Shown here: positions 1 through 58,446 of the stretch, one piece after another
Layout of the letters: each line of letters begins with the position of its first letter
Numbering within the stretch: position 1 is the first letter of the stretch
Assembly (NCBI RefSeq): GCF_000760295.1
Contig: NZ_JNBA01000018.1
Coordinates: 1 to 58,446, forward strand
DNA: 58,446 nucleotides
Reading direction: 5' to 3'
Source: Prochlorococcus sp. MIT 0701
Lineage (GTDB): Bacteria; Cyanobacteriota; Cyanobacteriia; PCC-6307; Cyanobiaceae
Program-made: the position numbers and the translations under genes
The notes under the pieces: generated by a model
Told to the model about the DNA's origin: nothing
Database searches by the model: none
The model's input: the letters and a program-made list of their open reading frames with translations, nothing else

Positions 1-30
1 TCTTTTGAGTTGAGTTGTTGGTGAACCCCG

Positions 31-55
31 AGCCCCGCCATTGTGCGGGGCTTTT
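31..55 (+). terminator. Rho-independent terminator
   Basis: A perfect 8-bp stem (AGCCCCGC pairs with GCGGGGCT, loop CATTGT) is followed by a T run. It would end a plus-strand gene that lies left of the window, so the peptide array downstream probably has its own promoter. Confidence 0.8.
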
Positions 56-56
56 A

Positions 57-514
57 AATGCCTAAAGCCATCCAATAGCTGACTCCTTCTTGACTTTGTT
101 TGCTCAAATACGTATGCACTAGATCAGAGTAAAACTGTTGCTATTTATTTGAGACTAAAAAAATAGGATACAACCATTAGCCCCTTAAATTCTTTTAAAT
201 TATCAACTAACCAACCCATCAGAAGCGGACCTCATATCACCATCTCTGATCTCACGTGTTTTTCTAAATCTCACCGCAGGTTGATACCAGTCTTCTGGAC
301 TCTGATTCAGCCTTAGATCCCAAACCCAGCTCCATCCAGGTAGTAGCAAAAACTTGACGAGAAGGTTGATCTGAGCTTTTCACCAACTTTTCACCAGCAA
401 CGCCTGCTGTCTGCACCAGAAAGGAATAGGAGTTTTCACCAGAAAGGCTGCGATCTTGTAGGAGTCGAGGGAAAACAACCCAACACAATTCACACATTTA
501 TCAACTTCAAAACC
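57..514. other. Intergenic region before the peptide array
   Basis: No convincing coding region. The stretch about 205-292 is a diverged copy of sequence at about 3559-3643; both share blocks such as ATCAGAAGC, ATCTCTGAT and TCTAAATC and end in TGATnCCAG. The promoter of the peptide array must lie here but I cannot assign -35/-10 boxes with confidence. Confidence 0.5.
205..292. repeat. Diverged direct repeat, copy 1
   Basis: Shares ordered blocks (CAACTAA, ATCAGAAGC, ATCTCTGAT, TCTAAATC, CACC, TGATnCCAG) with 3559-3643 in the same orientation. Copy 2 runs directly into an integrase-like reading frame, so copy 1 may be a relic of the same gene or a boundary repeat of an inserted segment. Confidence 0.55.
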
Positions 515-757
515 ATGACTACTATCAACACTGACTACAGCAACACTGAATACAGCAACACTGAATACAGCAACACTGAACTGCTTGATCAAGAGCTGAC
601 CAATCAAGAACTATCACACGTATCTGGAGGAATTGTCCCCGTATTCGAAAATCCGGTAGATGGAAAGGAATGGCGAGAAGGGTTTGAGAAACACTGTACA
701 AAACCATCTAAGCATGGAAGATATCCCGAAGATTGTTTCTTTGGCTTTCCTTACTAA
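515..757 (+). CDS. Double-glycine leader peptide 1 (RiPP/bacteriocin-type precursor)
   Basis: 80 residues. An Asn/Thr/Tyr-rich N-terminus has the pentapeptide YSNTE in tandem, followed by a typical GG-type leader end, LTNQELSHVSGG, at about residues 28-39. Leaders of this kind are normally cut after GG by the C39 peptidase domain of an ABC exporter. The predicted core of about 41 residues has two Cys and is rich in Pro and charged residues. First member of a tandem set of five with the same leader. It is not the Nif11-type leader of prochlorosins, so calling it a lanthipeptide would be unsupported. No exporter or modifying enzyme is visible in the window. The ATG at 515 is the only start upstream of the repeat. 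Confidence 0.75.
   Translation: MTTINTDYSNTEYSNTEYSNTELLDQELTNQELSHVSGGIVPVFENPVDGKEWREGFEKHCTKPSKHGRYPEDCFFGFPY
527..574 (+). repeat. 15-bp in-frame tandem repeat
   Basis: About three copies of CAACACTGAMTACAG plus a partial fourth, each unit encoding YSNTE inside the leader of the first peptide. Such arrays change length by slippage without frameshift. Confidence 0.85.
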
Positions 758-783
758 CCCTTATTTATTATTGCATTAAACCA

Positions 784-972
784 ATGACTTACGACGAACT
801 GACTTTTGAGGAACTATCACACATGTCTGGTGGTAGAGCGGCTCACGTGATAGTAACCCAGAAGGGTGAGAGAATTCAAGTAAAACAAAGAGATCAATTC
901 AACAATAATAAGGAATACAAAGAATATATAAAACGTATAGAAAAGAAGATAGGCATAGGCACAGGATTATGA
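784..972 (+). CDS. Double-glycine leader peptide 2
   Basis: 62 residues starting at ATG 784. The short leader ends LTFEELSHMSGG at about residue 17, followed by a very basic, Lys/Arg/Gln-rich core of about 45 residues without Cys. The open frame extends further upstream, but the ATG at 784 matches the start context and opening residues (MTY-E-L) of its paralogues at 1205 and 1423. Its stop overlaps the next gene's start (ATGA at 969-972), so the two are probably translated together. The core resembles none of its neighbours; function unknown beyond likely GG-processing and export. Confidence 0.7.
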   Translation: MTYDELTFEELSHMSGGRAAHVIVTQKGERIQVKQRDQFNNNKEYKEYIKRIEKKIGIGTGL

Positions 973-1151
973 CCTGCAACGAACCAACCAAAGATCAACT
1001 TACTCTCCAGGAACTATCAGAGGTATCTGGTGGTTCTAGTGGTTGTCCTAGAGGTTATGAGTGGGTCATACCAAATCCAGAAGATGATGAGCTACCCCCT
1101 AGGTATGAGTGTAGAAAAACAGAAGCAGAGTCCCGTGGATGGTGGGAGTAA
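969..1151 (+). CDS. Double-glycine leader peptide 3
   Basis: 60 residues. The leader ends LTLQELSEVSGG at about residue 22. The core of about 38 residues has two Cys, several Pro and acidic residues, and a WW pair near the C-terminus; the two Cys could form one disulfide (inference). It overlaps the preceding peptide gene by 4 nt (ATGA), which indicates translational coupling and supports both starts. Confidence 0.72.
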   Translation: MTCNEPTKDQLTLQELSEVSGGSSGCPRGYEWVIPNPEDDELPPRYECRKTEAESRGWWE

Positions 1152-1204
1152 CAATCACCTCCCCCCATAAGGATGACCTTTAAAACCTCTATCACCCTAA
1201 ACAA

Positions 1205-1378
1205 ATGACTTACAAAGAACTAACTAGGGAGGAAGTCATTCTTCCTTTCACTAACGATGAACTAACTATCCAAGAACTTTCAGAGGTTTCTGGTGGTTCT
1301 TCAATAGTACACATTGTCAACTGGATTGTTGGGAAAACTACTCTTAAACAATCCAATCGCAACCCCTTTTCCATATAA
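1205..1378 (+). CDS. Double-glycine leader peptide 4
   Basis: 57 residues. The leader is longer than in the neighbours and ends LTIQELSEVSGG at about residue 31. The core of about 26 residues has no Cys and begins with a hydrophobic stretch (IVHIVNWIVG), like a small membrane-active peptide; that activity is inference. The start is preceded by AAACAA and continues ATGACTTAC, matching the starts of peptides 2 and 5 at the DNA level, which indicates recent duplication of the gene start. Confidence 0.7.
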   Translation: MTYKELTREEVILPFTNDELTIQELSEVSGGSSIVHIVNWIVGKTTLKQSNRNPFSI

Positions 1379-1422
1379 CACAAAGGAGAAGCTGAGCTTA
1401 TCCAACCCACTACACAAGACAA

Positions 1423-1593
1423 ATGACTTAATACGAACTCATTAATGACCAACTAACTCTCCAGGAACTATCACTAGTATCTGGCGGGGATAAAGGACCA
1501 GAGTGTAAGAAAAAGTTGATTGAAGTAGTCTGGAAGAATGGGGAAATGTGGTGGGACTGGGAATGGGAGTGTCCACCTGGAGTCAAAACCTAG
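1423..1593 (+). pseudogene. Double-glycine leader peptide 5, nonsense at codon 3
   Basis: From ATG 1423 the third codon is TAA where the paralogues have TAC; after it the frame is open for 53 codons with a leader ending LTLQELSLVSGG and a Trp-rich core with two Cys. No in-frame ATG, GTG or TTG exists between the stop and the leader motif, so the peptide is made only by readthrough or by a rare start (for example ATT at 1441). The intact leader and core suggest the mutation is recent, or that the base call needs checking. Confidence 0.6.
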
Positions 1594-1672
1594 GGCAAGA
1601 GGTTTATTTTTACAAATTCTGTGAGCGGGACTTTAAAACTGGTGAGAACAAGGAAAAGTTGCTTGCTGTTGT

Positions 1673-1748
1673 CGTTACATCTGTAACGAGCAACCTGCCT
1701 CTCGGGTCAGCTTCAACCCTGCTTGGTTCACACGTTACAGATGTAACC
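1673..1748. repeat. Pair of 16-bp palindromic sites in inverted orientation
   Basis: CGTTACATCTGTAACG at 1673-1688 and CGTTACAGATGTAACC at 1733-1748. Each is a near-perfect palindrome (7-bp arms, 2-bp centre), and the two are reverse complements at 15 of 16 positions, 44 bp apart. They could be operator sites for a dimeric regulator, or the stem of a larger hairpin. They lie between the peptide array and the next small ORF. Confidence 0.7.
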
Positions 1749-1754
1749 CGATAA

Positions 1755-1931
1755 ATGCCTCTTCAGTTATTCAGACCTGCGTATTTCCAGCTTAAAGATC
1801 TTTACGCTGGGCCTGCCTTTTTAGTGACATCCTTACCTGGCAATTTGAAAGTTCATATGAGTCGCTATTCCAGATTCAAACCAGATGCAACCGCAGACCT
1901 CTATGCACAGGTGAATGCGGGCAATGCATAA
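1755..1931 (+). CDS. Small hypothetical protein (58 aa)
   Basis: Open frame from ATG 1755 to TAA 1931, starting 7 bp after the second palindrome. Moderately basic and Tyr-rich, no membrane segment, not recognised. Supported only by its clean frame and its position. It could equally be a relic fragment, since the next 150 bp contain an eroded helix-turn-helix-like piece. Confidence 0.3.
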   Translation: MPLQLFRPAYFQLKDLYAGPAFLVTSLPGNLKVHMSRYSRFKPDATADLYAQVNAGNA

Positions 1932-1964
1932 GTGAACTGAAATTGGATTTCACCATTTCGGTGA

Positions 1965-2090
1965 GGCTTTCTCAACCCTCATCAAACGTTGCTTGAGTGC
2001 TATCGATGCATGGGCGATACCTCGCAACAGATCGCAGAGCGCTATCAATGTTCAGCGCGTACAGCTAGGTGGTGGGGAAGCATGGTCTAA
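1965..2090 (+). pseudogene. Helix-turn-helix-like fragment
   Basis: A 41-codon open stretch without a clear start encodes the segment GDTSQQIAERYQCSARTARW, which has the pattern of a helix-turn-helix (IA-x-R-x-x-CS-x-RT-x-R-W). No full-length gene surrounds it, so it is best read as a remnant of a small DNA-binding protein. Confidence 0.25.
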
Positions 2091-2113
2091 TTGGTCAACA
2101 TTTTTCATTGGGA

Positions 2114-2398
2114 ATGGCAATCGAAACCACCGTGTTTGACTTCAAGATCAGTAAAACCTTTGACGAGTGGAGAACTATTTACGACAGTGAAAACAACAAA
2201 GCAATGTTGAAAGCAGGGGGAATCACATCTCTGTACAGAGGCTTACACAAAGAAGATTCATCAAGAGCGATTGTGATATTCCAAGCTGAGGAGGGAGTTG
2301 CAATGGGCATGTGGAATGACCCTGAGGCAAAAGTAATGATTGAATCAAGTGGTCATATCTATGACGAAACAGCAATTACTCAATGGATCGCTCATTAG
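2114..2398 (+). CDS. DUF3764-like hypothetical protein
   Basis: 94 residues from ATG 2114 (an upstream ATG at 2069 would add 15 residues lacking family character). The opening ETTVFDFKISKTFDEW and the pattern Y-R-G...A-I-V-I-F-Q-A-EEG-V-A match a family of about 90-residue proteins in marine picocyanobacteria that I recall as DUF3764; they have an antibiotic-biosynthesis-monooxygenase-like ferredoxin fold and no known function. Soluble, no signal peptide. The family name is recalled and not searched. Confidence 0.6.
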   Translation: MAIETTVFDFKISKTFDEWRTIYDSENNKAMLKAGGITSLYRGLHKEDSSRAIVIFQAEEGVAMGMWNDPEAKVMIESSGHIYDETAITQWIAH

Positions 2399-2812
2399 GC
2401 GACGGCTCAACCAACACCGCTAGGAGGTGGGATATCGCTTGATTGATTGTCAATCGTTTGCGGGGCCCGAGCAAGTAGGGCCCCTAAGCCACCTCATCCG
2501 GGAAATCCCGCCCAGGCCCCCTCGAGCCCAAGGGGGTTGTAGTGGCTTTCTTTAGGTCTAGGTCTGGATACTTGAAGAGTCATTGGTGCTAACCAGACAG
2601 TGCTATTACTCCCGCTGCATAAGGCAGGGCTTTTAAAGGAGAAACACCTCACTCTTTAGTCATTCCTGAAGTTGATTTGACCTGAGAGCTACAACCAAAA
2701 ACATCCCAGATAATGAGTGACCTTTTAAGCATCTAATCCCAGTGGAGCATTTCCTTCGCCTCTCCTTATCGCTTACTGGCAATGTCGAGGTCTTCTATCA
2801 GAATCTATCTAT
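2399..2812. other. GC-rich structured intergenic region
   Basis: No gene seen. The stretch 2450-2560 is far more GC-rich than its surroundings and holds several stems: GGGGCCC/GGGCCCC with a 9-nt loop (about 2462-2484), CGGGA/TCCCG (about 2500-2510), and CCCCCT/AGGGGG (about 2518-2536). No T tract follows. Could be a structured RNA, but no known class is recognised. Confidence 0.45.
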
Positions 2813-3268
2813 ATGAACTCCTTAATCAGTTCTCCGCTGCGGGTAGCGGTAGCTGCCGTCCTTTCCATGGCTTTGGCACAGGCTTTGCATCTTCCTGATG
2901 CTTACTGGGCGCCCATCTCTGCCATCGTCTGCTCGCTTGATGCTCTCGAGGATGCCTCCAAGACGGCTCGTCGTCGTCTGATCGGAACTTTTCTGGGCGT
3001 CGTTACCGCTGCCTTTCAGATTTACCTTACTCCATACAATTTGATCAATTATGGTCTTGCTATCGCCTTGCTCGGTCTGGTCTGCAGTACTGCAAAGCTG
3101 CACTCAAGCGCGTTTCGTTTCGGAGCTATCGCGCTTACGGTTGTGGTCACCGAGCCGAACCATGCTGAGGTCTGGATGACGGCTGCTACACGCTTCGTTG
3201 ATGTCGCGATTGGCATAGTCGTAGCTCTGCTGGTCATTCTTGTTTGGCCGCGTATTAAAGAGACCTGA
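2813..3268 (+). CDS. FUSC-family-like inner membrane protein
   Basis: 151 residues, almost entirely hydrophobic with about five membrane segments. The motif ALHLPDAYWAPISAIVC near residues 25-40 and the following basic ARRRLIGTFLG match the first repeat of FUSC/aromatic-acid-exporter membrane domains. Full FUSC proteins are usually 300-700 residues and include a cytoplasmic part; this is only one membrane half, so it may act as a homo-oligomer or be a shortened relic. The frame is intact, with ATG 2813 and an ordinary stop. No operon partner. Substrate unknown. Confidence 0.65.
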   Translation: MNSLISSPLRVAVAAVLSMALAQALHLPDAYWAPISAIVCSLDALEDASKTARRRLIGTFLGVVTAAFQIYLTPYNLINYGLAIALLGLVCSTAKLHSSAFRFGAIALTVVVTEPNHAEVWMTAATRFVDVAIGIVVALLVILVWPRIKET

Positions 3269-3549
3269 ACTTTTTGAAACAAGCCCCATCAGTATTCGTG
3301 GCTTTTTGATGTTCAGTCTTAGAAATTCCTTAGTTTCCTTTTGCTGCAGTTGATGTGGACTGATACCAGCAACCAAAACATCCCAAAGTGTTTGGGTTCG
3401 CTGTGTGGCCGATTTGAAGGCCACAGATACATGGCACCTTCTTACCAATAAGATGCTTGCAAAGGCGTGTAATTGATAGAAGCAGGCTCTGAGAATAGTC
3501 ATGCGCTACTGAAAAGCTAACCATCAACTTCTCGCCTCTAGCCAATACC

Positions 3550-3790
3550 CTATCTCCTCAACTAATCATCAGAAGCTGAACGGAAGATCACAATCTCTGA
3601 TTCCATTGGCTGTTCTAAATCACACCTCAATATGTGATGCCAGGGCAATTAGTGTGGCGATATTGCCTCAGTTCAGTAAGGTCACAACAGAACAGGCTGC
3701 AGAAGCGATGGGGCATGACGTTGCAACCCATATCAAGCTCTACTAGCATTGAGGCGTCGAAGGGCGTTTACCGGAAAGGATTTGATGTGC
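3550..3790 (+). pseudogene. Tyrosine recombinase (phage integrase) C-terminal remnant
   Basis: One frame reads an open stretch containing DARAISVAIL followed by TEQAAEAMGHDVATHIKLY, then stops appear at the places of the conserved Y-H-R-W segment. The pattern A-x-x-MGH-x-x-x-TH-x-x-x-Y is that of the end of the tyrosine-recombinase catalytic domain (second catalytic His box and the nucleophile Tyr region). Several stop codons follow and no start or N-terminal catalytic part exists, so it is a dead fragment. It supports past integration of a mobile element nearby. Confidence 0.42.
3559..3643. repeat. Diverged direct repeat, copy 2
   Basis: Partner of 205-292 in the same orientation; it reads in frame into the integrase-like fragment. 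The two copies bracket the peptide array, the DUF3764-like gene and the FUSC gene. Confidence 0.55.
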
Positions 3791-4055
3791 TCTATCGATT
3801 TGAGATTTAAAAGTATGTAAGTATTTTTTGTTTACTAATGACAAAGCGATTCATCCAGGCGGCAGAATAGAAACAACAATCAAGATGCAGGAGGCTGTAT
3901 TAATATATGATTGATATGATTGCAACTATGATTAAACAATAGCCGAAACTTTGAGTTTCTCTAACTGCTCCAACACACCTTCTTCTCAGACGGCTGTCAG
4001 GGCTGAAATCATGGCCAATCAATCCCTAAGCATTTAGACTGTTATTAATGCAAAG

Positions 4056-7000
4056 ATGAAGCCCAATTCTGAAATGTCTAATCAAGTACCAACCAACCCG
4101 GAAAACGGCAGAAGGGTCTTAACCGTTATTCACAACAGCGACGAGGTAACCAACCCCCAATATGACGAAGAATGGCAAGGCAGCCTAAGAGAAGCTCTGG
4201 CCTACACGCAGGCAAATCATTACGAAGGCGGATATGAAATTGTATTCAGAGATCCTGGTAGCGCTTTAAAAGGAGATCAATTCGAGAGCAGCCCATTGGG
4301 CATTGGATACTGGACTATTAAGTTAAGAGATACTCTGCCAAATATATATCGTGGGGATATACTTATCAATCCAAATTCATGGATGAATATATCGCTTGTC
4401 CCAGAGAGTCTTCAGGTGCCTGGCGCTGGTGCCAAGTTGAGCGCTCAAAGGTTAGGAAATAGACAACGTGAACACCATACACTTGGAGCAGGATCCTCCG
4501 TATTGGTTGTCGGCGATGGTAGACATATTGATCAGGAAACGCACGGGCTAGAACCTGCAGACGAAGATCTCAAACTAGAATTAAATCGAATTAACTTTAT
4601 TGGTAACACCGCGAGAGGATCGAACGGTGCTGGCGCGGGGGCAGGAGGGGGTGCAGGAGCAGGAGGCGCAATTTTACTTATTGATGGTGATTTAACGATC
4701 AGTGATTCAGTCTTTCAAACATTAAGAGCAAACGGTGGAGACGGACGACGTGCTGCGATCGGAGGGTGGCCTGGATATGGTGGATGTGAGTGGGAATCAG
4801 GATCGACAGGAGATAATGGTGGAGCTGGAGGTAATTTTTCAACACCTTTACATCGTAAAAATGATGACGAAGGTAATGCTGGTTATTTATCGTTTGCAAA
4901 TCCTCCAGCTGGAGGCCAAGGTGGAGCGCCGGGTGCTGGGGTAAAACGTACTGATCGGTACTCTCATAAAGCCGATATAACCGGGGGGAGCGGTAGTAAC
5001 GGGGAGTCGGGGGGGAGGCTAATGGGCTACGGAGGAGGAGGAGGAGGAGGTGGTGGTGGTGGTGGTGGTTACTACTCAGGCGCTATTCCTGGCTCCTGTA
5101 GTGGTAACATTGGTGAAGGAAGTACTGGTGCAGGAGGCAAAGGCGGTAGCGGAGGTTTATTTGTAACCGAAAAGGGTGGGGGTGATGGTGCTAGAGGCAG
5201 ATTAAATACAGGCGAAAGAGATGTTGGTGAGAATGGTCTCGGCTATGGAAGTGCAATTGCCATAATAGGAAACCATTATGGACGCGTACCAAATCTATAT
5301 CTGAATCGTACTGATTTTATCGATGTTGGCGATGGAATGTCAAACGCAATATATGCAAATAATGAAGACAAAAAAAGAATTTTTACAGCTGATTCTGGCT
5401 TTGGCAATGCCCCTCATCCTACAGCTGATGAATCTCATGATCTCATTGATGAATATGAGCAATATCCAGATGCGATTAAATCAGATACTCAGAAAATAGA
5501 CGGAACATTTCCTTTTGTGCAACTTGTATCAACTCCGCGTAACTCAAATGTAGTTGATGCCAGGGATACTGTCGTTGAAGCAAGAGATAATATTAGCGAT
5601 ATTTTCATGGTTGCATATGAAGAACAGGAAACAGTCGTTGGAGTTCATTCAGATCTGTCGGATCCCAATAATCAAATAAATGAAATCTGGAGGAAACTTG
5701 TTCCTAACAGAGAAGAGGAGATAAATGCTGAATATGATTCGTATCTGGCGGGAAGCGAATTTAGCCTTCCAGATTTCCTATGGGAACAGAGTAAAAATGT
5801 CATCAAGGCCGGATGTGAGATGGCGGGTAAATCAAAAGCGGGGTGGGTTGGCAGTAAAGCGGCTGGTATCGCCTGTGGTAAAGGTTTTGACTTTCTAGAA
5901 GATGCATTATGGGCAGCCAACAAAAGAAGCAATATTGAAAAGCAAAGGAGTGCTGCCTTGGATGGGAATAATTATGAGCAGGCTCAATTGCACGATTATC
6001 TTCAAGAACGATCAGACGTCAAGGTTGGTCAGGTTGATATTAAACTAAGCCGCACACGTAATACTATTAAAAACTTTGCGTTGGGTGAAGATGTTTTAGT
6101 GCTACCTCGTGGTAAAAACAAAAGAATTCTGGTTTATACGACCTCCTCAGGAGAGGGCCATATGGAATTCAGTCTTGCATTTGACACGACTAGCAATACT
6201 GACTATCCCTTTATCACGGTTGAATTATCAGATGATAGTGCAGATGCCATCAGTACTAGTCAGAGTGCGCTTACCGACTATGTTGGAGATCTGCTAGCTG
6301 TAGTCAATGAAGATTCAAATGAAGAGCAAAGTTACACTGTTTTAGGGCAATCTATGCCTGGCAGCAAAATAGCCGATAGTAAAAATGTTGGTTATTATTC
6401 TGGGCCTGCTTCGACTCATATTGTTGTTGATCGTAGCAACAACGATCTTGCTCTGGATGATATTGTTAGAGTACAGTCATCTCTTGGGAATGATTTTGTT
6501 GTTGGAACAGATGGTAAAGAAGATATAAATACAGGCAAGGGGCATGATTATATTTTCCCTGTCTTTGGTTCTGACACAGTGAATGGAGCTGGAGGAGAAG
6601 ATATCGTTGATTACCGCTTATTGCGTGCGGCACTTACATTTATTAGTGAAGATGGCAACGTCTCTAAGTTGAAAGTAGAAGGCAGCTCGGAAGATGAACC
6701 GCATACTAGCCGCGCTATCCCAGGACGTCATCCTATTGAAGTTAATGAAGATGATTACGAAGGTAAAGAAGATGAAGAGCTAGATTTTGAATTTAAGGAT
6801 TATGAAGTTGATGCAACCCTCACGAATGTAGAGGGAATCAATGCGTTTGCAGGAAGTTATGTGGATTTTAGCGAGCTTCCTGATCCTTCTAACAGTGGAA
6901 TGGGTGTGTACAAAGCGACGCTTGGTTCAGGCTCTACCTTTAAAGGTAGTAAATATGCGGATTATGTGGAAATCAATTTTAGCGATTTTTATAATTCCTC

Positions 7001-7682
7001 TGTAGATAAAGCCTATAACTATAAAAGTTTTACTAATCTTGAGGGTGGTGGAAACAGCTCTAGCGAAGACGAGGAGAACAAGGATTATCTTTTTGTTGAT
7101 CTAAGTACTTATCAGGGCGATGATGGAGACCTTAGTGTGATCTACAGGAAAAAAAAGGACGCGTGGTACATTTATAATGAAGAGAAACCGATTCTTAAAG
7201 CTACAGGTTTTGAATTGAAAGAGTTTAAAGGGGGCGAGACAGACGAATTATTCAGTTTCACAGGCTCATCGCTAAGCCATCGTCACGAGGCTGGAGCCGG
7301 TGACGATGTTGTAATAGGTGGTAAAAAAGCGGATCAGCTCTTTGGGAATGAGGGCTCGGATGACCTTGATGGTGGGCCTGGCTCCGATACGTTGACAGGA
7401 GGGAGCGGCAGTGATGTTCTCTTTGGTGGCAAGGGCTCTGATGTGATGCGTGGTGGCGCAGATGCAGATACTTATCGATTAAGTAGTGGTAATGACATTA
7501 TCCTCGATTTTACTTCGGAATTGGATGTCATTAAGGCTTCAAGTATTCCTGAACTCGAGCAACGGGAAAGTGGCGTACTCTTGTCTTATTCGGGGGGGGA
7601 GACACTGCTGCTGAATGTTACACTAAACAAAGTGGAAGATTGGCTAACGATGGAAGCTGGAGGCCTTGAAATCCTTGCCTGA
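4056..7682 (+). CDS. Large RTX (haemolysin-type Ca-binding) beta-helix protein
   Basis: 1208 residues. Residues about 15-75 have the GSLREAL...YEIVF pattern that opens right-handed beta-helix adhesin-like proteins. Residues about 188-390 are extremely Gly-rich, including a run encoded by GGA/GGT triplets. A first RTX-like nonapeptide group lies at about 808-855 and the main group at about 1078-1135 (GxGxDxLxGGxGxD pattern), with a C-terminal tail rich in D, I and L. RTX proteins fold on binding calcium outside the cell and usually leave by type I secretion through an uncleaved C-terminal signal; there is no N-terminal signal peptide here, which fits. The protein is acidic, as expected. No type I exporter is nearby. 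Role as surface or secreted adhesin/S-layer-like protein is inference. Start: ATG 4056; another ATG (codon 7) is possible. Confidence 0.8.
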   Translation: MKPNSEMSNQVPTNPENGRRVLTVIHNSDEVTNPQYDEEWQGSLREALAYTQANHYEGGYEIVFRDPGSALKGDQFESSPLGIGYWTIKLRDTLPNIYRGDILINPNSWMNISLVPESLQVPGAGAKLSAQRLGNRQREHHTLGAGSSVLVVGDGRHIDQETHGLEPADEDLKLELNRINFIGNTARGSNGAGAGAGGGAGAGGAILLIDGDLTISDSVFQTLRANGGDGRRAAIGGWPGYGGCEWESGSTGDNGGAGGNFSTPLHRKNDDEGNAGYLSFANPPAGGQGGAPGAGVKRTDRYSHKADITGGSGSNGESGGRLMGYGGGGGGGGGGGGGYYSGAIPGSCSGNIGEGSTGAGGKGGSGGLFVTEKGGGDGARGRLNTGERDVGENGLGYGSAIAIIGNHYGRVPNLYLNRTDFIDVGDGMSNAIYANNEDKKRIFTADSGFGNAPHPTADESHDLIDEYEQYPDAIKSDTQKIDGTFPFVQLVSTPRNSNVVDARDTVVEARDNISDIFMVAYEEQETVVGVHSDLSDPNNQINEIWRKLVPNREEEINAEYDSYLAGSEFSLPDFLWEQSKNVIKAGCEMAGKSKAGWVGSKAAGIACGKGFDFLEDALWAANKRSNIEKQRSAALDGNNYEQAQLHDYLQERSDVKVGQVDIKLSRTRNTIKNFALGEDVLVLPRGKNKRILVYTTSSGEGHMEFSLAFDTTSNTDYPFITVELSDDSADAISTSQSALTDYVGDLLAVVNEDSNEEQSYTVLGQSMPGSKIADSKNVGYYSGPASTHIVVDRSNNDLALDDIVRVQSSLGNDFVVGTDGKEDINTGKGHDYIFPVFGSDTVNGAGGEDIVDYRLLRAALTFISEDGNVSKLKVEGSSEDEPHTSRAIPGRHPIEVNEDDYEGKEDEELDFEFKDYEVDATLTNVEGINAFAGSYVDFSELPDPSNSGMGVYKATLGSGSTFKGSKYADYVEINFSDFYNSSVDKAYNYKSFTNLEGGGNSSSEDEENKDYLFVDLSTYQGDDGDLSVIYRKKKDAWYIYNEEKPILKATGFELKEFKGGETDELFSFTGSSLSHRHEAGAGDDVVIGGKKADQLFGNEGSDDLDGGPGSDTLTGGSGSDVLFGGKGSDVMRGGADADTYRLSSGNDIILDFTSELDVIKASSIPELEQRESGVLLSYSGGETLLLNVTLNKVEDWLTMEAGGLEILA

Positions 7683-8265
7683 TAAACGACGAATCTCGAC
7701 GATCGCAGTCGAGGAAGAGCGAGAGAATAGATAGTTTGTTGTTACCTTCATGCCTCGTAGCGGGCTTTTCAGCTCGTCGGGTTTCTTGTCCAACGCGTTG
7801 AACAACTCAGAGAGGGTACTGCCTTGGTAGCAAGATCTATCACGCAGAAATCAATATAAAGGTTGCAGTGTTATTTACTTTCAAACACTGAGGCTGTAAG
7901 ACATCACTTCCAATGCAAGACTTCCTTGCATATAAGACAATGCAGAAACAAGCTAACTAAAAATTTCTAGACGTCCTAAATCATAAGCAATGCCATAGTC
8001 TCAGAGGCATTAATAATTCTTTGTTTTTTTCACATCAGGTCAAACGAAGCCACACTATGATTTATTTAAAAATAACACTACGATTTTGCCAAAGGCAAAT
8101 CATAGGTAGATCATTTAAGTATTTATAAATAGAGCAACGAATAGCCACAAATCACCCAAATAGACCTTGCTGGCTTCGATAAAGGGGTGACGCTTTCGTC
8201 GGGCTATTCCGCCGACTAGAGGCGCGGATAGATTGGAGGGATAGTCATCATTGTAGCCCTGTTAG
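7683..8265. other. Intergenic region downstream of the RTX gene
   Basis: No gene seen. A perfect 6-bp stem CTCGAC/GTCGAG at about 7695-7713 sits just after the RTX stop, without a T tract. The rest is AT-rich. Confidence 0.5.
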
Positions 8266-8340
8266 GCCAGGGGTTCTCAAGGAAGTCTGGCGTACTCATA
8301 ACCCAAAGGGTGGAAGTTCAAATCTCCCCCCTCGGCACCA
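8266..8340 (+). tRNA. Degenerate tRNA-Met(CAT)-like sequence
   Basis: The acceptor strands GCCAGGG and CCTCGGC pair at 6 of 7 positions (one by wobble). The anticodon-loop sequence CTCATAA, the T loop TTCAAAT and a terminal ACCA are present, so the 3' half resembles an initiator tRNA. But the D arm and anticodon stem do not form and the T stem carries a mismatch, so it is probably a tRNA pseudogene or a duplicated 3' end left by integration of a mobile element rather than a working tRNA. Confidence 0.4.
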
Positions 8341-8728
8341 AATCAAAAGCCCCGGGAGATCGTTTTTTCATACAAAGGTCGTTCGGAAATGAACAAGAGA
8401 GGCCAAACTGTCCGATTTACGCGTATTTGCACACACTTGTAGCATATCAACAACATTGACTGTTCTTGCGCTGAAAACTCAAAAGGAGCTGCAACGGTTT
8501 CCTGATCTTGGAGTTCATAGGCACACCTACTTGAAGTAGACGCAGGCAATACGGAAGGAAGCGATATGCGAAAGGTTCGATCACTTCGGCTCAAAAGAAA
8601 GCCCCCCCAAAGTTCCAGAACTTCCTGATGAAATTTAGGCAAAACTAAAACTTGAGCACCTCGAAAAGCTTTTTAACTACTAGTCCACTCCCATCTTCTG
8701 CACAACCTTGGTCTGATGCAACGTGAAC
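8341..8728. other. Intergenic region
   Basis: A 99-codon minus-strand frame (8343-8642) exists but lacks recognisable protein character. I see no supported gene here. Confidence 0.4.
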
Positions 8729-9379
8729 TCACCCAACCCAGCCAGTCAGGTGGGAGGCAGCCTTGGAACGCACCAAACTGCGAGCAGCCGGCAATGCCGG
8801 TTCAAGGCACTTACTAGAGAAAGGCGGTAATGCACGGCTGCGCAGCCAGCTTCCCCAGCGGAATTCGTGATAAGGGATCAATGGTTCAGGGCGTATCAGC
8901 CCTTCGCTTTTGAGCTTCCAAGCCAGGCTTCGGTAGGGGTCGTCCTCCAGCTGTGACAAGGTCTTGGGTAAAGCCTGCTGAGAAAGGGGGCCATGGCCAC
9001 GTCCGTTGTAGAGATACAACCAACCACGTTCGGCCAAAAGGCGAAGGCTCTCCAAATCATCTTCAGCTGGACAATTTTCGATCAGATATCCGTAGGTGGT
9101 GGCGTCTTGGTCAAGATCCAATAGTGCTCGTAGACGGTGATGACGATCAATCATCCAGAGTGAGCCTGAACGATTGCGTACAAGAGGGACGGGCTTGCCC
9201 TTCAAATACTTCTTGTGTTCCTTAGGGCTTTGTCCACGGAAATCGAGCTGGCGACTCATGACTTCCGCTAAGCCCACGCACCACTGGGTGGGCTGGAGTT
9301 GAGACACGGAAACCTCAAAAAGCTCAAAGCCTTCGTTAGCACTGGGGATCCGCTTATAGCTGGGGAGATGAAAGGACAA
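8729..9379 (-). CDS. ParB-like nuclease-domain protein
   Basis: 216 residues. The N-terminal half has the ParB/sulfiredoxin-like fold pattern: a V-x-x-L-x-P-T-Q-x-x-V segment near residues 24-36 and a D-R-H-H-R-L-R-A-L box near 78-87, the conserved phosphate-binding patch of ParB-like proteins (usually E/D-G-x-HR). Too short and lacking the HTH and dimer domains for a chromosome-partition ParB; small stand-alone ParB-like (ParBc_2) proteins of this size act as nucleotide-binding proteins of unknown role. The C-terminus is rich in Trp, Arg and Leu. Single gene; ATG at 9379. Confidence 0.7.
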   Translation of the reverse strand: MSFHLPSYKRIPSANEGFELFEVSVSQLQPTQWCVGLAEVMSRQLDFRGQSPKEHKKYLKGKPVPLVRNRSGSLWMIDRHHRLRALLDLDQDATTYGYLIENCPAEDDLESLRLLAERGWLYLYNGRGHGPLSQQALPKTLSQLEDDPYRSLAWKLKSEGLIRPEPLIPYHEFRWGSWLRSRALPPFSSKCLEPALPAARSLVRSKAASHLTGWVG

Positions 9380-9742
9380 ACACCAAAGGCAGATGCCATC
9401 ATCCTGACAAAGCCATAAAAAAACGCCTCTGGACTTAATCAGCGAGGCAGACCAGAAGCTCTCAGGCTGAGTAAGTGAGATGACAGTGACTTAAGCATCT
9501 TGTGTTGGCACAAATGATAAAAACCGGTATGTGGAATGGTGTTGGAGATGGATACATTGCTAATTCAATTATAGCTAGTCAATGCTTGTATTCCCATCCC
9601 TTAGCAGGAGTCTTATTTATTTTTAGCCGTGAAATTAAGCGTGTAGAATAGATATACAGAATATTAATAATGATTAGAAAGTTCTTTCTATTGAAAAACG
9701 ACTATCCAAAGTGAAGCGTAATTTTCAGTTTTAGGATCAAGC
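9380..9742. other. Intergenic region with minus-strand terminator
   Basis: No protein gene seen. About 9416-9444 read on the minus strand gives GCCTC...GAGGC followed by seven T residues, a terminator upstream of the ParB-like gene; the transcript it would stop starts somewhere in 9450-9740. Confidence 0.45.
9416..9444 (-). terminator. Rho-independent terminator, minus strand
   Basis: On the minus strand a short stem (GCCTC with GAGGC, 14-nt loop) is followed by GTTTTTTTAT. It separates transcription of the HIT gene or a small RNA from the downstream ParB-like gene. Confidence 0.5.
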
Positions 9743-10198
9743 CTAGAGTTCGAATGATTGCGCAAGAAGTCGAGCCTGTTTGACAAATTCAGCAATCTGG
9801 ATTGGTGCAACTGCTGCTCGCTGCCCATTACTGACTGCACGGTAATGATCGGCAACGGCCCAAGCAGTTGTATTAAGATCAAGCTGGAAGCGTGGGATCA
9901 GATGCAAATGCAAATGATGAGCTCCTTCTCCAAAAGCAATGGCATAAACCCTGTCGCATTTGGTAAGCCGTTGTACAAGCCCACTACCAATTTGAATTGC
10001 CTTCCCCCAAGATGCTGCTTCATCGGCTTGGAAATCAATAGGTCCTGTCAAGTGACGACGTGAATCGAGCAGTAGCCAACCAAGCAAAGGAGCTGGTGCT
10101 GGATGATGGCGAAAAACCCAATGAGTTGTGCGTACAATTTCATAGTTAAATTGATCACTAGTGCTGCGATGGTGGTCACAGACTCCACAATTTTGCAT
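9743..10198 (-). CDS. HIT-family (histidine triad) protein
   Basis: 151 residues. The histidine-triad active site HLHLHLIP (His at 95, 97 and 99) is clear, with the preceding G-E-x-A-H typical of the family. HIT proteins are nucleotide hydrolases or transferases acting on dinucleoside polyphosphates or AMP-linked compounds. An N-terminal CxxC (Cys4, Cys7) followed by His resembles the zinc site seen in some HIT hydrolases. Length is normal for the family. Cytosolic, monocistronic; exact substrate cannot be read from sequence. Confidence 0.85.
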   Translation of the reverse strand: MQNCGVCDHHRSTSDQFNYEIVRTTHWVFRHHPAPAPLLGWLLLDSRRHLTGPIDFQADEAASWGKAIQIGSGLVQRLTKCDRVYAIAFGEGAHHLHLHLIPRFQLDLNTTAWAVADHYRAVSNGQRAAVAPIQIAEFVKQARLLAQSFEL

Positions 10199-10493
10199 GA
10201 GTTGAATGGAATACTGTTTTTTTTAATGGCACAAGTTCAGGACGAGGCCAGCTGATATAAAGAAAGGAATCTTACAGTTGTCTATGCACTATAAAAAAGT
10301 CGCAACAGAGGTAGACCTCCTGATAATTGCTCTGCAATGGATCATCACCATTGTGGATCACATCCTCAACATAAGCTTTCTGAACAGAACCATGGGCCTG
10401 ATCACAACAAATGCCTTTAGACAACTGAAGCTAAACAGGGATATCGTCCACGCAAAAGTCTGAAGGTATTTCGCTCTTGTCTATAGAGCTGAG
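10199..10493. other. Intergenic region
   Basis: Short open frames here (for example 10278-10463) lack any feature separating them from chance. No gene is supported. Confidence 0.4.
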
Positions 10494-10688
10494 ATGCAAT
10501 GCAAAGAAACAAACCAGTACAAGCCCCACTCCATCGACTGGGTCTGTGATTGGCCTCTAGATCAATGGGGTGAGACGATGTTCCCCCTGAACGACGGGAT
10601 ACGTGGCAGTGATTTTGGATTGGAAACAACCCAGGAGGTTCTCATCGCTGGCCAGGCCTCACTTCAAGAGATGCAAGCAGTGAACTAA
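10494..10688 (+). CDS. Small hypothetical protein (64 aa), doubtful
   Basis: Open frame with a protein-like second half (acidic, Leu/Gln-rich, possibly helical: TTQEVLIAGQASLQEMQ). An ATG at 10578 would give a 36-residue product. Overlaps weaker minus-strand frames. Not recognised; included because composition is better than the alternatives. Confidence 0.28.
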   Translation: MQCKETNQYKPHSIDWVCDWPLDQWGETMFPLNDGIRGSDFGLETTQEVLIAGQASLQEMQAVN

Positions 10689-10816
10689 CAGCAGAACAAC
10701 GTTCTGGGGAGGGAGTTAGAGCCCTGGATGCGCTGCTATTGCCCAAACCAAAGGAGCAGAACCGGCAACAATTGCGCTCAGTAGTTGGGCAATGATAAGA
10801 ACGACCTGCTTTGAAC

Positions 10817-11125
10817 TCATAACAAGGGCCTGCTGGTTCTGGGCAATTCAGGCTCACAGGGATCCGGGCACTCGCACGTTTCGACTTCACCGCATCCAGA
10901 GCAATAAATCTCGCCGAAGGTCTCCTCGCTGTTGCTGGCTTCAATTTCGCCAATATTGGTTTTGTCTAGAGGTGGCGCAAAATCCAGGCCACTAAGCAAC
11001 TCCCGAACAATCAGCCGAAGTTCTTCTGGATCATCAGTAATGTCAACCCGAGCCTGCGCACCTTCTACTGCTAGAAGCCTCATGGCTGGAAGTTGCTCAG
11101 ATCGTTCTGACATTGGGAGCCCCAT
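10817..11125 (-). CDS. Cys-rich small hypothetical protein
   Basis: 102 residues, or 98 from the in-frame ATG at 11113. The middle is acidic and helical (DDPEELRLIVRELLSGLDF); the C-terminal third carries a Cys cluster, C-x-x-C-G...C-x-C-x-x-x-C, likely a small metal site, followed by a Pro-rich tail. No known family recognised. Its upstream region (about 11133-11150) has a TGATAATTATTA-like imperfect palindrome that resembles, without matching fully, Zur-type boxes. Confidence 0.5.
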   Translation of the reverse strand: MGLPMSERSEQLPAMRLLAVEGAQARVDITDDPEELRLIVRELLSGLDFAPPLDKTNIGEIEASNSEETFGEIYCSGCGEVETCECPDPCEPELPRTSRPLL

Positions 11126-11650
11126 TGCCTGAGGTGAGATTGATAATTATTAGTAGTAATAGAGACCTGAGCAAGAACTAGTGGGGACTGTGAGCATCTG
11201 AACACTTGACACACTCCTCTGAAAGCATGCTTAAGGTTGCTAGTGGATATGGATCGTTATCAAGAAAAATTGGCTGATATGCAATCAGAAAACTCGAAAG
11301 AGTCTGCACAGTAGACCTAAAAGACTTGAATGTTTTCAGATTCGGTCATGGTAAATCTAGGCATGAAGAGATTCAGTACCATATTTTCGCTCTCGCCGAA
11401 CCACTTCAATGATGACTGAGGGTCAATAAAAAGATGCTAATTCAACAGCCTAGTCATGGACTAATGCATAAAGATTGCAGTGAAGAAGGCTAAGCAATCA
11501 AATTGCACACAGTTTTTTTTGCCTTGGATACACAAAAACCGGCAATTCAATGGTCTATGGGCAAGAATTTGACAATCTAGGCTGGATATCGGTTATACTG
11601 TAGATATTGCCCTCTCTTTGAGGGGGGTTGCTTTTATCCATGTATGAGTC
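11126..11650. other. Intergenic region with a promoter near its right end
   Basis: No gene seen between the Cys-rich protein and the 101-residue hypothetical. A promoter-like pair and a hairpin at the right end are listed separately. Confidence 0.5.
11569..11599 (+). promoter_or_regulatory. Sigma70-type promoter candidate
   Basis: TTGACA at 11569-11574 and TATACT at 11594-11599 are near-consensus -35 and -10 boxes, but the 19-bp spacing is longer than the preferred 17. It points at the 101-residue gene at 11651. The start region just downstream contains CCCTC-TCTTT-GAGGG and a GCTTTT stretch, which could act as an early terminator or attenuator. Confidence 0.45.
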
Positions 11651-11956
11651 ATGACTGTAACCAAGTCCGGCCCAGCCAATAAAAACAGCATACGCAAAGT
11701 TCAGCTTATACCCAGAAGCTCTCATTCAGAGCAGGTGAGACTGGTGAATACAAGCCTTCCAGGCATAAAAGTAATCGCAAGGAAGGATCTTTGGAACGAC
11801 TTTAGGAATCGATTAAAAATAAACAATTATGAAATTGGCTTATTAGCAAGCGATCTAAATAAACTAGCCAAAAAAATTCAACCAGTAATTATCAATATAA
11901 TTGATACTGTAGAGGGCATCATTAGAAGCTTCAGAAAAGCCCTTCATATGGACTGA
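11651..11956 (+). CDS. Hypothetical protein (101 aa)
   Basis: Basic N-terminal half and helical, hydrophobic-patterned C-terminal half (LNKLAKKIQPVIINIIDTVE). No signal peptide, no known motif. Preceded by a near-consensus promoter about 50-80 bp upstream, which supports expression. No family recognised; next gene is more than 800 bp away. Confidence 0.45.
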   Translation: MTVTKSGPANKNSIRKVQLIPRSSHSEQVRLVNTSLPGIKVIARKDLWNDFRNRLKINNYEIGLLASDLNKLAKKIQPVIINIIDTVEGIIRSFRKALHMD

Positions 11957-12766
11957 ATATAGCGGAAGCTTGTATTGATACTGTTAACATAAGATATCTA
12001 AACCGATAATATGCTTAGAAGACCATTGTGCAGCAAAACCACTCAAACCAACCATGATATGAAAAAGTAGATTTATACGAGCTGAATAAAGTTGGTATAT
12101 CAGATCATTATCATAAATAGATGGAGACTAATCATTACATCGCAAGCAGAAGCTACAGACACCTAGACATGGGAGAGTCTGGTCTATCTATTCCGTGTCC
12201 AAGACAAGTCGCCAAGGTGTGAAGCTTATTGTCTTGTGGAATAGAAAACAATCATAAGCAGCTGGAACACCTAGCTAGACAATTACGGAAGGATTAGACA
12301 TTGGAATTAAAGCACTAGTCATCGATGGCTACCAGATAGACACTGATGAGATCATCAAGAGAAAGATCAGCATTGTTAAATACGGGTGATTCACGCATAA
12401 GCGGGTACTGAGCAATGTCTACCTATATCGCAGTTTCGTAGGCCTATTGCTTCAATAGAAATTCATTTAAAGCAAGTGCTAACAGGGCTTGACCAACTAA
12501 TAGGACGAGAACAATGATCAGCGCATAGAATATCTAAATAAGGTGGTCTTTCATTGGCTAAATCTTCACCTGCACAACGGAAAGGAATGTTATATTACAA
12601 ATAAGAAAAACGAATGAATCACTCAAAGTTGCAACATCCCAACAAACTCAAAAAAGCTGTTGCCGCAAGGTGACTGGACGCTATAGCCGATCCAATCAGA
12701 TCTAGCGTCAAGACAACAAGCATTGGTTGACCAATGAGTTATAATAGTATAAATTTGCATTTAGTA
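11957..12766. other. Gene-poor AT-rich region
   Basis: Short coding-like runs interrupted by stops occur, such as GIKALVIDGYQIDTDEIIKR near 12300-12360 and a 37-codon run near 12510-12615. They look like eroded gene fragments, perhaps of a transposase, but I cannot assign a family. Confidence 0.35.
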
Positions 12767-12895
12767 ATGGGTAAGACCAAGCAACATAAAAAGCTCGTAA
12801 GGCTGGCAGAGAAAGCCGAGCTATGCGCCACACGAGAAGAAGCTCAAAAGCTCATACGCAAAGCCGAAAAGGCGCACGCAAAGCTAGAAGCATAG
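12767..12895 (+). CDS. Small highly basic helical protein (42 aa)
   Basis: ATG 12767 to TAG 12895. Composition is strongly biased to Lys, Ala, Glu, Arg and Leu with a heptad-like pattern (LVRLAEKAEL...EEAQKLIRKAEKAHAKLEA), predicting one amphipathic helix. The frame is GC-richer than its AT-rich surroundings, which supports coding. It could bind nucleic acid or be a short coiled coil; function unknown. Confidence 0.5.
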   Translation: MGKTKQHKKLVRLAEKAELCATREEAQKLIRKAEKAHAKLEA

Positions 12896-14287
12896 AAGCT
12901 CATTGCGCTTTGATCTAGAGCTGTATATGTGACTTGCCTATGCTGCCAACCACTGCTACTCCACAATCTGTCGATAATAGGATTGCTTAATGCTCCATAA
13001 CGGAGCAAGTTGATATCTACGTAAACGTGTTGTCTAATCAGAAATTATTCTGCAGGGAAACACAATCAGCAAAACCTTTGCATAGACACTACAGACACAT
13101 TCCTATAGGTCATCAATGAGTCAAGAGGGAGTTTAGTTGTGGAATAAGTCACAAATATAACTCTGGAATATATGGTATGTCACGGTACGTTTTCGAAACT
13201 ATCGCGTCTCGGAGGATAAGTACTATCACTGGCTTTGAATGTTGCCAGATAGAGCAAAGAAACTATCAATGAAATTGCTGCTCCTGTTGCTAAGAAATAA
13301 GTGAGCATCTGCATCAGATCAACGATCTCTAGGTAGTCGGACGCTACATCCAAGCAACCGCAAGAGTCTTCATTCCGTTGTCTTTCTCATTGATAATCGG
13401 CATTCAATCATCCGAAATTAGCTTTCAAGGCTCAATGGTTATCAACGAGAGGCTAGGAATGCAGCGAGAACAAGCCAAAAAATACGTAAAAATATATACA
13501 CACTAACACAATAGGGAATGATATGGTCTATTAGGAAATTGATTATGGAGGGGCGAGTGGAAAAGCACGCTGAGATGTTAAAGCTTGAATAGAGAACGTT
13601 CTTTAGTAATAAACAATCGGTGAGACTTAGCCGATCGTATAGAGCATAAAGAATAGAAGAATATAATACGAAAAAGCCATGAAAGGAGAATCACAGAACT
13701 GATGATCAGTCATAAGCAAGAAGTAACGCATAGCTGAACATCATAATTCATTTAGACATCGCATTCTGACTTCAGAAGTGGATTGTATATGTTTATATTT
13801 GAATCATGAGAAGAGTATCTAGGATACAAGGATTATTATTAAAATTAACGGCCATCATGGAAAGTCAATAATCAATAAAGGAGCCAAAAGGATGGTAAAC
13901 ATAAGAAAGGTGAAACCATCTGAATGATATTAACTGAAACTAGTCGAGGAATATGACTACTGCGAGTCAAAGTATGATATTGAGATGCATTTGACTGCAT
14001 TAAAGCAATAAATTAATACATTAACTGCTAGGATTTAAATTAATAGACAATGCAGTTGAGTGAGGTACAATTATCTAAGTCTTCCAGAATTTGCAAATGA
14101 TTAATATCATTTTTTATGTCCATGTAAATGCTAAAGCAAAATTATTCCTGCCAAATCCAGCAAAAATGAAAGAGCACCAACAATATCGTCTACACTAGTG
14201 TCAAAGGCTAACCCCATCGGCCTAAAAACTAACAATCAACGATTAGCAACCATGCTTTCAAACCCCAAGAATTCTTAGTTCAATCCA
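12896..14287. other. Long stretch without a visible gene
   Basis: About 1.4 kb of AT-rich sequence with stops in all frames and no convincing RNA structure. May be decayed coding sequence; nothing identifiable remains. Confidence 0.5.
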
Positions 14288-14572
14288 ATGACAACAATTC
14301 ACGTTCTCGACAATTTAGAGCCTTTCCTTAACACTGTTGGGCGTATCTACGAAGTAGGTGGCGGAATTATTACTGTTTTAGCGATCCTTTGGTTTCTAAA
14401 CTTCGTTGCAGGACTAATTCGTAACACATATTCCGCTGGGCACTCATTGGGTAAATTTTACAGATCATATATCCATCGCTATTTAAAGACTATAGTTGTC
14501 GCGCTCCTATCTGTCATAACTAAGAAAGTCACCAATTCATCTGATTCCACAAAAGAAACCATCAAAGCGTAG
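14288..14572 (+). CDS. Single-pass membrane hypothetical protein (94 aa)
   Basis: One clear membrane helix at about residues 25-45 (GGIITVLAILWFLNFVAGLI), preceded by an acidic amphipathic stretch and followed by a basic, Tyr-rich region and a second weakly hydrophobic segment at about 68-78. The pattern looks like a conserved cyanobacterial small membrane protein but I do not recognise a family. Good ATG; isolated gene. Confidence 0.6.
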   Translation: MTTIHVLDNLEPFLNTVGRIYEVGGGIITVLAILWFLNFVAGLIRNTYSAGHSLGKFYRSYIHRYLKTIVVALLSVITKKVTNSSDSTKETIKA

Positions 14573-15054
14573 TCTGTGTTAATAAAAACGAGAGTAAGCA
14601 TGCTAGTTTCACAATAGGTTTAAGCAAGATCAGGAAGGGTGGCAAATCATCTAAGAACCATCAGGGATATCTCTTTAGATAGTAAATAGAAAGTGTCACA
14701 TAACCAAAATCAGCAAGAAACTCTTCAAGGGAATGAATAAATCTATTGAGGTAGTTTATTGGCTGACACAAAATAAATAAGGCTAATTGAAAAAATAATA
14801 AGCTGAAGAAATGAATAATAATACGAGAGGCGATGTGTGAACTAAATGTCTTGCCTATCTCGAGAAAAAAACATTTAATTATGCCGACATCAAATGAAAT
14901 AACTTGAAGCCTGTTGTAATCAAATAAGATCAAGATCAGGAAGAGAAAACAAAAAGAAAAAGATCAATATTTGAAAAACAGTAGACATTTGCATTAATCG
15001 CTCAAAAGTCACCTCTATTCATACTATTTTATTTGCTAAGACATTCGGATATCA
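14573..15054. other. Intergenic region
   Basis: A 90-codon minus-strand frame (14661-14933) is hydrophobic because the DNA is AT-rich; I see no good evidence for a gene. Confidence 0.4.
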
Positions 15055-15498
15055 ATGTTGTTCTCAGTCCTGGTCATACTCCACATCCTTGCAGCTACGG
15101 TTTGGACAGGAGGACAGTTGCTTTTAAATCTAAGGGTCTTACCAGATGCTCTCAAAGAAAAAAGTGTGGCTCAGGTGCGATCATTTGAAAAGATGTTCGA
15201 GCCTTTAAGGGTAACATCACTAGCCATTCAAGTCATAAGCGGTCTCTGGTTAACATGGATCTATCTACCAGGAGGCCGAGGACTTTTTTCATTTCAGACA
15301 CCAATTACATCCCTACTAACAACAAAGTTGATCCTATTGGCTGTCGCCTTTGCATTGGCTCTCCATGCACAAATAAGACTCATTCCTAATCTCAACGACG
15401 ACAACCTTATTGAATTATCTTGGCATATTCGTAGCATTACAACAGTATCAATTGCCTTTGTGATTGTCGGTGCTGGTATCAGATTAGGAGGATTTTGA
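15055..15498 (+). CDS. CopD-like four-helix membrane protein
   Basis: 147 residues, four membrane helices. The opening VLHILAATVWTGG-like segment (here VLVILHILAATVWTGGQLLL) with a His in helix 1 and further His at about residues 103 and 123 matches the copper-resistance CopD/YebZ-like and related small haem or copper membrane domains. Function in metal or haem handling is family-based inference; no CopC or other copper gene lies beside it. ATG 15055. Confidence 0.65.
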   Translation: MLFSVLVILHILAATVWTGGQLLLNLRVLPDALKEKSVAQVRSFEKMFEPLRVTSLAIQVISGLWLTWIYLPGGRGLFSFQTPITSLLTTKLILLAVAFALALHAQIRLIPNLNDDNLIELSWHIRSITTVSIAFVIVGAGIRLGGF

Positions 15499-15600
15499 AT
15501 TGACGAAGATTATAAATGATTCCATATATCAATGCTAGTATTTGGCTATCCCATCAAACATTAAGGCTAGATAGTAGTTGTCTAAGGGAACCTCTAGGAG

Positions 15601-15798
15601 ATGATATATCCTACCTTCTGTTACAAGTTACTGGCTAGAACTGAAAAAGCATGTGTTGATAGAGCTGTCACAACCATTTGTCATCACAAAATGGTATTGA
15701 ATAAATGCCTTTACTTTTCAGCTAGAACTGTCACATTCGCCCATGAATGTATTGACATTATTGAGAATCAATTGCCAACCCAACAATTGCAAAGTTAA
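15601..15798 (+). CDS. Small hypothetical protein (65 aa), doubtful
   Basis: Contains five Cys and several His. The composition is compatible with a small metal-binding protein, but no motif is recognised and the frame may be chance. Confidence 0.25.
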   Translation: MIYPTFCYKLLARTEKACVDRAVTTICHHKMVLNKCLYFSARTVTFAHECIDIIENQLPTQQLQS

Positions 15799-15822
15799 AT
15801 TCCCATTACCTAATCCCTGCAG

Positions 15823-15993
15823 ATGACTTCACAATTGCTAGACATGGAACTTGCTGAGCTTTTCCCGTGGACAATTCATACCCGCTGGCTTGAGGGCCCT
15901 CCATGCATGTGTGAAGAGTGCCTGCAAGCTCGCCGAGAAGTACGTAAGAGTGAAGTTGGATGGGTTCGTCAACACCAACTATTTGACCGATAA
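15823..15993 (+). CDS. Small Cys-motif protein (56 aa)
   Basis: ATG 15823 to TAA 15993. Acidic amphipathic N-terminus (LDMELAELFPWTIHTRWLEG), then PPCMCEECLQARR with C-x-C-x-x-C, then a basic Trp/Arg segment. Protein-like composition and a well-placed Cys cluster make this a better gene than the minus-strand frame over it. Probably a picocyanobacterial small conserved protein with a possible metal site; function unknown. Confidence 0.6.
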   Translation: MTSQLLDMELAELFPWTIHTRWLEGPPCMCEECLQARREVRKSEVGWVRQHQLFDR

Positions 15994-16252
15994 GCAAGGA
16001 TTAGACTAAGAGCATCAATTAATAACTGACCTGATAAAGAGATATATTTAGGCACGTCAATAATACTCTAATTATATAATTAGGAAGATCCATTAACCAT
16101 TGGTGTATTGCATAAACTTAGTTATTAATATTTTAACCATAGAGGTTAGACTCGTATGGCTAATGGAGAAAAAGTAATATCATAAGGATATTAATCACTT
16201 AAAAAAGGGTCTTGCATTAAAGTAAAGCTATTAACTATTGATCAATATTTTT
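15994..16252. other. Intergenic region
   Basis: AT-rich, no gene seen. Confidence 0.5.
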
Positions 16253-16459
16253 TCACTCTAATAAAGCTGATGGGACCGAAGCCTCCTTATGCACTGGTTT
16301 TACGCCTCGGCCAAGGCAAAGCAAACAAGTGTGGTACGTAACAGGTGAAGACTTCAAATAGCCAGCACCACCACAACGTAAGCAATCAGATGAACTTCTA
16401 CTATGAGGGGGTTTGAGTAAGCGAGCTTCTGTCTTGTGGGAGGTTTTGAGTGATGTCAT
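16253..16459 (-). CDS. Small zinc-ribbon protein with DnaJ-like CxxCxGxG motifs
   Basis: 68 residues from ATG 16459 (the frame stays open to 16537, but the shorter start fits better with the MTS...RLLKPPH opening). Two half-sites, CLRCGGAGYL and CLLCLGRG, separated by about 12 residues, match one zinc centre of DnaJ-type zinc fingers. Likely binds one zinc ion; such small proteins occur throughout marine picocyanobacteria. No J domain or chaperone gene nearby. Role unknown. Confidence 0.6.
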   Translation of the reverse strand: MTSLKTSHKTEARLLKPPHSRSSSDCLRCGGAGYLKSSPVTYHTCLLCLGRGVKPVHKEASVPSALLE

Positions 16460-16759
16460 AATTGTTCTTTCTGTGAACAGGATTCCAAGGCCCTTGACAT
16501 TGGCTTGCTCACCATCACAGGCCAAGCACCACGACACAAGCCCTAATTGGGGTGATCTTCACCAATAGACTTGGATTAGATCCTCAGCAGACAAGAGTCA
16601 TTATTGCCTTAGGCATTTGGCAAAATCCCTTTTAAGCGGTGCAAATAGTGATGACTGCGACTAATGCCAATATATTGGTGTTATGCATGTGAAGCAAAAA
16701 ACAGAAAAACTATTAAACTTGTGGTAAGGATCCCATCACTATTGCCAAAAGCCATCAAC

Positions 16760-16951
16760 ATGAAACTCCCGGCAAAAACTGCCCTGACAGCTGGAACAGC
16801 AACAGCTGTGATCATAGTTCTGCCTTACATAGTAAATCTGATGCTTACAGTGCTTCCAGGATTACTAGGAGCATTTGCCAGCGTAGTAATACCTATTTTA
16901 ACTGCCGCGGGGCTTGCCTGGCTAATCACCTACATCTGGACAAATCAGTAA
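16760..16951 (+). CDS. Small two-helix membrane protein (63 aa)
   Basis: From ATG 16760 (an upstream ATG at 16664 would add a Cys-containing N-terminus with poorer composition) the product is almost wholly hydrophobic: AVIIVLPYIVNLMLTVLPGL and a second helix ending LAWLITYIW. No family recognised. Probably in the inner or thylakoid membrane. Confidence 0.5.
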   Translation: MKLPAKTALTAGTATAVIIVLPYIVNLMLTVLPGLLGAFASVVIPILTAAGLAWLITYIWTNQ

Positions 16952-17454
16952 TGTAGGATATAATTGGAGAAAATTAATTCCTAAACTTAAACACAAGTGT
17001 AATAATAGCTGTTTGGTTCATTGAATAGTTTCACTGGATGTATACTTGTTTTCCTTGTAGCCGCAGAGAGGGCCATCTTAATATAAGCGCTTTTTGATAA
17101 TACCTGCAAATGCAAGCCTACAATTATATGCATAACAATTCCGCTAGAATATCTTAATTAGCCGGATCTATATCATACTATAAATAAATAAAGGCGACCT
17201 ATCTCAAGCTAATTCGTAAAAAGGAAAGATGAGATGTGTTAAAGGTGAGATATATTAAAGCTGAGGTTCGGCAATAGAGAATCTATTGTCAAGTATAATC
17301 TCCATATGGTTATTGGCAAAAATGTATTCGATGAAACCATCAGGATTATGGCTTTCACTTCTCTATAAGCTCTATCTTGTCAACGCGAGCATCTTACTAG
17401 GGCCATCTTTAAGTACTATCAATACGCACTCCCTTGCAAAATAAATATAATTAC
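16952..17454. other. Intergenic region where the rest of ndhF would lie
   Basis: No remains of the C-terminal half of NdhF are visible in any frame here; the sequence is AT-rich and full of stops. Confidence 0.5.
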
Positions 17455-18360
17455 TCAAACAAGTAAATTGGACAAAGCCGTTCCTGGCAAGGCCCTTGCT
17501 CCAGCAGCAAAAAGTGGTTCTAGCCTGACAAGGACAAAAACACCTGCAGCTACTAATGTTGTTGCATGAATGAGAGCAGAGACAGGAACGGGTGTTTTCA
17601 AAACATCAGGCCGCCAGACATACATTGGAAACTCTATTAATTTGGCAATTGGTCCCATAGTCATGAGGAAGCAAAGCAGAAGAGTAGTTGGATTTGAAAG
17701 CTTAGCGCTGATAATCGCTTCTTCGAGAAAAGATCCACTTTCATCAAATCCAAAACTTCTGGTCACCCAGAACAAACCAAGACTGCCAAGCAGAAATCCA
17801 ACATCACCAATACGGTCAACCAGGAAAATATTTTGGGTTGTTTTGGAAGAGCCATTGGTGTCGTACCAAAAACCAACTAGAAGGTATGAAGAGATCCCCA
17901 CCAGCAACCAAAAGACAAACATCTCTAATAGGTTTGGACTTAGGGCTAGACCTAGCAATGCGCTAGTAAAAAAGCCTAGGTAAGTAAAAAAACTCACATA
18001 GTTCTTTTTGCCAGCCATGTAAATATGTGCGGACAACATCAGCAACATCCCTGCAGTGCTGATCAGTGACAGCATCTCTGCACCAATAACATCTACAGCA
18101 AAACCGATCTGTAAATGGAGGTCAGTTAAACCTGGCAAGTCGAAGATCAACTTAGTGGCAGCAGTTCCTGCCTTTTGTTCCGCCAGAAGGGCGAAACTGA
18201 GTACAGCTGCTGTACCAACACAGCTAACTAAAAGGAATGAAACCGGCTTACTCAAGCGGTTCATGGTGAGTTTGAAACTGATCAACAAAAGTCCTACAAG
18301 GCATGCACCTGCCAAAGGCAGCACTGGAATTAACCAAGCGAGTTCTGAGGGTAAAGGCAT
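17455..18360 (-). pseudogene. ndhF: Truncated NdhF-like NDH-1 subunit 5
   Basis: 301 residues corresponding to the N-terminal half of NdhF (normal length about 610-670). Residues 5-35 (AWLIPVLPLAGACLVGLLLISF) and the segments FFTYLGFF, NLLEMFVFWLLVG and SYLLVGFWY are plain NdhF. The proton-channel segment near residues 237-255 keeps the Lys of GPIAK, but the following part reads FPMYVWRPDVLKTPVPVSAL where NdhF has [20 protein letters not shown]-like sequence. The FWELVG Glu is Leu here (FWLLVG), a loss of a key antiporter residue. Helices 9-16 and the lateral helix are absent. It cannot work as a normal proton-pumping subunit. Either a dead paralogue or a repurposed half-protein; the intact frame of 301 codons leaves this open. 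Confidence 0.75.
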
Positions 18361-18473
18361 TAGCCGAATTTACTGATTGTGGAAGTTGGAAGTTCTTTGA
18401 TCAGTTCGTCAAGTGCGACAAAGGCGAGTAAGCCGAAGATGCCAAGCATGGAAATTGGAAGAATCACATCCAT
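18360..18473 (-). CDS. 37-aa membrane peptide coupled to the ndhF relic
   Basis: ATG at 18473, stop overlapping the start of the NdhF-like gene (TAATG), so the two form a translationally coupled pair. One membrane helix (ILPISMLGIFGLLAFVAL), then an acidic/basic tail DELIKEL. The size and layout resemble small single-helix subunits of photosynthetic or NDH-1 complexes, but I cannot match it to a named one. Confidence 0.5.
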   Translation of the reverse strand: MDVILPISMLGIFGLLAFVALDELIKELPTSTISKFG

Positions 18474-18638
18474 CTCTAATAGGACGAGTTTTCCTGTTGG
18501 TAGCAAAGCCTGAGCAAATCGCCAAATAGATCCTTAGCGTTTGGACATGAAGCCAGGACTTTGAAAAGGCAAGTTGACTGCATAAGGATTCAGGCAAACC
18601 TGGAGGGAGTCAAGCCAGATATCCAACAAGATTCTGAA

Positions 18639-18857
18639 TCACCTTGAGTTAATCCACTCCAAAATACCCATCAAGGATTGGTGAAACGAGGGGACTGTGC
18701 GATCCAGGAGCAAGACCAGTATCACTAAAGCATTGAGAGCAAATACAGAGACTGAAACGGCTATACCAAGCTTTTTCTCGCGTGGAGAGATCCGGTCGTC
18801 GGCATCTGAATTTTTCTTTGGCGTTGAATCCACCGCAATACTCTGACGATCTTTCAA
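18639..18857 (-). CDS. Small single-helix membrane protein (72 aa)
   Basis: Charged N-terminus (about 30 residues rich in Asp, Lys and Ser), then one membrane helix (LGIAVSVSVFALNALVILVL) and a short amphipathic tail. No family recognised. Same direction as the 37-residue peptide and ndhF relic downstream, possibly one transcript. Confidence 0.45.
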   Translation of the reverse strand: MKDRQSIAVDSTPKKNSDADDRISPREKKLGIAVSVSVFALNALVILVLLLDRTVPSFHQSLMGILEWINSR

Positions 18858-19048
18858 TGTCGATGCTAAAGCAGGGAACAGAAGCCAGCGGGCAAATGTA
18901 GAGGCTATTGATCCTTTCTGTATGTCTTGAAATGAAAGGCCTATTAGCCTGAAACCAAAGCTTATTAGCGAGCCGCCACAATAAGGAACAATTCAGAGCC
19001 CCTTAGGTAGGCGTTTTAAGGGCAAAGAAAACACCATGAGATGGCAGG

Positions 19049-19324
19049 ATGAGTCAAGGCGTTACTTTGCCGGCAATGATGATCAACAGAATGCGCGAAG
19101 CCATCTTGGATCAGCTTCGCTCCTGCAGTACACCTGAGCAGCTTCTAGCGCTAGATGAGCAAATAAGAGTCGAGACCGATGCAGGCCCTCTTTATAGCGT
19201 TATATGTAACTTCCTACGAGATCGCACGGTTGCTCCCGTCGAAGCCGCGATATGGCTTGGAACCTTGATGGACCATCGAGAGAAGCAACTGGACGACTGT
19301 CTCAACCTCCACTGTCAGCTTTAA
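19049..19324 (+). CDS. Conserved hypothetical helical protein (91 aa)
   Basis: Acidic, strongly helical, with the look of a conserved small cyanobacterial protein: INRMREAILDQLRSCSTPEQ, then a segment A-x-WLGTLM-x-x-RE-x-x-LD. No signal, no membrane segment, no catalytic motif. Starts ATG 19049; in-frame ATGs at 19076 and 19079 are alternatives. Function unknown. Confidence 0.6.
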   Translation: MSQGVTLPAMMINRMREAILDQLRSCSTPEQLLALDEQIRVETDAGPLYSVICNFLRDRTVAPVEAAIWLGTLMDHREKQLDDCLNLHCQL

Positions 19325-19782
19325 GAAGAGGAACACTCTGCACCCATAGACGTACTATAGGGGATAGAGCCATCCGCAGAGAACTGTGCTGGCGCGCCCA
19401 TACCAAGAGCTTCAGCACAAAGGTTTTAACGCTTAGAGGCTCTCAATTTACGATTGCCGAATGAAGTCAACGATGAAACTAGCCTCTAAATTCTGTGACT
19501 TCGACTACTAATAGCCGATATTATCAACACGAATGCAGCAGCCTAAGAAGTCGAAGCTTGTGAGCTAAGTATATTTGCTCAGCAGCCAAAGCGGGCTCAT
19601 CGAAAGCTTTGCGGCCACCTCAAAGCAAATGATTCCAAATAGGGGATGGGCTTAAATCGCAATGCCCCCCATGGATGGGCCGATTGAATCTAATTTATGG
19701 TGCCTGCACTCCCCGCCCCGCCCCTATCGATAGCTCACGTAAAAGCTCTTATTCCTTAACCCTTTAAAAGCGTTCAATCGCA
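19325..19782. other. Intergenic region
   Basis: No supported gene. Overlapping short frames around 19252-19464 are out-of-frame readings of the preceding gene. Confidence 0.4.
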
Positions 19783-19929
19783 ATGTCAGCAACAAGCCTA
19801 TCCACACCAAAACAACAAGAAACTGTTCAGGCTTCGCGGCCAGACCATTCACTGCCACTGTCAGAAGAGCTGAGGAGAGACATCCCGACGCCCAAGCGAG
19901 GAATAGATATTAATATTTGCTTAAGATGA
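19783..19929 (+). CDS. Small hypothetical protein (48 aa), doubtful
   Basis: ATG 19783 to TGA 19929. Ser/Pro/Arg-rich with a SLPLSEELRRDIPTPKRGID segment that looks protein-like. No family recognised. Confidence 0.33.
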   Translation: MSATSLSTPKQQETVQASRPDHSLPLSEELRRDIPTPKRGIDINICLR

Positions 19930-19993
19930 ATTTGCGCAAATCGCCTGCAACTAAGTATAGGATTATGAGAGGTATTTTCCATAAATCCTTTCT

Positions 19994-20149
19994 ATGCGCC
20001 AATCTTTTGCTGGTACCACTGGTGCAGTACAACCTTTGGCCACACCACGAATCCAATCAATCCGTGAAAAGATCAGCCTAAAGGAACTGGAGCTAAGTCT
20101 TACAAGACTTGGTCTAGCAACCACTACCCATACTGCAAATCCTAGCTAG
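19994..20149 (+). CDS. Small hypothetical protein (51 aa), doubtful
   Basis: ATG 19994 to TAG 20149. Contains an amphipathic helix (IREKISLKELELSLTRLGL). Same strand as the two neighbouring small frames. Not recognised. Confidence 0.33.
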   Translation: MRQSFAGTTGAVQPLATPRIQSIREKISLKELELSLTRLGLATTTHTANPS

Positions 20150-20732
20150 CAACAAAGCCATCTTGAACATTTCGAAAAAGATAGACAAAAGACCAAACTT
20201 TGAGCACCCGAAAGGATCCAGTAGAGAGATATAATCTGAGCGAATCAAACAAAATAAAGATTCTTAATTGCAAGCCACTAACAAATCCTGGCAACAGACT
20301 TTATCCTATACTAAACAGTTATTAAATAAATTTAGTCATGCAAAGAATACCGCCAAAGCAGACTCCGGCAGAACGATAAATAACGAAGCAAATAACGATG
20401 CAAGCATCAGCAATAAATTCGCATCACTAAACATCAGAGCTAATAAATTATTAATATCTCATCAAACTAACTCAATCATTGAAGCTATAAGTTCTAATCA
20501 AAATCAACATCTCAGCTCAACCAATAAAGCTAAAAAGCAATCCCACTAGGAAAGTCGTACATTATGTCTGACCTCAGCAGAGCGTTCATCTCGCTAACTG
20601 GCCAATAGTGATCAACACCGAGGCAATTGGGAGCAAAAGGGCTAACTTGAGAGGGAAGCGAAGGATGAACTGCAAATACAAGTTGGCGCTATCAAGCCAG
20701 AATGACTGATCAACGGACTGATCTTCAACGCT
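20150..20732. other. Intergenic region
   Basis: A 93-codon frame from a TTG (20268-20549) is Asn/Ser/Lys-rich, as AT-rich chance frames are; I do not call it. Nothing else seen. Confidence 0.4.
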
Positions 20733-21818
20733 ATGTCCCTTAACCGCCGAGACTTCCTAGGCCTTAGCGGAGCAGGAGTGGCGAGCTTGTTTCTTCATAG
20801 GGCCCTTGCCGCAAACCTGATCAGTGATCCGTCAAAGTCTCTCTTGTCTGAACTGCCAAGGGGAGATCAGCGAATCGCACTGATCAGCGACCTCAACTCA
20901 AGTTACGGATCAACCAGCTACGTGTCTCAAGTTCATCGTGGCCTAGAGCTTCTAAACAAACTGCAACCAGATCTTGTCCTTTGTGCAGGCGATATGGTTG
21001 CAGGTCAGAAGCTCGGGCTCACTTCAAACCAGCTCGATGCAATGTGGTCTGCCTTTGATGAGCAGATACTGCAGCCCCTAAGAACTGTAGATGAGCCTTT
21101 CGCACCAACCATGGGCAACCATGACGCATCAAACAGCCGCGGAAATTCGGGATATATGTTTGAGCTCGATCGAGTGCATGCCAAGAAGTTCTGGCGTGGT
21201 CGCCAAGGATCACTTGGTCTCACATTTGTTGATGCCCATCAATTCCCCTTCCGATACAGCATTCGTCATGGGGAAATCTTCGTGCTAGTTGTTGATGCCT
21301 CTTCGGCCAACATCTCAGCAGATGACTGGATCTGGGCCGAGAGCCAGTTAGACGGATCAGAAGCTCGCCAGGCACAGTTGCGCTTGATGATGGGCCATCT
21401 ACCGCCTTATGCAATTGCAAAAGGACGCGATCGTGCAGGCGAAGTGCTACACGAACCAAAACGTCTGCAGCAACTACTTCTGCGCAAAAATGTACATCTA
21501 TACATTAGTGGCCACCATCACGCCTGGTATCCGAGCCATGTGGGTTCCGCCAATCTGCTTAGTCTCGGTGCCATGGGTAGTGGCCCCCGTCAAAGACTCA
21601 ACGACAGAACACCCCCTCAACAGACCGTCACCTTGCTCGACCTTTTCAGCCAACAGGGCGAACTTGTAGAGACCACTATTGAACTCAATGGCCTGCAAGT
21701 CTTACCAGAACAACTACTGCCCAGTTCATTGCAACCTAGCGTTGGCCCAAGGCTTGACCTTCGCCCAACCAAAATCAATCTCAGCAACAAATCAACTGGC
21801 AACAAAACAAAGTTTTAG
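20733..21818 (+). CDS. Tat-exported calcineurin-like metallophosphoesterase
   Basis: 361 residues. The N-terminus NRRDFLGLSGAGVASLF is a twin-arginine signal followed by a hydrophobic stretch and an AANL cleavage region, so the folded enzyme is sent to the periplasm. Metal-site motifs follow in order: SDLN (about 52-55), AGDMV (about 86), MGNHD (about 128-132), GHLP, and GHHHAW (about 260). This is the standard dimetal phosphoesterase set. Substrate is a phosphomonoester or diester; a role in phosphate scavenging is plausible in an oligotroph but not shown. ATG 20733; monocistronic. Confidence 0.85.
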   Translation: MSLNRRDFLGLSGAGVASLFLHRALAANLISDPSKSLLSELPRGDQRIALISDLNSSYGSTSYVSQVHRGLELLNKLQPDLVLCAGDMVAGQKLGLTSNQLDAMWSAFDEQILQPLRTVDEPFAPTMGNHDASNSRGNSGYMFELDRVHAKKFWRGRQGSLGLTFVDAHQFPFRYSIRHGEIFVLVVDASSANISADDWIWAESQLDGSEARQAQLRLMMGHLPPYAIAKGRDRAGEVLHEPKRLQQLLLRKNVHLYISGHHHAWYPSHVGSANLLSLGAMGSGPRQRLNDRTPPQQTVTLLDLFSQQGELVETTIELNGLQVLPEQLLPSSLQPSVGPRLDLRPTKINLSNKSTGNKTKF

Positions 21819-21842
21819 GTGAAACCTTAATTAGGAAAAGGT

Positions 21843-22322
21843 TTAAAACCATCGTCTAACCTGAGCAGTGGCCAACTGCACCTCGCGTTGAAAGAGAAGG
21901 GCCGCTGCCATTAGGCATACCATCGCCATAACGAACAAAGGCACCACAAGTAAGGCAAGATCCAGTTGAGTGACCACGCTGATAAAGACAACAGCTACAA
22001 CCAGTGCCACCAATAGAATCGTGACGGTGAGAAGTTCAATCGCTTTCATCACCAACGCCATGCGCCTCTTCAATGCCTGTAACTCTGTTTTGCTCTCACG
22101 CTCTGATGACACAGGTGTATCCCGGCTCTGGGTCAAAGCTTGAAGCTCACGAGAACGATCAATAATGCGAACCAATCGGCTATTGAGAACTACCAGCAAA
22201 CCTCCAATACCTGCGAGCAAGAAAACTGGCGCAACAGACATCTGGATGGCCCTCGACAGGTTTTCAGCGGGTTGATGACCCACTTGGGCAACCAGATCAA
22301 CAAGCCGCAAGGCATAAATCAT
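21843..22322 (-). CDS. DUF2721 membrane protein
   Basis: 159 residues from ATG 22322 (frame open to 22358). The opening AIQMSVAPVFLLAGIGGLLV, then N-x-R-x-x-R-I-x-DR, then a charged loop and two further membrane helices, is the DUF2721 layout (three helices with a cytoplasmic helical loop). Function unknown; widespread in cyanobacteria and proteobacteria. Convergent with the phosphoesterase, 24 bp between stops. Confidence 0.75.
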   Translation of the reverse strand: MIYALRLVDLVAQVGHQPAENLSRAIQMSVAPVFLLAGIGGLLVVLNSRLVRIIDRSRELQALTQSRDTPVSSERESKTELQALKRRMALVMKAIELLTVTILLVALVVAVVFISVVTQLDLALLVVPLFVMAMVCLMAAALLFQREVQLATAQVRRWF

Positions 22323-22869
22323 GAGCAAACGTATCGAGCAGTCAAGACAAGCTACCAAGAGCCAATCGAAAAAAGATGGTTGGCCTGATAAACGCTAGTT
22401 AAAAGTATGAAAAGAGGAAATAAATTACTGCAAAGACTTGTAGATAGCTAAGTACAGATTTGACATGAGACATCCGCGGACATTATCAAGATGACTCTGT
22501 AACTGAAGATATTAATGCCTGTATTAACAGGGTGAAAAGGTAGATCTGTTCATATGCAGAGAAATCGGTGAAATTGAATACTATCAATCAATTAAATATT
22601 AGATAATCTGAGGTCAAAACGACAGATCTGATAGGGAGAGGAGGTATATTCATTCCTTGAAAGAAGCAAGCAAGAGTCGTTCGAGATGACAACATCCTAA
22701 TACGAAGAGGAACCCAATCACTCTTATGAGAAAAAGAAGAATGGGGAGATATAGTTAAAAGAAAAAACACAAAAAAGAAAATAGGTCAAATATTGTGAAA
22801 AGTTTCTGGAAGATGAAATCAACGCAGCGATAACATAGTCTTATTAAACAGGTTCGAGTTGATTAAACA
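22323..22869. other. Intergenic region
   Basis: Divergent region between the DUF2721 and DUF389 genes; AT-rich, no gene seen. Confidence 0.5.
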
Positions 22870-23976
22870 ATGAGTAAGAATGCCTTGCATCGCGCCTTCG
22901 ACTTGCTGACAGGGCAATGGTCTGTTTTTTTGGAACAACCTGTTCCAATTGAGGTGCTGGATGAGGAACGCATTGCTAACTCTTTGCCTTCCTTTGGCTT
23001 CTTTGTTCTACTTATCACATCAACAATAATCGCAACCTTTGGACTCATTGCCAACAACACTGCCGTTGTAATTGGAGCCATGATCGTGGCTCCATTAATG
23101 AATCCAATCTTGAGCATGGCCTATGGGATATCAATTGCAAGCAGCCTGTTGATCAGACGATCATTAGTGACATTGATCATAGGTACGGGAGTCGTTGTAA
23201 TCACAGCAGCTGTGATTACAGGGTGCATGCCGGTAAGAGTCTTAGGCTCAGAAATACTGGCTCGTACGTCACCAAATCTGATCGACCTGCTAGTAGCTAT
23301 TGCGGCCGGAATAGCTGGTGCATTTTCTCTAACCCGCAAGCGTATTGCTAGTTCTATAGCTGGTGTCGCAATCGCCGTTGCGCTTGTGCCTCCACTTTGC
23401 GTTAGCGGCATTGGGTTGACACTTGATCCGGAGATCAGTGCCAGATTTGCCAGAGGGGTAATAAGGGGGCTCAACCATGAGGTTGCAACAGGGTCATTCA
23501 TACTTTTTCTGGCCAACCTTATAGGCATCACCTTTGCCGCTTCACTTACCTTTCTAAGTCAGTCCTATGGATCGATCAAGCGCTCATGGCTTGCATTATT
23601 AGCATGGTTAGCTCTGATAATTCTAATTTGTGTCCCTCTAAGTTCATCCTTAAGAAAGTTCTTCCTTATAAAGAAGATTGAGATGGAACTCTCTACGATC
23701 GGAGCAAATCAACAAGAGCCAGGAACAACAAATATGAAAATGACAGGAATTAAACAGAAGATGCAGATCCGCTATATGTATGTGAATTTAAAAGAAGATC
23801 GTGCTGTTCTAGATCTGGTACTCAATGTCCCAGAAGGCACACTGACTGAGGAAAAAGTGGCCACTATTAATCGAATGCTGTTTGATTCAATAAAACAGTT
23901 TGGGATTCGACAACTGGATGTAGACACAAGAATCGTTCCATCACGAGTTCATCAGTACAGAGAGACTCTTAAGTAA
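22870..23976 (+). CDS. DUF389 (TIGR00341-type) membrane protein
   Basis: 368 residues. A core of membrane helices carries the family signature: FGLIANNTAVVIGAMIVAPL then MNPILS at about residues 57-80, and ALVPPLCVSGIGL at about 170-185. The C-terminal third (from about 280) is hydrophilic with a small mixed domain. DUF389 proteins are multi-pass membrane proteins of unknown transport role. ATG 22870. Confidence 0.85.
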   Translation: MSKNALHRAFDLLTGQWSVFLEQPVPIEVLDEERIANSLPSFGFFVLLITSTIIATFGLIANNTAVVIGAMIVAPLMNPILSMAYGISIASSLLIRRSLVTLIIGTGVVVITAAVITGCMPVRVLGSEILARTSPNLIDLLVAIAAGIAGAFSLTRKRIASSIAGVAIAVALVPPLCVSGIGLTLDPEISARFARGVIRGLNHEVATGSFILFLANLIGITFAASLTFLSQSYGSIKRSWLALLAWLALIILICVPLSSSLRKFFLIKKIEMELSTIGANQQEPGTTNMKMTGIKQKMQIRYMYVNLKEDRAVLDLVLNVPEGTLTEEKVATINRMLFDSIKQFGIRQLDVDTRIVPSRVHQYRETLK

Positions 23977-24107
23977 TCAACATCTTAACCTGGGAATTGA
24001 GGAATTAGCAATTAAAAATTTACGAAGAATTAGCTATCGAAAATGCTGACCATATAGTTTGCCTAACACTGATTCAATATAGAATTTCTTGATTTGGTTA
24101 AAGTTAG

Positions 24108-26084
24108 TCATTTTTGACGAGAAAACAACACATTTTGTATAGGAGCACCAAGTGTAATTCCCTCCCGGTCAAAAGCTTCTTTAATCTGCAACCTAAACTC
24201 ACGGCCTACACTCCACTGAGCCAAGGGTTGAGTTTTTATCCAAACACGGATTAAACAACCTGATGATTGCAACTGATCAATCCCAAGGATCTCGGGAGCA
24301 TCAAGAAAATAATCACTCCATTGCTTATCATCTCTCATGGTATTGGCTACAAGCCGAACTACATCGAGCACATGGCGGAGATTCTCGCGAGCTGATACCT
24401 CGATGTCAAAATTAACTCGAGACCAATCCTTAGTAAGGTTCTCTACGGTTCGAATCTGGCTATTAGGCAGAGTTGTTAGTTGACCATCAGAACCACGAAG
24501 TTGAGTATTGAATAAATTCATATTTTCAACAAAGCCACCAAAGGTGCCGATCGTAACGACATCACCTATTGCAAAACGATCACCAGCCAGAATAAGAAAT
24601 CCGTTAAGAATATCCTCTAGCACATTTCGAGAAAGAAAACCCACACCCACAGCGATTACTCCAGCACTGGTAAAAATAGACCTGTCGACTCCTATTGTTG
24701 TTAAAGTCAAAACGAGTCCAAGAAAGATAGTTACAACAGTTGCACCACCCTTAAGAACCTTAGAGTATGTACTTGACCTAAGGGTATAGCGCATCGAACT
24801 AGCACTAGCCTCCCTTCTAGAAACGCGCCTTATCCAATTATTAATATTGAACTCAATGATGATGACAATCAAAAGCCGCAAAATAGAGACGCCTACCCAA
24901 ATCAACGGAATCGCAATCGACTGCTGCAGGGCAATAAATGAGTAAATACGCATTGAAGGATAAACCGCTGTAGCAGAAAGCAAGACTAAGACTAAAAATG
25001 CGATTCTCAGAAAGTTACTTACTAATAGAACGAGTTCCAAGAAGTTCTGGGTCTGGTTCAATAAAGCGTGAGTATAAGGAAAGGATCGAGGAAGATTATC
25101 TATGGGTTGATTTGGGTTTGTAGGTATAGATTCATTGACTTTAGTAACACCAGATAAATCCTTTGAATGTTCGAGTTGAGCGATATAATTAAAATCTTCT
25201 TCATTGTTGGAGAGGGGCATAAGGGTACCCGAATAAGCAGACATGGCATCGTCTTTAAGAGATTCGGCTAGTGATTCCTGTTTATGTAATAAACGACGAT
25301 TTATGGAGAGCAATGAAGCTCGTATGGTCTTGAGAAGAAACAAACCCAAAATGCCTATTACCAATAAGCCAGTAGACAATAAAATTCGTAGGCCTGGGAA
25401 GGAGGATGAAAATTCAAGGCCCCACAGACGATCACTAAAGTTGTTCCTGATTCTCTGCTGCCACTCTTCCGCCAACTGAGGGATCTCAATGCCTGCATTC
25501 TGAGCATCTGGAGCCGTTACAGTGATTACAGTCTGTTTAAAAAGTCGATACTTTGGATTGTCTGGCAAATAGATAACTGTGGATTTATTTTGGGTGCCAA
25601 TCTCAACAGCAGGAGTAAGAGGATGTAAAGGTTTCTGATGTAAGAACCACCAGAAGCGTGGGTCATATATTCGTTGTACGCCATTAGTAGAAGACTTACC
25701 AGACGACTGGGCCTCTTGCCAAAACCTGACAAGGCGGTTTTTCACAGATTTAACCGTTAACTGAACAGACTGAGCTCGCTGCTCAATGTTCTGGGCTGCC
25801 TGCTGGGGACTGATATTATTTGAAGCTTGAGCAGCGAGAGTGAGACGATTGTTGGGGCTAAGGATTCGAACAGGAAAAACAACTCTGCTACAGTAAAGGG
25901 GGCCACATCGCCAAGGTCTATTAAGGTCCCAGACAGGTCGGTTCATAGGATTACTGGTGGGAGCTGCTGTTGAACCCAAAGAGATCTGTGCAAGAGCAGG
26001 GGAAAACAGCAGACTGATCAGTAAGCCACAAAAAAGACAAAGCAAACAACGCAAACCTAATTTTTTTCTGGAAAGTAGCTGCAT
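24108..26084 (-). CDS. MscS-family mechanosensitive channel, large cyanobacterial type
   Basis: 658 residues from ATG 26084 (a TTG two codons earlier is possible). N-terminal signal peptide (LLCLFCGLLISLLFSPALAQ), a periplasmic domain to about residue 225, then four to five membrane helices. The MscS pore helix/beta-domain core at about 470-560 is clear: AGVIAVGVGFLSRNVLEDIL, then GDRFAIGDVVTIG and LPNSQI. The C-terminal alpha/beta domain follows. It opens under membrane tension and releases solutes on hypo-osmotic shock. With MscL nearby it gives the cell two classes of valve. Confidence 0.85.
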   Translation of the reverse strand: MQLLSRKKLGLRCLLCLFCGLLISLLFSPALAQISLGSTAAPTSNPMNRPVWDLNRPWRCGPLYCSRVVFPVRILSPNNRLTLAAQASNNISPQQAAQNIEQRAQSVQLTVKSVKNRLVRFWQEAQSSGKSSTNGVQRIYDPRFWWFLHQKPLHPLTPAVEIGTQNKSTVIYLPDNPKYRLFKQTVITVTAPDAQNAGIEIPQLAEEWQQRIRNNFSDRLWGLEFSSSFPGLRILLSTGLLVIGILGLFLLKTIRASLLSINRRLLHKQESLAESLKDDAMSAYSGTLMPLSNNEEDFNYIAQLEHSKDLSGVTKVNESIPTNPNQPIDNLPRSFPYTHALLNQTQNFLELVLLVSNFLRIAFLVLVLLSATAVYPSMRIYSFIALQQSIAIPLIWVGVSILRLLIVIIIEFNINNWIRRVSRREASASSMRYTLRSSTYSKVLKGGATVVTIFLGLVLTLTTIGVDRSIFTSAGVIAVGVGFLSRNVLEDILNGFLILAGDRFAIGDVVTIGTFGGFVENMNLFNTQLRGSDGQLTTLPNSQIRTVENLTKDWSRVNFDIEVSARENLRHVLDVVRLVANTMRDDKQWSDYFLDAPEILGIDQLQSSGCLIRVWIKTQPLAQWSVGREFRLQIKEAFDREGITLGAPIQNVLFSRQK

Positions 26085-27477
26085 TACCAATCCTTACCAA
26101 TCTAAGAGATGTAGCTAGATTAAATGAGTAGCGGACCCATAGGCAGAAAAACAAGAAAAGTTTGATCCATATACGCTGATGGGGAACACACAGATAATAT
26201 TTTCCTTTCTAAACTTACCGTCTACATAGGCTAATACAGGTGAGCAAGTCAAGAGTTAGGCTAAAGAATTGGCATACTAGATACTATTGACAACGAAGAT
26301 GCTAGATAGAGAGAAAAAATAGCTACGTGATCAAGATGGATATTGTATACGCTAAAAGTCTAGGATATAAATAATGGATAGAGAATTATCAAAAAACTTC
26401 AATCCGAAGAATAGGTGATATGGATAATACAAAGATGACTAGTCTGAATTAACTCAGATTTGGCTAATATTGGCAAACAATATATAAATCCGTAAGGAAT
26501 GATGGCAATACGTATGGAATAAAAAGCAGCGCGAATAGGCTCTATCTCATTTTTGATTGAAATAGACCTAAAGAAAAGACTTTTTTTTATGATAAGCGAT
26601 AAAGCTTAAGATAAGGTTTAAGATAAAGTTTAGCTTGGCTCGAACGCAGTATACAAATAAAAGATTCGAATATGGAACAAAGAAAGTGTCTGCTCTTATC
26701 ACAAGAAGTCATTAAGCAATGCACTATATACACGAAAGGGATATGTTAGGTATTGAGTAGAATTAATTTGCAGGCAATTGCAGTCACTGTATTAAGTTCG
26801 ATTTCCATGCGACTCTTACAGGAGACTAAAATCAATAGGTAATTGTATCTAATACTATTCAACATCAGTTGCATCAAGCTAGTAAAGCTTATATAGATCT
26901 AAGATTGGGGAGTATTTGTTGAAGGTTCAAGGCTAGCCAAATCGGCTGTAGCTTCAGCTAAATTGTTGCTGAATTTACAAGTCCCCAAATAACAACCTAG
27001 GAAACGTTCTCCTTGCTTTGCAGGGAACTTATGGATAGTGCCTCCTTGGGCTGTGGAATGAACAAGAACAGCCTTAAGAGTCATCTGAGAATTGAAAACA
27101 CTACGACAGCTTCACGCAATACACCAAACTTTGCCATAGGTGGATGTACTGCCTTGTAAGGCTCGATTCAATATACAAAATAGATTAATAAAATCTTATA
27201 GATCAAAAATGTGAGCATAATCCTCGCCCAAAAACCAGTCTAGGCAGAACTTGTTCCGAAATAAAAACAATGCAAATGAAAATGTTATAGATCCTTACCA
27301 TAAGTACAAGAATGACTCACTAGCATGGTTAACGCAAACACAAATCTCCTGTTTGGTTAAAAGTAAAGCTATATCTCTATAGGTTAACAGTTGACTTGGT
27401 ATAGAGTCAAGAAAGATTGCATTCGCAAATGCTAGGGATCGTTCATCATCTGGAAGGTAAAGTCAAGCTAGACATTA
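26085..27477. other. Long intergenic region
   Basis: About 1.4 kb, AT-rich. A 61-codon minus-strand frame (26899-27084) is the only coding-like stretch: it contains a TIHKFPAKQGERFLGCYLG segment and could be a small gene, but support is weak. Confidence 0.4.
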
Positions 27478-28107
27478 TCAATCTGATAGACACTCCTTGA
27501 CTAAATTACTAATGGTTTTAAATTCAACTCTATCAGCTCGATGACACCACTCAAACATTACTGATTCTGTAGTTGTCAAAGTCACACCAACTGACTCCAT
27601 ACGTCTTAATGCAAACTCTAAGTCAATTCTCCTACGACTACCAATTGCATCGACAGCGAGGAAAACCTGATAATCATTGGAGATTAGATCTAGTGCTGTT
27701 TGAAGGACGCAGACATGAGCTTCTATTCCACAAAGAAGAACCTTTTTAATACCAGACTTTCTAAATTGTTGAAGGAGTTCTACGCATCCAACACAACTAA
27801 ATGACAGTTTTGGAAAAGGATTATTTACTGTCCGTGTCGCTATAAGTTCTATTGTATGACCAAGTCGTTGAGGATATTGTTCTGTTGTTGCGATCTCTAT
27901 ACAAAGAACATTCGCGGCATCAATGAGACGTCTGATATTCCAAACGATCTGTTTCTGATCATCAACAGCCTGTATCAATCTTTCTTGAACATCGATAATC
28001 AAAAGTGCTGTGTCATCAGGTTGCATTAAATTTCGGCTGGGCAAAAGGGAATGAGTAGATAAGTAAGTTACATCCATAATTGAATTATTGGGACAATCAT
28101 TAGTCAT
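27478..28107 (-). CDS. Isochorismatase-family cysteine hydrolase
   Basis: 209 residues. The catalytic triad of the family can be placed: Asp in LLIIDVQERL (about residue 39), Lys in NPFPKLSFSC (about 99), and nucleophilic Cys in GIEAHVCVLQTALDL (about 132). Length is normal. Family members hydrolyse amide or ester bonds in small molecules such as isochorismate, nicotinamide or ureidoacrylate; the substrate here cannot be read. An in-frame ATG at codon 11 is an alternative start. Single gene. Confidence 0.85.
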   Translation of the reverse strand: MTNDCPNNSIMDVTYLSTHSLLPSRNLMQPDDTALLIIDVQERLIQAVDDQKQIVWNIRRLIDAANVLCIEIATTEQYPQRLGHTIELIATRTVNNPFPKLSFSCVGCVELLQQFRKSGIKKVLLCGIEAHVCVLQTALDLISNDYQVFLAVDAIGSRRRIDLEFALRRMESVGVTLTTTESVMFEWCHRADRVEFKTISNLVKECLSD

Positions 28108-28206
28108 GGACTTCTTAAGATTCTAGTGGACAAGAAGCAACAAATCAAGCAATAGTAAGTAAGAATATTGACAAGATAAAGGCGGTTGGTTACTATTTTG
28201 ATCATC

Positions 28207-28599
28207 TCAGAGCTTACGGGATTCGAGCGCTATTGCTAAACGTTCAACAGCATCAGCTAAATCTTGCTGGGGGGGTGGAGCAGCAGCAGCTTTAGCCTCC
28301 TCTTTTCGTTTGAAGCGTTCGAGAGCCCTGACCACAATAAAAACCACGAAGGCAATGACCAAAAAATTAATCATTGAGACCAAAAGTGCGCCGCCGGGCA
28401 AGGCACTAAGCGTGTCTACCTGAAGTCTGTGAAGTAAAGGGTCCATTAAAGCGCCAGTGACCAACTTCACAAGTGCATCTACGAGCTTTGAGAAGGCACC
28501 ACCTACGACAACAGCCACCGCCAGATCAACGACATTGCCGCGATTGACAAATTCTGTGAAGTCGTTAAGGACGTTGGTTATTTTGCGACGGTACGCCAT
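28207..28599 (-). CDS. mscL: Large-conductance mechanosensitive channel MscL
   Basis: 130 residues from ATG 28599. The signature is clear: FVNRGNVVDLAVAVVVGGAF for the pore helix TM1, an MDPLLH-containing periplasmic loop, TM2 (GALLVSMINFLVIAFVVFIV) and a cytoplasmic helix ending in a Lys/Glu/Ala-rich tail. It forms a pentamer that opens near lytic membrane tension. Normal length. Confidence 0.95.
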   Translation of the reverse strand: MAYRRKITNVLNDFTEFVNRGNVVDLAVAVVVGGAFSKLVDALVKLVTGALMDPLLHRLQVDTLSALPGGALLVSMINFLVIAFVVFIVVRALERFKRKEEAKAAAAPPPQQDLADAVERLAIALESRKL

Positions 28600-28764
28600 A
28601 TGAAGCAATTTCTAAACAGACCCCATAATGCCCCTATCAGTGAGATGACGCCAAGCCCTCGAAAAAATTTAAACAGTTTGCTCCTCATAAGTCATCATGG
28701 CTTGGTTAGAAGAAAACTTATTTAATAGTTAATGAATAAATTTGACTCATTAATTCGGCAAAAG

Positions 28765-28799
28765 AATAAAAATCCCCTGGCCTCCACTGGCCAAGGGAT
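28765..28799 (-). terminator. Strong minus-strand terminator
   Basis: 11-bp stem ATCCC(C)TGGCC / GGCCA(A)GGGAT with a 6-nt loop; the single mismatch on the plus strand is a G-U pair in minus-strand RNA. It is followed on that strand by TTTTTATTCTTTT. It must end a minus-strand transcript coming from 28800-29000. Confidence 0.7.
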
Positions 28800-28957
28800 C
28801 GTTTATGCGTTCCATCAATAGTATTACGTATATCCAAGAACTACTGAGTAATCGAAGTCCCATAAGGGTGTGCCGGATGTATCAAGGTGACTTATCAGCC
28901 AGTCTATTGGGAAGGTTTGATTGGGTTTGATAATGCAATCATCTCTGTTTCTACTCT
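28772..28957 (-). ncRNA. Candidate small RNA ahead of the terminator
   Basis: The only reason for a gene here is the strong terminator with no protein gene upstream. A 37-codon minus-strand frame overlaps it and even the hairpin, so a tiny protein is the alternative. No known RNA family recognised; boundaries are approximate. Confidence 0.3.
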
Positions 28958-28977
28958 GTTAAATAAAACTATTTAAC
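28958..28977. repeat. Perfect inverted repeat
   Basis: GTTAAATA-AAAC-TATTTAAC: 8-bp arms around 4 bp. Placed where a promoter for the minus-strand transcript at 28.8 kb would be expected; could be an operator. Confidence 0.5.
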
Positions 28978-29343
28978 GTGAAAGTAATAGCAGTGTAGTG
29001 AGACTACAGAACATCAAGAAAATGATGGGTAGATTATTCCCGATGTAAAAGAAAGGCTAACAAAGCAGCACACACTTCTGTGTAATACGAGTTTTAATAG
29101 AGGTTGATGCCGTGATATAATCGTAAAATATAATTCGAGAAGGCCGAATATCAGAGTAGAGTACTTAATGAATAAGTCTGCAAGAGAGGGGAGGCAGATT
29201 AATCCAATTATGTGAATCATTTTGTGGGCAGAATGATAGGATTGTGCCCGTCATTTTTATATTAATACCTTGATTTCGCCTCTGGTGCTAGCCTCAAGGA
29301 ATAGCAACCTTAAAGACATCAACATGAAAAGTACTTAGAGCTG

Positions 29344-29829
29344 ATGATTAGGACTAATCCAAATTGCTTTGTGGACGTGTTAAAGACATATCCACACCTT
29401 AATTCAGAGGGCTGGATAGCAAAGCAAACTATAGTGATCGCCATCATTAGTTTAGTTACCTTGATGCCTATGGCGCCTGTAAAAGCAACTCCAATCGTGC
29501 TTTTGTGCTCTTATCTCTATGAAGGAAAATCATATAAGGAAATATACCTTGTCGACTCCGAGCGCTTATTAGTAGAGATCCGTTATCCATTCGCACCTTC
29601 TGAAGAGGAAAGGAATATCATAGAGAGTCTTATTGTTGAATCATCATCACCAACTATTGTTGTTGCTAGACTTCATACAGATGACAGTCATTACTTCAAA
29701 TATGAGATCAATAAAGTAAACCTCGAGGTTAAACCATTTTCAGTTAGTCTAATCGCTGGTGTACAGCAAATGACAACGCGTAGCTGCACGAGAATACAAA
29801 CATTCATGAGCCTCAATGATAAGAGTTAA
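29344..29829 (+). CDS. Hypothetical secreted protein (161 aa)
   Basis: A hydrophobic segment at about residues 28-45 (TIVIAIISLVTLMPMAPVKA) ends in a signal-peptidase-like A-x-A site, so the mature part of about 110 residues is probably periplasmic or secreted. In-frame GTG codons within the N-terminus could be the true start. The mature part has alternating beta-like pattern and three Cys in the whole protein. No family recognised. Confidence 0.5.
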   Translation: MIRTNPNCFVDVLKTYPHLNSEGWIAKQTIVIAIISLVTLMPMAPVKATPIVLLCSYLYEGKSYKEIYLVDSERLLVEIRYPFAPSEEERNIIESLIVESSSPTIVVARLHTDDSHYFKYEINKVNLEVKPFSVSLIAGVQQMTTRSCTRIQTFMSLNDKS

Positions 29830-30690
29830 CGATAATCCAAAGGCAAAGTTACTTCATTATTTAATGACTTAGCGCAAGCTGGCTTGAGAACACACTACAC
29901 ACAAGTTTAATGGCCAGGTTGATCATCACTGTGAGCATCGAAAATACATGACCATTCGCGACGGCACTTTAGTGACAATTTGAGCGATCCAGAACTAAAG
30001 ATGACAAACAAGTCAAACACCTTGCACTCAATACCCTAGTAAAAAACATAAAAACACTCTCTGGCATTAATCTTTAGCAAAGTTGCCATAAGATTCCAAT
30101 CAAAAGGGTATTGCTGGCAGTCAAAAAGGGCCCTGGTAATAAACAAGTTTACATGAAATAAGAACACCTAAGCGCTACTACAATAGATAGTTAATGACTT
30201 AACCTATATCTTCTAAATAAGCATTATGCTCCCAAATAGTTGGGAGCAAGGCGAAGATTCAAGAAGATAAAAGCTAATCCAGATGCTTCCTTACCCTTGA
30301 GGAGATGAGCAGGGCTTTTAGTCTGTTGTAGACAGCTATTGTAATGACCCAAGTCATAAGCATATCAGCCTTATGGCATATTTGTGATTCTTTCCTGTCT
30401 AGTATTTCTACAGAACTCGTGTGAACTTAGTTTCGAACTTATAGAATTTGTATTCTATGGTCAAAGGCGCATGGGTAAATAAATAGACGCAAAATATGGG
30501 ATTAATCTTGGCTTGAATAGGATTTCATTGATAAATTTTGCATCTAGCTTATCCCACATAGCTGTTGGTCCAATCATTCTCAAGATGCGTTACCAAATAA
30601 TAATAAACAAAAGCAGGAACTAAAGTTTCCCTTCTTTGCAAAGTCAAAACAAGGTTCAGACACAAAATCATTCACATCGCAAGCATCCAG
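29830..30690. other. Intergenic region
   Basis: About 860 bp without a supported gene; includes a perfect hairpin at 30227-30248. Confidence 0.5.
30227..30248. repeat. Perfect 9-bp hairpin
   Basis: TGCTCCCAA-ATAG-TTGGGAGCA. No T tract on either strand, so it is not an ordinary terminator; the ATAG loop side on the plus strand is followed by AGGCGAAG. Confidence 0.6.
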
Positions 30691-31386
30691 TTGCCATCTA
30701 TTCACCCAGAGCCGCATAACAGTTCTCGTACAACCTGGCTACGGGCAGCCGTTCTTGGTGCCAACGATGGCATTGTCTCCACTGCAAGCTTGGTGGTGGG
30801 TGTGGCATCGGCCCAAAGTAGTCACCATGGCGTGCTCCTGTCTGGACTAGCAGGTCTAGTGGCCGGGGCAATGTCAATGGCTGCTGGCGAATACGTGTCA
30901 GTCAGCTCTCAAGCTGACACAGAAAAAGCAGATCGGGAGCAAGAACGCAAAGAGCTATCCAAACACCCTGAAGCTGAACTAAAAGAGCTGATTGAAATCT
31001 ACCAACAGCGAGGTCTTGATCTAACACTTGCAAAGCAGGTTGCGATACAACTCACCAAGCATGATGCACTCGCTACGCATATGCGCGAGGAACTAGGTTT
31101 CTCACCAATTAGCCAGGCAAGGCCAGTCCAAGCTGCAATCGCATCAGCCAGCATGTTTGCTCTAGGCGCAGCTGTTCCGCTCATCGTTGCATCACAACTG
31201 CCAGTGAAACAAATTCCAGTGATCGTATCGATTGCATCATTGATCTGCTTAGGCCTTCTCGGTGGCCTCTCAGCCCGTGCAGGTAAAGCATCAATTAGAA
31301 AAGCGGTTGTAAGAATAACGTTCTGGGGTGCACTGGCAATGGCTATCACTGCAGCCATAGGAAGTCTATTTGGTGTAATTCACTGA
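30691..31386 (+). CDS. VIT1/CCC1-family iron/manganese transporter
   Basis: 231 residues from a TTG start (no in-frame ATG nearby). Family motifs are clear: LGANDGIVSTASLVVGVA in helix 1, GLVAGAMSMAAGEYVSVSSQ in helix 2, a cytosolic Glu-rich helical segment (residues about 75-140) that binds metal, then three more helices. VIT/CCC1 proteins move Fe2+ or Mn2+ out of the cytosol in exchange for protons. Stands alone but lies 0.8 kb before an imelysin/di-haem/Fur group, in line with a role in iron handling. Confidence 0.9.
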   Translation: MPSIHPEPHNSSRTTWLRAAVLGANDGIVSTASLVVGVASAQSSHHGVLLSGLAGLVAGAMSMAAGEYVSVSSQADTEKADREQERKELSKHPEAELKELIEIYQQRGLDLTLAKQVAIQLTKHDALATHMREELGFSPISQARPVQAAIASASMFALGAAVPLIVASQLPVKQIPVIVSIASLICLGLLGGLSARAGKASIRKAVVRITFWGALAMAITAAIGSLFGVIH

Positions 31387-32179
31387 ACAGGCGGAAATCA
31401 TCCGACAAAGTATCCTGACTTGACACCTACATGGACGCAAGAGGATTTGATCGATAGTTAGTAACTATTTTGTAGTTTATCGTGTATTTACTACAGCAAG
31501 AAGAATGGTTGATTAGCCAACAACGTGAATACTCCAAAAGATTAAAGCCATAATTATACATAAGAAATCCATGCAATGGTTCCCTCTATGAAGAAAGCCG
31601 GAAATACCTAAAAGAATCCTTACAAAAGGTCAGGAGTGACTATACATCAACTCCAAGATAGGTGGGTTCAGATAGAACCATGACAAGTGATCTGGGAGGG
31701 TAAAGCCTCCTATTGCGACTTCAATTGTCTTGGCTCTAAAGAGTTTCAAGCCAGTCATTCCTCAAGGAAATGGCAAGCCTTGATGGACAAGACTTTCCTG
31801 AAATATATCGCATGAATTGACTTTTAAATTTATACTATCTACTCTGATGATGACGATCACAAAATAAGCTCTTAATTGTAAATAACTATTCCTCACTTGC
31901 CATGTAGCTTCTAAACATTTGATCTTCGTCTCAAAGCACTTTTTCCTTAAAGGGTTATTAAAAACTGACTGCAGCCAAACCTGTTCAATGCAAAACACAA
32001 ACTTGCTTATCTGATGGAACAATTTCACTGAAGACGTATTTTACAAAAGGCTGAACCAACAACAATGAAGCCTCTCCAAGTAACAAATGAGTTGTTCGCC
32101 TGTATTGTTTGCGTCGCCTTGTCAGGCGTTCATCAATAGTGTCTGAAAAATAACCACTCACCCAGCTTCGGGTTTCACA
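31387..32179. other. Intergenic region
   Basis: No supported gene. The last 100 bp should carry the promoter of the imelysin gene. Confidence 0.5.
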
Positions 32180-33187
32180 ATGATTCGTTTGCCTCGCCTG
32201 GCTCCACTTCTTGGTGCCGCTGCTCTCTCGGCAAGTATCACAGCAGCATGCACACCGCAGTCACAGACGGCACCTACGGAGAAGGAAGTAAGCAGCGCAT
32301 TAGTTAATAATGTTGTACTGCCTAGTTATCAAAAACTTGTAGCTGCAACAGAGAATCTTAAGGAGGATCTGAACAAGTTCGCGAAGGACCCTACCGACGC
32401 CAACCTTGAAGCCGCCCGCAAGCAATGGAAGACTACGCGTAAAACATGGGAAATAACAGAAACCTGGGCCTATGGTCCAGCCGAAACAGATGGTTTTGAC
32501 CCCAATCTTGATGATTGGCCCGTCAGCAGAAAGGAGCTGGCCCAAGCCTTAGATGAGAGTAACTTTTCCAAAACAACCTTTGCAGACCTCGACACAACTG
32601 GACGAGGCTTTCACGGAATTGAATATGTTCTTTTCGGCGATGGAGGTCAAGCTGTTTCAGCAGCTTCAATGACTCCTCCACAATTGCTATATCTTCAAAT
32701 CGCCGGTGAAGACCTCGAGCAGAATGCAAAAGGTTTGCTTGCCGCATGGAGTGGAGACGAAGGCTTTGGCAAAGCCGACGTTGAGGCCGATCCAAGCAAA
32801 ACTGTCAGTGACATCCTTGAAGGGATGACCGGCTGTTTAGATGAGGTTGCCAATGGCAAATTAGGAGCAGCCCTTGAGGCAGGCAAAGACGAACTAGAAA
32901 GCACTTTCAGTGGCAACACCGGATCCGATGTAGTTTCAAACCTAAAAGGAGTGCGGCTTGCATGGAAAGAGTCCAAGCTGCAGGCTCTTGTTAAAGCCCA
33001 AGATGAAGAGATCGCAAAAGCATTGACTGATCAACTGAATGCGGCCATTGACCTTGCCAAAGCACTGCCTAAAAGGCTTAACGACAAGATCGATGATCCG
33101 GCAACACGTGAACAGATCGAGGATCTCCAGGCGGCGATCATGGCCGCATTAGAAACCACTACTGCTGTATCAGAAAAGATAGGATAA
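32180..33187 (+). CDS. Imelysin-family (M75-type, IrpA-like) lipoprotein
   Basis: 335 residues. Lipoprotein signal with lipobox-like S-I-T-A-A-C (Cys about 24). Imelysin fold markers: an N-terminal helical repeat with W-x-x-T-R-x-x-WE and Y-G-P, then the GxHxxE motif in GFHGIEYVLFG (about residues 145-155). Members are periplasmic or outer-membrane-anchored, iron-regulated proteins tied to iron uptake (IrpA of cyanobacteria, ICMP); the peptidase role is doubtful. Followed after 42 bp by a di-haem oxidoreductase, a pairing known from iron-regulated operons in other bacteria. Confidence 0.88.
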   Translation: MIRLPRLAPLLGAAALSASITAACTPQSQTAPTEKEVSSALVNNVVLPSYQKLVAATENLKEDLNKFAKDPTDANLEAARKQWKTTRKTWEITETWAYGPAETDGFDPNLDDWPVSRKELAQALDESNFSKTTFADLDTTGRGFHGIEYVLFGDGGQAVSAASMTPPQLLYLQIAGEDLEQNAKGLLAAWSGDEGFGKADVEADPSKTVSDILEGMTGCLDEVANGKLGAALEAGKDELESTFSGNTGSDVVSNLKGVRLAWKESKLQALVKAQDEEIAKALTDQLNAAIDLAKALPKRLNDKIDDPATREQIEDLQAAIMAALETTTAVSEKIG

Positions 33188-33229
33188 TTTTTTAATTATA
33201 TATTGAAATAAAGATGAGATGATTGAATC

Positions 33230-34564
33230 ATGAGATTCATTTTTCTCTCAAAATTACTTCTGGGATGTCTGGCCCTTCTAGTCGCAGTTGGGTTTGGCAT
33301 CTCATTCAAGTTAGTGCGTCCCGTATGGGCAGGTGATCCACATCGCCCCGCCGGTGACATGACTGTTTTCAACCGCTCATTTGGTTCCTTTGAAACAACA
33401 GCTGACGGACTAACCAAGGCTGAGTTTGATCGTCATACTCAAACAGACCCCCTTTTCGAGCAGAAGCATGTTCCCCTTGATGGACATGTCGGTGCAGGCC
33501 TGGGACCTCTTCACAATGCCAAATCATGCTCCTCGTGCCATGTCCTAAACGGCAGAGGAAAACCAATCGCTGGCCAATCTCTCTTCAGAGTTGCGATGCA
33601 AGAAGGAGGTGGTAATCAACCAGTTCCTGAGATTGGCTTCCAACTGCAAGACAAAGCAATCTTTGGTCACAGTCCTGAAGCAAAAGTTGAACGAAACTGG
33701 ATAGAAAAAGACGGCCTACGTCAATTAAAGACTCGCATCACTCAACCCGATGGCACCGAGCTCTCAGAGGAAACCATGGCCCGATCACTGCGCATCGCAC
33801 CACCAATGATTGGCATTGGCCTGCTGGAAGCCATCCCAGAAGACGACGTGCTGGCTAATGCAGATCCAGACGATCATGATGGTGACGGAATCTCTGGTAG
33901 ACCCGTTTGGACCATCGACAGCGATGGGGAACGCCGCATTGGCCGATTTGGCTGGAAGGCAATTGCAGCCAGCGTGAACCAACAGAGCGCTAACGCCTAC
34001 CTCGACGACATGGGACTGACAACGGCAACAGGGCCGGATAGCACCATGGCTGCTGATGGGAGCCCGGCAGATATCAGTTGGGAAGACCTTGATGGGGTGA
34101 GCTACTACACACAGACTCTCGGAGCACCAGCCACAGCCGAAGCATCTCACAGCCGTGTAGTCAAACAGGGATCAGCACTCTTTGATCAACTTCAATGTGC
34201 TAGCTGTCACGTGCCCAGCCAGCGCACAGGGAACAATCAACAGGCAGTGGCAAAAGTCATCAACGACCAAGCAATCTGGCCTTACACCGACCTTTTACTT
34301 CACGATATGGGTCCTGGCCTCGATGACGGTGTGGCTGAAGAAGGTCTTAGCCTCTCAACGGAATGGCGAACTGCCCCTCTGTGGGGATTGGGAATGACCC
34401 AGAGGGTTAATCGCAAAGCAAGCTTCTTGCACGATGGCCGGGCACGCAGCATCGAGGAAGCGATCATCTGGCATGGTGGCGAGGCTAAAACTGCCCAGCA
34501 GCGCTATCAGGCCTTGCCGCAAAGGCAGAAGGATCAACTATTGGCTTGGCTCAAACAACTTTAA
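33230..34564 (+). CDS. Di-haem oxidoreductase (DHOR family, 'thiol oxidoreductase')
   Basis: 444 residues. N-terminal signal/anchor helix (LLLGCLALLVAVGFGISF). Two c-type haem sites: CSSCH near residue 100 and CASCH near residue 322; further H-DG-R-A-R-S-x-EEAI-x-WHGGEA motif at about 400-420 is characteristic of this family, related to di-haem peroxidases. Acts in the periplasm. Together with the upstream imelysin it probably belongs to an iron-acquisition or iron-oxidation unit; precise reaction unproven. Confidence 0.88.
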   Translation: MRFIFLSKLLLGCLALLVAVGFGISFKLVRPVWAGDPHRPAGDMTVFNRSFGSFETTADGLTKAEFDRHTQTDPLFEQKHVPLDGHVGAGLGPLHNAKSCSSCHVLNGRGKPIAGQSLFRVAMQEGGGNQPVPEIGFQLQDKAIFGHSPEAKVERNWIEKDGLRQLKTRITQPDGTELSEETMARSLRIAPPMIGIGLLEAIPEDDVLANADPDDHDGDGISGRPVWTIDSDGERRIGRFGWKAIAASVNQQSANAYLDDMGLTTATGPDSTMAADGSPADISWEDLDGVSYYTQTLGAPATAEASHSRVVKQGSALFDQLQCASCHVPSQRTGNNQQAVAKVINDQAIWPYTDLLLHDMGPGLDDGVAEEGLSLSTEWRTAPLWGLGMTQRVNRKASFLHDGRARSIEEAIIWHGGEAKTAQQRYQALPQRQKDQLLAWLKQL

Positions 34565-34673
34565 AGAAAAACGCGATCTAGCTTGAGATGCTGCCTTGCT
34601 TGAAGCAAGAACACACCATCAATTACGCCAATCACTCTCATTAGCGGTTACTATTGAGAAATGCATTGCAGAG

Positions 34674-35156
34674 GTGGCCTTGCCTACTTCTTCGTCCCTG
34701 GCCCGTATCCATGGACAACTTGAGGTTGGCTTGCATCAGGGTGGTCGACGTTTAACGCCTCAAAGACGCCGCGTTCTTGATCTCTTTGAAAGTATTGGTT
34801 CTGGCATTCACCTCAGTGCTGAAGAAGTCCATCGGCAACTTCTAGAGGCAAACTCAAGGGTGTCTCTAGCAACGATCTACCGCACGCTGCGCTTGCTTGT
34901 CGAGATGGGCTTTCTACACGAGTTGGAAATAAGCGATGGCGGACATCGCTTTGAATTAGCAAGTCACGACCACCCAGATCATCACCATTTGGTATGCGTG
35001 CGTTGTGGTCGTACTGAGGAGTTTGAGAGTAAGCCAGTACTGGAAGCTGGACGCTCTGCTGCTGAGCGAATCGGGTTCCAACTGATCGAGTCAACATTGA
35101 ATGTACGGGCTCTATGTCCGTCTTGTCAGAGACCCTCGACAACCAATGTCCATTGA
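34674..35156 (+). CDS. Fur-family metalloregulator
   Basis: 160 residues from GTG 34674; the frame is open to a TTG at 34596, which would give 186 residues, longer than usual. Winged helix (LTPQRRRVLDLFES...SAEEVHRQLLE...VSLATIYRTLRLLVEMG, about residues 22-88) followed by the dimer domain with the metal-binding H-D-H-P-D-H-H-H stretch and two Cys pairs, CVRCG and CPSC, for structural zinc. It could sense iron, zinc or peroxide; the sequence alone does not decide. It lies 109 bp after the di-haem gene (stop to GTG) on the same strand, so it may regulate that group. Confidence 0.88.
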   Translation: MALPTSSSLARIHGQLEVGLHQGGRRLTPQRRRVLDLFESIGSGIHLSAEEVHRQLLEANSRVSLATIYRTLRLLVEMGFLHELEISDGGHRFELASHDHPDHHHLVCVRCGRTEEFESKPVLEAGRSAAERIGFQLIESTLNVRALCPSCQRPSTTNVH

Positions 35157-35172
35157 TAACTGATGATAAACA

Positions 35173-35652
35173 TCAGTGCTGAGAATGCTGATCACACGGC
35201 ATCCAGTGGGTTCCCATCTGGTGAGCGCCTTTGCATCCCAACTCCCGTGCCTTCGCTTCGGCCTCTAATTGAGTGGGGTAAGCCATCAACCGAGGGTCCG
35301 TTTGCGACGCAGACTTGCCGCTTACGGGAAGGTGATGCTGATGGGGATTTTCAATCTCCGATCCACCCAAAGACACCAAGCCCATGCTTATTGGACCTGC
35401 CGTCCACACTCCCATGGTGCTTACACCAACACTTAGCAAGCCCATCCCAACGACAGAAGCATTGATCACCCCCATAGCAACCACGCCAATGGAAACAACA
35501 CCCATGGGAACAACACCAATGCAAACCACTCCCATTGGAACAATACCGATCGAAACTGTGCCTAAGGGAGCTATCCCAATAGCCAGCTTTTTCGGTTTGC
35601 TCCCGCAGTGTGCTGATGCTTTGTCATCGCCAGTTTGATCAGCAGTGTTCAT
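35173..35652 (-). CDS. Pentad-repeat protein with C-terminal DUF3721
   Basis: 159 residues. Residues 26-97 consist of about 14 strict five-residue units with Gly at every fifth position (G-V-V-P-M / G-V-V-S-I type; only position 66 is Ser), all hydrophobic. Such periodicity predicts a very regular beta structure or a membrane-packed stack; it is not the usual A(D/N)LXX pentapeptide repeat. Residues about 119-155 match DUF3721: F/Y-x-T-x-x-EAEA-x-A...GC-x-GAH-x-MG-x-x-WMPC-x-x-H, with Cys and His likely to bind metal. Start overlaps the stop of the upstream DUF3721 gene (ATGA). Confidence 0.7.
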   Translation of the reverse strand: MNTADQTGDDKASAHCGSKPKKLAIGIAPLGTVSIGIVPMGVVCIGVVPMGVVSIGVVAMGVINASVVGMGLLSVGVSTMGVWTAGPISMGLVSLGGSEIENPHQHHLPVSGKSASQTDPRLMAYPTQLEAEAKARELGCKGAHQMGTHWMPCDQHSQH

Positions 35653-35933
35653 GGATTGTGTTGAGACTCCATTTGAATGCCGTGCTTGTCACAGACCATC
35701 CACATCTGACCCATCTGATGGGACCCCTTACAACCAAATTGTGGGGCGGCAGCTTCTGCCTCAGCTTGAGTTCTAAACATCGCCTGCTTCGGTTCAGTAG
35801 CTGATGTTTCAGCAGCGTTGATCCCTACTTCGCTCATTACAACTGTCAATCCAGTCGTTGCAGCAATCAAAAGTAGCGATCCACTTAATGTAGTTGAGGC
35901 TGATCGGCCCATGAGCTCCATCATTTCCACCAT
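35649..35933 (-). CDS. DUF3721 protein with membrane anchor
   Basis: 94 residues. One hydrophobic helix at about 16-36 (signal or anchor), then DUF3721 at about 51-88: FRTQAEAEAAAPQFGCKGSH followed by QMG-x-x-WMVCDKH. The paired Cys and His may bind metal. It overlaps the downstream pentad-repeat gene by 4 nt, so the two are coupled. Alternative starts at codons 4, 5 and 8. Confidence 0.75.
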   Translation of the reverse strand: MVEMMELMGRSASTTLSGSLLLIAATTGLTVVMSEVGINAAETSATEPKQAMFRTQAEAEAAAPQFGCKGSHQMGQMWMVCDKHGIQMESQHNP

Positions 35934-35971
35934 CCATGATGCATCCAGATTGAAGGATGCACCACAAAATC

Positions 35972-35998
35972 CCCTCGCTCGCTTTTGGCGAGCGAGGG
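35972..35998. terminator. Perfect 11-bp hairpin (minus-strand terminator-like)
   Basis: CCCTCGCTCGC-TTTTG-GCGAGCGAGGG. On the minus strand it is followed by GATTTTGTGG, a weak T tract. It lies between the divergent DUF3721 gene and the SepF-like gene and could stop antisense readthrough from arsS. Confidence 0.65.
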
Positions 35999-36046
35999 CT
36001 GGATCAGGCCCATCGACTGCACTAAAATCCCAAAAGCGTCGAGGCT

Positions 36047-36352
36047 ATGGACGCACCGTTTGCTGACTGGTGGCACGAGATCGTCGTGTTCAAACCATTG
36101 GTTTTTGAACAGGCCTTTGAAGCCGTTTTGGCTGTCCGCGAACAGCACACCGTTTTGCTCAACATCTGTCGGATGGACCCAGAACATGCCCAGCGCACCA
36201 TTGATTTTGTGATTGGAGGTGTGACTGCACTTGATGGACAACATGTACGCATTGACGAGAAAGTGTTCCTATTTGCACCTTCACTTGTCGCGATCAAGGC
36301 GTTGCAAGGTTCCCTTATAAGAGATTCAAGCAGCAAATCTATCGAGCGCTGA
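36047..36352 (+). CDS. SepF-core protein (short SepF paralogue)
   Basis: 101 residues. Residues about 14-83 match the SepF C-terminal core: V-x-x-P-x-x-FE-x-A, L-x-V-R-E-x-x-TVLLN, R-M-D-P-E-x-AQR-x-IDFV-x-G-x-x-ALDG, then V-FLFAP. In full SepF this domain forms rings and binds FtsZ. The N-terminal membrane-binding helix and linker are missing and the C-terminus is short, so it is either a stand-alone core or an unrelated use of the fold. It is antisense to the tail of no other gene; convergent with arsS (32 bp). Confidence 0.75.
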   Translation: MDAPFADWWHEIVVFKPLVFEQAFEAVLAVREQHTVLLNICRMDPEHAQRTIDFVIGGVTALDGQHVRIDEKVFLFAPSLVAIKALQGSLIRDSSSKSIER

Positions 36353-36383
36353 TCATCAGCTTTCATCACAGGGCCTTGAATGA

Positions 36384-37382
36384 TTAACCGATCTCTCCCT
36401 CAGATCGAAGGGCGCCTCCACAGCTTGATCCATTGCCTGCAGTGCAACCAAAACAATGAGGGCCAACAGTGATTGGTTGACCAGGCCATTGAAATTCGCT
36501 TTCCAGCAAGTCCCTAAGGTGATGAACAGGCCCCTTAAGGTGAAGACTCAGTTGCTGGTTGAAATCACAGTCAAAAAGCTGGCCCTGCCAATTCACACTG
36601 ATCAAGCTTCGGCACATAACCGTTTTTAGATTATCGGGATTATGAGCACCTTCAAGAAGCTGCTGATAACTCTCTCGCTGGCCGGACATGCTCAACTGTG
36701 TAGCGAAACGTTGAATCGGCATGTTCGCTATCGTGAATAATCTGGTGAATTCGATGCCATACCGTTTTTTCAGCTCTTTACGATAGGCCTCTTCTAATTG
36801 GGCTTGAGGAGGAGGCAGATGAGGACCCTGGGGGTTAAAAATCAAGTTAAGAATTAGTTGCTCATCGGATTGCCCATAACCAAGTTGATTCAACTGACGT
36901 AAACCAATAAGGCTGCGTTCAAACACTCCTTGACCACGTTGTTGGTCTACATTCTCAGCCTCGTAACAAGGCAGAGAAGCAACCACAGTGACACGTTGTT
37001 TTGCAAGAAAAGCCGCTAGGTCTTCCTGGCCTGGCTCAGTGAGGATGGTTAGGTTGCAACGATCGATAACCTCCACACCCAAACATCTGGCCTGAATGAC
37101 CAAATCCTTAAATCCTGGGTGAAGCTCGGGAGCTCCACCGGTGAGGTCAAGACATCCCAGCTGGTATTGATCCAACACCTTTGGTATCAAGGCCATGGTT
37201 TGCGGATCCATCATTTCCAGACGGGTCGGTCCTGCATTCACATGGCAGTGGGCACAGCTCTGGTTGCATCGGTAACCAAGGTTGACCTGCAAAGTACTTA
37301 GGTTGTCCCGATGCAGCTCCGGGAAAACCTCAGATCGAAACGCAGTTGCTGACGTGTCGTGAGAAGGCAACACAGAAATCAT
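36384..37382 (-). CDS. arsS: Arsenosugar biosynthesis radical SAM protein ArsS
   Basis: 332 residues. The radical SAM cysteines are at 39, 43 and 46 in CNQSCAHCHVNAGP. The family pattern continues with LDLTGGAPELHPGF, LPCYEAENVDQQRGQGVFE and LNLIFNPQGPHLPPPQ, and ends with the C-terminal cluster CFGCTAGNGSSCGG. ArsS moves the adenosyl group of SAM to dimethylarsenite on the way to arsenosugars. The partner methyltransferase ArsM, usual in this pathway, is not in the window. Length normal; ATG 37382. Confidence 0.92.
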   Translation of the reverse strand: MISVLPSHDTSATAFRSEVFPELHRDNLSTLQVNLGYRCNQSCAHCHVNAGPTRLEMMDPQTMALIPKVLDQYQLGCLDLTGGAPELHPGFKDLVIQARCLGVEVIDRCNLTILTEPGQEDLAAFLAKQRVTVVASLPCYEAENVDQQRGQGVFERSLIGLRQLNQLGYGQSDEQLILNLIFNPQGPHLPPPQAQLEEAYRKELKKRYGIEFTRLFTIANMPIQRFATQLSMSGQRESYQQLLEGAHNPDNLKTVMCRSLISVNWQGQLFDCDFNQQLSLHLKGPVHHLRDLLESEFQWPGQPITVGPHCFGCTAGNGSSCGGALRSEGEIG

Positions 37383-38073
37383 TTGAGTGCAATCATCCTG
37401 ACGTGGCCAATGGCAAACAAACCACTTAGTTAGTTATTACTGCTGATGTCGAAACAAACTGATGATTCTTTGAAACCAGAACCTTTAGCGAGACGACTTA
37501 ATAGAAGTACAATACTTTACTCACGTTCAACAGAAGCTCTTTACTGAACCAATCATCCACTAGCATAAGAGCAGAGAGGCAACAACAAAACATTAACCAT
37601 GCATCCTGTACTTGCTACATTCAGATCAAGTCTTTACAACATTTACGTTCCCACTTTTACTTTATAAATTGAGAGAAAGCAATGGCGAGATTATCGATCA
37701 TGCCCTAAAAAGGATACAAAATATTCGAGGGTCAGGACAGATTGCAATGCCGTACTTTCTAAGGTAGATTCACAAGGAAGAATGCATCCTTACTTTAAGA
37801 AATGAATAGCATCAAAAGGAATCTTGTTCTAAAAAAGAGATGGTTAAATACGATCAACTCATGCAGTCACTCAATATAGAATTTTCAAACGACTTGGAAT
37901 GATTTCTCAAGACATGGAGCTGGCTAAATTGTTGTTCGATATACTGAATCTAGAAGAACAATCAATCAAGGCAAAGGAACTCTAGTACTTATATCTAATC
38001 TCACCCTTGAGACCCAATAGGCTCGAAAGAATGACCTCCTCTTAGCCCTCCCAAAGATTACAGATTACAGCTG
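37383..38073. other. Intergenic region
   Basis: About 690 bp, AT-rich. No gene or clear structure seen. Confidence 0.5.
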
Positions 38074-39279
38074 TCAACGAGCTGAACGACGTTCAGCAAG
38101 TGACCTAAACCAAGCCACGTATGTGCTGGGGCCGCTAGGAACCAGTACATCAAAATGCAGGGGATCCTCAGGATCACTAATTCCTTGCAGGTGTTCATCT
38201 CTAAGGCTGGGTCGGTATACTTCACCGCCACTACTATCCACAAGAACCACTCGATTGGGACGGTTATAAATCGTACCTAAATCCTGTAACAAGGTAAGAA
38301 AACCGCGGTCGCTTCCGCCACGTAACCATCCGGTTCCATCAGGAGATGGATTGGATGTAACCGTATCACCCACACCCATCAAAAGTGGCATCTGATCAAC
38401 AGGAATACGCTTGCGGCAGAGATCCAACAATCCCTGATGAGTCTTAGGCGCTGAACGCACATCAAAGTCTTTGCCTAGAGGAGCTTTGCCTTTGTGTTTA
38501 GCGATATGCTTGTTAATCAAAACTAATAGTCCGGCTTCCTTCACAGCACCTTGGAGCATGAACTGGATATCAGTGGTGCCTACATCACCAGGGGCAGCAG
38601 GCTTGAGTCTCTCCAGTTGTCCATCACAACCCATATTGGGAGCAATATGCAGAAAAAACGAATTAGGAAAGCCAGCACTTATGGCACTATTAATCAATTC
38701 ATTCATCAACTCCTGCAGCATAATTTGCAGGGATTGCTGAATGCCGACATCGTCAGGAGTCAGGCTAAACAAGCCATTCAAGAGAATTGTGGGCGATAGC
38801 TCTGTATCAAGAACTGACATCTTTGCGAGGATTTGGATCTCCTCAGAGGTGCGCTGGGGTAGCAATGCATGGAGACGCTGTTCAAGCAAGGTCTGCATTC
38901 GGCTAGGCAGTGCAGCAAGAAAGGCAATTTCTGCATCACTAATACCGGGATGACTGATCTCGCCATAACAATTCTGGAGTTGCACACCGCCTGCGGCTAA
39001 TCCCGGTAAGTAGAGGCCCTGCTTAGCCGGCAGCTGGGGATCACCCAAAGCTCTCTCGACTACACAATTGACTCCACGATGTCCGCCATGCTCTCCATTG
39101 GTAAGCACAGAGAAAGACCCCTCAAGCCTTTTGGCTGCCCATACGTAGGAAGGATCCAAAACTCTCGTCAGAGGATCCTTGACAAGGGGGATACAAACGC
39201 CGTCAAGATCCTGAACGATCAAGAGGTCTTCAGTACTGACCATCTCAGACAAAAGCTGATCGAGGTCGATGTGGCCCAT
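38074..39279 (-). CDS. stpA: Glucosylglycerol-3-phosphate phosphatase StpA
   Basis: 401 residues. The phosphatase motif D-L-D-G-V-C-I-P-L-V near residue 24 and the pattern LVKDPLTR, L-T-NGEHGGHRGVN and G-VGDTVTSNPSPDGTGWLRGGSDRGFL fit StpA/GgpP, which removes phosphate from glucosylglycerol phosphate to yield the compatible solute glucosylglycerol. Length is close to known StpA proteins (about 420). The synthase GgpS is not in the window. Divergent from a GpsA-like gene across 325 bp, which likely holds salt-regulated promoters (inference). Confidence 0.85.
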   Translation of the reverse strand: MGHIDLDQLLSEMVSTEDLLIVQDLDGVCIPLVKDPLTRVLDPSYVWAAKRLEGSFSVLTNGEHGGHRGVNCVVERALGDPQLPAKQGLYLPGLAAGGVQLQNCYGEISHPGISDAEIAFLAALPSRMQTLLEQRLHALLPQRTSEEIQILAKMSVLDTELSPTILLNGLFSLTPDDVGIQQSLQIMLQELMNELINSAISAGFPNSFFLHIAPNMGCDGQLERLKPAAPGDVGTTDIQFMLQGAVKEAGLLVLINKHIAKHKGKAPLGKDFDVRSAPKTHQGLLDLCRKRIPVDQMPLLMGVGDTVTSNPSPDGTGWLRGGSDRGFLTLLQDLGTIYNRPNRVVLVDSSGGEVYRPSLRDEHLQGISDPEDPLHFDVLVPSGPSTYVAWFRSLAERRSAR

Positions 39280-39604
39280 GTTTCGTTGATATGGCCGGGT
39301 CTACACACCTTCCCACGTTGGGGACGATGGGCCAAGTCACTGACATGGAAACGCTTTGGCTAGCGGCTAGTAACTAGTGAGCAACGATCATTGATGCGAG
39401 GACAAAGTTCAGCTGTTTGTTGAGCAGATCCTGATTGAACTAAAGGCCACAAAAGCTGTCCGGTCTGAAGAGAAGGTGCTCGAATTATCATAGAGATTAA
39501 ACGTTTTAATATGCTGATATGCAAATTTCCATTTTCCTGAGATCAGCCGCATCCGTAGGGTTAAAGAAGACAACAACAAATCTGCATAGAAGCAAGGAGG
39601 AGTG
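39280..39604. other. Divergent promoter region stpA / GpsA-like gene
   Basis: No gene. Ends with AAGGAGG at 39594-39600, an unusually strong ribosome binding site for a picocyanobacterium, 4 nt before ATG 39605. Confidence 0.6.
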
Positions 39605-41116
39605 ATGAACAACAGTTTTTTCACCAAGTCCCTAAATCCGGAGTTGATTCAAAACAGAATTAGAGCACTGGAAAATGGCAATGTAGGGTTCTACAGCGTG
39701 GGGCTTTATCCTGCCTCACTGGCATACAACTGTGCGATGCAAACAGCTGGTGTCAGCTTATTGCTTGCCCCGCGTCCAGAACGGGAATTGCTGGGAGCCT
39801 TTCCAGAGGGTTCATTGGATGGAATGGATGAGGCCCATATTGCATCGGTTGTAAAGATGGGCACACATATAAAAGCTGGGGTTCGTGTCACAAACACACT
39901 GGCTGATCTAATTGAACGCTGTGAACTCGTCGTCCTCAGTGCGAACAGCAACCATGTGGAGCTAGACCTCGAGGAAGCATGTCGACTACGTAAGGAGATG
40001 AAACGAGAACAGGTTGTTCTAGCTTGTCTAGCCGGTTCCTTCTCTCATAACCAGATCAATAATGAATCGTATGTCCTATGTGAAAAACAACCAAATCTAG
40101 CTTTCTTCTCAGGATTTCACCGCCATGGAGCATTGCGAAATCCGTTTGATAGCTTCACGGCAAACTTCTGCCATCCAAATGCACTGACAGCAATGCTTGG
40201 AGCTCGAATGCTGGATCGATTATCACCCAACATACAGGTTTCATCAGGTGTTCACAATATTGAAGGGCAATATATCAAAGCAGCAAAAAATATGGCATCA
40301 ATATTTGCAGGGTTTGGTTATACATACCACCATGATAATCCAGGCGTACTTCCAACTCTACTGACCTTACTTTTAGATCAGTGTCTTGATCAAGCTGCCA
40401 CAGTGTCGATGTGTAGAAATGATCGTCAGGGGCTCTACAATCAACAACCATTTTCATTAACGGAGCTTGGTTACGGAGTGCAGCGCATTGAAGCCGCATT
40501 GGCTCGAGATGGGGAGATGGAAAAGGTGCGAGATCACACCTTTGCACAACTTACTGCCATGGTTGCAGATGTTAGGGGCAGCATGATGCTTCCGGTTTGT
40601 GGCAAACCTACGCGTAACTTTCAAGCTGGGCAAATACTCGCTAAAAAGATGAAAGAAGAACAGCGCTGCCCCCATCAAATGGAAGAATTTGAAGAATGGT
40701 GTGAGTCGGATGGGCTACAAAAGGGAGGGTTAGAAGGCTTAAAGTCTCTACGTTATTGGCCACAAATTGTTCGTAATTACTCTATCCCTCTGCATGATTC
40801 ATCAATGGTGAATCTTTTATACATGTCTATCTATGGAAATCAATCTACCAAAGGAGTTGCTTATTCTGTGATGACAGAGAGTCGTGAACTCACTAATTAC
40901 TGCCAGGAATCTGTCAGGCCAACCCATAGCCGCAGATATGCCGAAGCTCTGCAGAATCTTGACAACCAAGAGGCTATAGACCTCATCGTTAATGCAGTGA
41001 TTGCCGACAATGGACGACGTGCAATACGGGATGATTCATTCCTTAATGATACGGAGTCAGTAGACAAGATACCTGCTTATCTCAAGGCGATGAATGTAAT
41101 CGAGTCAAGCCTATAA
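39605..41116 (+). CDS. GpsA-like dehydrogenase-family protein of unknown substrate
   Basis: 503 residues from ATG 39605, chosen because AAGGAGG lies 4 nt upstream (a GTG one codon earlier is too close). N-terminal Rossmann-like part (V-G-F-Y-SVGLYPASLAYNCA, then a beta-strand VSLLLAPR) without a perfect GxGxxG. The segment HNIEGQYIKAAKNMASIFAG (about 221-240) with its Lys-Asn resembles the catalytic Lys helix of glycerol-3-phosphate and 6-phosphogluconate dehydrogenases. Long extra C-terminal part. Next to stpA it could act on glycerol-3-phosphate, the precursor of glucosylglycerol (inference). I am not certain of the family. Confidence 0.6.
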   Translation: MNNSFFTKSLNPELIQNRIRALENGNVGFYSVGLYPASLAYNCAMQTAGVSLLLAPRPERELLGAFPEGSLDGMDEAHIASVVKMGTHIKAGVRVTNTLADLIERCELVVLSANSNHVELDLEEACRLRKEMKREQVVLACLAGSFSHNQINNESYVLCEKQPNLAFFSGFHRHGALRNPFDSFTANFCHPNALTAMLGARMLDRLSPNIQVSSGVHNIEGQYIKAAKNMASIFAGFGYTYHHDNPGVLPTLLTLLLDQCLDQAATVSMCRNDRQGLYNQQPFSLTELGYGVQRIEAALARDGEMEKVRDHTFAQLTAMVADVRGSMMLPVCGKPTRNFQAGQILAKKMKEEQRCPHQMEEFEEWCESDGLQKGGLEGLKSLRYWPQIVRNYSIPLHDSSMVNLLYMSIYGNQSTKGVAYSVMTESRELTNYCQESVRPTHSRRYAEALQNLDNQEAIDLIVNAVIADNGRRAIRDDSFLNDTESVDKIPAYLKAMNVIESSL

Positions 41117-41239
41117 ATAGGATTCACCAGCAGATCACCAGTAATTTCAACACATCTGCTGAATTGAAAGCCAATATCCCTTGATTTGAATCATGAGCAA
41201 GCTGGCTGATCTGGTTATCAGATCATAAGTCTGAGTCAA

Positions 41240-43996
41240 TTAAGGACTTGGCAAGTAAATAGTCTTATCGGCAATTGTTTCGTAAGGGGTAGGGTCGCAA
41301 CTGAGCACAATTACCTGAAGGCCACGCTTTACCGCCTGGGTCATCATCCTGAGCACTGTCTCGATGCGATCTGGATCAGTATTGGTAAAAGCATCATCAA
41401 ACAGAATTGGCAAACAGTCGCCATGTCCTCCTTTGAGGGCATCTGCGATCGAAAGACGAAGAGCCCCATTGAGCTGTTCCTTCATGCCACCACTTAAATC
41501 TCGAAACTGTACGTTTTGACCATCACGTCGAAGGCCTAATTCTCGAAATCCATCATGAGGGTCGAAATTAAGGTGACAACGATCGTTTTCGTTACCAAGC
41601 AGGGGCTGTAAGTAAGAACAAATTGCCTGGCTAAGTGGAGTCGTATATCGATTCGATAGTTCGACTTGAGCTTGTTGAAATGATTTCAAGAGCCTTTGCT
41701 GTGCATGAGCAAGCATCAATTGTTCACGCTCTTCCAGCTTGGCCTGATTGAAGTTGACGCGGGCTTCCTCAAGAGCAGCATAAGGATCAAGGCTTCCAAG
41801 CCCTTCACAGCGTTCACGCAGAGCTCCTCGTTGTCCGCTAAGCACCTGTAAATGTTCCTGCAAACGTTTTTCTTCGGCATCCAGCTCTGAAAGAGCTGAC
41901 TTGATGGCTTGTAGAGTTTGGGTTCCGAGTTGTTGTTCCAAATCAGAAACTTTCTGTCCCAAGTGAGTCAGTGACTGATTAAGTTTCAGTAGTTTTTCCT
42001 CAATGTCTGGTTCAGGACCATGTTCAGTCAAAAGAGATTTCCTATGTTCTTTTCGTTCAATTTGTTTTGCACTTAGCACCTCAAGTGAAAGTGTAAGCTT
42101 CTGCAAGTTCTTGTCTTGCTCATACTCTTCTCGATGCAGCTGCTGAAGTTGTAACTTGACGACCTTAATTGACTCACTAATGGTTCTGTAATTCTGGCGA
42201 TATCGCTTAAGCTCAACGCGGATTGTCTCGAGATCAAGAGGTTGATTCAAGATTCCATCATTAGAGAATGAACTGTCATCTAACTTGGAAGGTTCTAATT
42301 CTGAGGTCATCTCTTGCTCAAGTTCATGCTGACGAGTTTCAAGTTGTTTTTTTTGCAGAGATAGGCTTATATTTCCATCATGTCTATCTTGACTTCCATT
42401 GAGTTGTTCGTTAACAAGATTCAATTGCTGACTCAACTGATTTCTGTGATTAATCTTTTGTTCGGCTTCCTCTAAAGAGTTCACTTGCCATGCCTTCAGG
42501 GTATCCGTGTACTTCAGAAGATGCCTCTGATGGTCTCGTTTTAGATCCTCAATACCCGTACCTTGACCAGGATTAATATGAAAGCGAACTCCATCACCAA
42601 CATTCACGGTGAAGCTTGATGTAAGGCGTTTCGTCTCACCCTCCTTCAAAGGAAAGCCATCGACAAGTACAGGTTGATCAGCAAGTTCTAGATTCAACTG
42701 AGATGCCATCGTTTCAATGCGAATAGCACATCCTTTGACTTGGTCATAACAATCACGAAGCCGCTGCAAGTTAGCCACACCAAGATCAGGCAGTGCGTCG
42801 AGTTGAATTTGCAGTGTTTGGGATTGGTTGCGCAAGCGTTGTTGCTCGTTGTGCTGTCGTTGGAGGGATTCGCGTTGAAGCTTGAGCTGTGTGAGTTCTT
42901 CTAACCGTCTCATATTCAGACCCCTTAATTCCCAGTCCGATCGTTGTTGCTCCAGATCACCGAGCTCTTGCTGTGTGGTCTCAATCTGCTTTTGGGTCTC
43001 ACTAAGACTGTGCTTAAGCAGAGTCTGCTGCTCACTCCCCTCCTCAAGATTCTTCTGGCAGAGGAAAAATTCTTTGTTGATTTGATGATTGGCATCAAGG
43101 ACGCTTTGCAGTTGTTTCTTTCGCAGTTGAAGAGGTTCGAGCTGCTGTCGATAAAGGAGCAGAGCAGCTTCGTCCTGACGGGTCTGCTCCTGTTGCGTTT
43201 GCAACTCGAAACGTCGCTTCTTGAGGGCGGGTTTGCGGTCTGACATGAGCAAATCAAGCTCATGCTCAAGTTGATCCAACTCTGCACTGGTGGCTTCAAA
43301 GCTGTCCCGTTGCAGTTCAGCAGTCTTAAGAACATCTTCCGCGCTCTCTCGTTGTTGCTGACATTGCCAAAGAAGTGAATTACGACGAACCCCTCGACTA
43401 GTGAAAGTGGCTTCCACAAGAGTCTCCAACTCCGTACTCACCTTTTGATCAAGAGGTGATTGCAAAGACACTTCTGCCCGTTGCTCCAATTGCTGCATCA
43501 ACCCATTGAGGTCGTAATGCTGCGGTCCTTGATCTAAAAGATTCTGGCCAGCTAGCCCCTGTAACACCCAGAGATGAGCCCATCGACTCGGAAGGACTCG
43601 CGCTGCCTGACGACTACCAACGATCTCATCAACTCCGAGAAGTTTTGCTAGAAGCTCTTCTGCTGCAGAACCGCTGAGTGGTACTTCTTGCCCGGTTCCA
43701 TCAAGCCGTACGCTGCCACTCTGTCCACTAAAGCGTTTGCTCAACGACCAGATCGCACCTTTTGCTTCAAAAGAAAGTTCAATGAGGGGGTGGCCTGGGA
43801 AAAGATTAGAGCGCAACGCTTCTACTAGCGAGCCGCTAGCTGTGGCCTTGAGAAATAAGCCTCGATGCATCGCCTCCACAAGTGAGCTTTTACCGCTTTC
43901 ATTGGCTCCTGAAATCAACGTCAATCCGGGCGAAAAGTCGACCTCCAAAAGTCGATGACGGCGAACATTTTCAAGATGGCAGTGCAGTAAGCGCAT
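41240..43996 (-). CDS. SbcC/YhaN-like DNA-repair ATPase
   Basis: 918 residues. Walker A in LISGANESGKSSLVEAMHRG near residues 28-47; ABC signature LSGGMKEQLNGALRLS and Walker B PILFDDAFTNTDPDR near 835-880. Between them are two long Gln/Leu/Glu-rich coiled coils separated by a beta-rich insert at about 430-495. There is no C-x-x-C zinc hook, so it is closer to the YhaN-like branch than to classical SbcC/Rad50. It lies 7 bp downstream of its SbcD-like nuclease partner and should form an ATP-driven nuclease complex acting on DNA ends and hairpins. Confidence 0.85.
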   Translation of the reverse strand: MRLLHCHLENVRRHRLLEVDFSPGLTLISGANESGKSSLVEAMHRGLFLKATASGSLVEALRSNLFPGHPLIELSFEAKGAIWSLSKRFSGQSGSVRLDGTGQEVPLSGSAAEELLAKLLGVDEIVGSRQAARVLPSRWAHLWVLQGLAGQNLLDQGPQHYDLNGLMQQLEQRAEVSLQSPLDQKVSTELETLVEATFTSRGVRRNSLLWQCQQQRESAEDVLKTAELQRDSFEATSAELDQLEHELDLLMSDRKPALKKRRFELQTQQEQTRQDEAALLLYRQQLEPLQLRKKQLQSVLDANHQINKEFFLCQKNLEEGSEQQTLLKHSLSETQKQIETTQQELGDLEQQRSDWELRGLNMRRLEELTQLKLQRESLQRQHNEQQRLRNQSQTLQIQLDALPDLGVANLQRLRDCYDQVKGCAIRIETMASQLNLELADQPVLVDGFPLKEGETKRLTSSFTVNVGDGVRFHINPGQGTGIEDLKRDHQRHLLKYTDTLKAWQVNSLEEAEQKINHRNQLSQQLNLVNEQLNGSQDRHDGNISLSLQKKQLETRQHELEQEMTSELEPSKLDDSSFSNDGILNQPLDLETIRVELKRYRQNYRTISESIKVVKLQLQQLHREEYEQDKNLQKLTLSLEVLSAKQIERKEHRKSLLTEHGPEPDIEEKLLKLNQSLTHLGQKVSDLEQQLGTQTLQAIKSALSELDAEEKRLQEHLQVLSGQRGALRERCEGLGSLDPYAALEEARVNFNQAKLEEREQLMLAHAQQRLLKSFQQAQVELSNRYTTPLSQAICSYLQPLLGNENDRCHLNFDPHDGFRELGLRRDGQNVQFRDLSGGMKEQLNGALRLSIADALKGGHGDCLPILFDDAFTNTDPDRIETVLRMMTQAVKRGLQVIVLSCDPTPYETIADKTIYLPSP

Positions 43997-44003
43997 AGTG
44001 CGA

Positions 44004-45293
44004 TCAGTGATTCAAGGATGATTCGCTGCAAAGTCGATATAATTCACAAAGAGCCAACTCGATCAGCTCGGCTTCGCTCTGCTGTTCAGTTGTAAGAGAT
44101 TTGATAGGTTCAAGTTTTTCAAGTTCTTCCTGTAGTTGTAAGGCAATAGAACTAATCAAATGATCTTCACGGCGATCAGTCATGGCCCGAAGTTCTTCCT
44201 GCCCTGGACGTCGATGGCAGATTCCTTTAATGCGTACATGCAGCAATTGCGTCCTTAGCACCTCGATTAAGGCATCAAAGCGTTGATACTCACGAAGGCT
44301 CAGTTGTCCATTAATTTCAAGCCTCAATAGATCACGGCCTACTCGACTTCCAATGCGCTGCTGGAGAGTCCGCTCGAGTCGATCAAGATCGCTTGTGGTT
44401 CTGAGCTGTACCCGAAGATTGTGCCAGTGCAACCCAGCCGTTGATACAGACTTGGGGATAGGACATGTCCCTCCTCTATCAATATCAAACACTAAAACCT
44501 GCCCACGCTGGTCCTGGTCCCCCTGATCAAAGCGATCCGGTTCAGGGGTTCCGCAATACCAAGCACGATCTCCTACTTGTTTGAGATTGTGCCAGTCGCC
44601 AAGAGCAACGTAATCAACTTGCCCATGTTGGATCATGTCAAGATCAATGCGGTTGATCCTGTCCGACTGACCAGCGCTGTCTTGGTTGTAATCAGTACTC
44701 TCGAATCCGTGCACAGCTCCATGTGCAAGAACAATTCGAGGACAATCTTCAGCTATATCCTGCCAGTCCAGCTGACTTATCCAGGCTGAGGGGTCTTCGC
44801 TATCGCGCTGACGCAGCAGAGGGCAAGGCAAAACAAGAGCATGCTCAATCAAAACCGGCTCCGGTTTAAGAAGCAGCTGCATCAAGGGTGCTCGTTCCTT
44901 CAACTGCCTTTGAACATCCTGGCGCTGCCAAACCCCTCCAGCTCCACCATGGTCATGATTGCCCGGAATCACCAGGACTGGACGATTCATAGAGCCAATC
45001 ACCTCCAGGACCTCCATCACCACAGCTGATGGGACGGTGCTGGAATCGAACAGATCGCCTGCCACCAGAACGGCATCGACGTTGTGCTCTTCGGCAACAG
45101 CAGCGATCCGTGAAACAGACAAGATCCGCTGCTGTTGCAGGCGAAAGCGCTTCTGAGGATCTGTGATATTCCTAAAGGGCTTACCGATTTGCCAGTCAGC
45201 GGTGTGAAGAAATCGGGGCAAAGCTGCAACACTCTTCGGTTCCCCATGGTGCCGTGACTCTTCTATTTCCGAAGCCCCCTCAGGGGAGTTCAA
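44004..45293 (-). CDS. SbcD/Mre11-like DNA exonuclease
   Basis: 429 residues. Dimetal phosphoesterase motifs: HTADWQIGKPF (residues about 30-40), VAGDLFDSS, VIPGNHDHGG, LAHGAVHGFE, and YVALGDWHNL. These match SbcD/Mre11 nucleases. The start is uncertain: TTG 45293 is the longest, and an in-frame TTG just before PRFLHTADW would give a shorter protein starting right at the domain. First gene of an operon with the SbcC-like ATPase. Confidence 0.88.
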   Translation of the reverse strand: MNSPEGASEIEESRHHGEPKSVAALPRFLHTADWQIGKPFRNITDPQKRFRLQQQRILSVSRIAAVAEEHNVDAVLVAGDLFDSSTVPSAVVMEVLEVIGSMNRPVLVIPGNHDHGGAGGVWQRQDVQRQLKERAPLMQLLLKPEPVLIEHALVLPCPLLRQRDSEDPSAWISQLDWQDIAEDCPRIVLAHGAVHGFESTDYNQDSAGQSDRINRIDLDMIQHGQVDYVALGDWHNLKQVGDRAWYCGTPEPDRFDQGDQDQRGQVLVFDIDRGGTCPIPKSVSTAGLHWHNLRVQLRTTSDLDRLERTLQQRIGSRVGRDLLRLEINGQLSLREYQRFDALIEVLRTQLLHVRIKGICHRRPGQEELRAMTDRREDHLISSIALQLQEELEKLEPIKSLTTEQQSEAELIELALCELYRLCSESSLNH

Positions 45294-45438
45294 ATTGGCA
45301 AAGGGTCCCTATATGTGTGTCAAGCACTGACCTGAAAGGTCTTCTGAGCTGGGGCCAGTCAGACTTGGTCATAATTCCCCGCAGAACTAGTCAGATTTAA
45401 AGCAGTTCAACTGCGCAGCATGGTTCTGCCCACCCTTA

Positions 45439-45645
45439 GTGTTCGAAGTGAAATCATTAACGCCTCGAGAACGCTTTGTCCTCCGTCTGGTTTGTGACGG
45501 GTTTACCAACCGCGAGATTGGTCACCAGATGTTCATCGCAGAAACAACTGCTCGAGGGCATGTCAACTCGATCCTTCGCAAATTAGATGTCCGCAATCGT
45601 GCGGCGGCAGCTGCTGAGGGTATCCGGCGTCAATGGGTTGCCTGA
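45439..45645 (+). CDS. LuxR-type HTH-only regulator
   Basis: 68 residues from GTG 45439. The whole protein is a LuxR/NarL helix-turn-helix: LTPRERFVLRLVCDGFTNRE, IG-x-x-MFIAETTARGHVNSIL and RKLDVRNRAAA. No receiver or ligand domain is present, so it is a stand-alone DNA-binding module like GerE. It lies divergent from sbcD; target unknown. Confidence 0.85.
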   Translation: MFEVKSLTPRERFVLRLVCDGFTNREIGHQMFIAETTARGHVNSILRKLDVRNRAAAAAEGIRRQWVA

Positions 45646-46510
45646 TCAAGTCTTATGTTCAAGAGCCTTTGTTGAAATCTTCACTGCGTTCAGCTTCTAT
45701 CAAGCGGATTGATTCTAAAGCCCAGAAGTGATCTACAGATGGAAGGGCGCGCAAGCAAGGCCTGTAGATCACCACAGTCCTAGGTCGCATAAGTTCCATA
45801 GAAGACAGCAAAGTGCTTCTGATGTTGTCCCAGCTGCGCGGCTATTTTCCTTGTCAGATTAGTTGGGAAGAAAATAACAACTCTTTCGAAACATTCACAA
45901 TAGAGGCCACTGCTGATGAATGGAGCTGCCATATTCGGGATTTTTATCTTGCGCGTGCAATGAGAGTCATACCTATAGAGAAGGATTACAACATTAAGTT
46001 GGTGAAACTATTGCTGAAAAAGAGATGCAACGATATGTAGATTAAAAGCTGCTCTATATGATTGCCCAACAAACTTAACAAGACCCTGTAACATAGGAGC
46101 CATAGATTCTCAATGCCTTAATCCACAGGGGTAACAAAGCTCGATTAACTATAGATTACTTATAAATCGATGACCTGAAAGCCAATCTCTATGATCATTC
46201 CCAACCACAGATTCGAGCCTATCGACTAAATAAATTCGCTACAGTGGGCATCAACCTCTGGATCTCGAACAAGGCATGCACCTCCAGCTCAAGAACAAAA
46301 GCATCATTCCAAGCATGATGAACTGAGGAACCAGGCCCTAACTTAAAAATTCAATCCGTACAGAACTAGCCTGATTTCAGCTGCAAGTCATCGACTCTGT
46401 AAGTCAAAGAGAGAGCTTAGGGGATCCACCGCCTGCATTTCTGCACACTCATCACTGGCAAAAGCCTCTAGGGACATCATCGTTGCCAATAAAGACACAA
46501 CTAAACAGTC
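45646..46510. other. Intergenic region
   Basis: About 865 bp. A 75-codon frame at 45813-46040 (ending KLVKLLLKKRCNDM) is the best coding-like stretch, but I cannot support it. No RNA recognised. Confidence 0.4.
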
Positions 46511-47662
46511 TTGGCCAAAGCCCCACTACTTTCCAGTAAAATTCTTATGAGTATTGCTGGAAAGTTTTGTTCTCAGGAAAATATATCAAAAATTGATGTA
46601 TTAGGGTCTGGGAACGTCAATGATACTTTTTTAGTGGCCTTAAGTGGGCCTGAACCTCAGCGCTTCGTGCTTCAACGTCTCAACACCCATGTATTTGATC
46701 GACCTGATCTAGTGATGAAAAACATGCTCAACCTTGTTGAACATGTGGAAAGAAGATTAGCCTCAAATCCATCAGAGCTAACCGGCAGGAGATGGGAGAT
46801 CCCAAGAGTTCTACCAGTCCGTGGCTTAGATGAACATTGGATTGAACAAGATGGACAGTTCTGGCGTTCCATCACCTACATCAACTCCGCTAAAACTGTT
46901 GAGGTGCTACACGACGATGAACACGCTAAAGAGATTGGATATGCACTTGGCATGTTTCATTACCTCATCAGTGATCTCCCCAACGATGGATTAGCAGACA
47001 CGCTTGAGAATTTTCACGTTACTCCTGCATACTTACAACAGTTCGACATCGCCCAAACCATTGGATGCAGTGGTAGCGTTCCAACATTGAAGCGAGACTC
47101 ACGCCTTAGCTCGGCGATGCATTTCATAGAGAAACGTCGCGCTGGCGTCGATGTACTAGAAGCCGCACTTTGTCGTGGTGAACTAAAGAAACGTCCCATT
47201 CATGGTGATCCCAAGATCAACAATGTCATGATCGACAACCTCACAAGACAGGCGGTGGGCTTGATTGACCTTGATACCGTCAAGCCTGGCCTTGTTCACT
47301 ATGACATTGGTGATTGCCTTCGTTCCTGTTGTAATCCGGCAGGAGAGGAAGCTATCGATATCAGCCAGGTTCAATTTGATCTCTCTGTATGTGAAGCAAT
47401 CCTTGATGGATACCTCTCTGTAGCAAGAGGCTTCTTGAGTGAAAGGGATTATCACTACATCCCCGAGTGCATCAAATTGATCCCATTTGAACTTGGTTTG
47501 CGCTTCCTTACTGATCACCTCAATGGCAACATCTACTTCAAAACGAACCATCCGAACCAAAATCTTGATCGAGCGGAGGTGCAGTTCCGCCTCACGGAAA
47601 GTATTGAAGCTCAGTGGACCTCTATTGTTGGCTTGGTCGAGCGCCTGAGGAGCCAAAGCTAA
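46511..47662 (+). CDS. APH/ChoK-like phosphotransferase (possible sugar kinase)
   Basis: 383 residues from TTG 46511; ATG 46547 is an alternative start. Kinase-like fold: a nucleotide-loop region GSGNVNDTFLV near residue 31, the strand F-VLQRLN-x-HVF, the catalytic loop HGDPKINNVMID (about 236-247) and the metal site GLIDLDTVKPG (about 254-264). The exact HGDPK-x-x-N...LIDLDT pattern is nearer to N-acetylhexosamine-kinase-like members than to antibiotic kinases. Two bp ahead of a DOMON/CBM9-like gene, which makes a carbohydrate substrate likely (inference). Confidence 0.75.
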   Translation: MAKAPLLSSKILMSIAGKFCSQENISKIDVLGSGNVNDTFLVALSGPEPQRFVLQRLNTHVFDRPDLVMKNMLNLVEHVERRLASNPSELTGRRWEIPRVLPVRGLDEHWIEQDGQFWRSITYINSAKTVEVLHDDEHAKEIGYALGMFHYLISDLPNDGLADTLENFHVTPAYLQQFDIAQTIGCSGSVPTLKRDSRLSSAMHFIEKRRAGVDVLEAALCRGELKKRPIHGDPKINNVMIDNLTRQAVGLIDLDTVKPGLVHYDIGDCLRSCCNPAGEEAIDISQVQFDLSVCEAILDGYLSVARGFLSERDYHYIPECIKLIPFELGLRFLTDHLNGNIYFKTNHPNQNLDRAEVQFRLTESIEAQWTSIVGLVERLRSQS

Positions 47663-47664
47663 AG

Positions 47665-48231
47665 ATGGCTCGCCATGCTGTCATGACACGCCAAGTATGC
47701 ACTCTGGTTCCCTATGAACCAAGGCAGAAAGCAAATTTGCTTGTCAGTGCCGAATTTGTATGGCATGAGGAAGGGATTCTTGAGCTCAGTTATGGGCTTC
47801 GCAGTCGAGGAAAAGCTGGGCTCAACGATGTTCAAATGCCATCCACTGCAGTTTCACCACAGAGATGTGATGAGCTTTGGTCTAACACGTGCTTCGAGGC
47901 ATTCCTGGCTCACCCTGAGCAAGAGAACTACTGGGAACTCAATGTTGCGCCTAGTGGCGATTGGAATCTTTACTCCCTGGAGAACTACCGTAATGGGCTG
48001 CAACCAGAGCTCGGCGTACTACTCCCAGCCATCAGCATCCATGGTGGACCAAAAGATTTTCGCTGTGATGTACTTCTCAATTTACGTCCCTGGTGGCCAG
48101 GTGTTTCCTGCCCAGAGTTCTCTCTCGCTGCGGTCATGAAACATACCGATGCAAGTTATAGCTATTGGGCCATTCGCCATACAGGCCAAGGTCCAGACTT
48201 TCATGACCGCCGCAGTTTCATTAAACCCTAA
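47665..48231 (+). CDS. DOMON-like (CBM9-related) protein
   Basis: 188 residues from ATG 47665, two nt after the kinase stop; a longer frame from 47614 overlaps the kinase and is unlikely. Pattern of the DOMON-like type 9 carbohydrate-binding fold: LWSNTCFEAFLAHPEQENYW followed by ELN-VAPSGDWNLY, with further aromatic residues and a closing FHD-R-R-S-F motif. No signal peptide, so cytosolic. Probably binds a sugar or haem-like ligand; coupled with the upstream kinase. Confidence 0.75.
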   Translation: MARHAVMTRQVCTLVPYEPRQKANLLVSAEFVWHEEGILELSYGLRSRGKAGLNDVQMPSTAVSPQRCDELWSNTCFEAFLAHPEQENYWELNVAPSGDWNLYSLENYRNGLQPELGVLLPAISIHGGPKDFRCDVLLNLRPWWPGVSCPEFSLAAVMKHTDASYSYWAIRHTGQGPDFHDRRSFIKP

Positions 48232-48342
48232 ATCGTGCACTCATCCTGGGGACAAAGCAGCCACTCAGAAGCAAAAGCATGCTATTGCTCTGGCTTAGGC
48301 AGATTTAGCGCTCGCAAAACATTATTGAAACATTGAAGTTTC

Positions 48343-48591
48343 ATGCCTAATAGATTCCGAAAGAACCAAGCAGCCTTCGGTTTCTTGATCATCATCACTG
48401 TAGCCATCATGATTACAGCACTCAATATGAGTAAAAAGCAGCTTTTAATTCGAGAGGCATCTTTAGTCAATCAATGTCTGCGAATGGCTGATCTCAGCGC
48501 TTGCACGTCCATCGATATGGAACGAATCCATCCCAATACGCGTGAATTGATATGGCGGATGATCAAGAAACTGCAGATGAGCTGGTCGTGA
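48343..48591 (+). CDS. Small membrane-anchored hypothetical protein (82 aa)
   Basis: One N-terminal membrane helix (AAFGFLIIITVAIMITALNM), then a helical basic domain with two Cys (NQCLRMADLSACTSIDME). No family recognised; composition is protein-like. Confidence 0.5.
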   Translation: MPNRFRKNQAAFGFLIIITVAIMITALNMSKKQLLIREASLVNQCLRMADLSACTSIDMERIHPNTRELIWRMIKKLQMSWS

Positions 48592-48626
48592 GATAGAAAG
48601 AAAAGGTTCGCTTCGATACAAAATAA

Positions 48627-48785
48627 ATGCCATCTGCTGTAATCACCATGTTCAATAACATCGTTATTATTCAGCTTGCAGCAATCCTTGCTGCTTGCTC
48701 ATATGACAAAGATGAGGCAATTATCAAATGGGGCGGACTACTGGTTGCTGCCGTGACTTTGGTTGTCGGCTTGGTGCAGGGCTAA
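48627..48785 (+). CDS. Small two-helix membrane protein (52 aa)
   Basis: ATG 48627 to TAA 48785; an in-frame ATG at 48648 gives 45 residues. Two hydrophobic segments (NNIVIIQLAAILAACSYDKD and WGGLLVAAVTLVVGLVQG). Typical small picocyanobacterial membrane protein; function unknown. Too short for many gene finders. Confidence 0.5.
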   Translation: MPSAVITMFNNIVIIQLAAILAACSYDKDEAIIKWGGLLVAAVTLVVGLVQG

Positions 48786-48977
48786 GCACTAGATCAAAAA
48801 CAAGGGTTAGCTACTAGGCGGGACGCGTACCCCAACTTTTTTCTTGCCTGAGAAAGGAATTGTGCTTGGAGTAGACGCAAAGGATGGTGCGACGAATTCA
48901 ATTCAGCTGGTAGCAGCGTTGAAGGTCATCCCCTAAAGCATGGCCAAGCCAACAATATTCTGAATAGGGTGCAAACC

Positions 48978-50024
48978 ATGAGCCCCACCCCCTTGTCACC
49001 AGTTCACTGCCGTCGAATCTTGCTCACAGGAGCAAGTTCTGGGATCGGCTATCAGGCTGCAGTTCGAATGCATCGTGCAGGGCATCACCTAATCCTCCCT
49101 TGTAGAGATCGTTCTACTGCCACGGCAACGCTTAAAAAGCTCTCAGAAGAGACGATTCAACATCAGGAAGAGAGAGGCACCCTCTCAGCCCCAGTCTTGG
49201 ACTTAGCTGATTTGGCAAGCGTCAAACATTGTGCTGATGAGCTATTGAGCATCGGCGAGCCAATCGATACCTTGATCCTCAATGCAGGCCTTCAATACAC
49301 TGGTGCAGCAAAAGCGCAGCTCTCATCTCAGGGCTACGAACTCACCATCGCGGTCAATCATCTTGGTCATCAGGCCTTGAGCATCCACCTATTACCGCTG
49401 TTAGATACAGGGACGAGCCCACGTGTGGTGGTAACAGCTTCTGAGGTGCATGACTCCAATTCTCCTGGCGGACGCTTTGGCAAGCCTGCTGGCTTAGGTG
49501 ATTTGACGGGTCTCAAAACCGGAGCTGGCTTTGAGATGATTGATGGCAGTTCAAGCTTTAATGCAGACAAGGCCTACAAAGACAGCAAGCTTTGCAATGT
49601 ACTGTTCGCTCGTGAATTCGCAAGACGACTGAGTTTGCGTTCCATACAGATGCCGGTGCTGGCCTGGGCACCAGGGCTAGTGATACCTCGCAGCTCAGGA
49701 GGCTTCTTTCGCTACAGTCGTCACTACAATGAATTGGGACAGCGACTCTTTTCACTAGTGGTGCGAGATTTGTTGCGCATTAGCGAATCAGTAGAGAATG
49801 CTGGGTCTTTACTGTCGAGACTTGCTACAGATCCATCCTTAAACACAACTCCATTCAGCTATCGAAGCAATCGGCTTGACGGTCCAGGGCAGCACCGTTT
49901 TGAAGAAGCAAATATAAGCAAGGAAGCACAGGACAACAATCTGGCCAAGTCGCTGTGGGAAGTGAGCGCTGAGCTGATAGGACTACCTACTGAGCTACCA
50001 CCTGCCTCGGCATCACAATGCTAA
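48978..50024 (+). CDS. Short-chain dehydrogenase/reductase
   Basis: 348 residues from ATG 48978 (GTG three codons earlier also possible). NAD(P) site TGASSGIGYQAA at about residues 16-27, LNAG at about 98, catalytic Tyr in YKDSKLCNVLFAREFARRL with the YxxxK pattern (AYKDSK). The overall pattern, with NHLGHQALSIHLLPLL and the K-LCN after the active site, resembles light-dependent protochlorophyllide reductase and WWOX/RDH-like SDRs. Substrate unknown; it is not POR itself as the Cys set is missing. Confidence 0.85.
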   Translation: MSPTPLSPVHCRRILLTGASSGIGYQAAVRMHRAGHHLILPCRDRSTATATLKKLSEETIQHQEERGTLSAPVLDLADLASVKHCADELLSIGEPIDTLILNAGLQYTGAAKAQLSSQGYELTIAVNHLGHQALSIHLLPLLDTGTSPRVVVTASEVHDSNSPGGRFGKPAGLGDLTGLKTGAGFEMIDGSSSFNADKAYKDSKLCNVLFAREFARRLSLRSIQMPVLAWAPGLVIPRSSGGFFRYSRHYNELGQRLFSLVVRDLLRISESVENAGSLLSRLATDPSLNTTPFSYRSNRLDGPGQHRFEEANISKEAQDNNLAKSLWEVSAELIGLPTELPPASASQC

Positions 50025-50188
50025 GCTTTGTTCAAGAGGACCTAATTAAGTGTATATATAGGCCCTGAATTAACAAAAAGCAGAAGCTACAACATGCAGC
50101 ATGTACCTCAAATTCACAGTCAAAGATTGACAAGTCTTGCTCGTAAAATTATTGCGATTTCTACTAAGTCAACAATAACAATACTATA

Positions 50189-51004
50189 ATGCCAAAACTT
50201 CCCCCTGAACATAAGTTTTGGGACCTGTCAGATTATGCGCGTCCAGGGGCAACATGGCTGGTAAAGCTACTGCTACCTACATCTATAGGCGCTATCACAT
50301 TGACATGGCTATTTACCGCAGTAGGCCTAGTTAGTGTACTGCTAATTTTCAATCGTTATGCTCTTACACTTGCAGGCTCACTACTGATATTAAAAAGCTT
50401 GCTTGATGCTGCAGATGGTGAAATGGCTCGTGCAAGAAATCGACCATCACATACTGGTAGATACTTGGACTCAATAAATGATTTAATTCTGAATGGGCTT
50501 GTGTTGTTTGCGATTGGCATCCCGTTGATGGTACCTGTTTGGAAAATTGCGTTAACCTGGATCTCATTTCAACTGCAAGGGACCATATTTAATTATTTTT
50601 ATGTGATTAAAAGGCATCAGGCATCCGGGGATAAAACAAGTCGTATATCGGAAGTTGCATCTCCAATTCCTTACCCTCAAGAGAATCCAAGAGTGTTGTT
50701 TATCCTTCATAAGCTATATCTAATTTTCTACGGCTGGCAGGACTGGATTATTGGCACAATGTTCAAGGGCAATCAAATAACTAACTCAAGATCTCGCCCA
50801 ATCCCAAACTGGATTATGAGCTTAATCTCAATCTTTGGCTTGGGATTCCAGCTACTGATTATAGCGATACTTCTCTGCACCAATAGTTTAGAGCTAACCT
50901 TTCCTATCTTTTTGATCGTCTACAATATCATCGCGGCACTAGTTGTATTTAGTGTTTTAATATTAGGGTCAAAAAATTTACCAAAAACGCCAGCAAGACT
51001 CTAG
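50189..51004 (+). CDS. CDP-alcohol phosphatidyltransferase family protein
   Basis: 271 residues, about six membrane helices. The full active-site signature D-x-x-DG-x-x-AR-x8-G-x3-D-x3-D is present from Asp73 (D-A-A-D-G-E-M-A-R...G-R-Y-L-D-S-I-N-D). The enzyme joins a CDP-activated lipid head to an alcohol acceptor, or the reverse, in the membrane; acceptor not predictable. Longer than phosphatidylglycerophosphate synthase (about 180), nearer to eukaryotic-like choline/ethanolamine-type members. Confidence 0.85.
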   Translation: MPKLPPEHKFWDLSDYARPGATWLVKLLLPTSIGAITLTWLFTAVGLVSVLLIFNRYALTLAGSLLILKSLLDAADGEMARARNRPSHTGRYLDSINDLILNGLVLFAIGIPLMVPVWKIALTWISFQLQGTIFNYFYVIKRHQASGDKTSRISEVASPIPYPQENPRVLFILHKLYLIFYGWQDWIIGTMFKGNQITNSRSRPIPNWIMSLISIFGLGFQLLIIAILLCTNSLELTFPIFLIVYNIIAALVVFSVLILGSKNLPKTPARL

Positions 51005-51307
51005 CTTCTGCCTTATAGTCAATCTTCATTGAAGCAGAAGTCTTAACTACAATCCACTAGTTCCAGATCAACCCAATATCCTTTGTATCAACGAGCAAGT
51101 ATCCTAAAATGATCGATCTACAGAATTCAAGAACTGCCGGCAAAAGATATCTCATTATCAACAAGTGATTAAACCAAATAACTTTAGATCGCTAGCATTT
51201 ATAGCTATGCTCCATGCACGGGGATTAAGAGCGATTGACTATTTATGGCCTAATTCATACTGTGTGAGCCATTAATCATCCTGACCATTCTAAATTGATC
51301 AAAGTGG
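51005..51307. other. Intergenic region
   Basis: Convergent region between the CDP-alcohol transferase and lytic transglycosylase genes; no gene seen. Confidence 0.5.
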
Positions 51308-52279
51308 TCATATTGGTCTACTTGCTGGAAACTTCCTTAAAAAGGTAGACACAGGAATTGGCTTGTTTTGATTATAACCAACAGGCAGCCATAAATCCCC
51401 AGCATCAATGTCAAAGTGAATTTCCCAATGATAAAGACCAGTGAATGTGCGTGGATCTTCCTTCAATAAGGCTGTGTATTCGAGCACGGCCCTTCCGTAA
51501 TGGTCGCTATTGTTATATCCCCACAACCCTTTACGGATATCTTGCAGCCCGCCGCGGCGTACTAGATAACGAGCGGCTGCCTGAATCGCGTCGTGGGGGT
51601 CACGGATGTCGCCTTCTCCAATACCATTCTCTTGCCAAGTTGTTGGCAAGAACTGCATCGGTCCTTGCGCATTCGCTACAGAGACACCATCGATGCGGCC
51701 CATTCCTGTTTCAACAAGGTTCACCGCCGCCAAAACTTCCCAATCGATACCCGTTGAACTTTCTGCTTTGCGGTAATAGCTCAATAAGTTCTCTGCAGGC
51801 TCGGGCGGAATGATTCTCCAGGCCGGCATTAAGCGAGGACTAAAGGATCTCCTGTGCATAGCAAGAAACTCACGCCTTGCTGCTAAATGGCGTTCAGCCA
51901 CATGACGCCAACGGCTCGGCAAGTGAACCAGCACCTTGTTAGAAGTGGGTACATCCTTAGACAACTCTCGGTAGATGAGCTGTTGTTGATGGCCAAGGCT
52001 TGGTAGATCTTCTTCAGGTGTTGATGGTTGAAGCAGCGCTTCTTCTACCTCTTGAAGAAGAGCCGCAAGCTTGATCGGATCATCTGGAACGATGGGGTAA
52101 TGACGCCCATCAGCCATACGTGGCCGATCGGCATCGCTTGGCAGAATCGGACTTTTTGATGCGGATTGGCTTTCCGCCACAAAAACATTCGTGGTACTTA
52201 GTGACTTAAAAGCCAAGCTACCCATGAGGCTTAGAACCCCAGCGCTGAAAAGCATTAGAGCGAGGTGGCGTTTCCCCAT
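51308..52279 (-). CDS. Lytic transglycosylase (SLT-like)
   Basis: 323 residues from ATG 52279, which begins a signal peptide (KRHLALMLFSAGVLSLMGSL); the frame remains open to a GTG at 52408 that would overlap the divergent gene. Catalytic domain in the C-terminal half: WEVLAAVNLVETGMGRIDG with the catalytic Glu, then AQGPMQFLPTTW and the GYN-x-SDHYGRAVLEY motif. It cuts peptidoglycan glycan strands with formation of anhydromuramic ends, in the periplasm. Confidence 0.85.
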   Translation of the reverse strand: MGKRHLALMLFSAGVLSLMGSLAFKSLSTTNVFVAESQSASKSPILPSDADRPRMADGRHYPIVPDDPIKLAALLQEVEEALLQPSTPEEDLPSLGHQQQLIYRELSKDVPTSNKVLVHLPSRWRHVAERHLAARREFLAMHRRSFSPRLMPAWRIIPPEPAENLLSYYRKAESSTGIDWEVLAAVNLVETGMGRIDGVSVANAQGPMQFLPTTWQENGIGEGDIRDPHDAIQAAARYLVRRGGLQDIRKGLWGYNNSDHYGRAVLEYTALLKEDPRTFTGLYHWEIHFDIDAGDLWLPVGYNQNKPIPVSTFLRKFPASRPI

Positions 52280-52391
52280 GACAACCAACTCAAAGGCAAA
52301 GATGACGCTACCGGAACTAACCAACAAAGGCTCGATGGCACTGATCAGCCCGCCGCCGCTTACGCTGCCGTCCATTACATGAAACCCTCGC

Positions 52392-53087
52392 GTGGCCAAG
52401 GAATCCACTCACCGAGCTGATGAGCTCAAAGAACTTGGCTGGTCCAGCGAGGACGTAGCCCGCTATGCGGAACTATGGGACTACCGACAGCGTTGGGGTG
52501 CAATGAACTTGGAGCGGGAGGACCGCCAGTTCCTAAGAAAGGCTGAAGCCGCTCTGCCAGTAATCGTCACCGGCAAGGCTGCAGCCAAAAAAGCCACTGA
52601 GGACAAGTCTTACTACCGCAGGCTCCGCTTCTACCTCCAGGCCATGGATGAAGCAGAGACAGCTCTCGCACTTGAAGAGAACGCTCGTGGCGCATGGCCG
52701 ATTCTGCTGGAAGAGGAGTTGCGGGCTCTCGACTATTACGAACCTGTTCTCGGTCTGCCAGACACCCTCAAGGCGAAGAAGTTCGATGCTGTACGTGAAT
52801 CGATTGCTAGCCGTGCATCAAAGCTTGCCGCTGATCAGGGCCTTGTGGTGAGTTTTGATTTCCAGGCTCCCCTCAACGCTCTCAAAGCGCAAGAACCGAC
52901 AAAGTGGCGCCAATTAAGAGAAGAAGACACTGCCGCTGATCAGACCTATCCCATCCTCAATGCCTCTGTGGTCGAGGGATTCCGCCAGGAAGTGAGAGCC
53001 GAATTGGTTCCCTTGATTCGCGAAACACTGCCATCCTTAGCAAAGACAGATAAAGCTGATCTGCCTAACGACTGGAACCGCGCCTGA
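52392..53087 (+). CDS. Conserved hypothetical soluble protein (231 aa)
   Basis: Start GTG 52392. Highly charged and helical (ADELKELGWSSEDVARYAEL), no signal peptide, no membrane segment, no recognised catalytic motif. Composition and codon use are like the housekeeping genes beside it. Divergent from the lytic transglycosylase and 43 bp ahead of metY, so it may be the first gene of the metY-metA transcript. Confidence 0.65.
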   Translation: MAKESTHRADELKELGWSSEDVARYAELWDYRQRWGAMNLEREDRQFLRKAEAALPVIVTGKAAAKKATEDKSYYRRLRFYLQAMDEAETALALEENARGAWPILLEEELRALDYYEPVLGLPDTLKAKKFDAVRESIASRASKLAADQGLVVSFDFQAPLNALKAQEPTKWRQLREEDTAADQTYPILNASVVEGFRQEVRAELVPLIRETLPSLAKTDKADLPNDWNRA

Positions 53088-53130
53088 AACTAAGTTGCTA
53101 GAAAGAAGGGACGTTCTTGGTTACGTGTAG

Positions 53131-54459
<1,329 letters not shown>

Positions 54460-54473
54460 GACTGGAGGCATCG

Positions 54474-55367
54474 ATGGCGCTGATCCTGCCACGCAGTTAT
54501 CACAAAATCGCCGCGGTGGAGAAGAACCGGATCTCATGGATAGAGCCGGAACTTGCAGAACGTCAGGACATCCGGCCATTAAGAATCGGGATTCTGAACA
54601 TCATGCCCCTGGGCAAGCAGTATGAATTCAATCTGCTGCATCCCCTAGGGCTTTCACCTCTACAGATCGAACCGATCTGGATAAGGCTACGTAGCCATAG
54701 CTATAAAACATGGGACCTTGCGCATCTCGATAATCTCTATGTGAGCTGGGAGGAAGCGATGGAGCCTAATCCTCTTGATGGTTTGATCATCACTGGAGCA
54801 CCAGTTGAGCATCTTCCATTTGAGGAAGTAAACTACTGGCCAGAGCTCGTCAAAATGATCGAAGAGGCACGGCGAAACTGTGCAAGCACGCTCGGCTTGT
54901 GCTGGGCTGGTTTTGCCATGGCCTATCTCGAAGGTGTCGATAAAAAATCATTTACTAAAAAGTTATTCGGGGTATTCCCAATGCGCAGCTTGGTCCCCGG
55001 TCATGCCCTGATGGGCACTCAAGACGATCGCTTTGTGTGTCCGCAGAGTCGCCATGCGGAGTTACCTGATGGCGCAATGGAAGCAGCACAGCGACAGGGA
55101 CGTCTACGTTTACTGGCCCATGGTGAAAAGGTTGGCTACACGATCTTTGAGACCACCGATCAACGCCAACTGGTGCATCTTGGCCATCCGGAGTACAACG
55201 CAGGCCGCCTCTTAACCGAGATGGAGCGTGATCAAGCGAGAGGTGATGTTCAGCCCCCTGAAAACTTTAATCCAGACAACCCTTTAACTCTATGGCGATC
55301 ACATCGCAATCTACTGTTTCAGCACTGGCTCTGGTTCTGCTATCAAAGAGTAAGCTTGCGTGACTGA
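54474..55367 (+). CDS. metA: Homoserine O-acyltransferase MetA, acetyl-type
   Basis: 297 residues. Catalytic Cys in STLGLCWAGFAMAYL (about residue 143), His in LGHPEYNAGRL and the nearby Glu are present. Position 112 (TGAPVEHLPFEEV) is Glu: in this family Glu at the equivalent of residue 111 gives acetyl-CoA specificity and Gly gives succinyl-CoA (known from B. cereus work), so this enzyme should make O-acetylhomoserine. That fits the adjacent O-acetylhomoserine sulfhydrylase. Translated as an operon with metY. Confidence 0.92.
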   Translation: MALILPRSYHKIAAVEKNRISWIEPELAERQDIRPLRIGILNIMPLGKQYEFNLLHPLGLSPLQIEPIWIRLRSHSYKTWDLAHLDNLYVSWEEAMEPNPLDGLIITGAPVEHLPFEEVNYWPELVKMIEEARRNCASTLGLCWAGFAMAYLEGVDKKSFTKKLFGVFPMRSLVPGHALMGTQDDRFVCPQSRHAELPDGAMEAAQRQGRLRLLAHGEKVGYTIFETTDQRQLVHLGHPEYNAGRLLTEMERDQARGDVQPPENFNPDNPLTLWRSHRNLLFQHWLWFCYQRVSLRD

Positions 55368-55629
55368 AATGCTGTCAGAATGACTAGGTATAGCAAAAAA
55401 AATAACCCAAAAAGCCAGGAAGCCTCTATCAATATAAACTCGAAAGCACCATAGATATAGTGTCATTCTCATTCATTGCTCAATTTTTTATGACATGTAA
55501 ATGCCGCAAAGGTCAAATGAATCGCGGGGCACTCAAGATACATGTCAGACATTGAAGATTGTATTTAACTATAAAGCTAGAATATGCTGAAAAAGCAATG
55601 AAATAAAGCCATTCACCAAGAGTATCTCA
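55368..55629. other. Intergenic region
   Basis: AT-rich, about 260 bp, no gene seen. Confidence 0.5.
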
Positions 55630-56338
55630 ATGATCAAAAAAAGATTTACGACTTGCCTGATCTCTTCAGTATTGATTGATCCTGGCCCAGTCATGTCAGA
55701 GGCTATCGATAAGCAAAAGGGCCTGACTGAATCAAGCAGAGAGGGTGATGCTGGAACAGTTGGTTCTACACTTCATTAGGCCTGTCCATCGGCTTAACAA
55801 GCAATATCTCTCTTGAGCACCAACAACTCGGCTCCTTGGATATCAGACGAATCTTATCAGATCAACAAAACAATAGGTCCAAGTATTGCCATAGGTTATC
55901 TCTTCCAAGCTGCATCGCGCCTCGTAGGCGAATATTTAGGCCTTTACCCAACAGCTACAAACAAATTCAAAATATCAGGAAGAAAAAAAATTGGAACAAT
56001 GCAGACCAAGTCGCAACTAATTTAATGCAACTCAATATAGTCAAGGATATTATAACAGGTTCTAAGTTTACTCCTTAGATAGGTGGAGGATTAGGATTTG
56101 CCTTTAGTCAATACAATGTGATGAATGGTTTTACAAAGGATCAGCATCCGGAACAGCATTTGCTGGCCAAGACAAGGCTGGGATTTCCTATGAGATTTCC
56201 AAGGATACAAGTTTTTACTTGGGTTACCGCATTGCATGGATTAATGGAGGCAATACTATCGATGCATGGAGTGACAAACCTAAAACTGAGAACCATTTAC
56301 AACAGAGCGTAGATGCCGGCATTCGCATACGACTCTAG
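55630..56338 (+). pseudogene. Outer-membrane beta-barrel protein, broken by frameshifts and a stop
   Basis: Pieces of one gene lie in order in different frames: a signal-peptide-like start (MIKKRFTTCLISSVLI), then YTSLGLSIGLTSNISLEH, GPSIAIGYLFQ, a stop codon (TAG) inside P-x-IGGGLGFAF, and after another shift FYLGYRIAWINGGNTIDA and a final QQSVDAGIRIRL. The GGGLGFAF and alternating beta-strand pattern is typical of 8-stranded opacity/P44-Msp2-type barrels. At least two frameshifts and one nonsense codon make it a pseudogene. Confidence 0.7.
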
Positions 56339-56769
56339 TGATTCCTTCGGAAGTCGTCTACCGTAAAAAATCAATCATACCTATTGCTATAAAGCCTAAT
56401 CAATCAGACTCATAATCTTCTTATTGAAAAAGACAACCAAAATCACCATCGGCCATTGATATGATTACGTAGAGTTAGGACAACAGCTGATTCTCTACAA
56501 AAGGAATCCCATCAGTGTTTGCTATTGCTAATCATTCATCTGAATAGATACGAGAAAACTAGAGATTTGATGACGTACCAACCTCATCAATAAAACCCGC
56601 ATGATCATGGAAAGTCAGAATTGTATTGATATCTCCAAGGCGCTGATCAATAGATCATCGCCTTACTTGCTTAAAAGGCAGTTCATCATTCAGACGATCG
56701 TGAAACTCTCCTGGCTCTATTAACAGATGTAAAAAGACAGTTCATCAATAGAGCCATTCAAATCGGCAA
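56339..56769. other. Intergenic region
   Basis: About 430 bp between the convergent barrel pseudogene and the chitinase; no gene seen. Confidence 0.5.
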
Positions 56770-58446
56770 TCAGGCAAGAGTGGTGAAGTCGCTGATGTTG
56801 AACTGCCCATCACCACCGAACACAACATCAAAACCAGGGCTGCGTGCAATGACCTGATCAGGAGAGGCCCCACCACGAAGAAGATCGGACGCAGCACCAA
56901 TCAAGCTCTGCTCACCAGAACTATCGCTGGATAATGCCCAGAACATCATTCCACCCAGCTCAGCGGCATCGACGTAAGCAGCCTTGCCGGCAATTGTGCT
57001 TGGTGTCTCGATCGAACTCCAGATCTGCTCCTGGTCGTTGTAGAGATAAGCAGCCTTGGCATCGTCGTCCCAGGCAAGGTCATAGGAGCCATTATTGATG
57101 CCGGTAACAAGATCCTTCTGGTCATAATTGCCAGCCTCATAAGAACCGGGAGCAGAGTTTGCAGAGCCCAGCTCGCCATAACCCAGCTTTTCACCACTCT
57201 CGACGCCACCCCATGCCCTCGTGTATGTCGGTGCTCCCAATACCACCTTCTCGGGGGCAATTCCAGCATTTCTGAACTGCTGAATGGCAGTCACAACGTC
57301 ATAACCACCAGCATCAGCCGTCATCGCAGCCTGGTGTCCTGTAACAGACTCCCAGCCGCCATGGAAGTCATAGGTCATGACATTATAAAAATCGACGTAA
57401 GCATCAATTGCCGGCAGATTGAGATTAGCCAGCTTCTCTTGACCTCCCGCGGTAGCAATTGAGATCTCGTAGTCCTCGCCGGTGCGAGTCTCGAGGAGAT
57501 CCATCTTCTGACGCAAAACCTTCAGCGTCGCCGCGAAGTTGGCGCCGTCCTGATCACTGGAAGCATTACCGCTAAGACCACCACCACCTGGATACTCCCA
57601 GTCAAAATCGACGGTATTGAAGAAGTCGTAAGTCTCGAGGGTTGTAATGACGTTGTCAGTAAACCGTTCACGGCCGGCCACATCATCGAGGGCAAGGCTG
57701 AACTCGTCTGACAAGGTCCAACCACCAAGGGCAAGGCCAAGACTAATGTCAGGGTTCAGCTGCTTCAAAAGGGCAAACTGACGCAGGTTGCCTGCAAGCT
57801 CATCGTTGACGTCCCAGCCCACGGGTACACCACTCACGCTCACGCCTCCATTCCCATTGGTACGGGTCGTAAAATCAGAACCATCCGTATAGCTGGAGCG
57901 ACGTGAATCGTCCAGGGCGGCCCACTCGTCGGCACTAAAGGTACGGCTAACTTGCTCCTCGGCGCTGTAACGCTTGTCGATGGCAGCCCAAGAATCAAAA
58001 AGGTTGACATCTCCATTTGCCTTAACATCGAAAAAGGAGTAGTTGATGTGGGTCAAGTCTTCGACATTGATGTCTTGCACCAAAAAGTCTCGGGAGTAGA
58101 TACCCCATTCTTCGAAATAGCCCACTATCCGCTTAGACCCATCTGCGATGGCCGTAGAAGACACCTCCAACAGATGCGCGTCGTCGTTGGTCCCTGGCTC
58201 AGGCTCAAAATCTGTGGTCGGCTCGCCACTAGACGTCTCAGACTCCAGAGGCTGCATAGGATCCGCCTCAACAGTGATACCGCCTGATGGCATCTGTGTC
58301 TGACCGTCTGCAAAGAACAGTTCGCTGTTCAAACTGCCACTATTTGGCAGACCCACGCTCTGCGCGTTGAAACTCACCTCAATACTCTGGCCAATTGCGA
58401 TGCTCTGGTTCCAGGACGCAGGTGTCAATGTGATCCGGTTGGTACC
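56770..58446 (-). CDS. GH18 chitinase, partial (N-terminus beyond the window)
   Basis: 558 codons are present; the frame is still open at the right edge, where T-L-T-P-A-S-W-N-x-x-IA-x-GQSIEVSFNA matches the end of a family-2-type carbohydrate-binding module. A Pro/Glu/Ser-rich linker follows, then the GH18 domain: KRIVGYFEEWGIYS, INYSFFDV, GLALGGWTLS and the catalytic FNTVDFDWEYPGGGG with the proton-donor Glu. The classical motif has Gly where this has Thr (D/N-G-x-D-x-D-x-E). The C-terminus ends GGDGQFNISDFTTLA. A secreted enzyme that cuts chitin; Prochlorococcus LLIV and some Synechococcus are known to degrade chitin. Confidence 0.93.
   Translation of the reverse strand, partial: GTNRITLTPASWNQSIAIGQSIEVSFNAQSVGLPNSGSLNSELFFADGQTQMPSGGITVEADPMQPLESETSSGEPTTDFEPEPGTNDDAHLLEVSSTAIADGSKRIVGYFEEWGIYSRDFLVQDINVEDLTHINYSFFDVKANGDVNLFDSWAAIDKRYSAEEQVSRTFSADEWAALDDSRRSSYTDGSDFTTRTNGNGGVSVSGVPVGWDVNDELAGNLRQFALLKQLNPDISLGLALGGWTLSDEFSLALDDVAGRERFTDNVITTLETYDFFNTVDFDWEYPGGGGLSGNASSDQDGANFAATLKVLRQKMDLLETRTGEDYEISIATAGGQEKLANLNLPAIDAYVDFYNVMTYDFHGGWESVTGHQAAMTADAGGYDVVTAIQQFRNAGIAPEKVVLGAPTYTRAWGGVESGEKLGYGELGSANSAPGSYEAGNYDQKDLVTGINNGSYDLAWDDDAKAAYLYNDQEQIWSSIETPSTIAGKAAYVDAAELGGMMFWALSSDSSGEQSLIGAASDLLRGGASPDQVIARSPGFDVVFGGDGQFNISDFTTLA

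Follow-up and report, generated by a model that had tools for sequence, protein, structure and literature searches.

A Met/His ladder repeat fused to DUF3721 in Prochlorococcus and its relatives: a candidate copper-handling module of the cell envelope

The gene pair, its surroundings and its conservation

The stretch of DNA analyzed here (hereafter, the window; 58,446 nucleotides of Prochlorococcus sp. MIT 0701) carries, on the minus strand, two adjacent genes whose products both match the DUF3721 domain (PF12518), with E-values of 7e-19 and 6e-18 and scores of 67.7 and 64.7 bits against a curated cut-off of 27 bits. The downstream gene (35173..35652, minus strand, as are all features of the pair) encodes a protein of 159 amino acids, hereafter the ladder protein, in which a hydrophobic repeat (residues 22-98; 35359..35589) is preceded by the motif C16-G17-x-x-P-K-K (35587..35607) and followed by a linker (residues 99-124; 35281..35358) that bears the His cluster PHQHH and is rich in His in many orthologues, and by a C-terminal DUF3721 domain (35182..35280); the initial annotation had described this last part as a Cys/His domain joined to the repeat. 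The upstream gene (35649..35933) encodes the partner, a small DUF3721 protein of 94 amino acids as listed, with a hydrophobic N-terminal signal region (35808..35933) and a DUF3721 domain (35682..35777) in which C68, H72, M74, W78, C81 and H84 are conserved. The first ATG of the partner is doubtful because this codon encodes Ile in the nearest relative, and a start at M5 or M8 (35921 or 35912) appears likelier. Alignments of the DUF3721 domains of both proteins contain the core C-x3-H-x-M-G-x2-W-M-x-C-x2-H.

Both open reading frames were found where they had originally been placed, overlapping by four bases in an ATGA stop/start junction (35649..35652). This exact overlap is shared by the window and two close relatives, and in other loci the two neighboring genes overlap differently or are separated by a short gap. 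The genome collection includes 412 stretches encoding the ladder protein, 80 of which were kept, nearly all from Prochlorococcus, Synechococcus and Cyanobium; in 46 of these 80 loci, the partner gene is located directly upstream of the ladder gene. Rather than the simple membrane anchor of the earlier view, the partner looks like a secreted protein or a lipoprotein: many Prochlorococcus partners possess a lipobox, with its Cys at the corresponding place in the signal region, and several of these have a poly-His end, whereas the remaining partners have an ordinary signal peptide.

In the window, the pair is flanked on one side by a convergent gene for a Fur-family regulator (PF01475; 34596..35156, plus strand), which adjoins the pair in 30 of the 80 related loci, and, on the upstream side, by a SepF-like open reading frame and ArsS. 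The former is a short SepF-domain protein (PF04472; 36047-36352, plus strand), and comparable short open reading frames accompany the pair at several related loci; the latter is an arsenosugar-biosynthesis radical SAM protein (TIGR04167; 36384-37382, minus strand), the upstream neighbor of the pair in many marine Synechococcus. Just upstream of Fur, there is an iron-related stretch (30691-34564, plus strand) encoding a VIT1 iron transporter, an imelysin and a di-haem oxidoreductase (DHOR). The orthologues of the pair in marine Synechococcus adjoin Fur and ArsS, not copper genes. When 46 upstream regions, together with the window, were scanned for consensus Zur, Fur and CueR-like boxes, no convincing site emerged and the best scores were unremarkable. 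Certain Prochlorococcus loci have, divergent from the partner gene, a gene for an OprB-like porin (L095:8538-9746, L127:9-1208, L128:9-1208) with a His/Met-rich mature N-terminus (GGGDHKGHHDHHSGHMNMG... GGMGGMGGMGGM), possibly a metal-binding porin.

Matches to the ladder protein, some of them partial, were detected in 65 of the 73 same-family genomes searched, the genome of origin included. Among 74 aligned sequences, C16, G17, P20 and K21 of the N-terminal motif are nearly invariant, and C16 together with the DUF3721 core residues C140, H144, M146, W150, C153 and H156 is at least 90% conserved. In comparisons with close relatives, the ladder protein has a dN/dS of 0.12-0.19 and the partner one of 0.22; both genes are under purifying selection. 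Such strong conservation, with dN/dS of 0.12-0.19, rules out a chance low-complexity open reading frame. One orthologue of the ladder protein (L017; genome G014 contig 1:1375162-1375566) is broken by a single in-frame TGA. Some Prochlorococcus have repeat-only paralogues that lack DUF3721, encoded immediately after the fused gene (L076:4209-4445, L078:10478-10720, L111:10475-10711), and the window's own genome has one elsewhere (contig 39:4918-5250); in these, the first ladder residue is Arg and, in some, Cys takes the place of one ladder Met. Searches of phage collections, plasmid collections and viral contigs found no relative of the pair.

The ten-residue repeat and its ladder of Met and His

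The periodicity to which the initial annotation had drawn attention, with Gly at 14 of 15 five-step positions over residues 26-97, is evident in the open reading frame: Gly occupies positions 26, 31 and so on to 96, with Ser66 as the sole exception, and in 200,000 shuffles of residues 22-97, 14 Gly never shared one phase of five. The segment contains a single charged residue and is strongly hydrophobic (GRAVY +1.64; maximum of 2.48 over 19 residues of hydropathy). The true unit, however, is ten residues rather than five, a reading that follows from the alternation of Ile and Met before Gly: the pre-Gly column runs I, L, I, M, I, M, I, M, A, M, V, M, A, M, L, and the unit can be written [S/C]-I-G-V-V-P-M-G-V-V. 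Met precedes every second Gly, at residues 40, 50, 60, 70, 80 and 90, and none of the six Met of the segment stands outside this phase of ten, an arrangement equaled by 2 of 200,000 shuffles. In this Met ladder (35383..35535; M40 to M80, and M90), M40, M50, M60 and M80 are invariant and M70 is nearly so (at least 90%) in the 74 aligned sequences, and distant relatives have His or Met at the equivalent places.

A profile search recovered the repeat in 99 of 386 genomes from about a dozen families. Outside the window's family, the relatives consist of the repeat without DUF3721; most have about 100-150 residues, and they begin with a stretch rich in Lys/Arg and end in a tail that contains His. 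In 29 such homologues aligned in register, the ladder position is occupied by 112 Met and 40 His out of 176 residues (86%), whereas the alternate pre-Gly position has 3 Met, 4 Cys and no His among 187 (4%), and the other repeat columns have less than 2% Met/His. Two forms of the ladder recur, namely, His-His-His-Met-Met-Met(-Met), seen in several lineages, and a form in which Thr- or Leu-like residues come first and as many as five or six Met come after them, to which the window protein belongs. The exchange of His for Met in this column suggests a soft-metal ligand; we read the ladder as a candidate ligand set mainly because, in so hydrophobic a segment, His is confined to the column that otherwise holds Met.

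The repeat is matched by the Pfam family GLTT (PF01744; E-value 4e-14, 52.4 bits, curated cut-off 21 bits), and six relatives tested score 46.9-71.5 bits, all above the cut-off. The five-residue Gly repeat is shared with this family. The window repeat differs in the Ile/Met alternation and the ten-residue unit, and the column composition of the window protein and its relatives shows no Thr-Thr after Gly-Leu, that is, no X-G-L-T-T motif, which we take to be the signature of the founding GLTT proteins. DUF3721, which both window proteins match, is likewise an existing Pfam family, to which the present case adds the fusion with the ladder repeat and the association with copper and zinc genes. Neither window protein matched any NCBIfam model, and none of the matches of the relatives was meaningful. 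In the papers of the literature searched, neither DUF3721 nor the phrase "GLTT repeat" is mentioned, which is weak evidence of absence. The initial impression of a structure not known as described thus holds for function, given that no function is assigned and the literature is silent, but not for the domains, both of which were already named in Pfam.

Regarding the structure, for which membrane embedding had been proposed, AlphaFold modeled the repeat as short beta strands at a spacing of about ten residues, without helices, at low confidence (pLDDT 47-57), and modeling the repeat by itself gave a poorer result (pLDDT 47); the confidence is higher for residues 121-150 in the DUF3721 part (pLDDT about 78-84). 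Comparison with the PDB by sequence gave no relevant match, and comparison by fold, with the low-confidence model, gave nothing significant; the weak similarities to OspA and to triple-stranded spike helices are not used as evidence. Prediction thus favors strands over helices, at low confidence and with no fold match. A membrane domain is possible and would fit the hydropathy, with a soluble oligomer as an alternative.

Genomic neighborhoods of DUF3721 and of the repeat

DUF3721 is present in 56 of the 386 genomes of the phylum, and all 56 are from the window's own family. Across 30 genomes of this family, DUF411 is found within 1.5 kb of DUF3721 for 13 of 33 genes (0.14 expected), DUF305 within the same distance in 9 of 13 cases (0.05 expected), and ZnuA within 3.5 kb in 7 of 60 (0.6 expected); the corresponding p-values, from 1e-6 to 1e-22, cover five genera and overstate the evidence because related genomes were counted as independent. 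The neighbor families, both here and in the contexts of the repeat, were picked for testing after having been seen. There are two unlike arrangements, one with DUF411 directly upstream, in Prochlorococcus-sized genomes, and the other with DUF305, MerR and an oxidase, in larger genomes, and the two point the same way. DUF411 proteins include the copper protein CopG. The DUF3721 paralogues outside the pair adjoin genes for multicopper oxidase, MerR, DUF305, DUF411 and a YHS-domain copper P-type ATPase, and also those for ZnuA, ABC-3, ArsP_1 and DUF1980. At three loci (L147, L158, L160), the ZnuABC genes, a DUF3721 protein and ArsP_1 form one cluster, joined at L147, the locus inspected for this, by a cytochrome c6-like protein and DUF1980; this looks like a zinc-status operon of picocyanobacteria. 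Elsewhere, a 219-aa protein (L149:3613-4272) with long (His-Asp) runs at both ends contains DUF3721 towards its C-terminus and weakly matches ZrgA (zinc uptake). A PepSY-TM-like protein of 90-120 aa (HR....P....LPLLxTxxTG; L146:3616-3888, L163:3686-3973, L208:6689-7054) turns up repeatedly next to copper loci with DUF3721 and once close to a ladder locus, and is possibly another copper partner.

The repeat-only relatives present another facet of the copper connection. A BlaI gene, present as one copy in nearly all ladder-carrying genomes outside the family, lies within 0.52 kb of the ladder gene in 4 of 31 genomes (p of about 3e-8 under a simple model that takes related genomes as independent). 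In these four genera, which represent two families, BlaI is 144-514 bp from the ladder gene and is followed by a gene for an M56/M48-like peptidase, as Pfam-scanned in one locus. Plastocyanin and cytochrome c6 are switched by copper through the PetR-PetP system, which consists of a BlaI/CopY repressor and a BlaR1-like protease (PMC7896320). The order of BlaI and M56-like peptidase beside the ladder gene is the same, although the ladder protein itself is neither of these. In six genomes from three families, a cytochrome c6 gene, which looks broken in one of them (G261), is 60-328 bp from the ladder gene. Other ladder genes are beside DUF1775 and CopC-CopD (L164-L166), a CusA/CzcA pump (L219), or DUF411 and multicopper oxidase (L221, L222), and about half of the distant ladder loci have no metal gene nearby. 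The association with copper genes is thus recurrent for the relatives and paralogues but is not found at the window's own locus. The "metal-linked" character originally proposed is upheld, and in a more specific form: the gene context of both domains, in relatives and paralogues, points to copper (and zinc).

A putative copper-handling module and its alternatives

In the light of these observations, it appears somewhat more probable than the opposite (about 0.55, by our estimate) that the pair forms a module of the cell envelope for handling copper or, possibly, soft metals in general. We infer metal binding, copper as the main metal, the location, the fold and the physical cooperation of the two proteins. 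The partner, which has a signal peptide in the window and takes the form of a lipoprotein in many Prochlorococcus, would be exported and would capture metal via the Cys/His/Met set of its DUF3721. The ladder protein, in turn, would fold its hydrophobic pentads into a beta structure in which one Met per ten residues forms a column, and would also contribute the His-rich linker and a second DUF3721. Together, the two proteins could hold the metal and hand it over at or in the membrane, either for buffering or for delivery to copper proteins such as plastocyanin. In support of this scheme, C, H, M, C and H are conserved in both DUF3721 copies, poly-His tails occur, and DUF3721 is found inside a poly-His/Asp protein (L149). 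CopM, CopC and CTR1 are Met/His-rich copper proteins. Because metal binding is a candidate property of the pair, we class it, in a comparison by function, among Met/His-rich metal-handling proteins such as these, with which it shares Met/His-type candidate ligands and a likely envelope location; in contrast to the helix bundle, beta sandwich and trimeric channel of those proteins, the candidate ligands of the ladder are set in a strictly periodic hydrophobic repeat, and kinship in sequence is not to be expected. For CopM, see PMC12292863.

The metal identity suggested by the context is mixed, with both copper and zinc neighbors, and the pair might instead serve several soft metals, or zinc, as a periplasmic trap, a tentative alternative that agrees with the DUF3721 genes beside ZnuABC, ArsP_1 and DUF1980, the ZnuA association and a HupE/UreJ neighbor. 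The ladder, however, is Met-rich, and Met-rich sites typically serve Cu(I)/Ag(I), not Zn; furthermore, the repeat-only relatives associate with copper-specific genes. More doubtful is the scenario in which the metal role belongs solely to DUF3721 and the His-rich stretches, with the repeat being a membrane or oligomer anchor in which Met and His do no more than pack or cap. The strong hydrophobicity of the repeat (GRAVY and hydropathy maximum alike), the occurrence of DUF3721 without the repeat in copper and zinc operons, and the tolerance of Thr, Leu, Ile, Arg or Asp at the first ladder positions are all compatible with an anchor, and the ladder Met could indeed serve packing. Yet repeat-only proteins devoid of DUF3721 themselves adjoin copper genes, and plain packing would not predict that, within a hydrophobic segment, His replaces Met in the ladder column alone.

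A role in iron homeostasis under the adjacent Fur is quite improbable: the regulator is the convergent neighbor in 30 of 80 loci and, in the window, VIT1, imelysin and the di-haem oxidoreductase are just upstream of it, but Fur is not co-transcribed with the pair, its linkage is missing from most Prochlorococcus loci, no Fur-box-like site was seen in the 46 upstream regions or the window, and the DUF3721 paralogues and repeat-only relatives group with copper and zinc genes. Least credible is an ordinary pentapeptide-repeat protein with a right-handed quadrilateral beta-helix, for example, of the DNA-mimic type, with which the repeat shares the five-residue period, predicted beta strands and a weak Pentapeptide_2 match (12.2 bits, E-value 0.17; cut-off 26.4 bits), given that every member tested is below the curated cut-off, the repeat columns lack the A(D/N)LXX signature, and there is no acidic surface, nearly all non-Gly, non-turn positions being hydrophobic; the initial view that this is not the standard pentapeptide-repeat signature is, accordingly, sustained.

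A bolder version of the copper-handling module, which we consider unlikely as it stands, would make the ladder repeat a new class of structure: a beta-solenoid (or an intertwined oligomer), hydrophobic and embedded in the membrane, widespread in cyanobacteria, in which a stacked His/Met column would store Cu(I) or pass it across or along the membrane, and would provide the plastocyanin/cytochrome c6 switch with copper or with a report of it. The ladder reading, the His/Met exchange and the copper link of both domains appear in no paper of the literature searched, which is weak evidence that they are new.

How Prochlorococcus deals with excess zinc is not known, according to a study of toxicity (PMC8374608). 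Marine Synechococcus and Prochlorococcus are copper-sensitive and yet use copper for plastocyanin. The combination of the lineage-restricted DUF3721 with a Met/His ladder, which gene order links to copper control across the cyanobacteria, provides a concrete candidate for holding or moving copper in these organisms, and two Pfam domains without assigned function, DUF3721 and GLTT, gain a testable role.

Follow-up and report, generated by a model that had tools for sequence, protein, structure and literature searches.

sn-Glycerol-3-phosphate (G3P) is required for making glycerolipids via the PlsX/PlsY route. In G3P dehydrogenases of the GPDH fold family, which includes bacterial GpsA, Arg-Asn, Lys-Asn, and Asp/Ser residues hold the phosphate and the carbonyl, while GlpD is a flavoprotein unrelated to this family. 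A glycerol-making member from Dunaliella salina (DsGPDH; 6iuy) is a HAD phosphatase fused to a GPDH. One survey (PMC9361551) assigns gpsA to freshwater strains and an FAD-type G3P dehydrogenase plus glycerol kinase to marine strains; the FAD-dependent enzyme (GlpD), named glpA there, is reported for marine and brackish strains, and glucosylglycerol genes are linked to marine strains. That account leaves uncovered the genomes that have none of gpsA, the FAD enzyme, and glycerol kinase. A second report (PMC12997750) describes some Synechococcus groups without glpK and glpD, and a genome comparison (PMC3369817) records EC 1.1.1.94 (glycerol-3-phosphate dehydrogenase) as unannotated both in WH7803 and in its Prochlorococcus strains. 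In the open-access full-text literature that we searched, we found no gene proposed for the EC 1.1.1.94 gap. Prochlorococcus MIT 9303 is reported to carry ggpP but no ggpS and to produce no glucosylglycerol (PMC11505929); there, a ggpP of this kind is suggested to act on sucrose phosphate.

We analyzed a window, the whole 58,446-nucleotide stretch of contig NZ_JNBA01000018.1 from Prochlorococcus sp. MIT 0701, in which stpA (ggpP) is divergent from a gene for a 503-residue protein. This arrangement had been noted in a preliminary description made from the letters and open reading frames of the window, and both reading frames were confirmed. The features discussed below are as follows.

38074 to 39279, minus strand: stpA (ggpP), glucosylglycerol-phosphate phosphatase family (TIGR02399, 683 bits; PF09506, 564 bits)
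39280 to 39604, no strand: divergent intergenic region of 325 bp between stpA and the 503-residue gene, in which no sigma-70 consensus or Rfam family was found
39594 to 39600, plus strand: Shine-Dalgarno sequence AAGGAGG, 4 nucleotides ahead of the ATG at 39605
39605 to 41116, plus strand, stop codon included: gene for the 503-residue protein, candidate GpsA replacement (AlphaFold pLDDT 80.3; Z of 28.3 to 3k96)
40286 to 40291, plus strand: codons of K228-N229, putative equivalent of the catalytic Lys-Asn (GpsA K160-N161), invariant in 84/84 homologues
40568 to 40570, plus strand: codon of D322, putative equivalent of GpsA D213, invariant in 84/84
Plus strand, at +4 from D322: S326, putative equivalent of GpsA T217, invariant in 84/84
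40613 to 40618, plus strand: codons of R337-N338, putative equivalent of the substrate-phosphate-binding Arg-Asn (GpsA R224-N225), invariant in 84/84

The reading frame of the 503-residue gene opens at an in-frame GTG at 39602 or at the ATG at 39605 and runs to 41116 on the plus strand; the ATG is the better start, since it leaves a spacer of 4 nucleotides after AAGGAGG compared to 1 nucleotide for the GTG. The preliminary description had stressed the strength of this ribosome binding site. Within the window that emphasis was justified, as this gene alone, among 32 chosen from the open reading frame list with starts as listed, had a Shine-Dalgarno match of at least 6 bases just upstream. The feature was not conserved: of 48 distinct regions upstream of orthologues, 3 had such a match, the MIT 0701 copy included. 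All three carriers (L001, L002, and L004) belong to the same genus, and the strong site is thus a feature of its own clade and not of the gene family. The claim that AAGGAGG is rare did not hold for the window, where 9 copies were counted and 7.8 were expected from shuffled sequence, which is the frequency of chance. No sigma-70 promoter was found in the divergent region (0.7 expected by chance), and a search of positions 36300 to 42000 for an RNA element gave no Rfam match.

On sequence grounds, the assignment of StpA to the glucosylglycerol-phosphate phosphatase family is secure. The 401-residue protein scores 683 bits on TIGR02399, where the cutoff is 365.5, and D24, D26, and G27 of its DxDG motif (residues 24 to 27) are invariant in six of six aligned sequences. 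Its synthase partner GgpS is another matter, as TIGR02398 had no match in the MIT 0701 genome. A search for a solved relative of StpA returned one chance match only.

The 503-residue protein had been called GpsA-like, a likeness that proved almost invisible to sequence profiles and very clear at the level of the fold. Pfam returned no family at an E value of 1 or below, PF01210 and PF07479 included, and the best NCBIfam match was NF000942 (GpsA) at an E value of 0.03 and 13.5 bits, with a cutoff of 257. Searches of the PDB by phmmer and by profile gave one chance match and none, respectively, and profile-profile alignment of the family with GpsA by hhalign was not significant (E of 0.12 to 0.13). 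Because these sequence-only searches yielded nothing useful, the resemblance to GPDH rests on predicted structure. An AlphaFold model built with 20 homologues had a mean pLDDT of 80.3 and a pTM of 0.80, with residues 286 to 314 and 474 to 487 poorly predicted. The first 12 rows returned by Foldseek were GPDH. When the matches from Foldseek were re-examined with VIA-align, G3P dehydrogenases took all of the top 16 places among solved entries (Z of 28.3 to 22.3 over 298 to 330 residues), followed by ketopantoate reductase as the next family at a Z of 14.9. Coxiella GpsA (3k96) matched with a Z of 28.3 over 310 residues, an rmsd of 3.0, and 13% identity. A missing dehydrogenase fold had been named beforehand as the result that would refute the GpsA comparison; the fold is present in the model, at Z values of 22 to 28.

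Like GpsA and GPD1 (PF01210 plus PF07479), the modelled protein has a two-domain fold, spanning residues 22 to 435. Unlike GpsA, it has about 60 additional C-terminal residues, with an extra helical region beyond residue 440, and the poorly predicted stretch from 286 to 314. The GPDH part of DsGPDH also matched the model (Z of 27.9). By analogy, both systems bring together a GPDH and a HAD-type phosphatase in the context of an osmolyte; in MIT 0701, however, StpA and the 503-residue protein are encoded by two separate divergent genes, and StpA is of the glucosylglycerol-phosphatase family. In the model the fold is specifically that of a G3P dehydrogenase, which is a shared fold and not proof of function.

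The pattern of conservation agrees with an active site of the GPDH kind. In an alignment of 84 distinct homologues, drawn from 112 sequences (loci plus window) after removal of identical and X-containing ones, identity to the MIT 0701 protein fell as low as 48%, and K228, N229, D322, S326, R337, N338, E377, and G378 were invariant in all 84. For reference, a canonical cyanobacterial GpsA was modelled in the same way (pLDDT 91.4), and residues were equated by motif order and secondary-structure register rather than from a printed structural alignment. By this measure, K228-N229 and GpsA K160-N161 both sit 10 residues along the helix that follows the last Rossmann strand of their models, D322/S326 and D213/T217 are each near a helix end, R337 and R224 each open the equivalent helix, and E377 and E250 each open a helix, making E377-G378 the counterpart of GpsA E250-G251. 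The same Arg-Asn and Glu-Gly register was given independently by hhalign, without significance.

Other parts of the GpsA active site are replaced. At position 143, where GpsA has its second active-site lysine (K77, human K120), the homologues have Ala (72), Ser (9), or Val (3), and lysine is absent from all 84. GpsA N107 corresponds to H172, which falls within an invariant His-Arg-His (172 to 174) that stands in place of a GpsA loop. The nucleotide-binding GxGxxG becomes SxGxxP, with S31 and G33 each in 83 and P36 in 81 of the 84 sequences; two have Ala at 36, and one partial row is gapped. Just after the second strand, R57 and R60 are invariant and, to judge from their position, might hold an NADP phosphate. 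With K77, N107, and GxGxxG replaced, the substrate or the cofactor may differ from that of GpsA. Judged by its sequence, the protein is not a member of the GpsA family as that family is defined: the family models do not recognize it, the second lysine is gone, and GxGxxG is altered. It does have features of a GPDH, with a predicted two-domain fold, the Lys-Asn and Arg-Asn pairs, and an Asp plus Thr/Ser between them.

We then asked how the gene is distributed relative to GpsA across 251 genomes from the taxonomic family of MIT 0701, using a family profile for the 503-residue gene and PF07479 for GpsA, whose matches all reached at least 138 bits and made presence clear-cut. The 503-residue gene was found in 127 genomes and GpsA in 110; 103 had only the former, 86 only the latter, 24 both, and 38 neither. 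In the 167 genomes of good quality (completeness of 90% or more and contamination of 5% or less), the counts were 99 with the 503-residue gene, 87 with GpsA, 21 with both, and 2 with neither, so that 78 of 80 good-quality genomes without GpsA carry the 503-residue gene. One of the two exceptions, G098, has a contig that stops inside stpA. The other is probably G017, a choice inferred from a rounded completeness of 90%, whose contig stops about 90 bases past the stpA start, where the divergent gene would lie. Completeness figures for 21 of the 38 genomes with neither gene were 94% for G098, 90% for G017, and 53 to 88% for 19 others. A Fisher test of complementarity gave a P value of 2.9e-16, which overstates independence, since the pattern follows phylogeny and probably salinity. 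The 24 genomes with both genes mean that the two need not be interchangeable. One genome counted as lacking GpsA (G007) has a 453-residue frame that matched PF01210 weakly (26 bits) and PF07479 not at all. MIT 0701 itself, at 2.59 Mb and 99.98% complete, had no match to PF01210, which was found in 14 of 14 control genomes.

Other sources of G3P were also sought. GlpD, identified by its DAO_C domain (PF16901), was found in 90 of the 251 genomes, a search that covers those GlpD and GlpA-type enzymes that carry this domain. It had no match in the MIT 0701 genome, which is one of 38 among the 78 good-quality genomes with the 503-residue gene and without GpsA in which no GlpD match was found. These 38, together with 10 for contrast, made up 48 chosen genomes searched for GlpK, GgpS, and PlsY. 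GlpK and GgpS were each found in 0 of the 38 and in 7 of the 10 contrast genomes, although all 7 GlpK matches there scored under the model's curated cutoff (528 to 587 versus 590 bits). PlsY, which consumes G3P, was present in 37 of the 38, the miss being a genome that is 92% complete (G263). With PlsY in 37 of them and GpsA, GlpD, GlpK, and GgpS not found, these genomes appear to need G3P without its usual makers.

The neighborhood of the gene was also compared. StpA was present in 125 of 127 genomes with the 503-residue gene, and among 133 StpA-bearing genomes only 8 were without it, 3 of which have GpsA. The two genes are divergent and less than 1 kb apart in 86 of the 125 genomes with both, and within 15 kb in 22 more. 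In Synechococcus RCC307 (L139) and its relatives, ggpS is followed by the ggt transporter genes, the oppositely oriented 503-residue gene, stpA, a gene of the alpha-amylase family, glpD, and glpK; we take the transporter genes to be ggtA to ggtD from gene order and similarity to sugar ABC components. This cluster is whole in L088, L089, L128, L139, and L147 and is cut by a contig end in L137 and L138, and in clusters with ggpS the 503-residue gene sits between ggtA and stpA. GlpD, which uses the same substrate pair as we propose for the 503-residue protein, thus shares a cluster with it in RCC307-like strains. The preliminary description had linked the gene to glucosylglycerol through possible supply or sensing of its G3P precursor. 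Precursor supply fits the invariant active-site residues, the complementarity with GpsA, and the place of the gene in the glucosylglycerol cluster of other Synechococcus. The link to glucosylglycerol survives for relatives such as RCC307 and probably for the ancestor, but because no GgpS was found in the genome, no feeding of glucosylglycerol synthesis is supported in MIT 0701, where the demand for G3P is more likely to come from membrane lipid, PlsY being present.

Beyond picocyanobacteria, the gene was found in Pleurocapsales (Xenococcus, Hyella, Waterburya, and Myxosarcina), Acaryochloris, Zarconia, Lyngbya confervoides, and Leptolyngbya, mostly marine organisms, in a search that gave 59 loci in all, picocyanobacteria included. 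Across 24 of the loci, nearly all of them non-picocyanobacterial, no other gene family was common to four or more, and no stpA lay within the fetched flanks. In a phylum-wide draw, 39 of 339 genomes had the gene, one of them outside the family. In a tree of 52 sequences, thinned from the 84, those from outside the picocyanobacteria fell among sequences of marine picocyanobacteria, a pattern suggestive of exchange between lineages; as several deep forks are weak and one sequence (G021) forms a very long branch, we draw no direction from it. Carriage by phage was considered and found unsupported: a search of 50,697 phage records gave no match, and 43 pattern hits in viral contigs included no relatives.

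These observations can be read in more than one way. The protein may be a GPDH-fold dehydrogenase working on another substrate or in another direction, for example on another phosphorylated ketone in an osmolyte metabolism coupled to StpA, with G3P coming from an unrecognized enzyme. Loss of the K77 equivalent, the His-Arg-His in place of a GpsA loop, and the altered nucleotide motif are all compatible with such a shift, as is an association with StpA that is tighter (125 of 127) than that with the absence of GpsA (103 of 127) and that holds in 38 of 38 genomes in which ggpS was not found. We consider this unlikely, since the Arg-Asn, Lys-Asn, and Asp/Ser residues are all kept, GpsA complementarity is near complete in good-quality genomes, and 38 of them gave no match to GlpD or GlpK. 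It is more doubtful that, in Prochlorococcus without ggpS, StpA and the 503-residue protein form a new two-step module in which the dehydrogenase makes G3P and a repurposed StpA dephosphorylates it, or a sugar phosphate derived from it. Such a module would resemble the algal HAD-GPDH fusion, split over two proteins, and, if real, would account for an orphan glucosylglycerol phosphatase kept beside the 503-residue gene where glucosylglycerol synthesis was lost.

The gene could also be a mere lineage marker whose only ties are to glucosylglycerol and marine salinity, its match with missing GpsA a by-product of the split between marine and freshwater strains. In favor of this, several lineages have it within the glucosylglycerol cluster, and the survey cited above does tie gpsA to freshwater and glucosylglycerol genes to marine strains (PMC9361551). 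Yet a relic should decay, as the gene apparently has in two genomes (G095 and G234, both with GpsA, although assembly error is possible), whereas it is intact and conserved in 38 of 38 good-quality genomes in which GgpS was not found, making this explanation very improbable. Least credible is that the protein senses G3P or redox state without catalyzing a reaction: a degenerate SxGxxP motif and the extra helical region beyond residue 440 might suit a sensor, but the active-site residues do not vary in any of the 84 sequences, and neither Pfam nor NCBIfam recognized another domain.

We therefore propose, with a probability of roughly two in three, that the 503-residue protein is a G3P dehydrogenase, dependent on NAD(P)H and highly diverged, that serves as the de novo source of G3P where marine picocyanobacteria have lost canonical GpsA. 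From the computed fold, invariant residues, distribution, and neighborhood, we infer catalysis, substrate, cofactor, and order of events as follows. Dihydroxyacetone phosphate from the Calvin cycle would be reduced with NAD(P)H to sn-glycerol-3-phosphate on the GPDH fold, with R337-N338 holding the phosphate, K228 polarizing the carbonyl, and H172 or R173 standing in for the lost second lysine. The product would pass to PlsY and, where present, to GgpS. The enzyme probably originated as the dedicated G3P supplier of a glucosylglycerol cluster like that of Synechococcus RCC307 and would later have taken on the housekeeping role of supplying membrane lipid synthesis. In Prochlorococcus like MIT 0701, where ggpS, glpK, and glpD were not found, the 503-residue gene and stpA would be what remains, side by side.

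As a predicted new and diverged variant of G3P dehydrogenase, the 503-residue gene is the best candidate for a known metabolic hole in Prochlorococcus. If this proposal is correct, a gap in central metabolism is closed for the most abundant photosynthetic organisms, and an osmolyte gene has taken over a housekeeping step. It would also add to the GPDH enzymes a class that current family models overlook, one whose active site has been rewired.

StpA, the glucosylglycerol-phosphate phosphatase family protein encoded in the window at 38074-39279, was present in each of 38 good-quality genomes in which a search for its usual partner synthase, GgpS, gave no match (G021, G003, and G082 are among such genomes). 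The question of which substrate ggpP acts on in such a setting has been raised before, in PMC11505929. The radical SAM gene is a conserved neighbor of stpA, lying downstream of it in 27 of the 43 picocyanobacterial loci compared. Its position in the window and those of other genes are as follows.

4056-7682, plus strand: glycine-rich protein of 1208 aa with RTX calcium-binding repeats
32180-35156, plus strand: imelysin (Peptidase_M75), di-haem oxidoreductase, and a protein resembling Fur-type regulators, in a row
35173-35933, minus strand: two small adjoining genes sharing a short DUF3721 motif
36384-37382, minus strand: radical SAM protein with DUF3641, downstream of stpA
56770-58428, minus strand: glycosyl hydrolase of family 18 that probably acts as a chitinase

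The imelysin row is perhaps an iron-responsive unit, the Fur-type likeness having been judged by eye. GLTT repeats also occur in the first of the two DUF3721-motif genes.

Picocyanobacterial copies of the 503-aa gene were also found on four contigs titled as Gammaproteobacteria MAGs (loci L122, L123, L125, and L140). Because the copies are picocyanobacterial, and because two retain the usual radical SAM and stpA neighbors and one stpA only, these contigs were probably misbinned.

In two genomes, G095 (contig C3, 16048-16858) and G234 (contig C198), the 503-aa gene is broken or interrupted, and both encode canonical GpsA. Such damage would be expected if GpsA makes the 503-aa gene dispensable; assembly error may also account for it.
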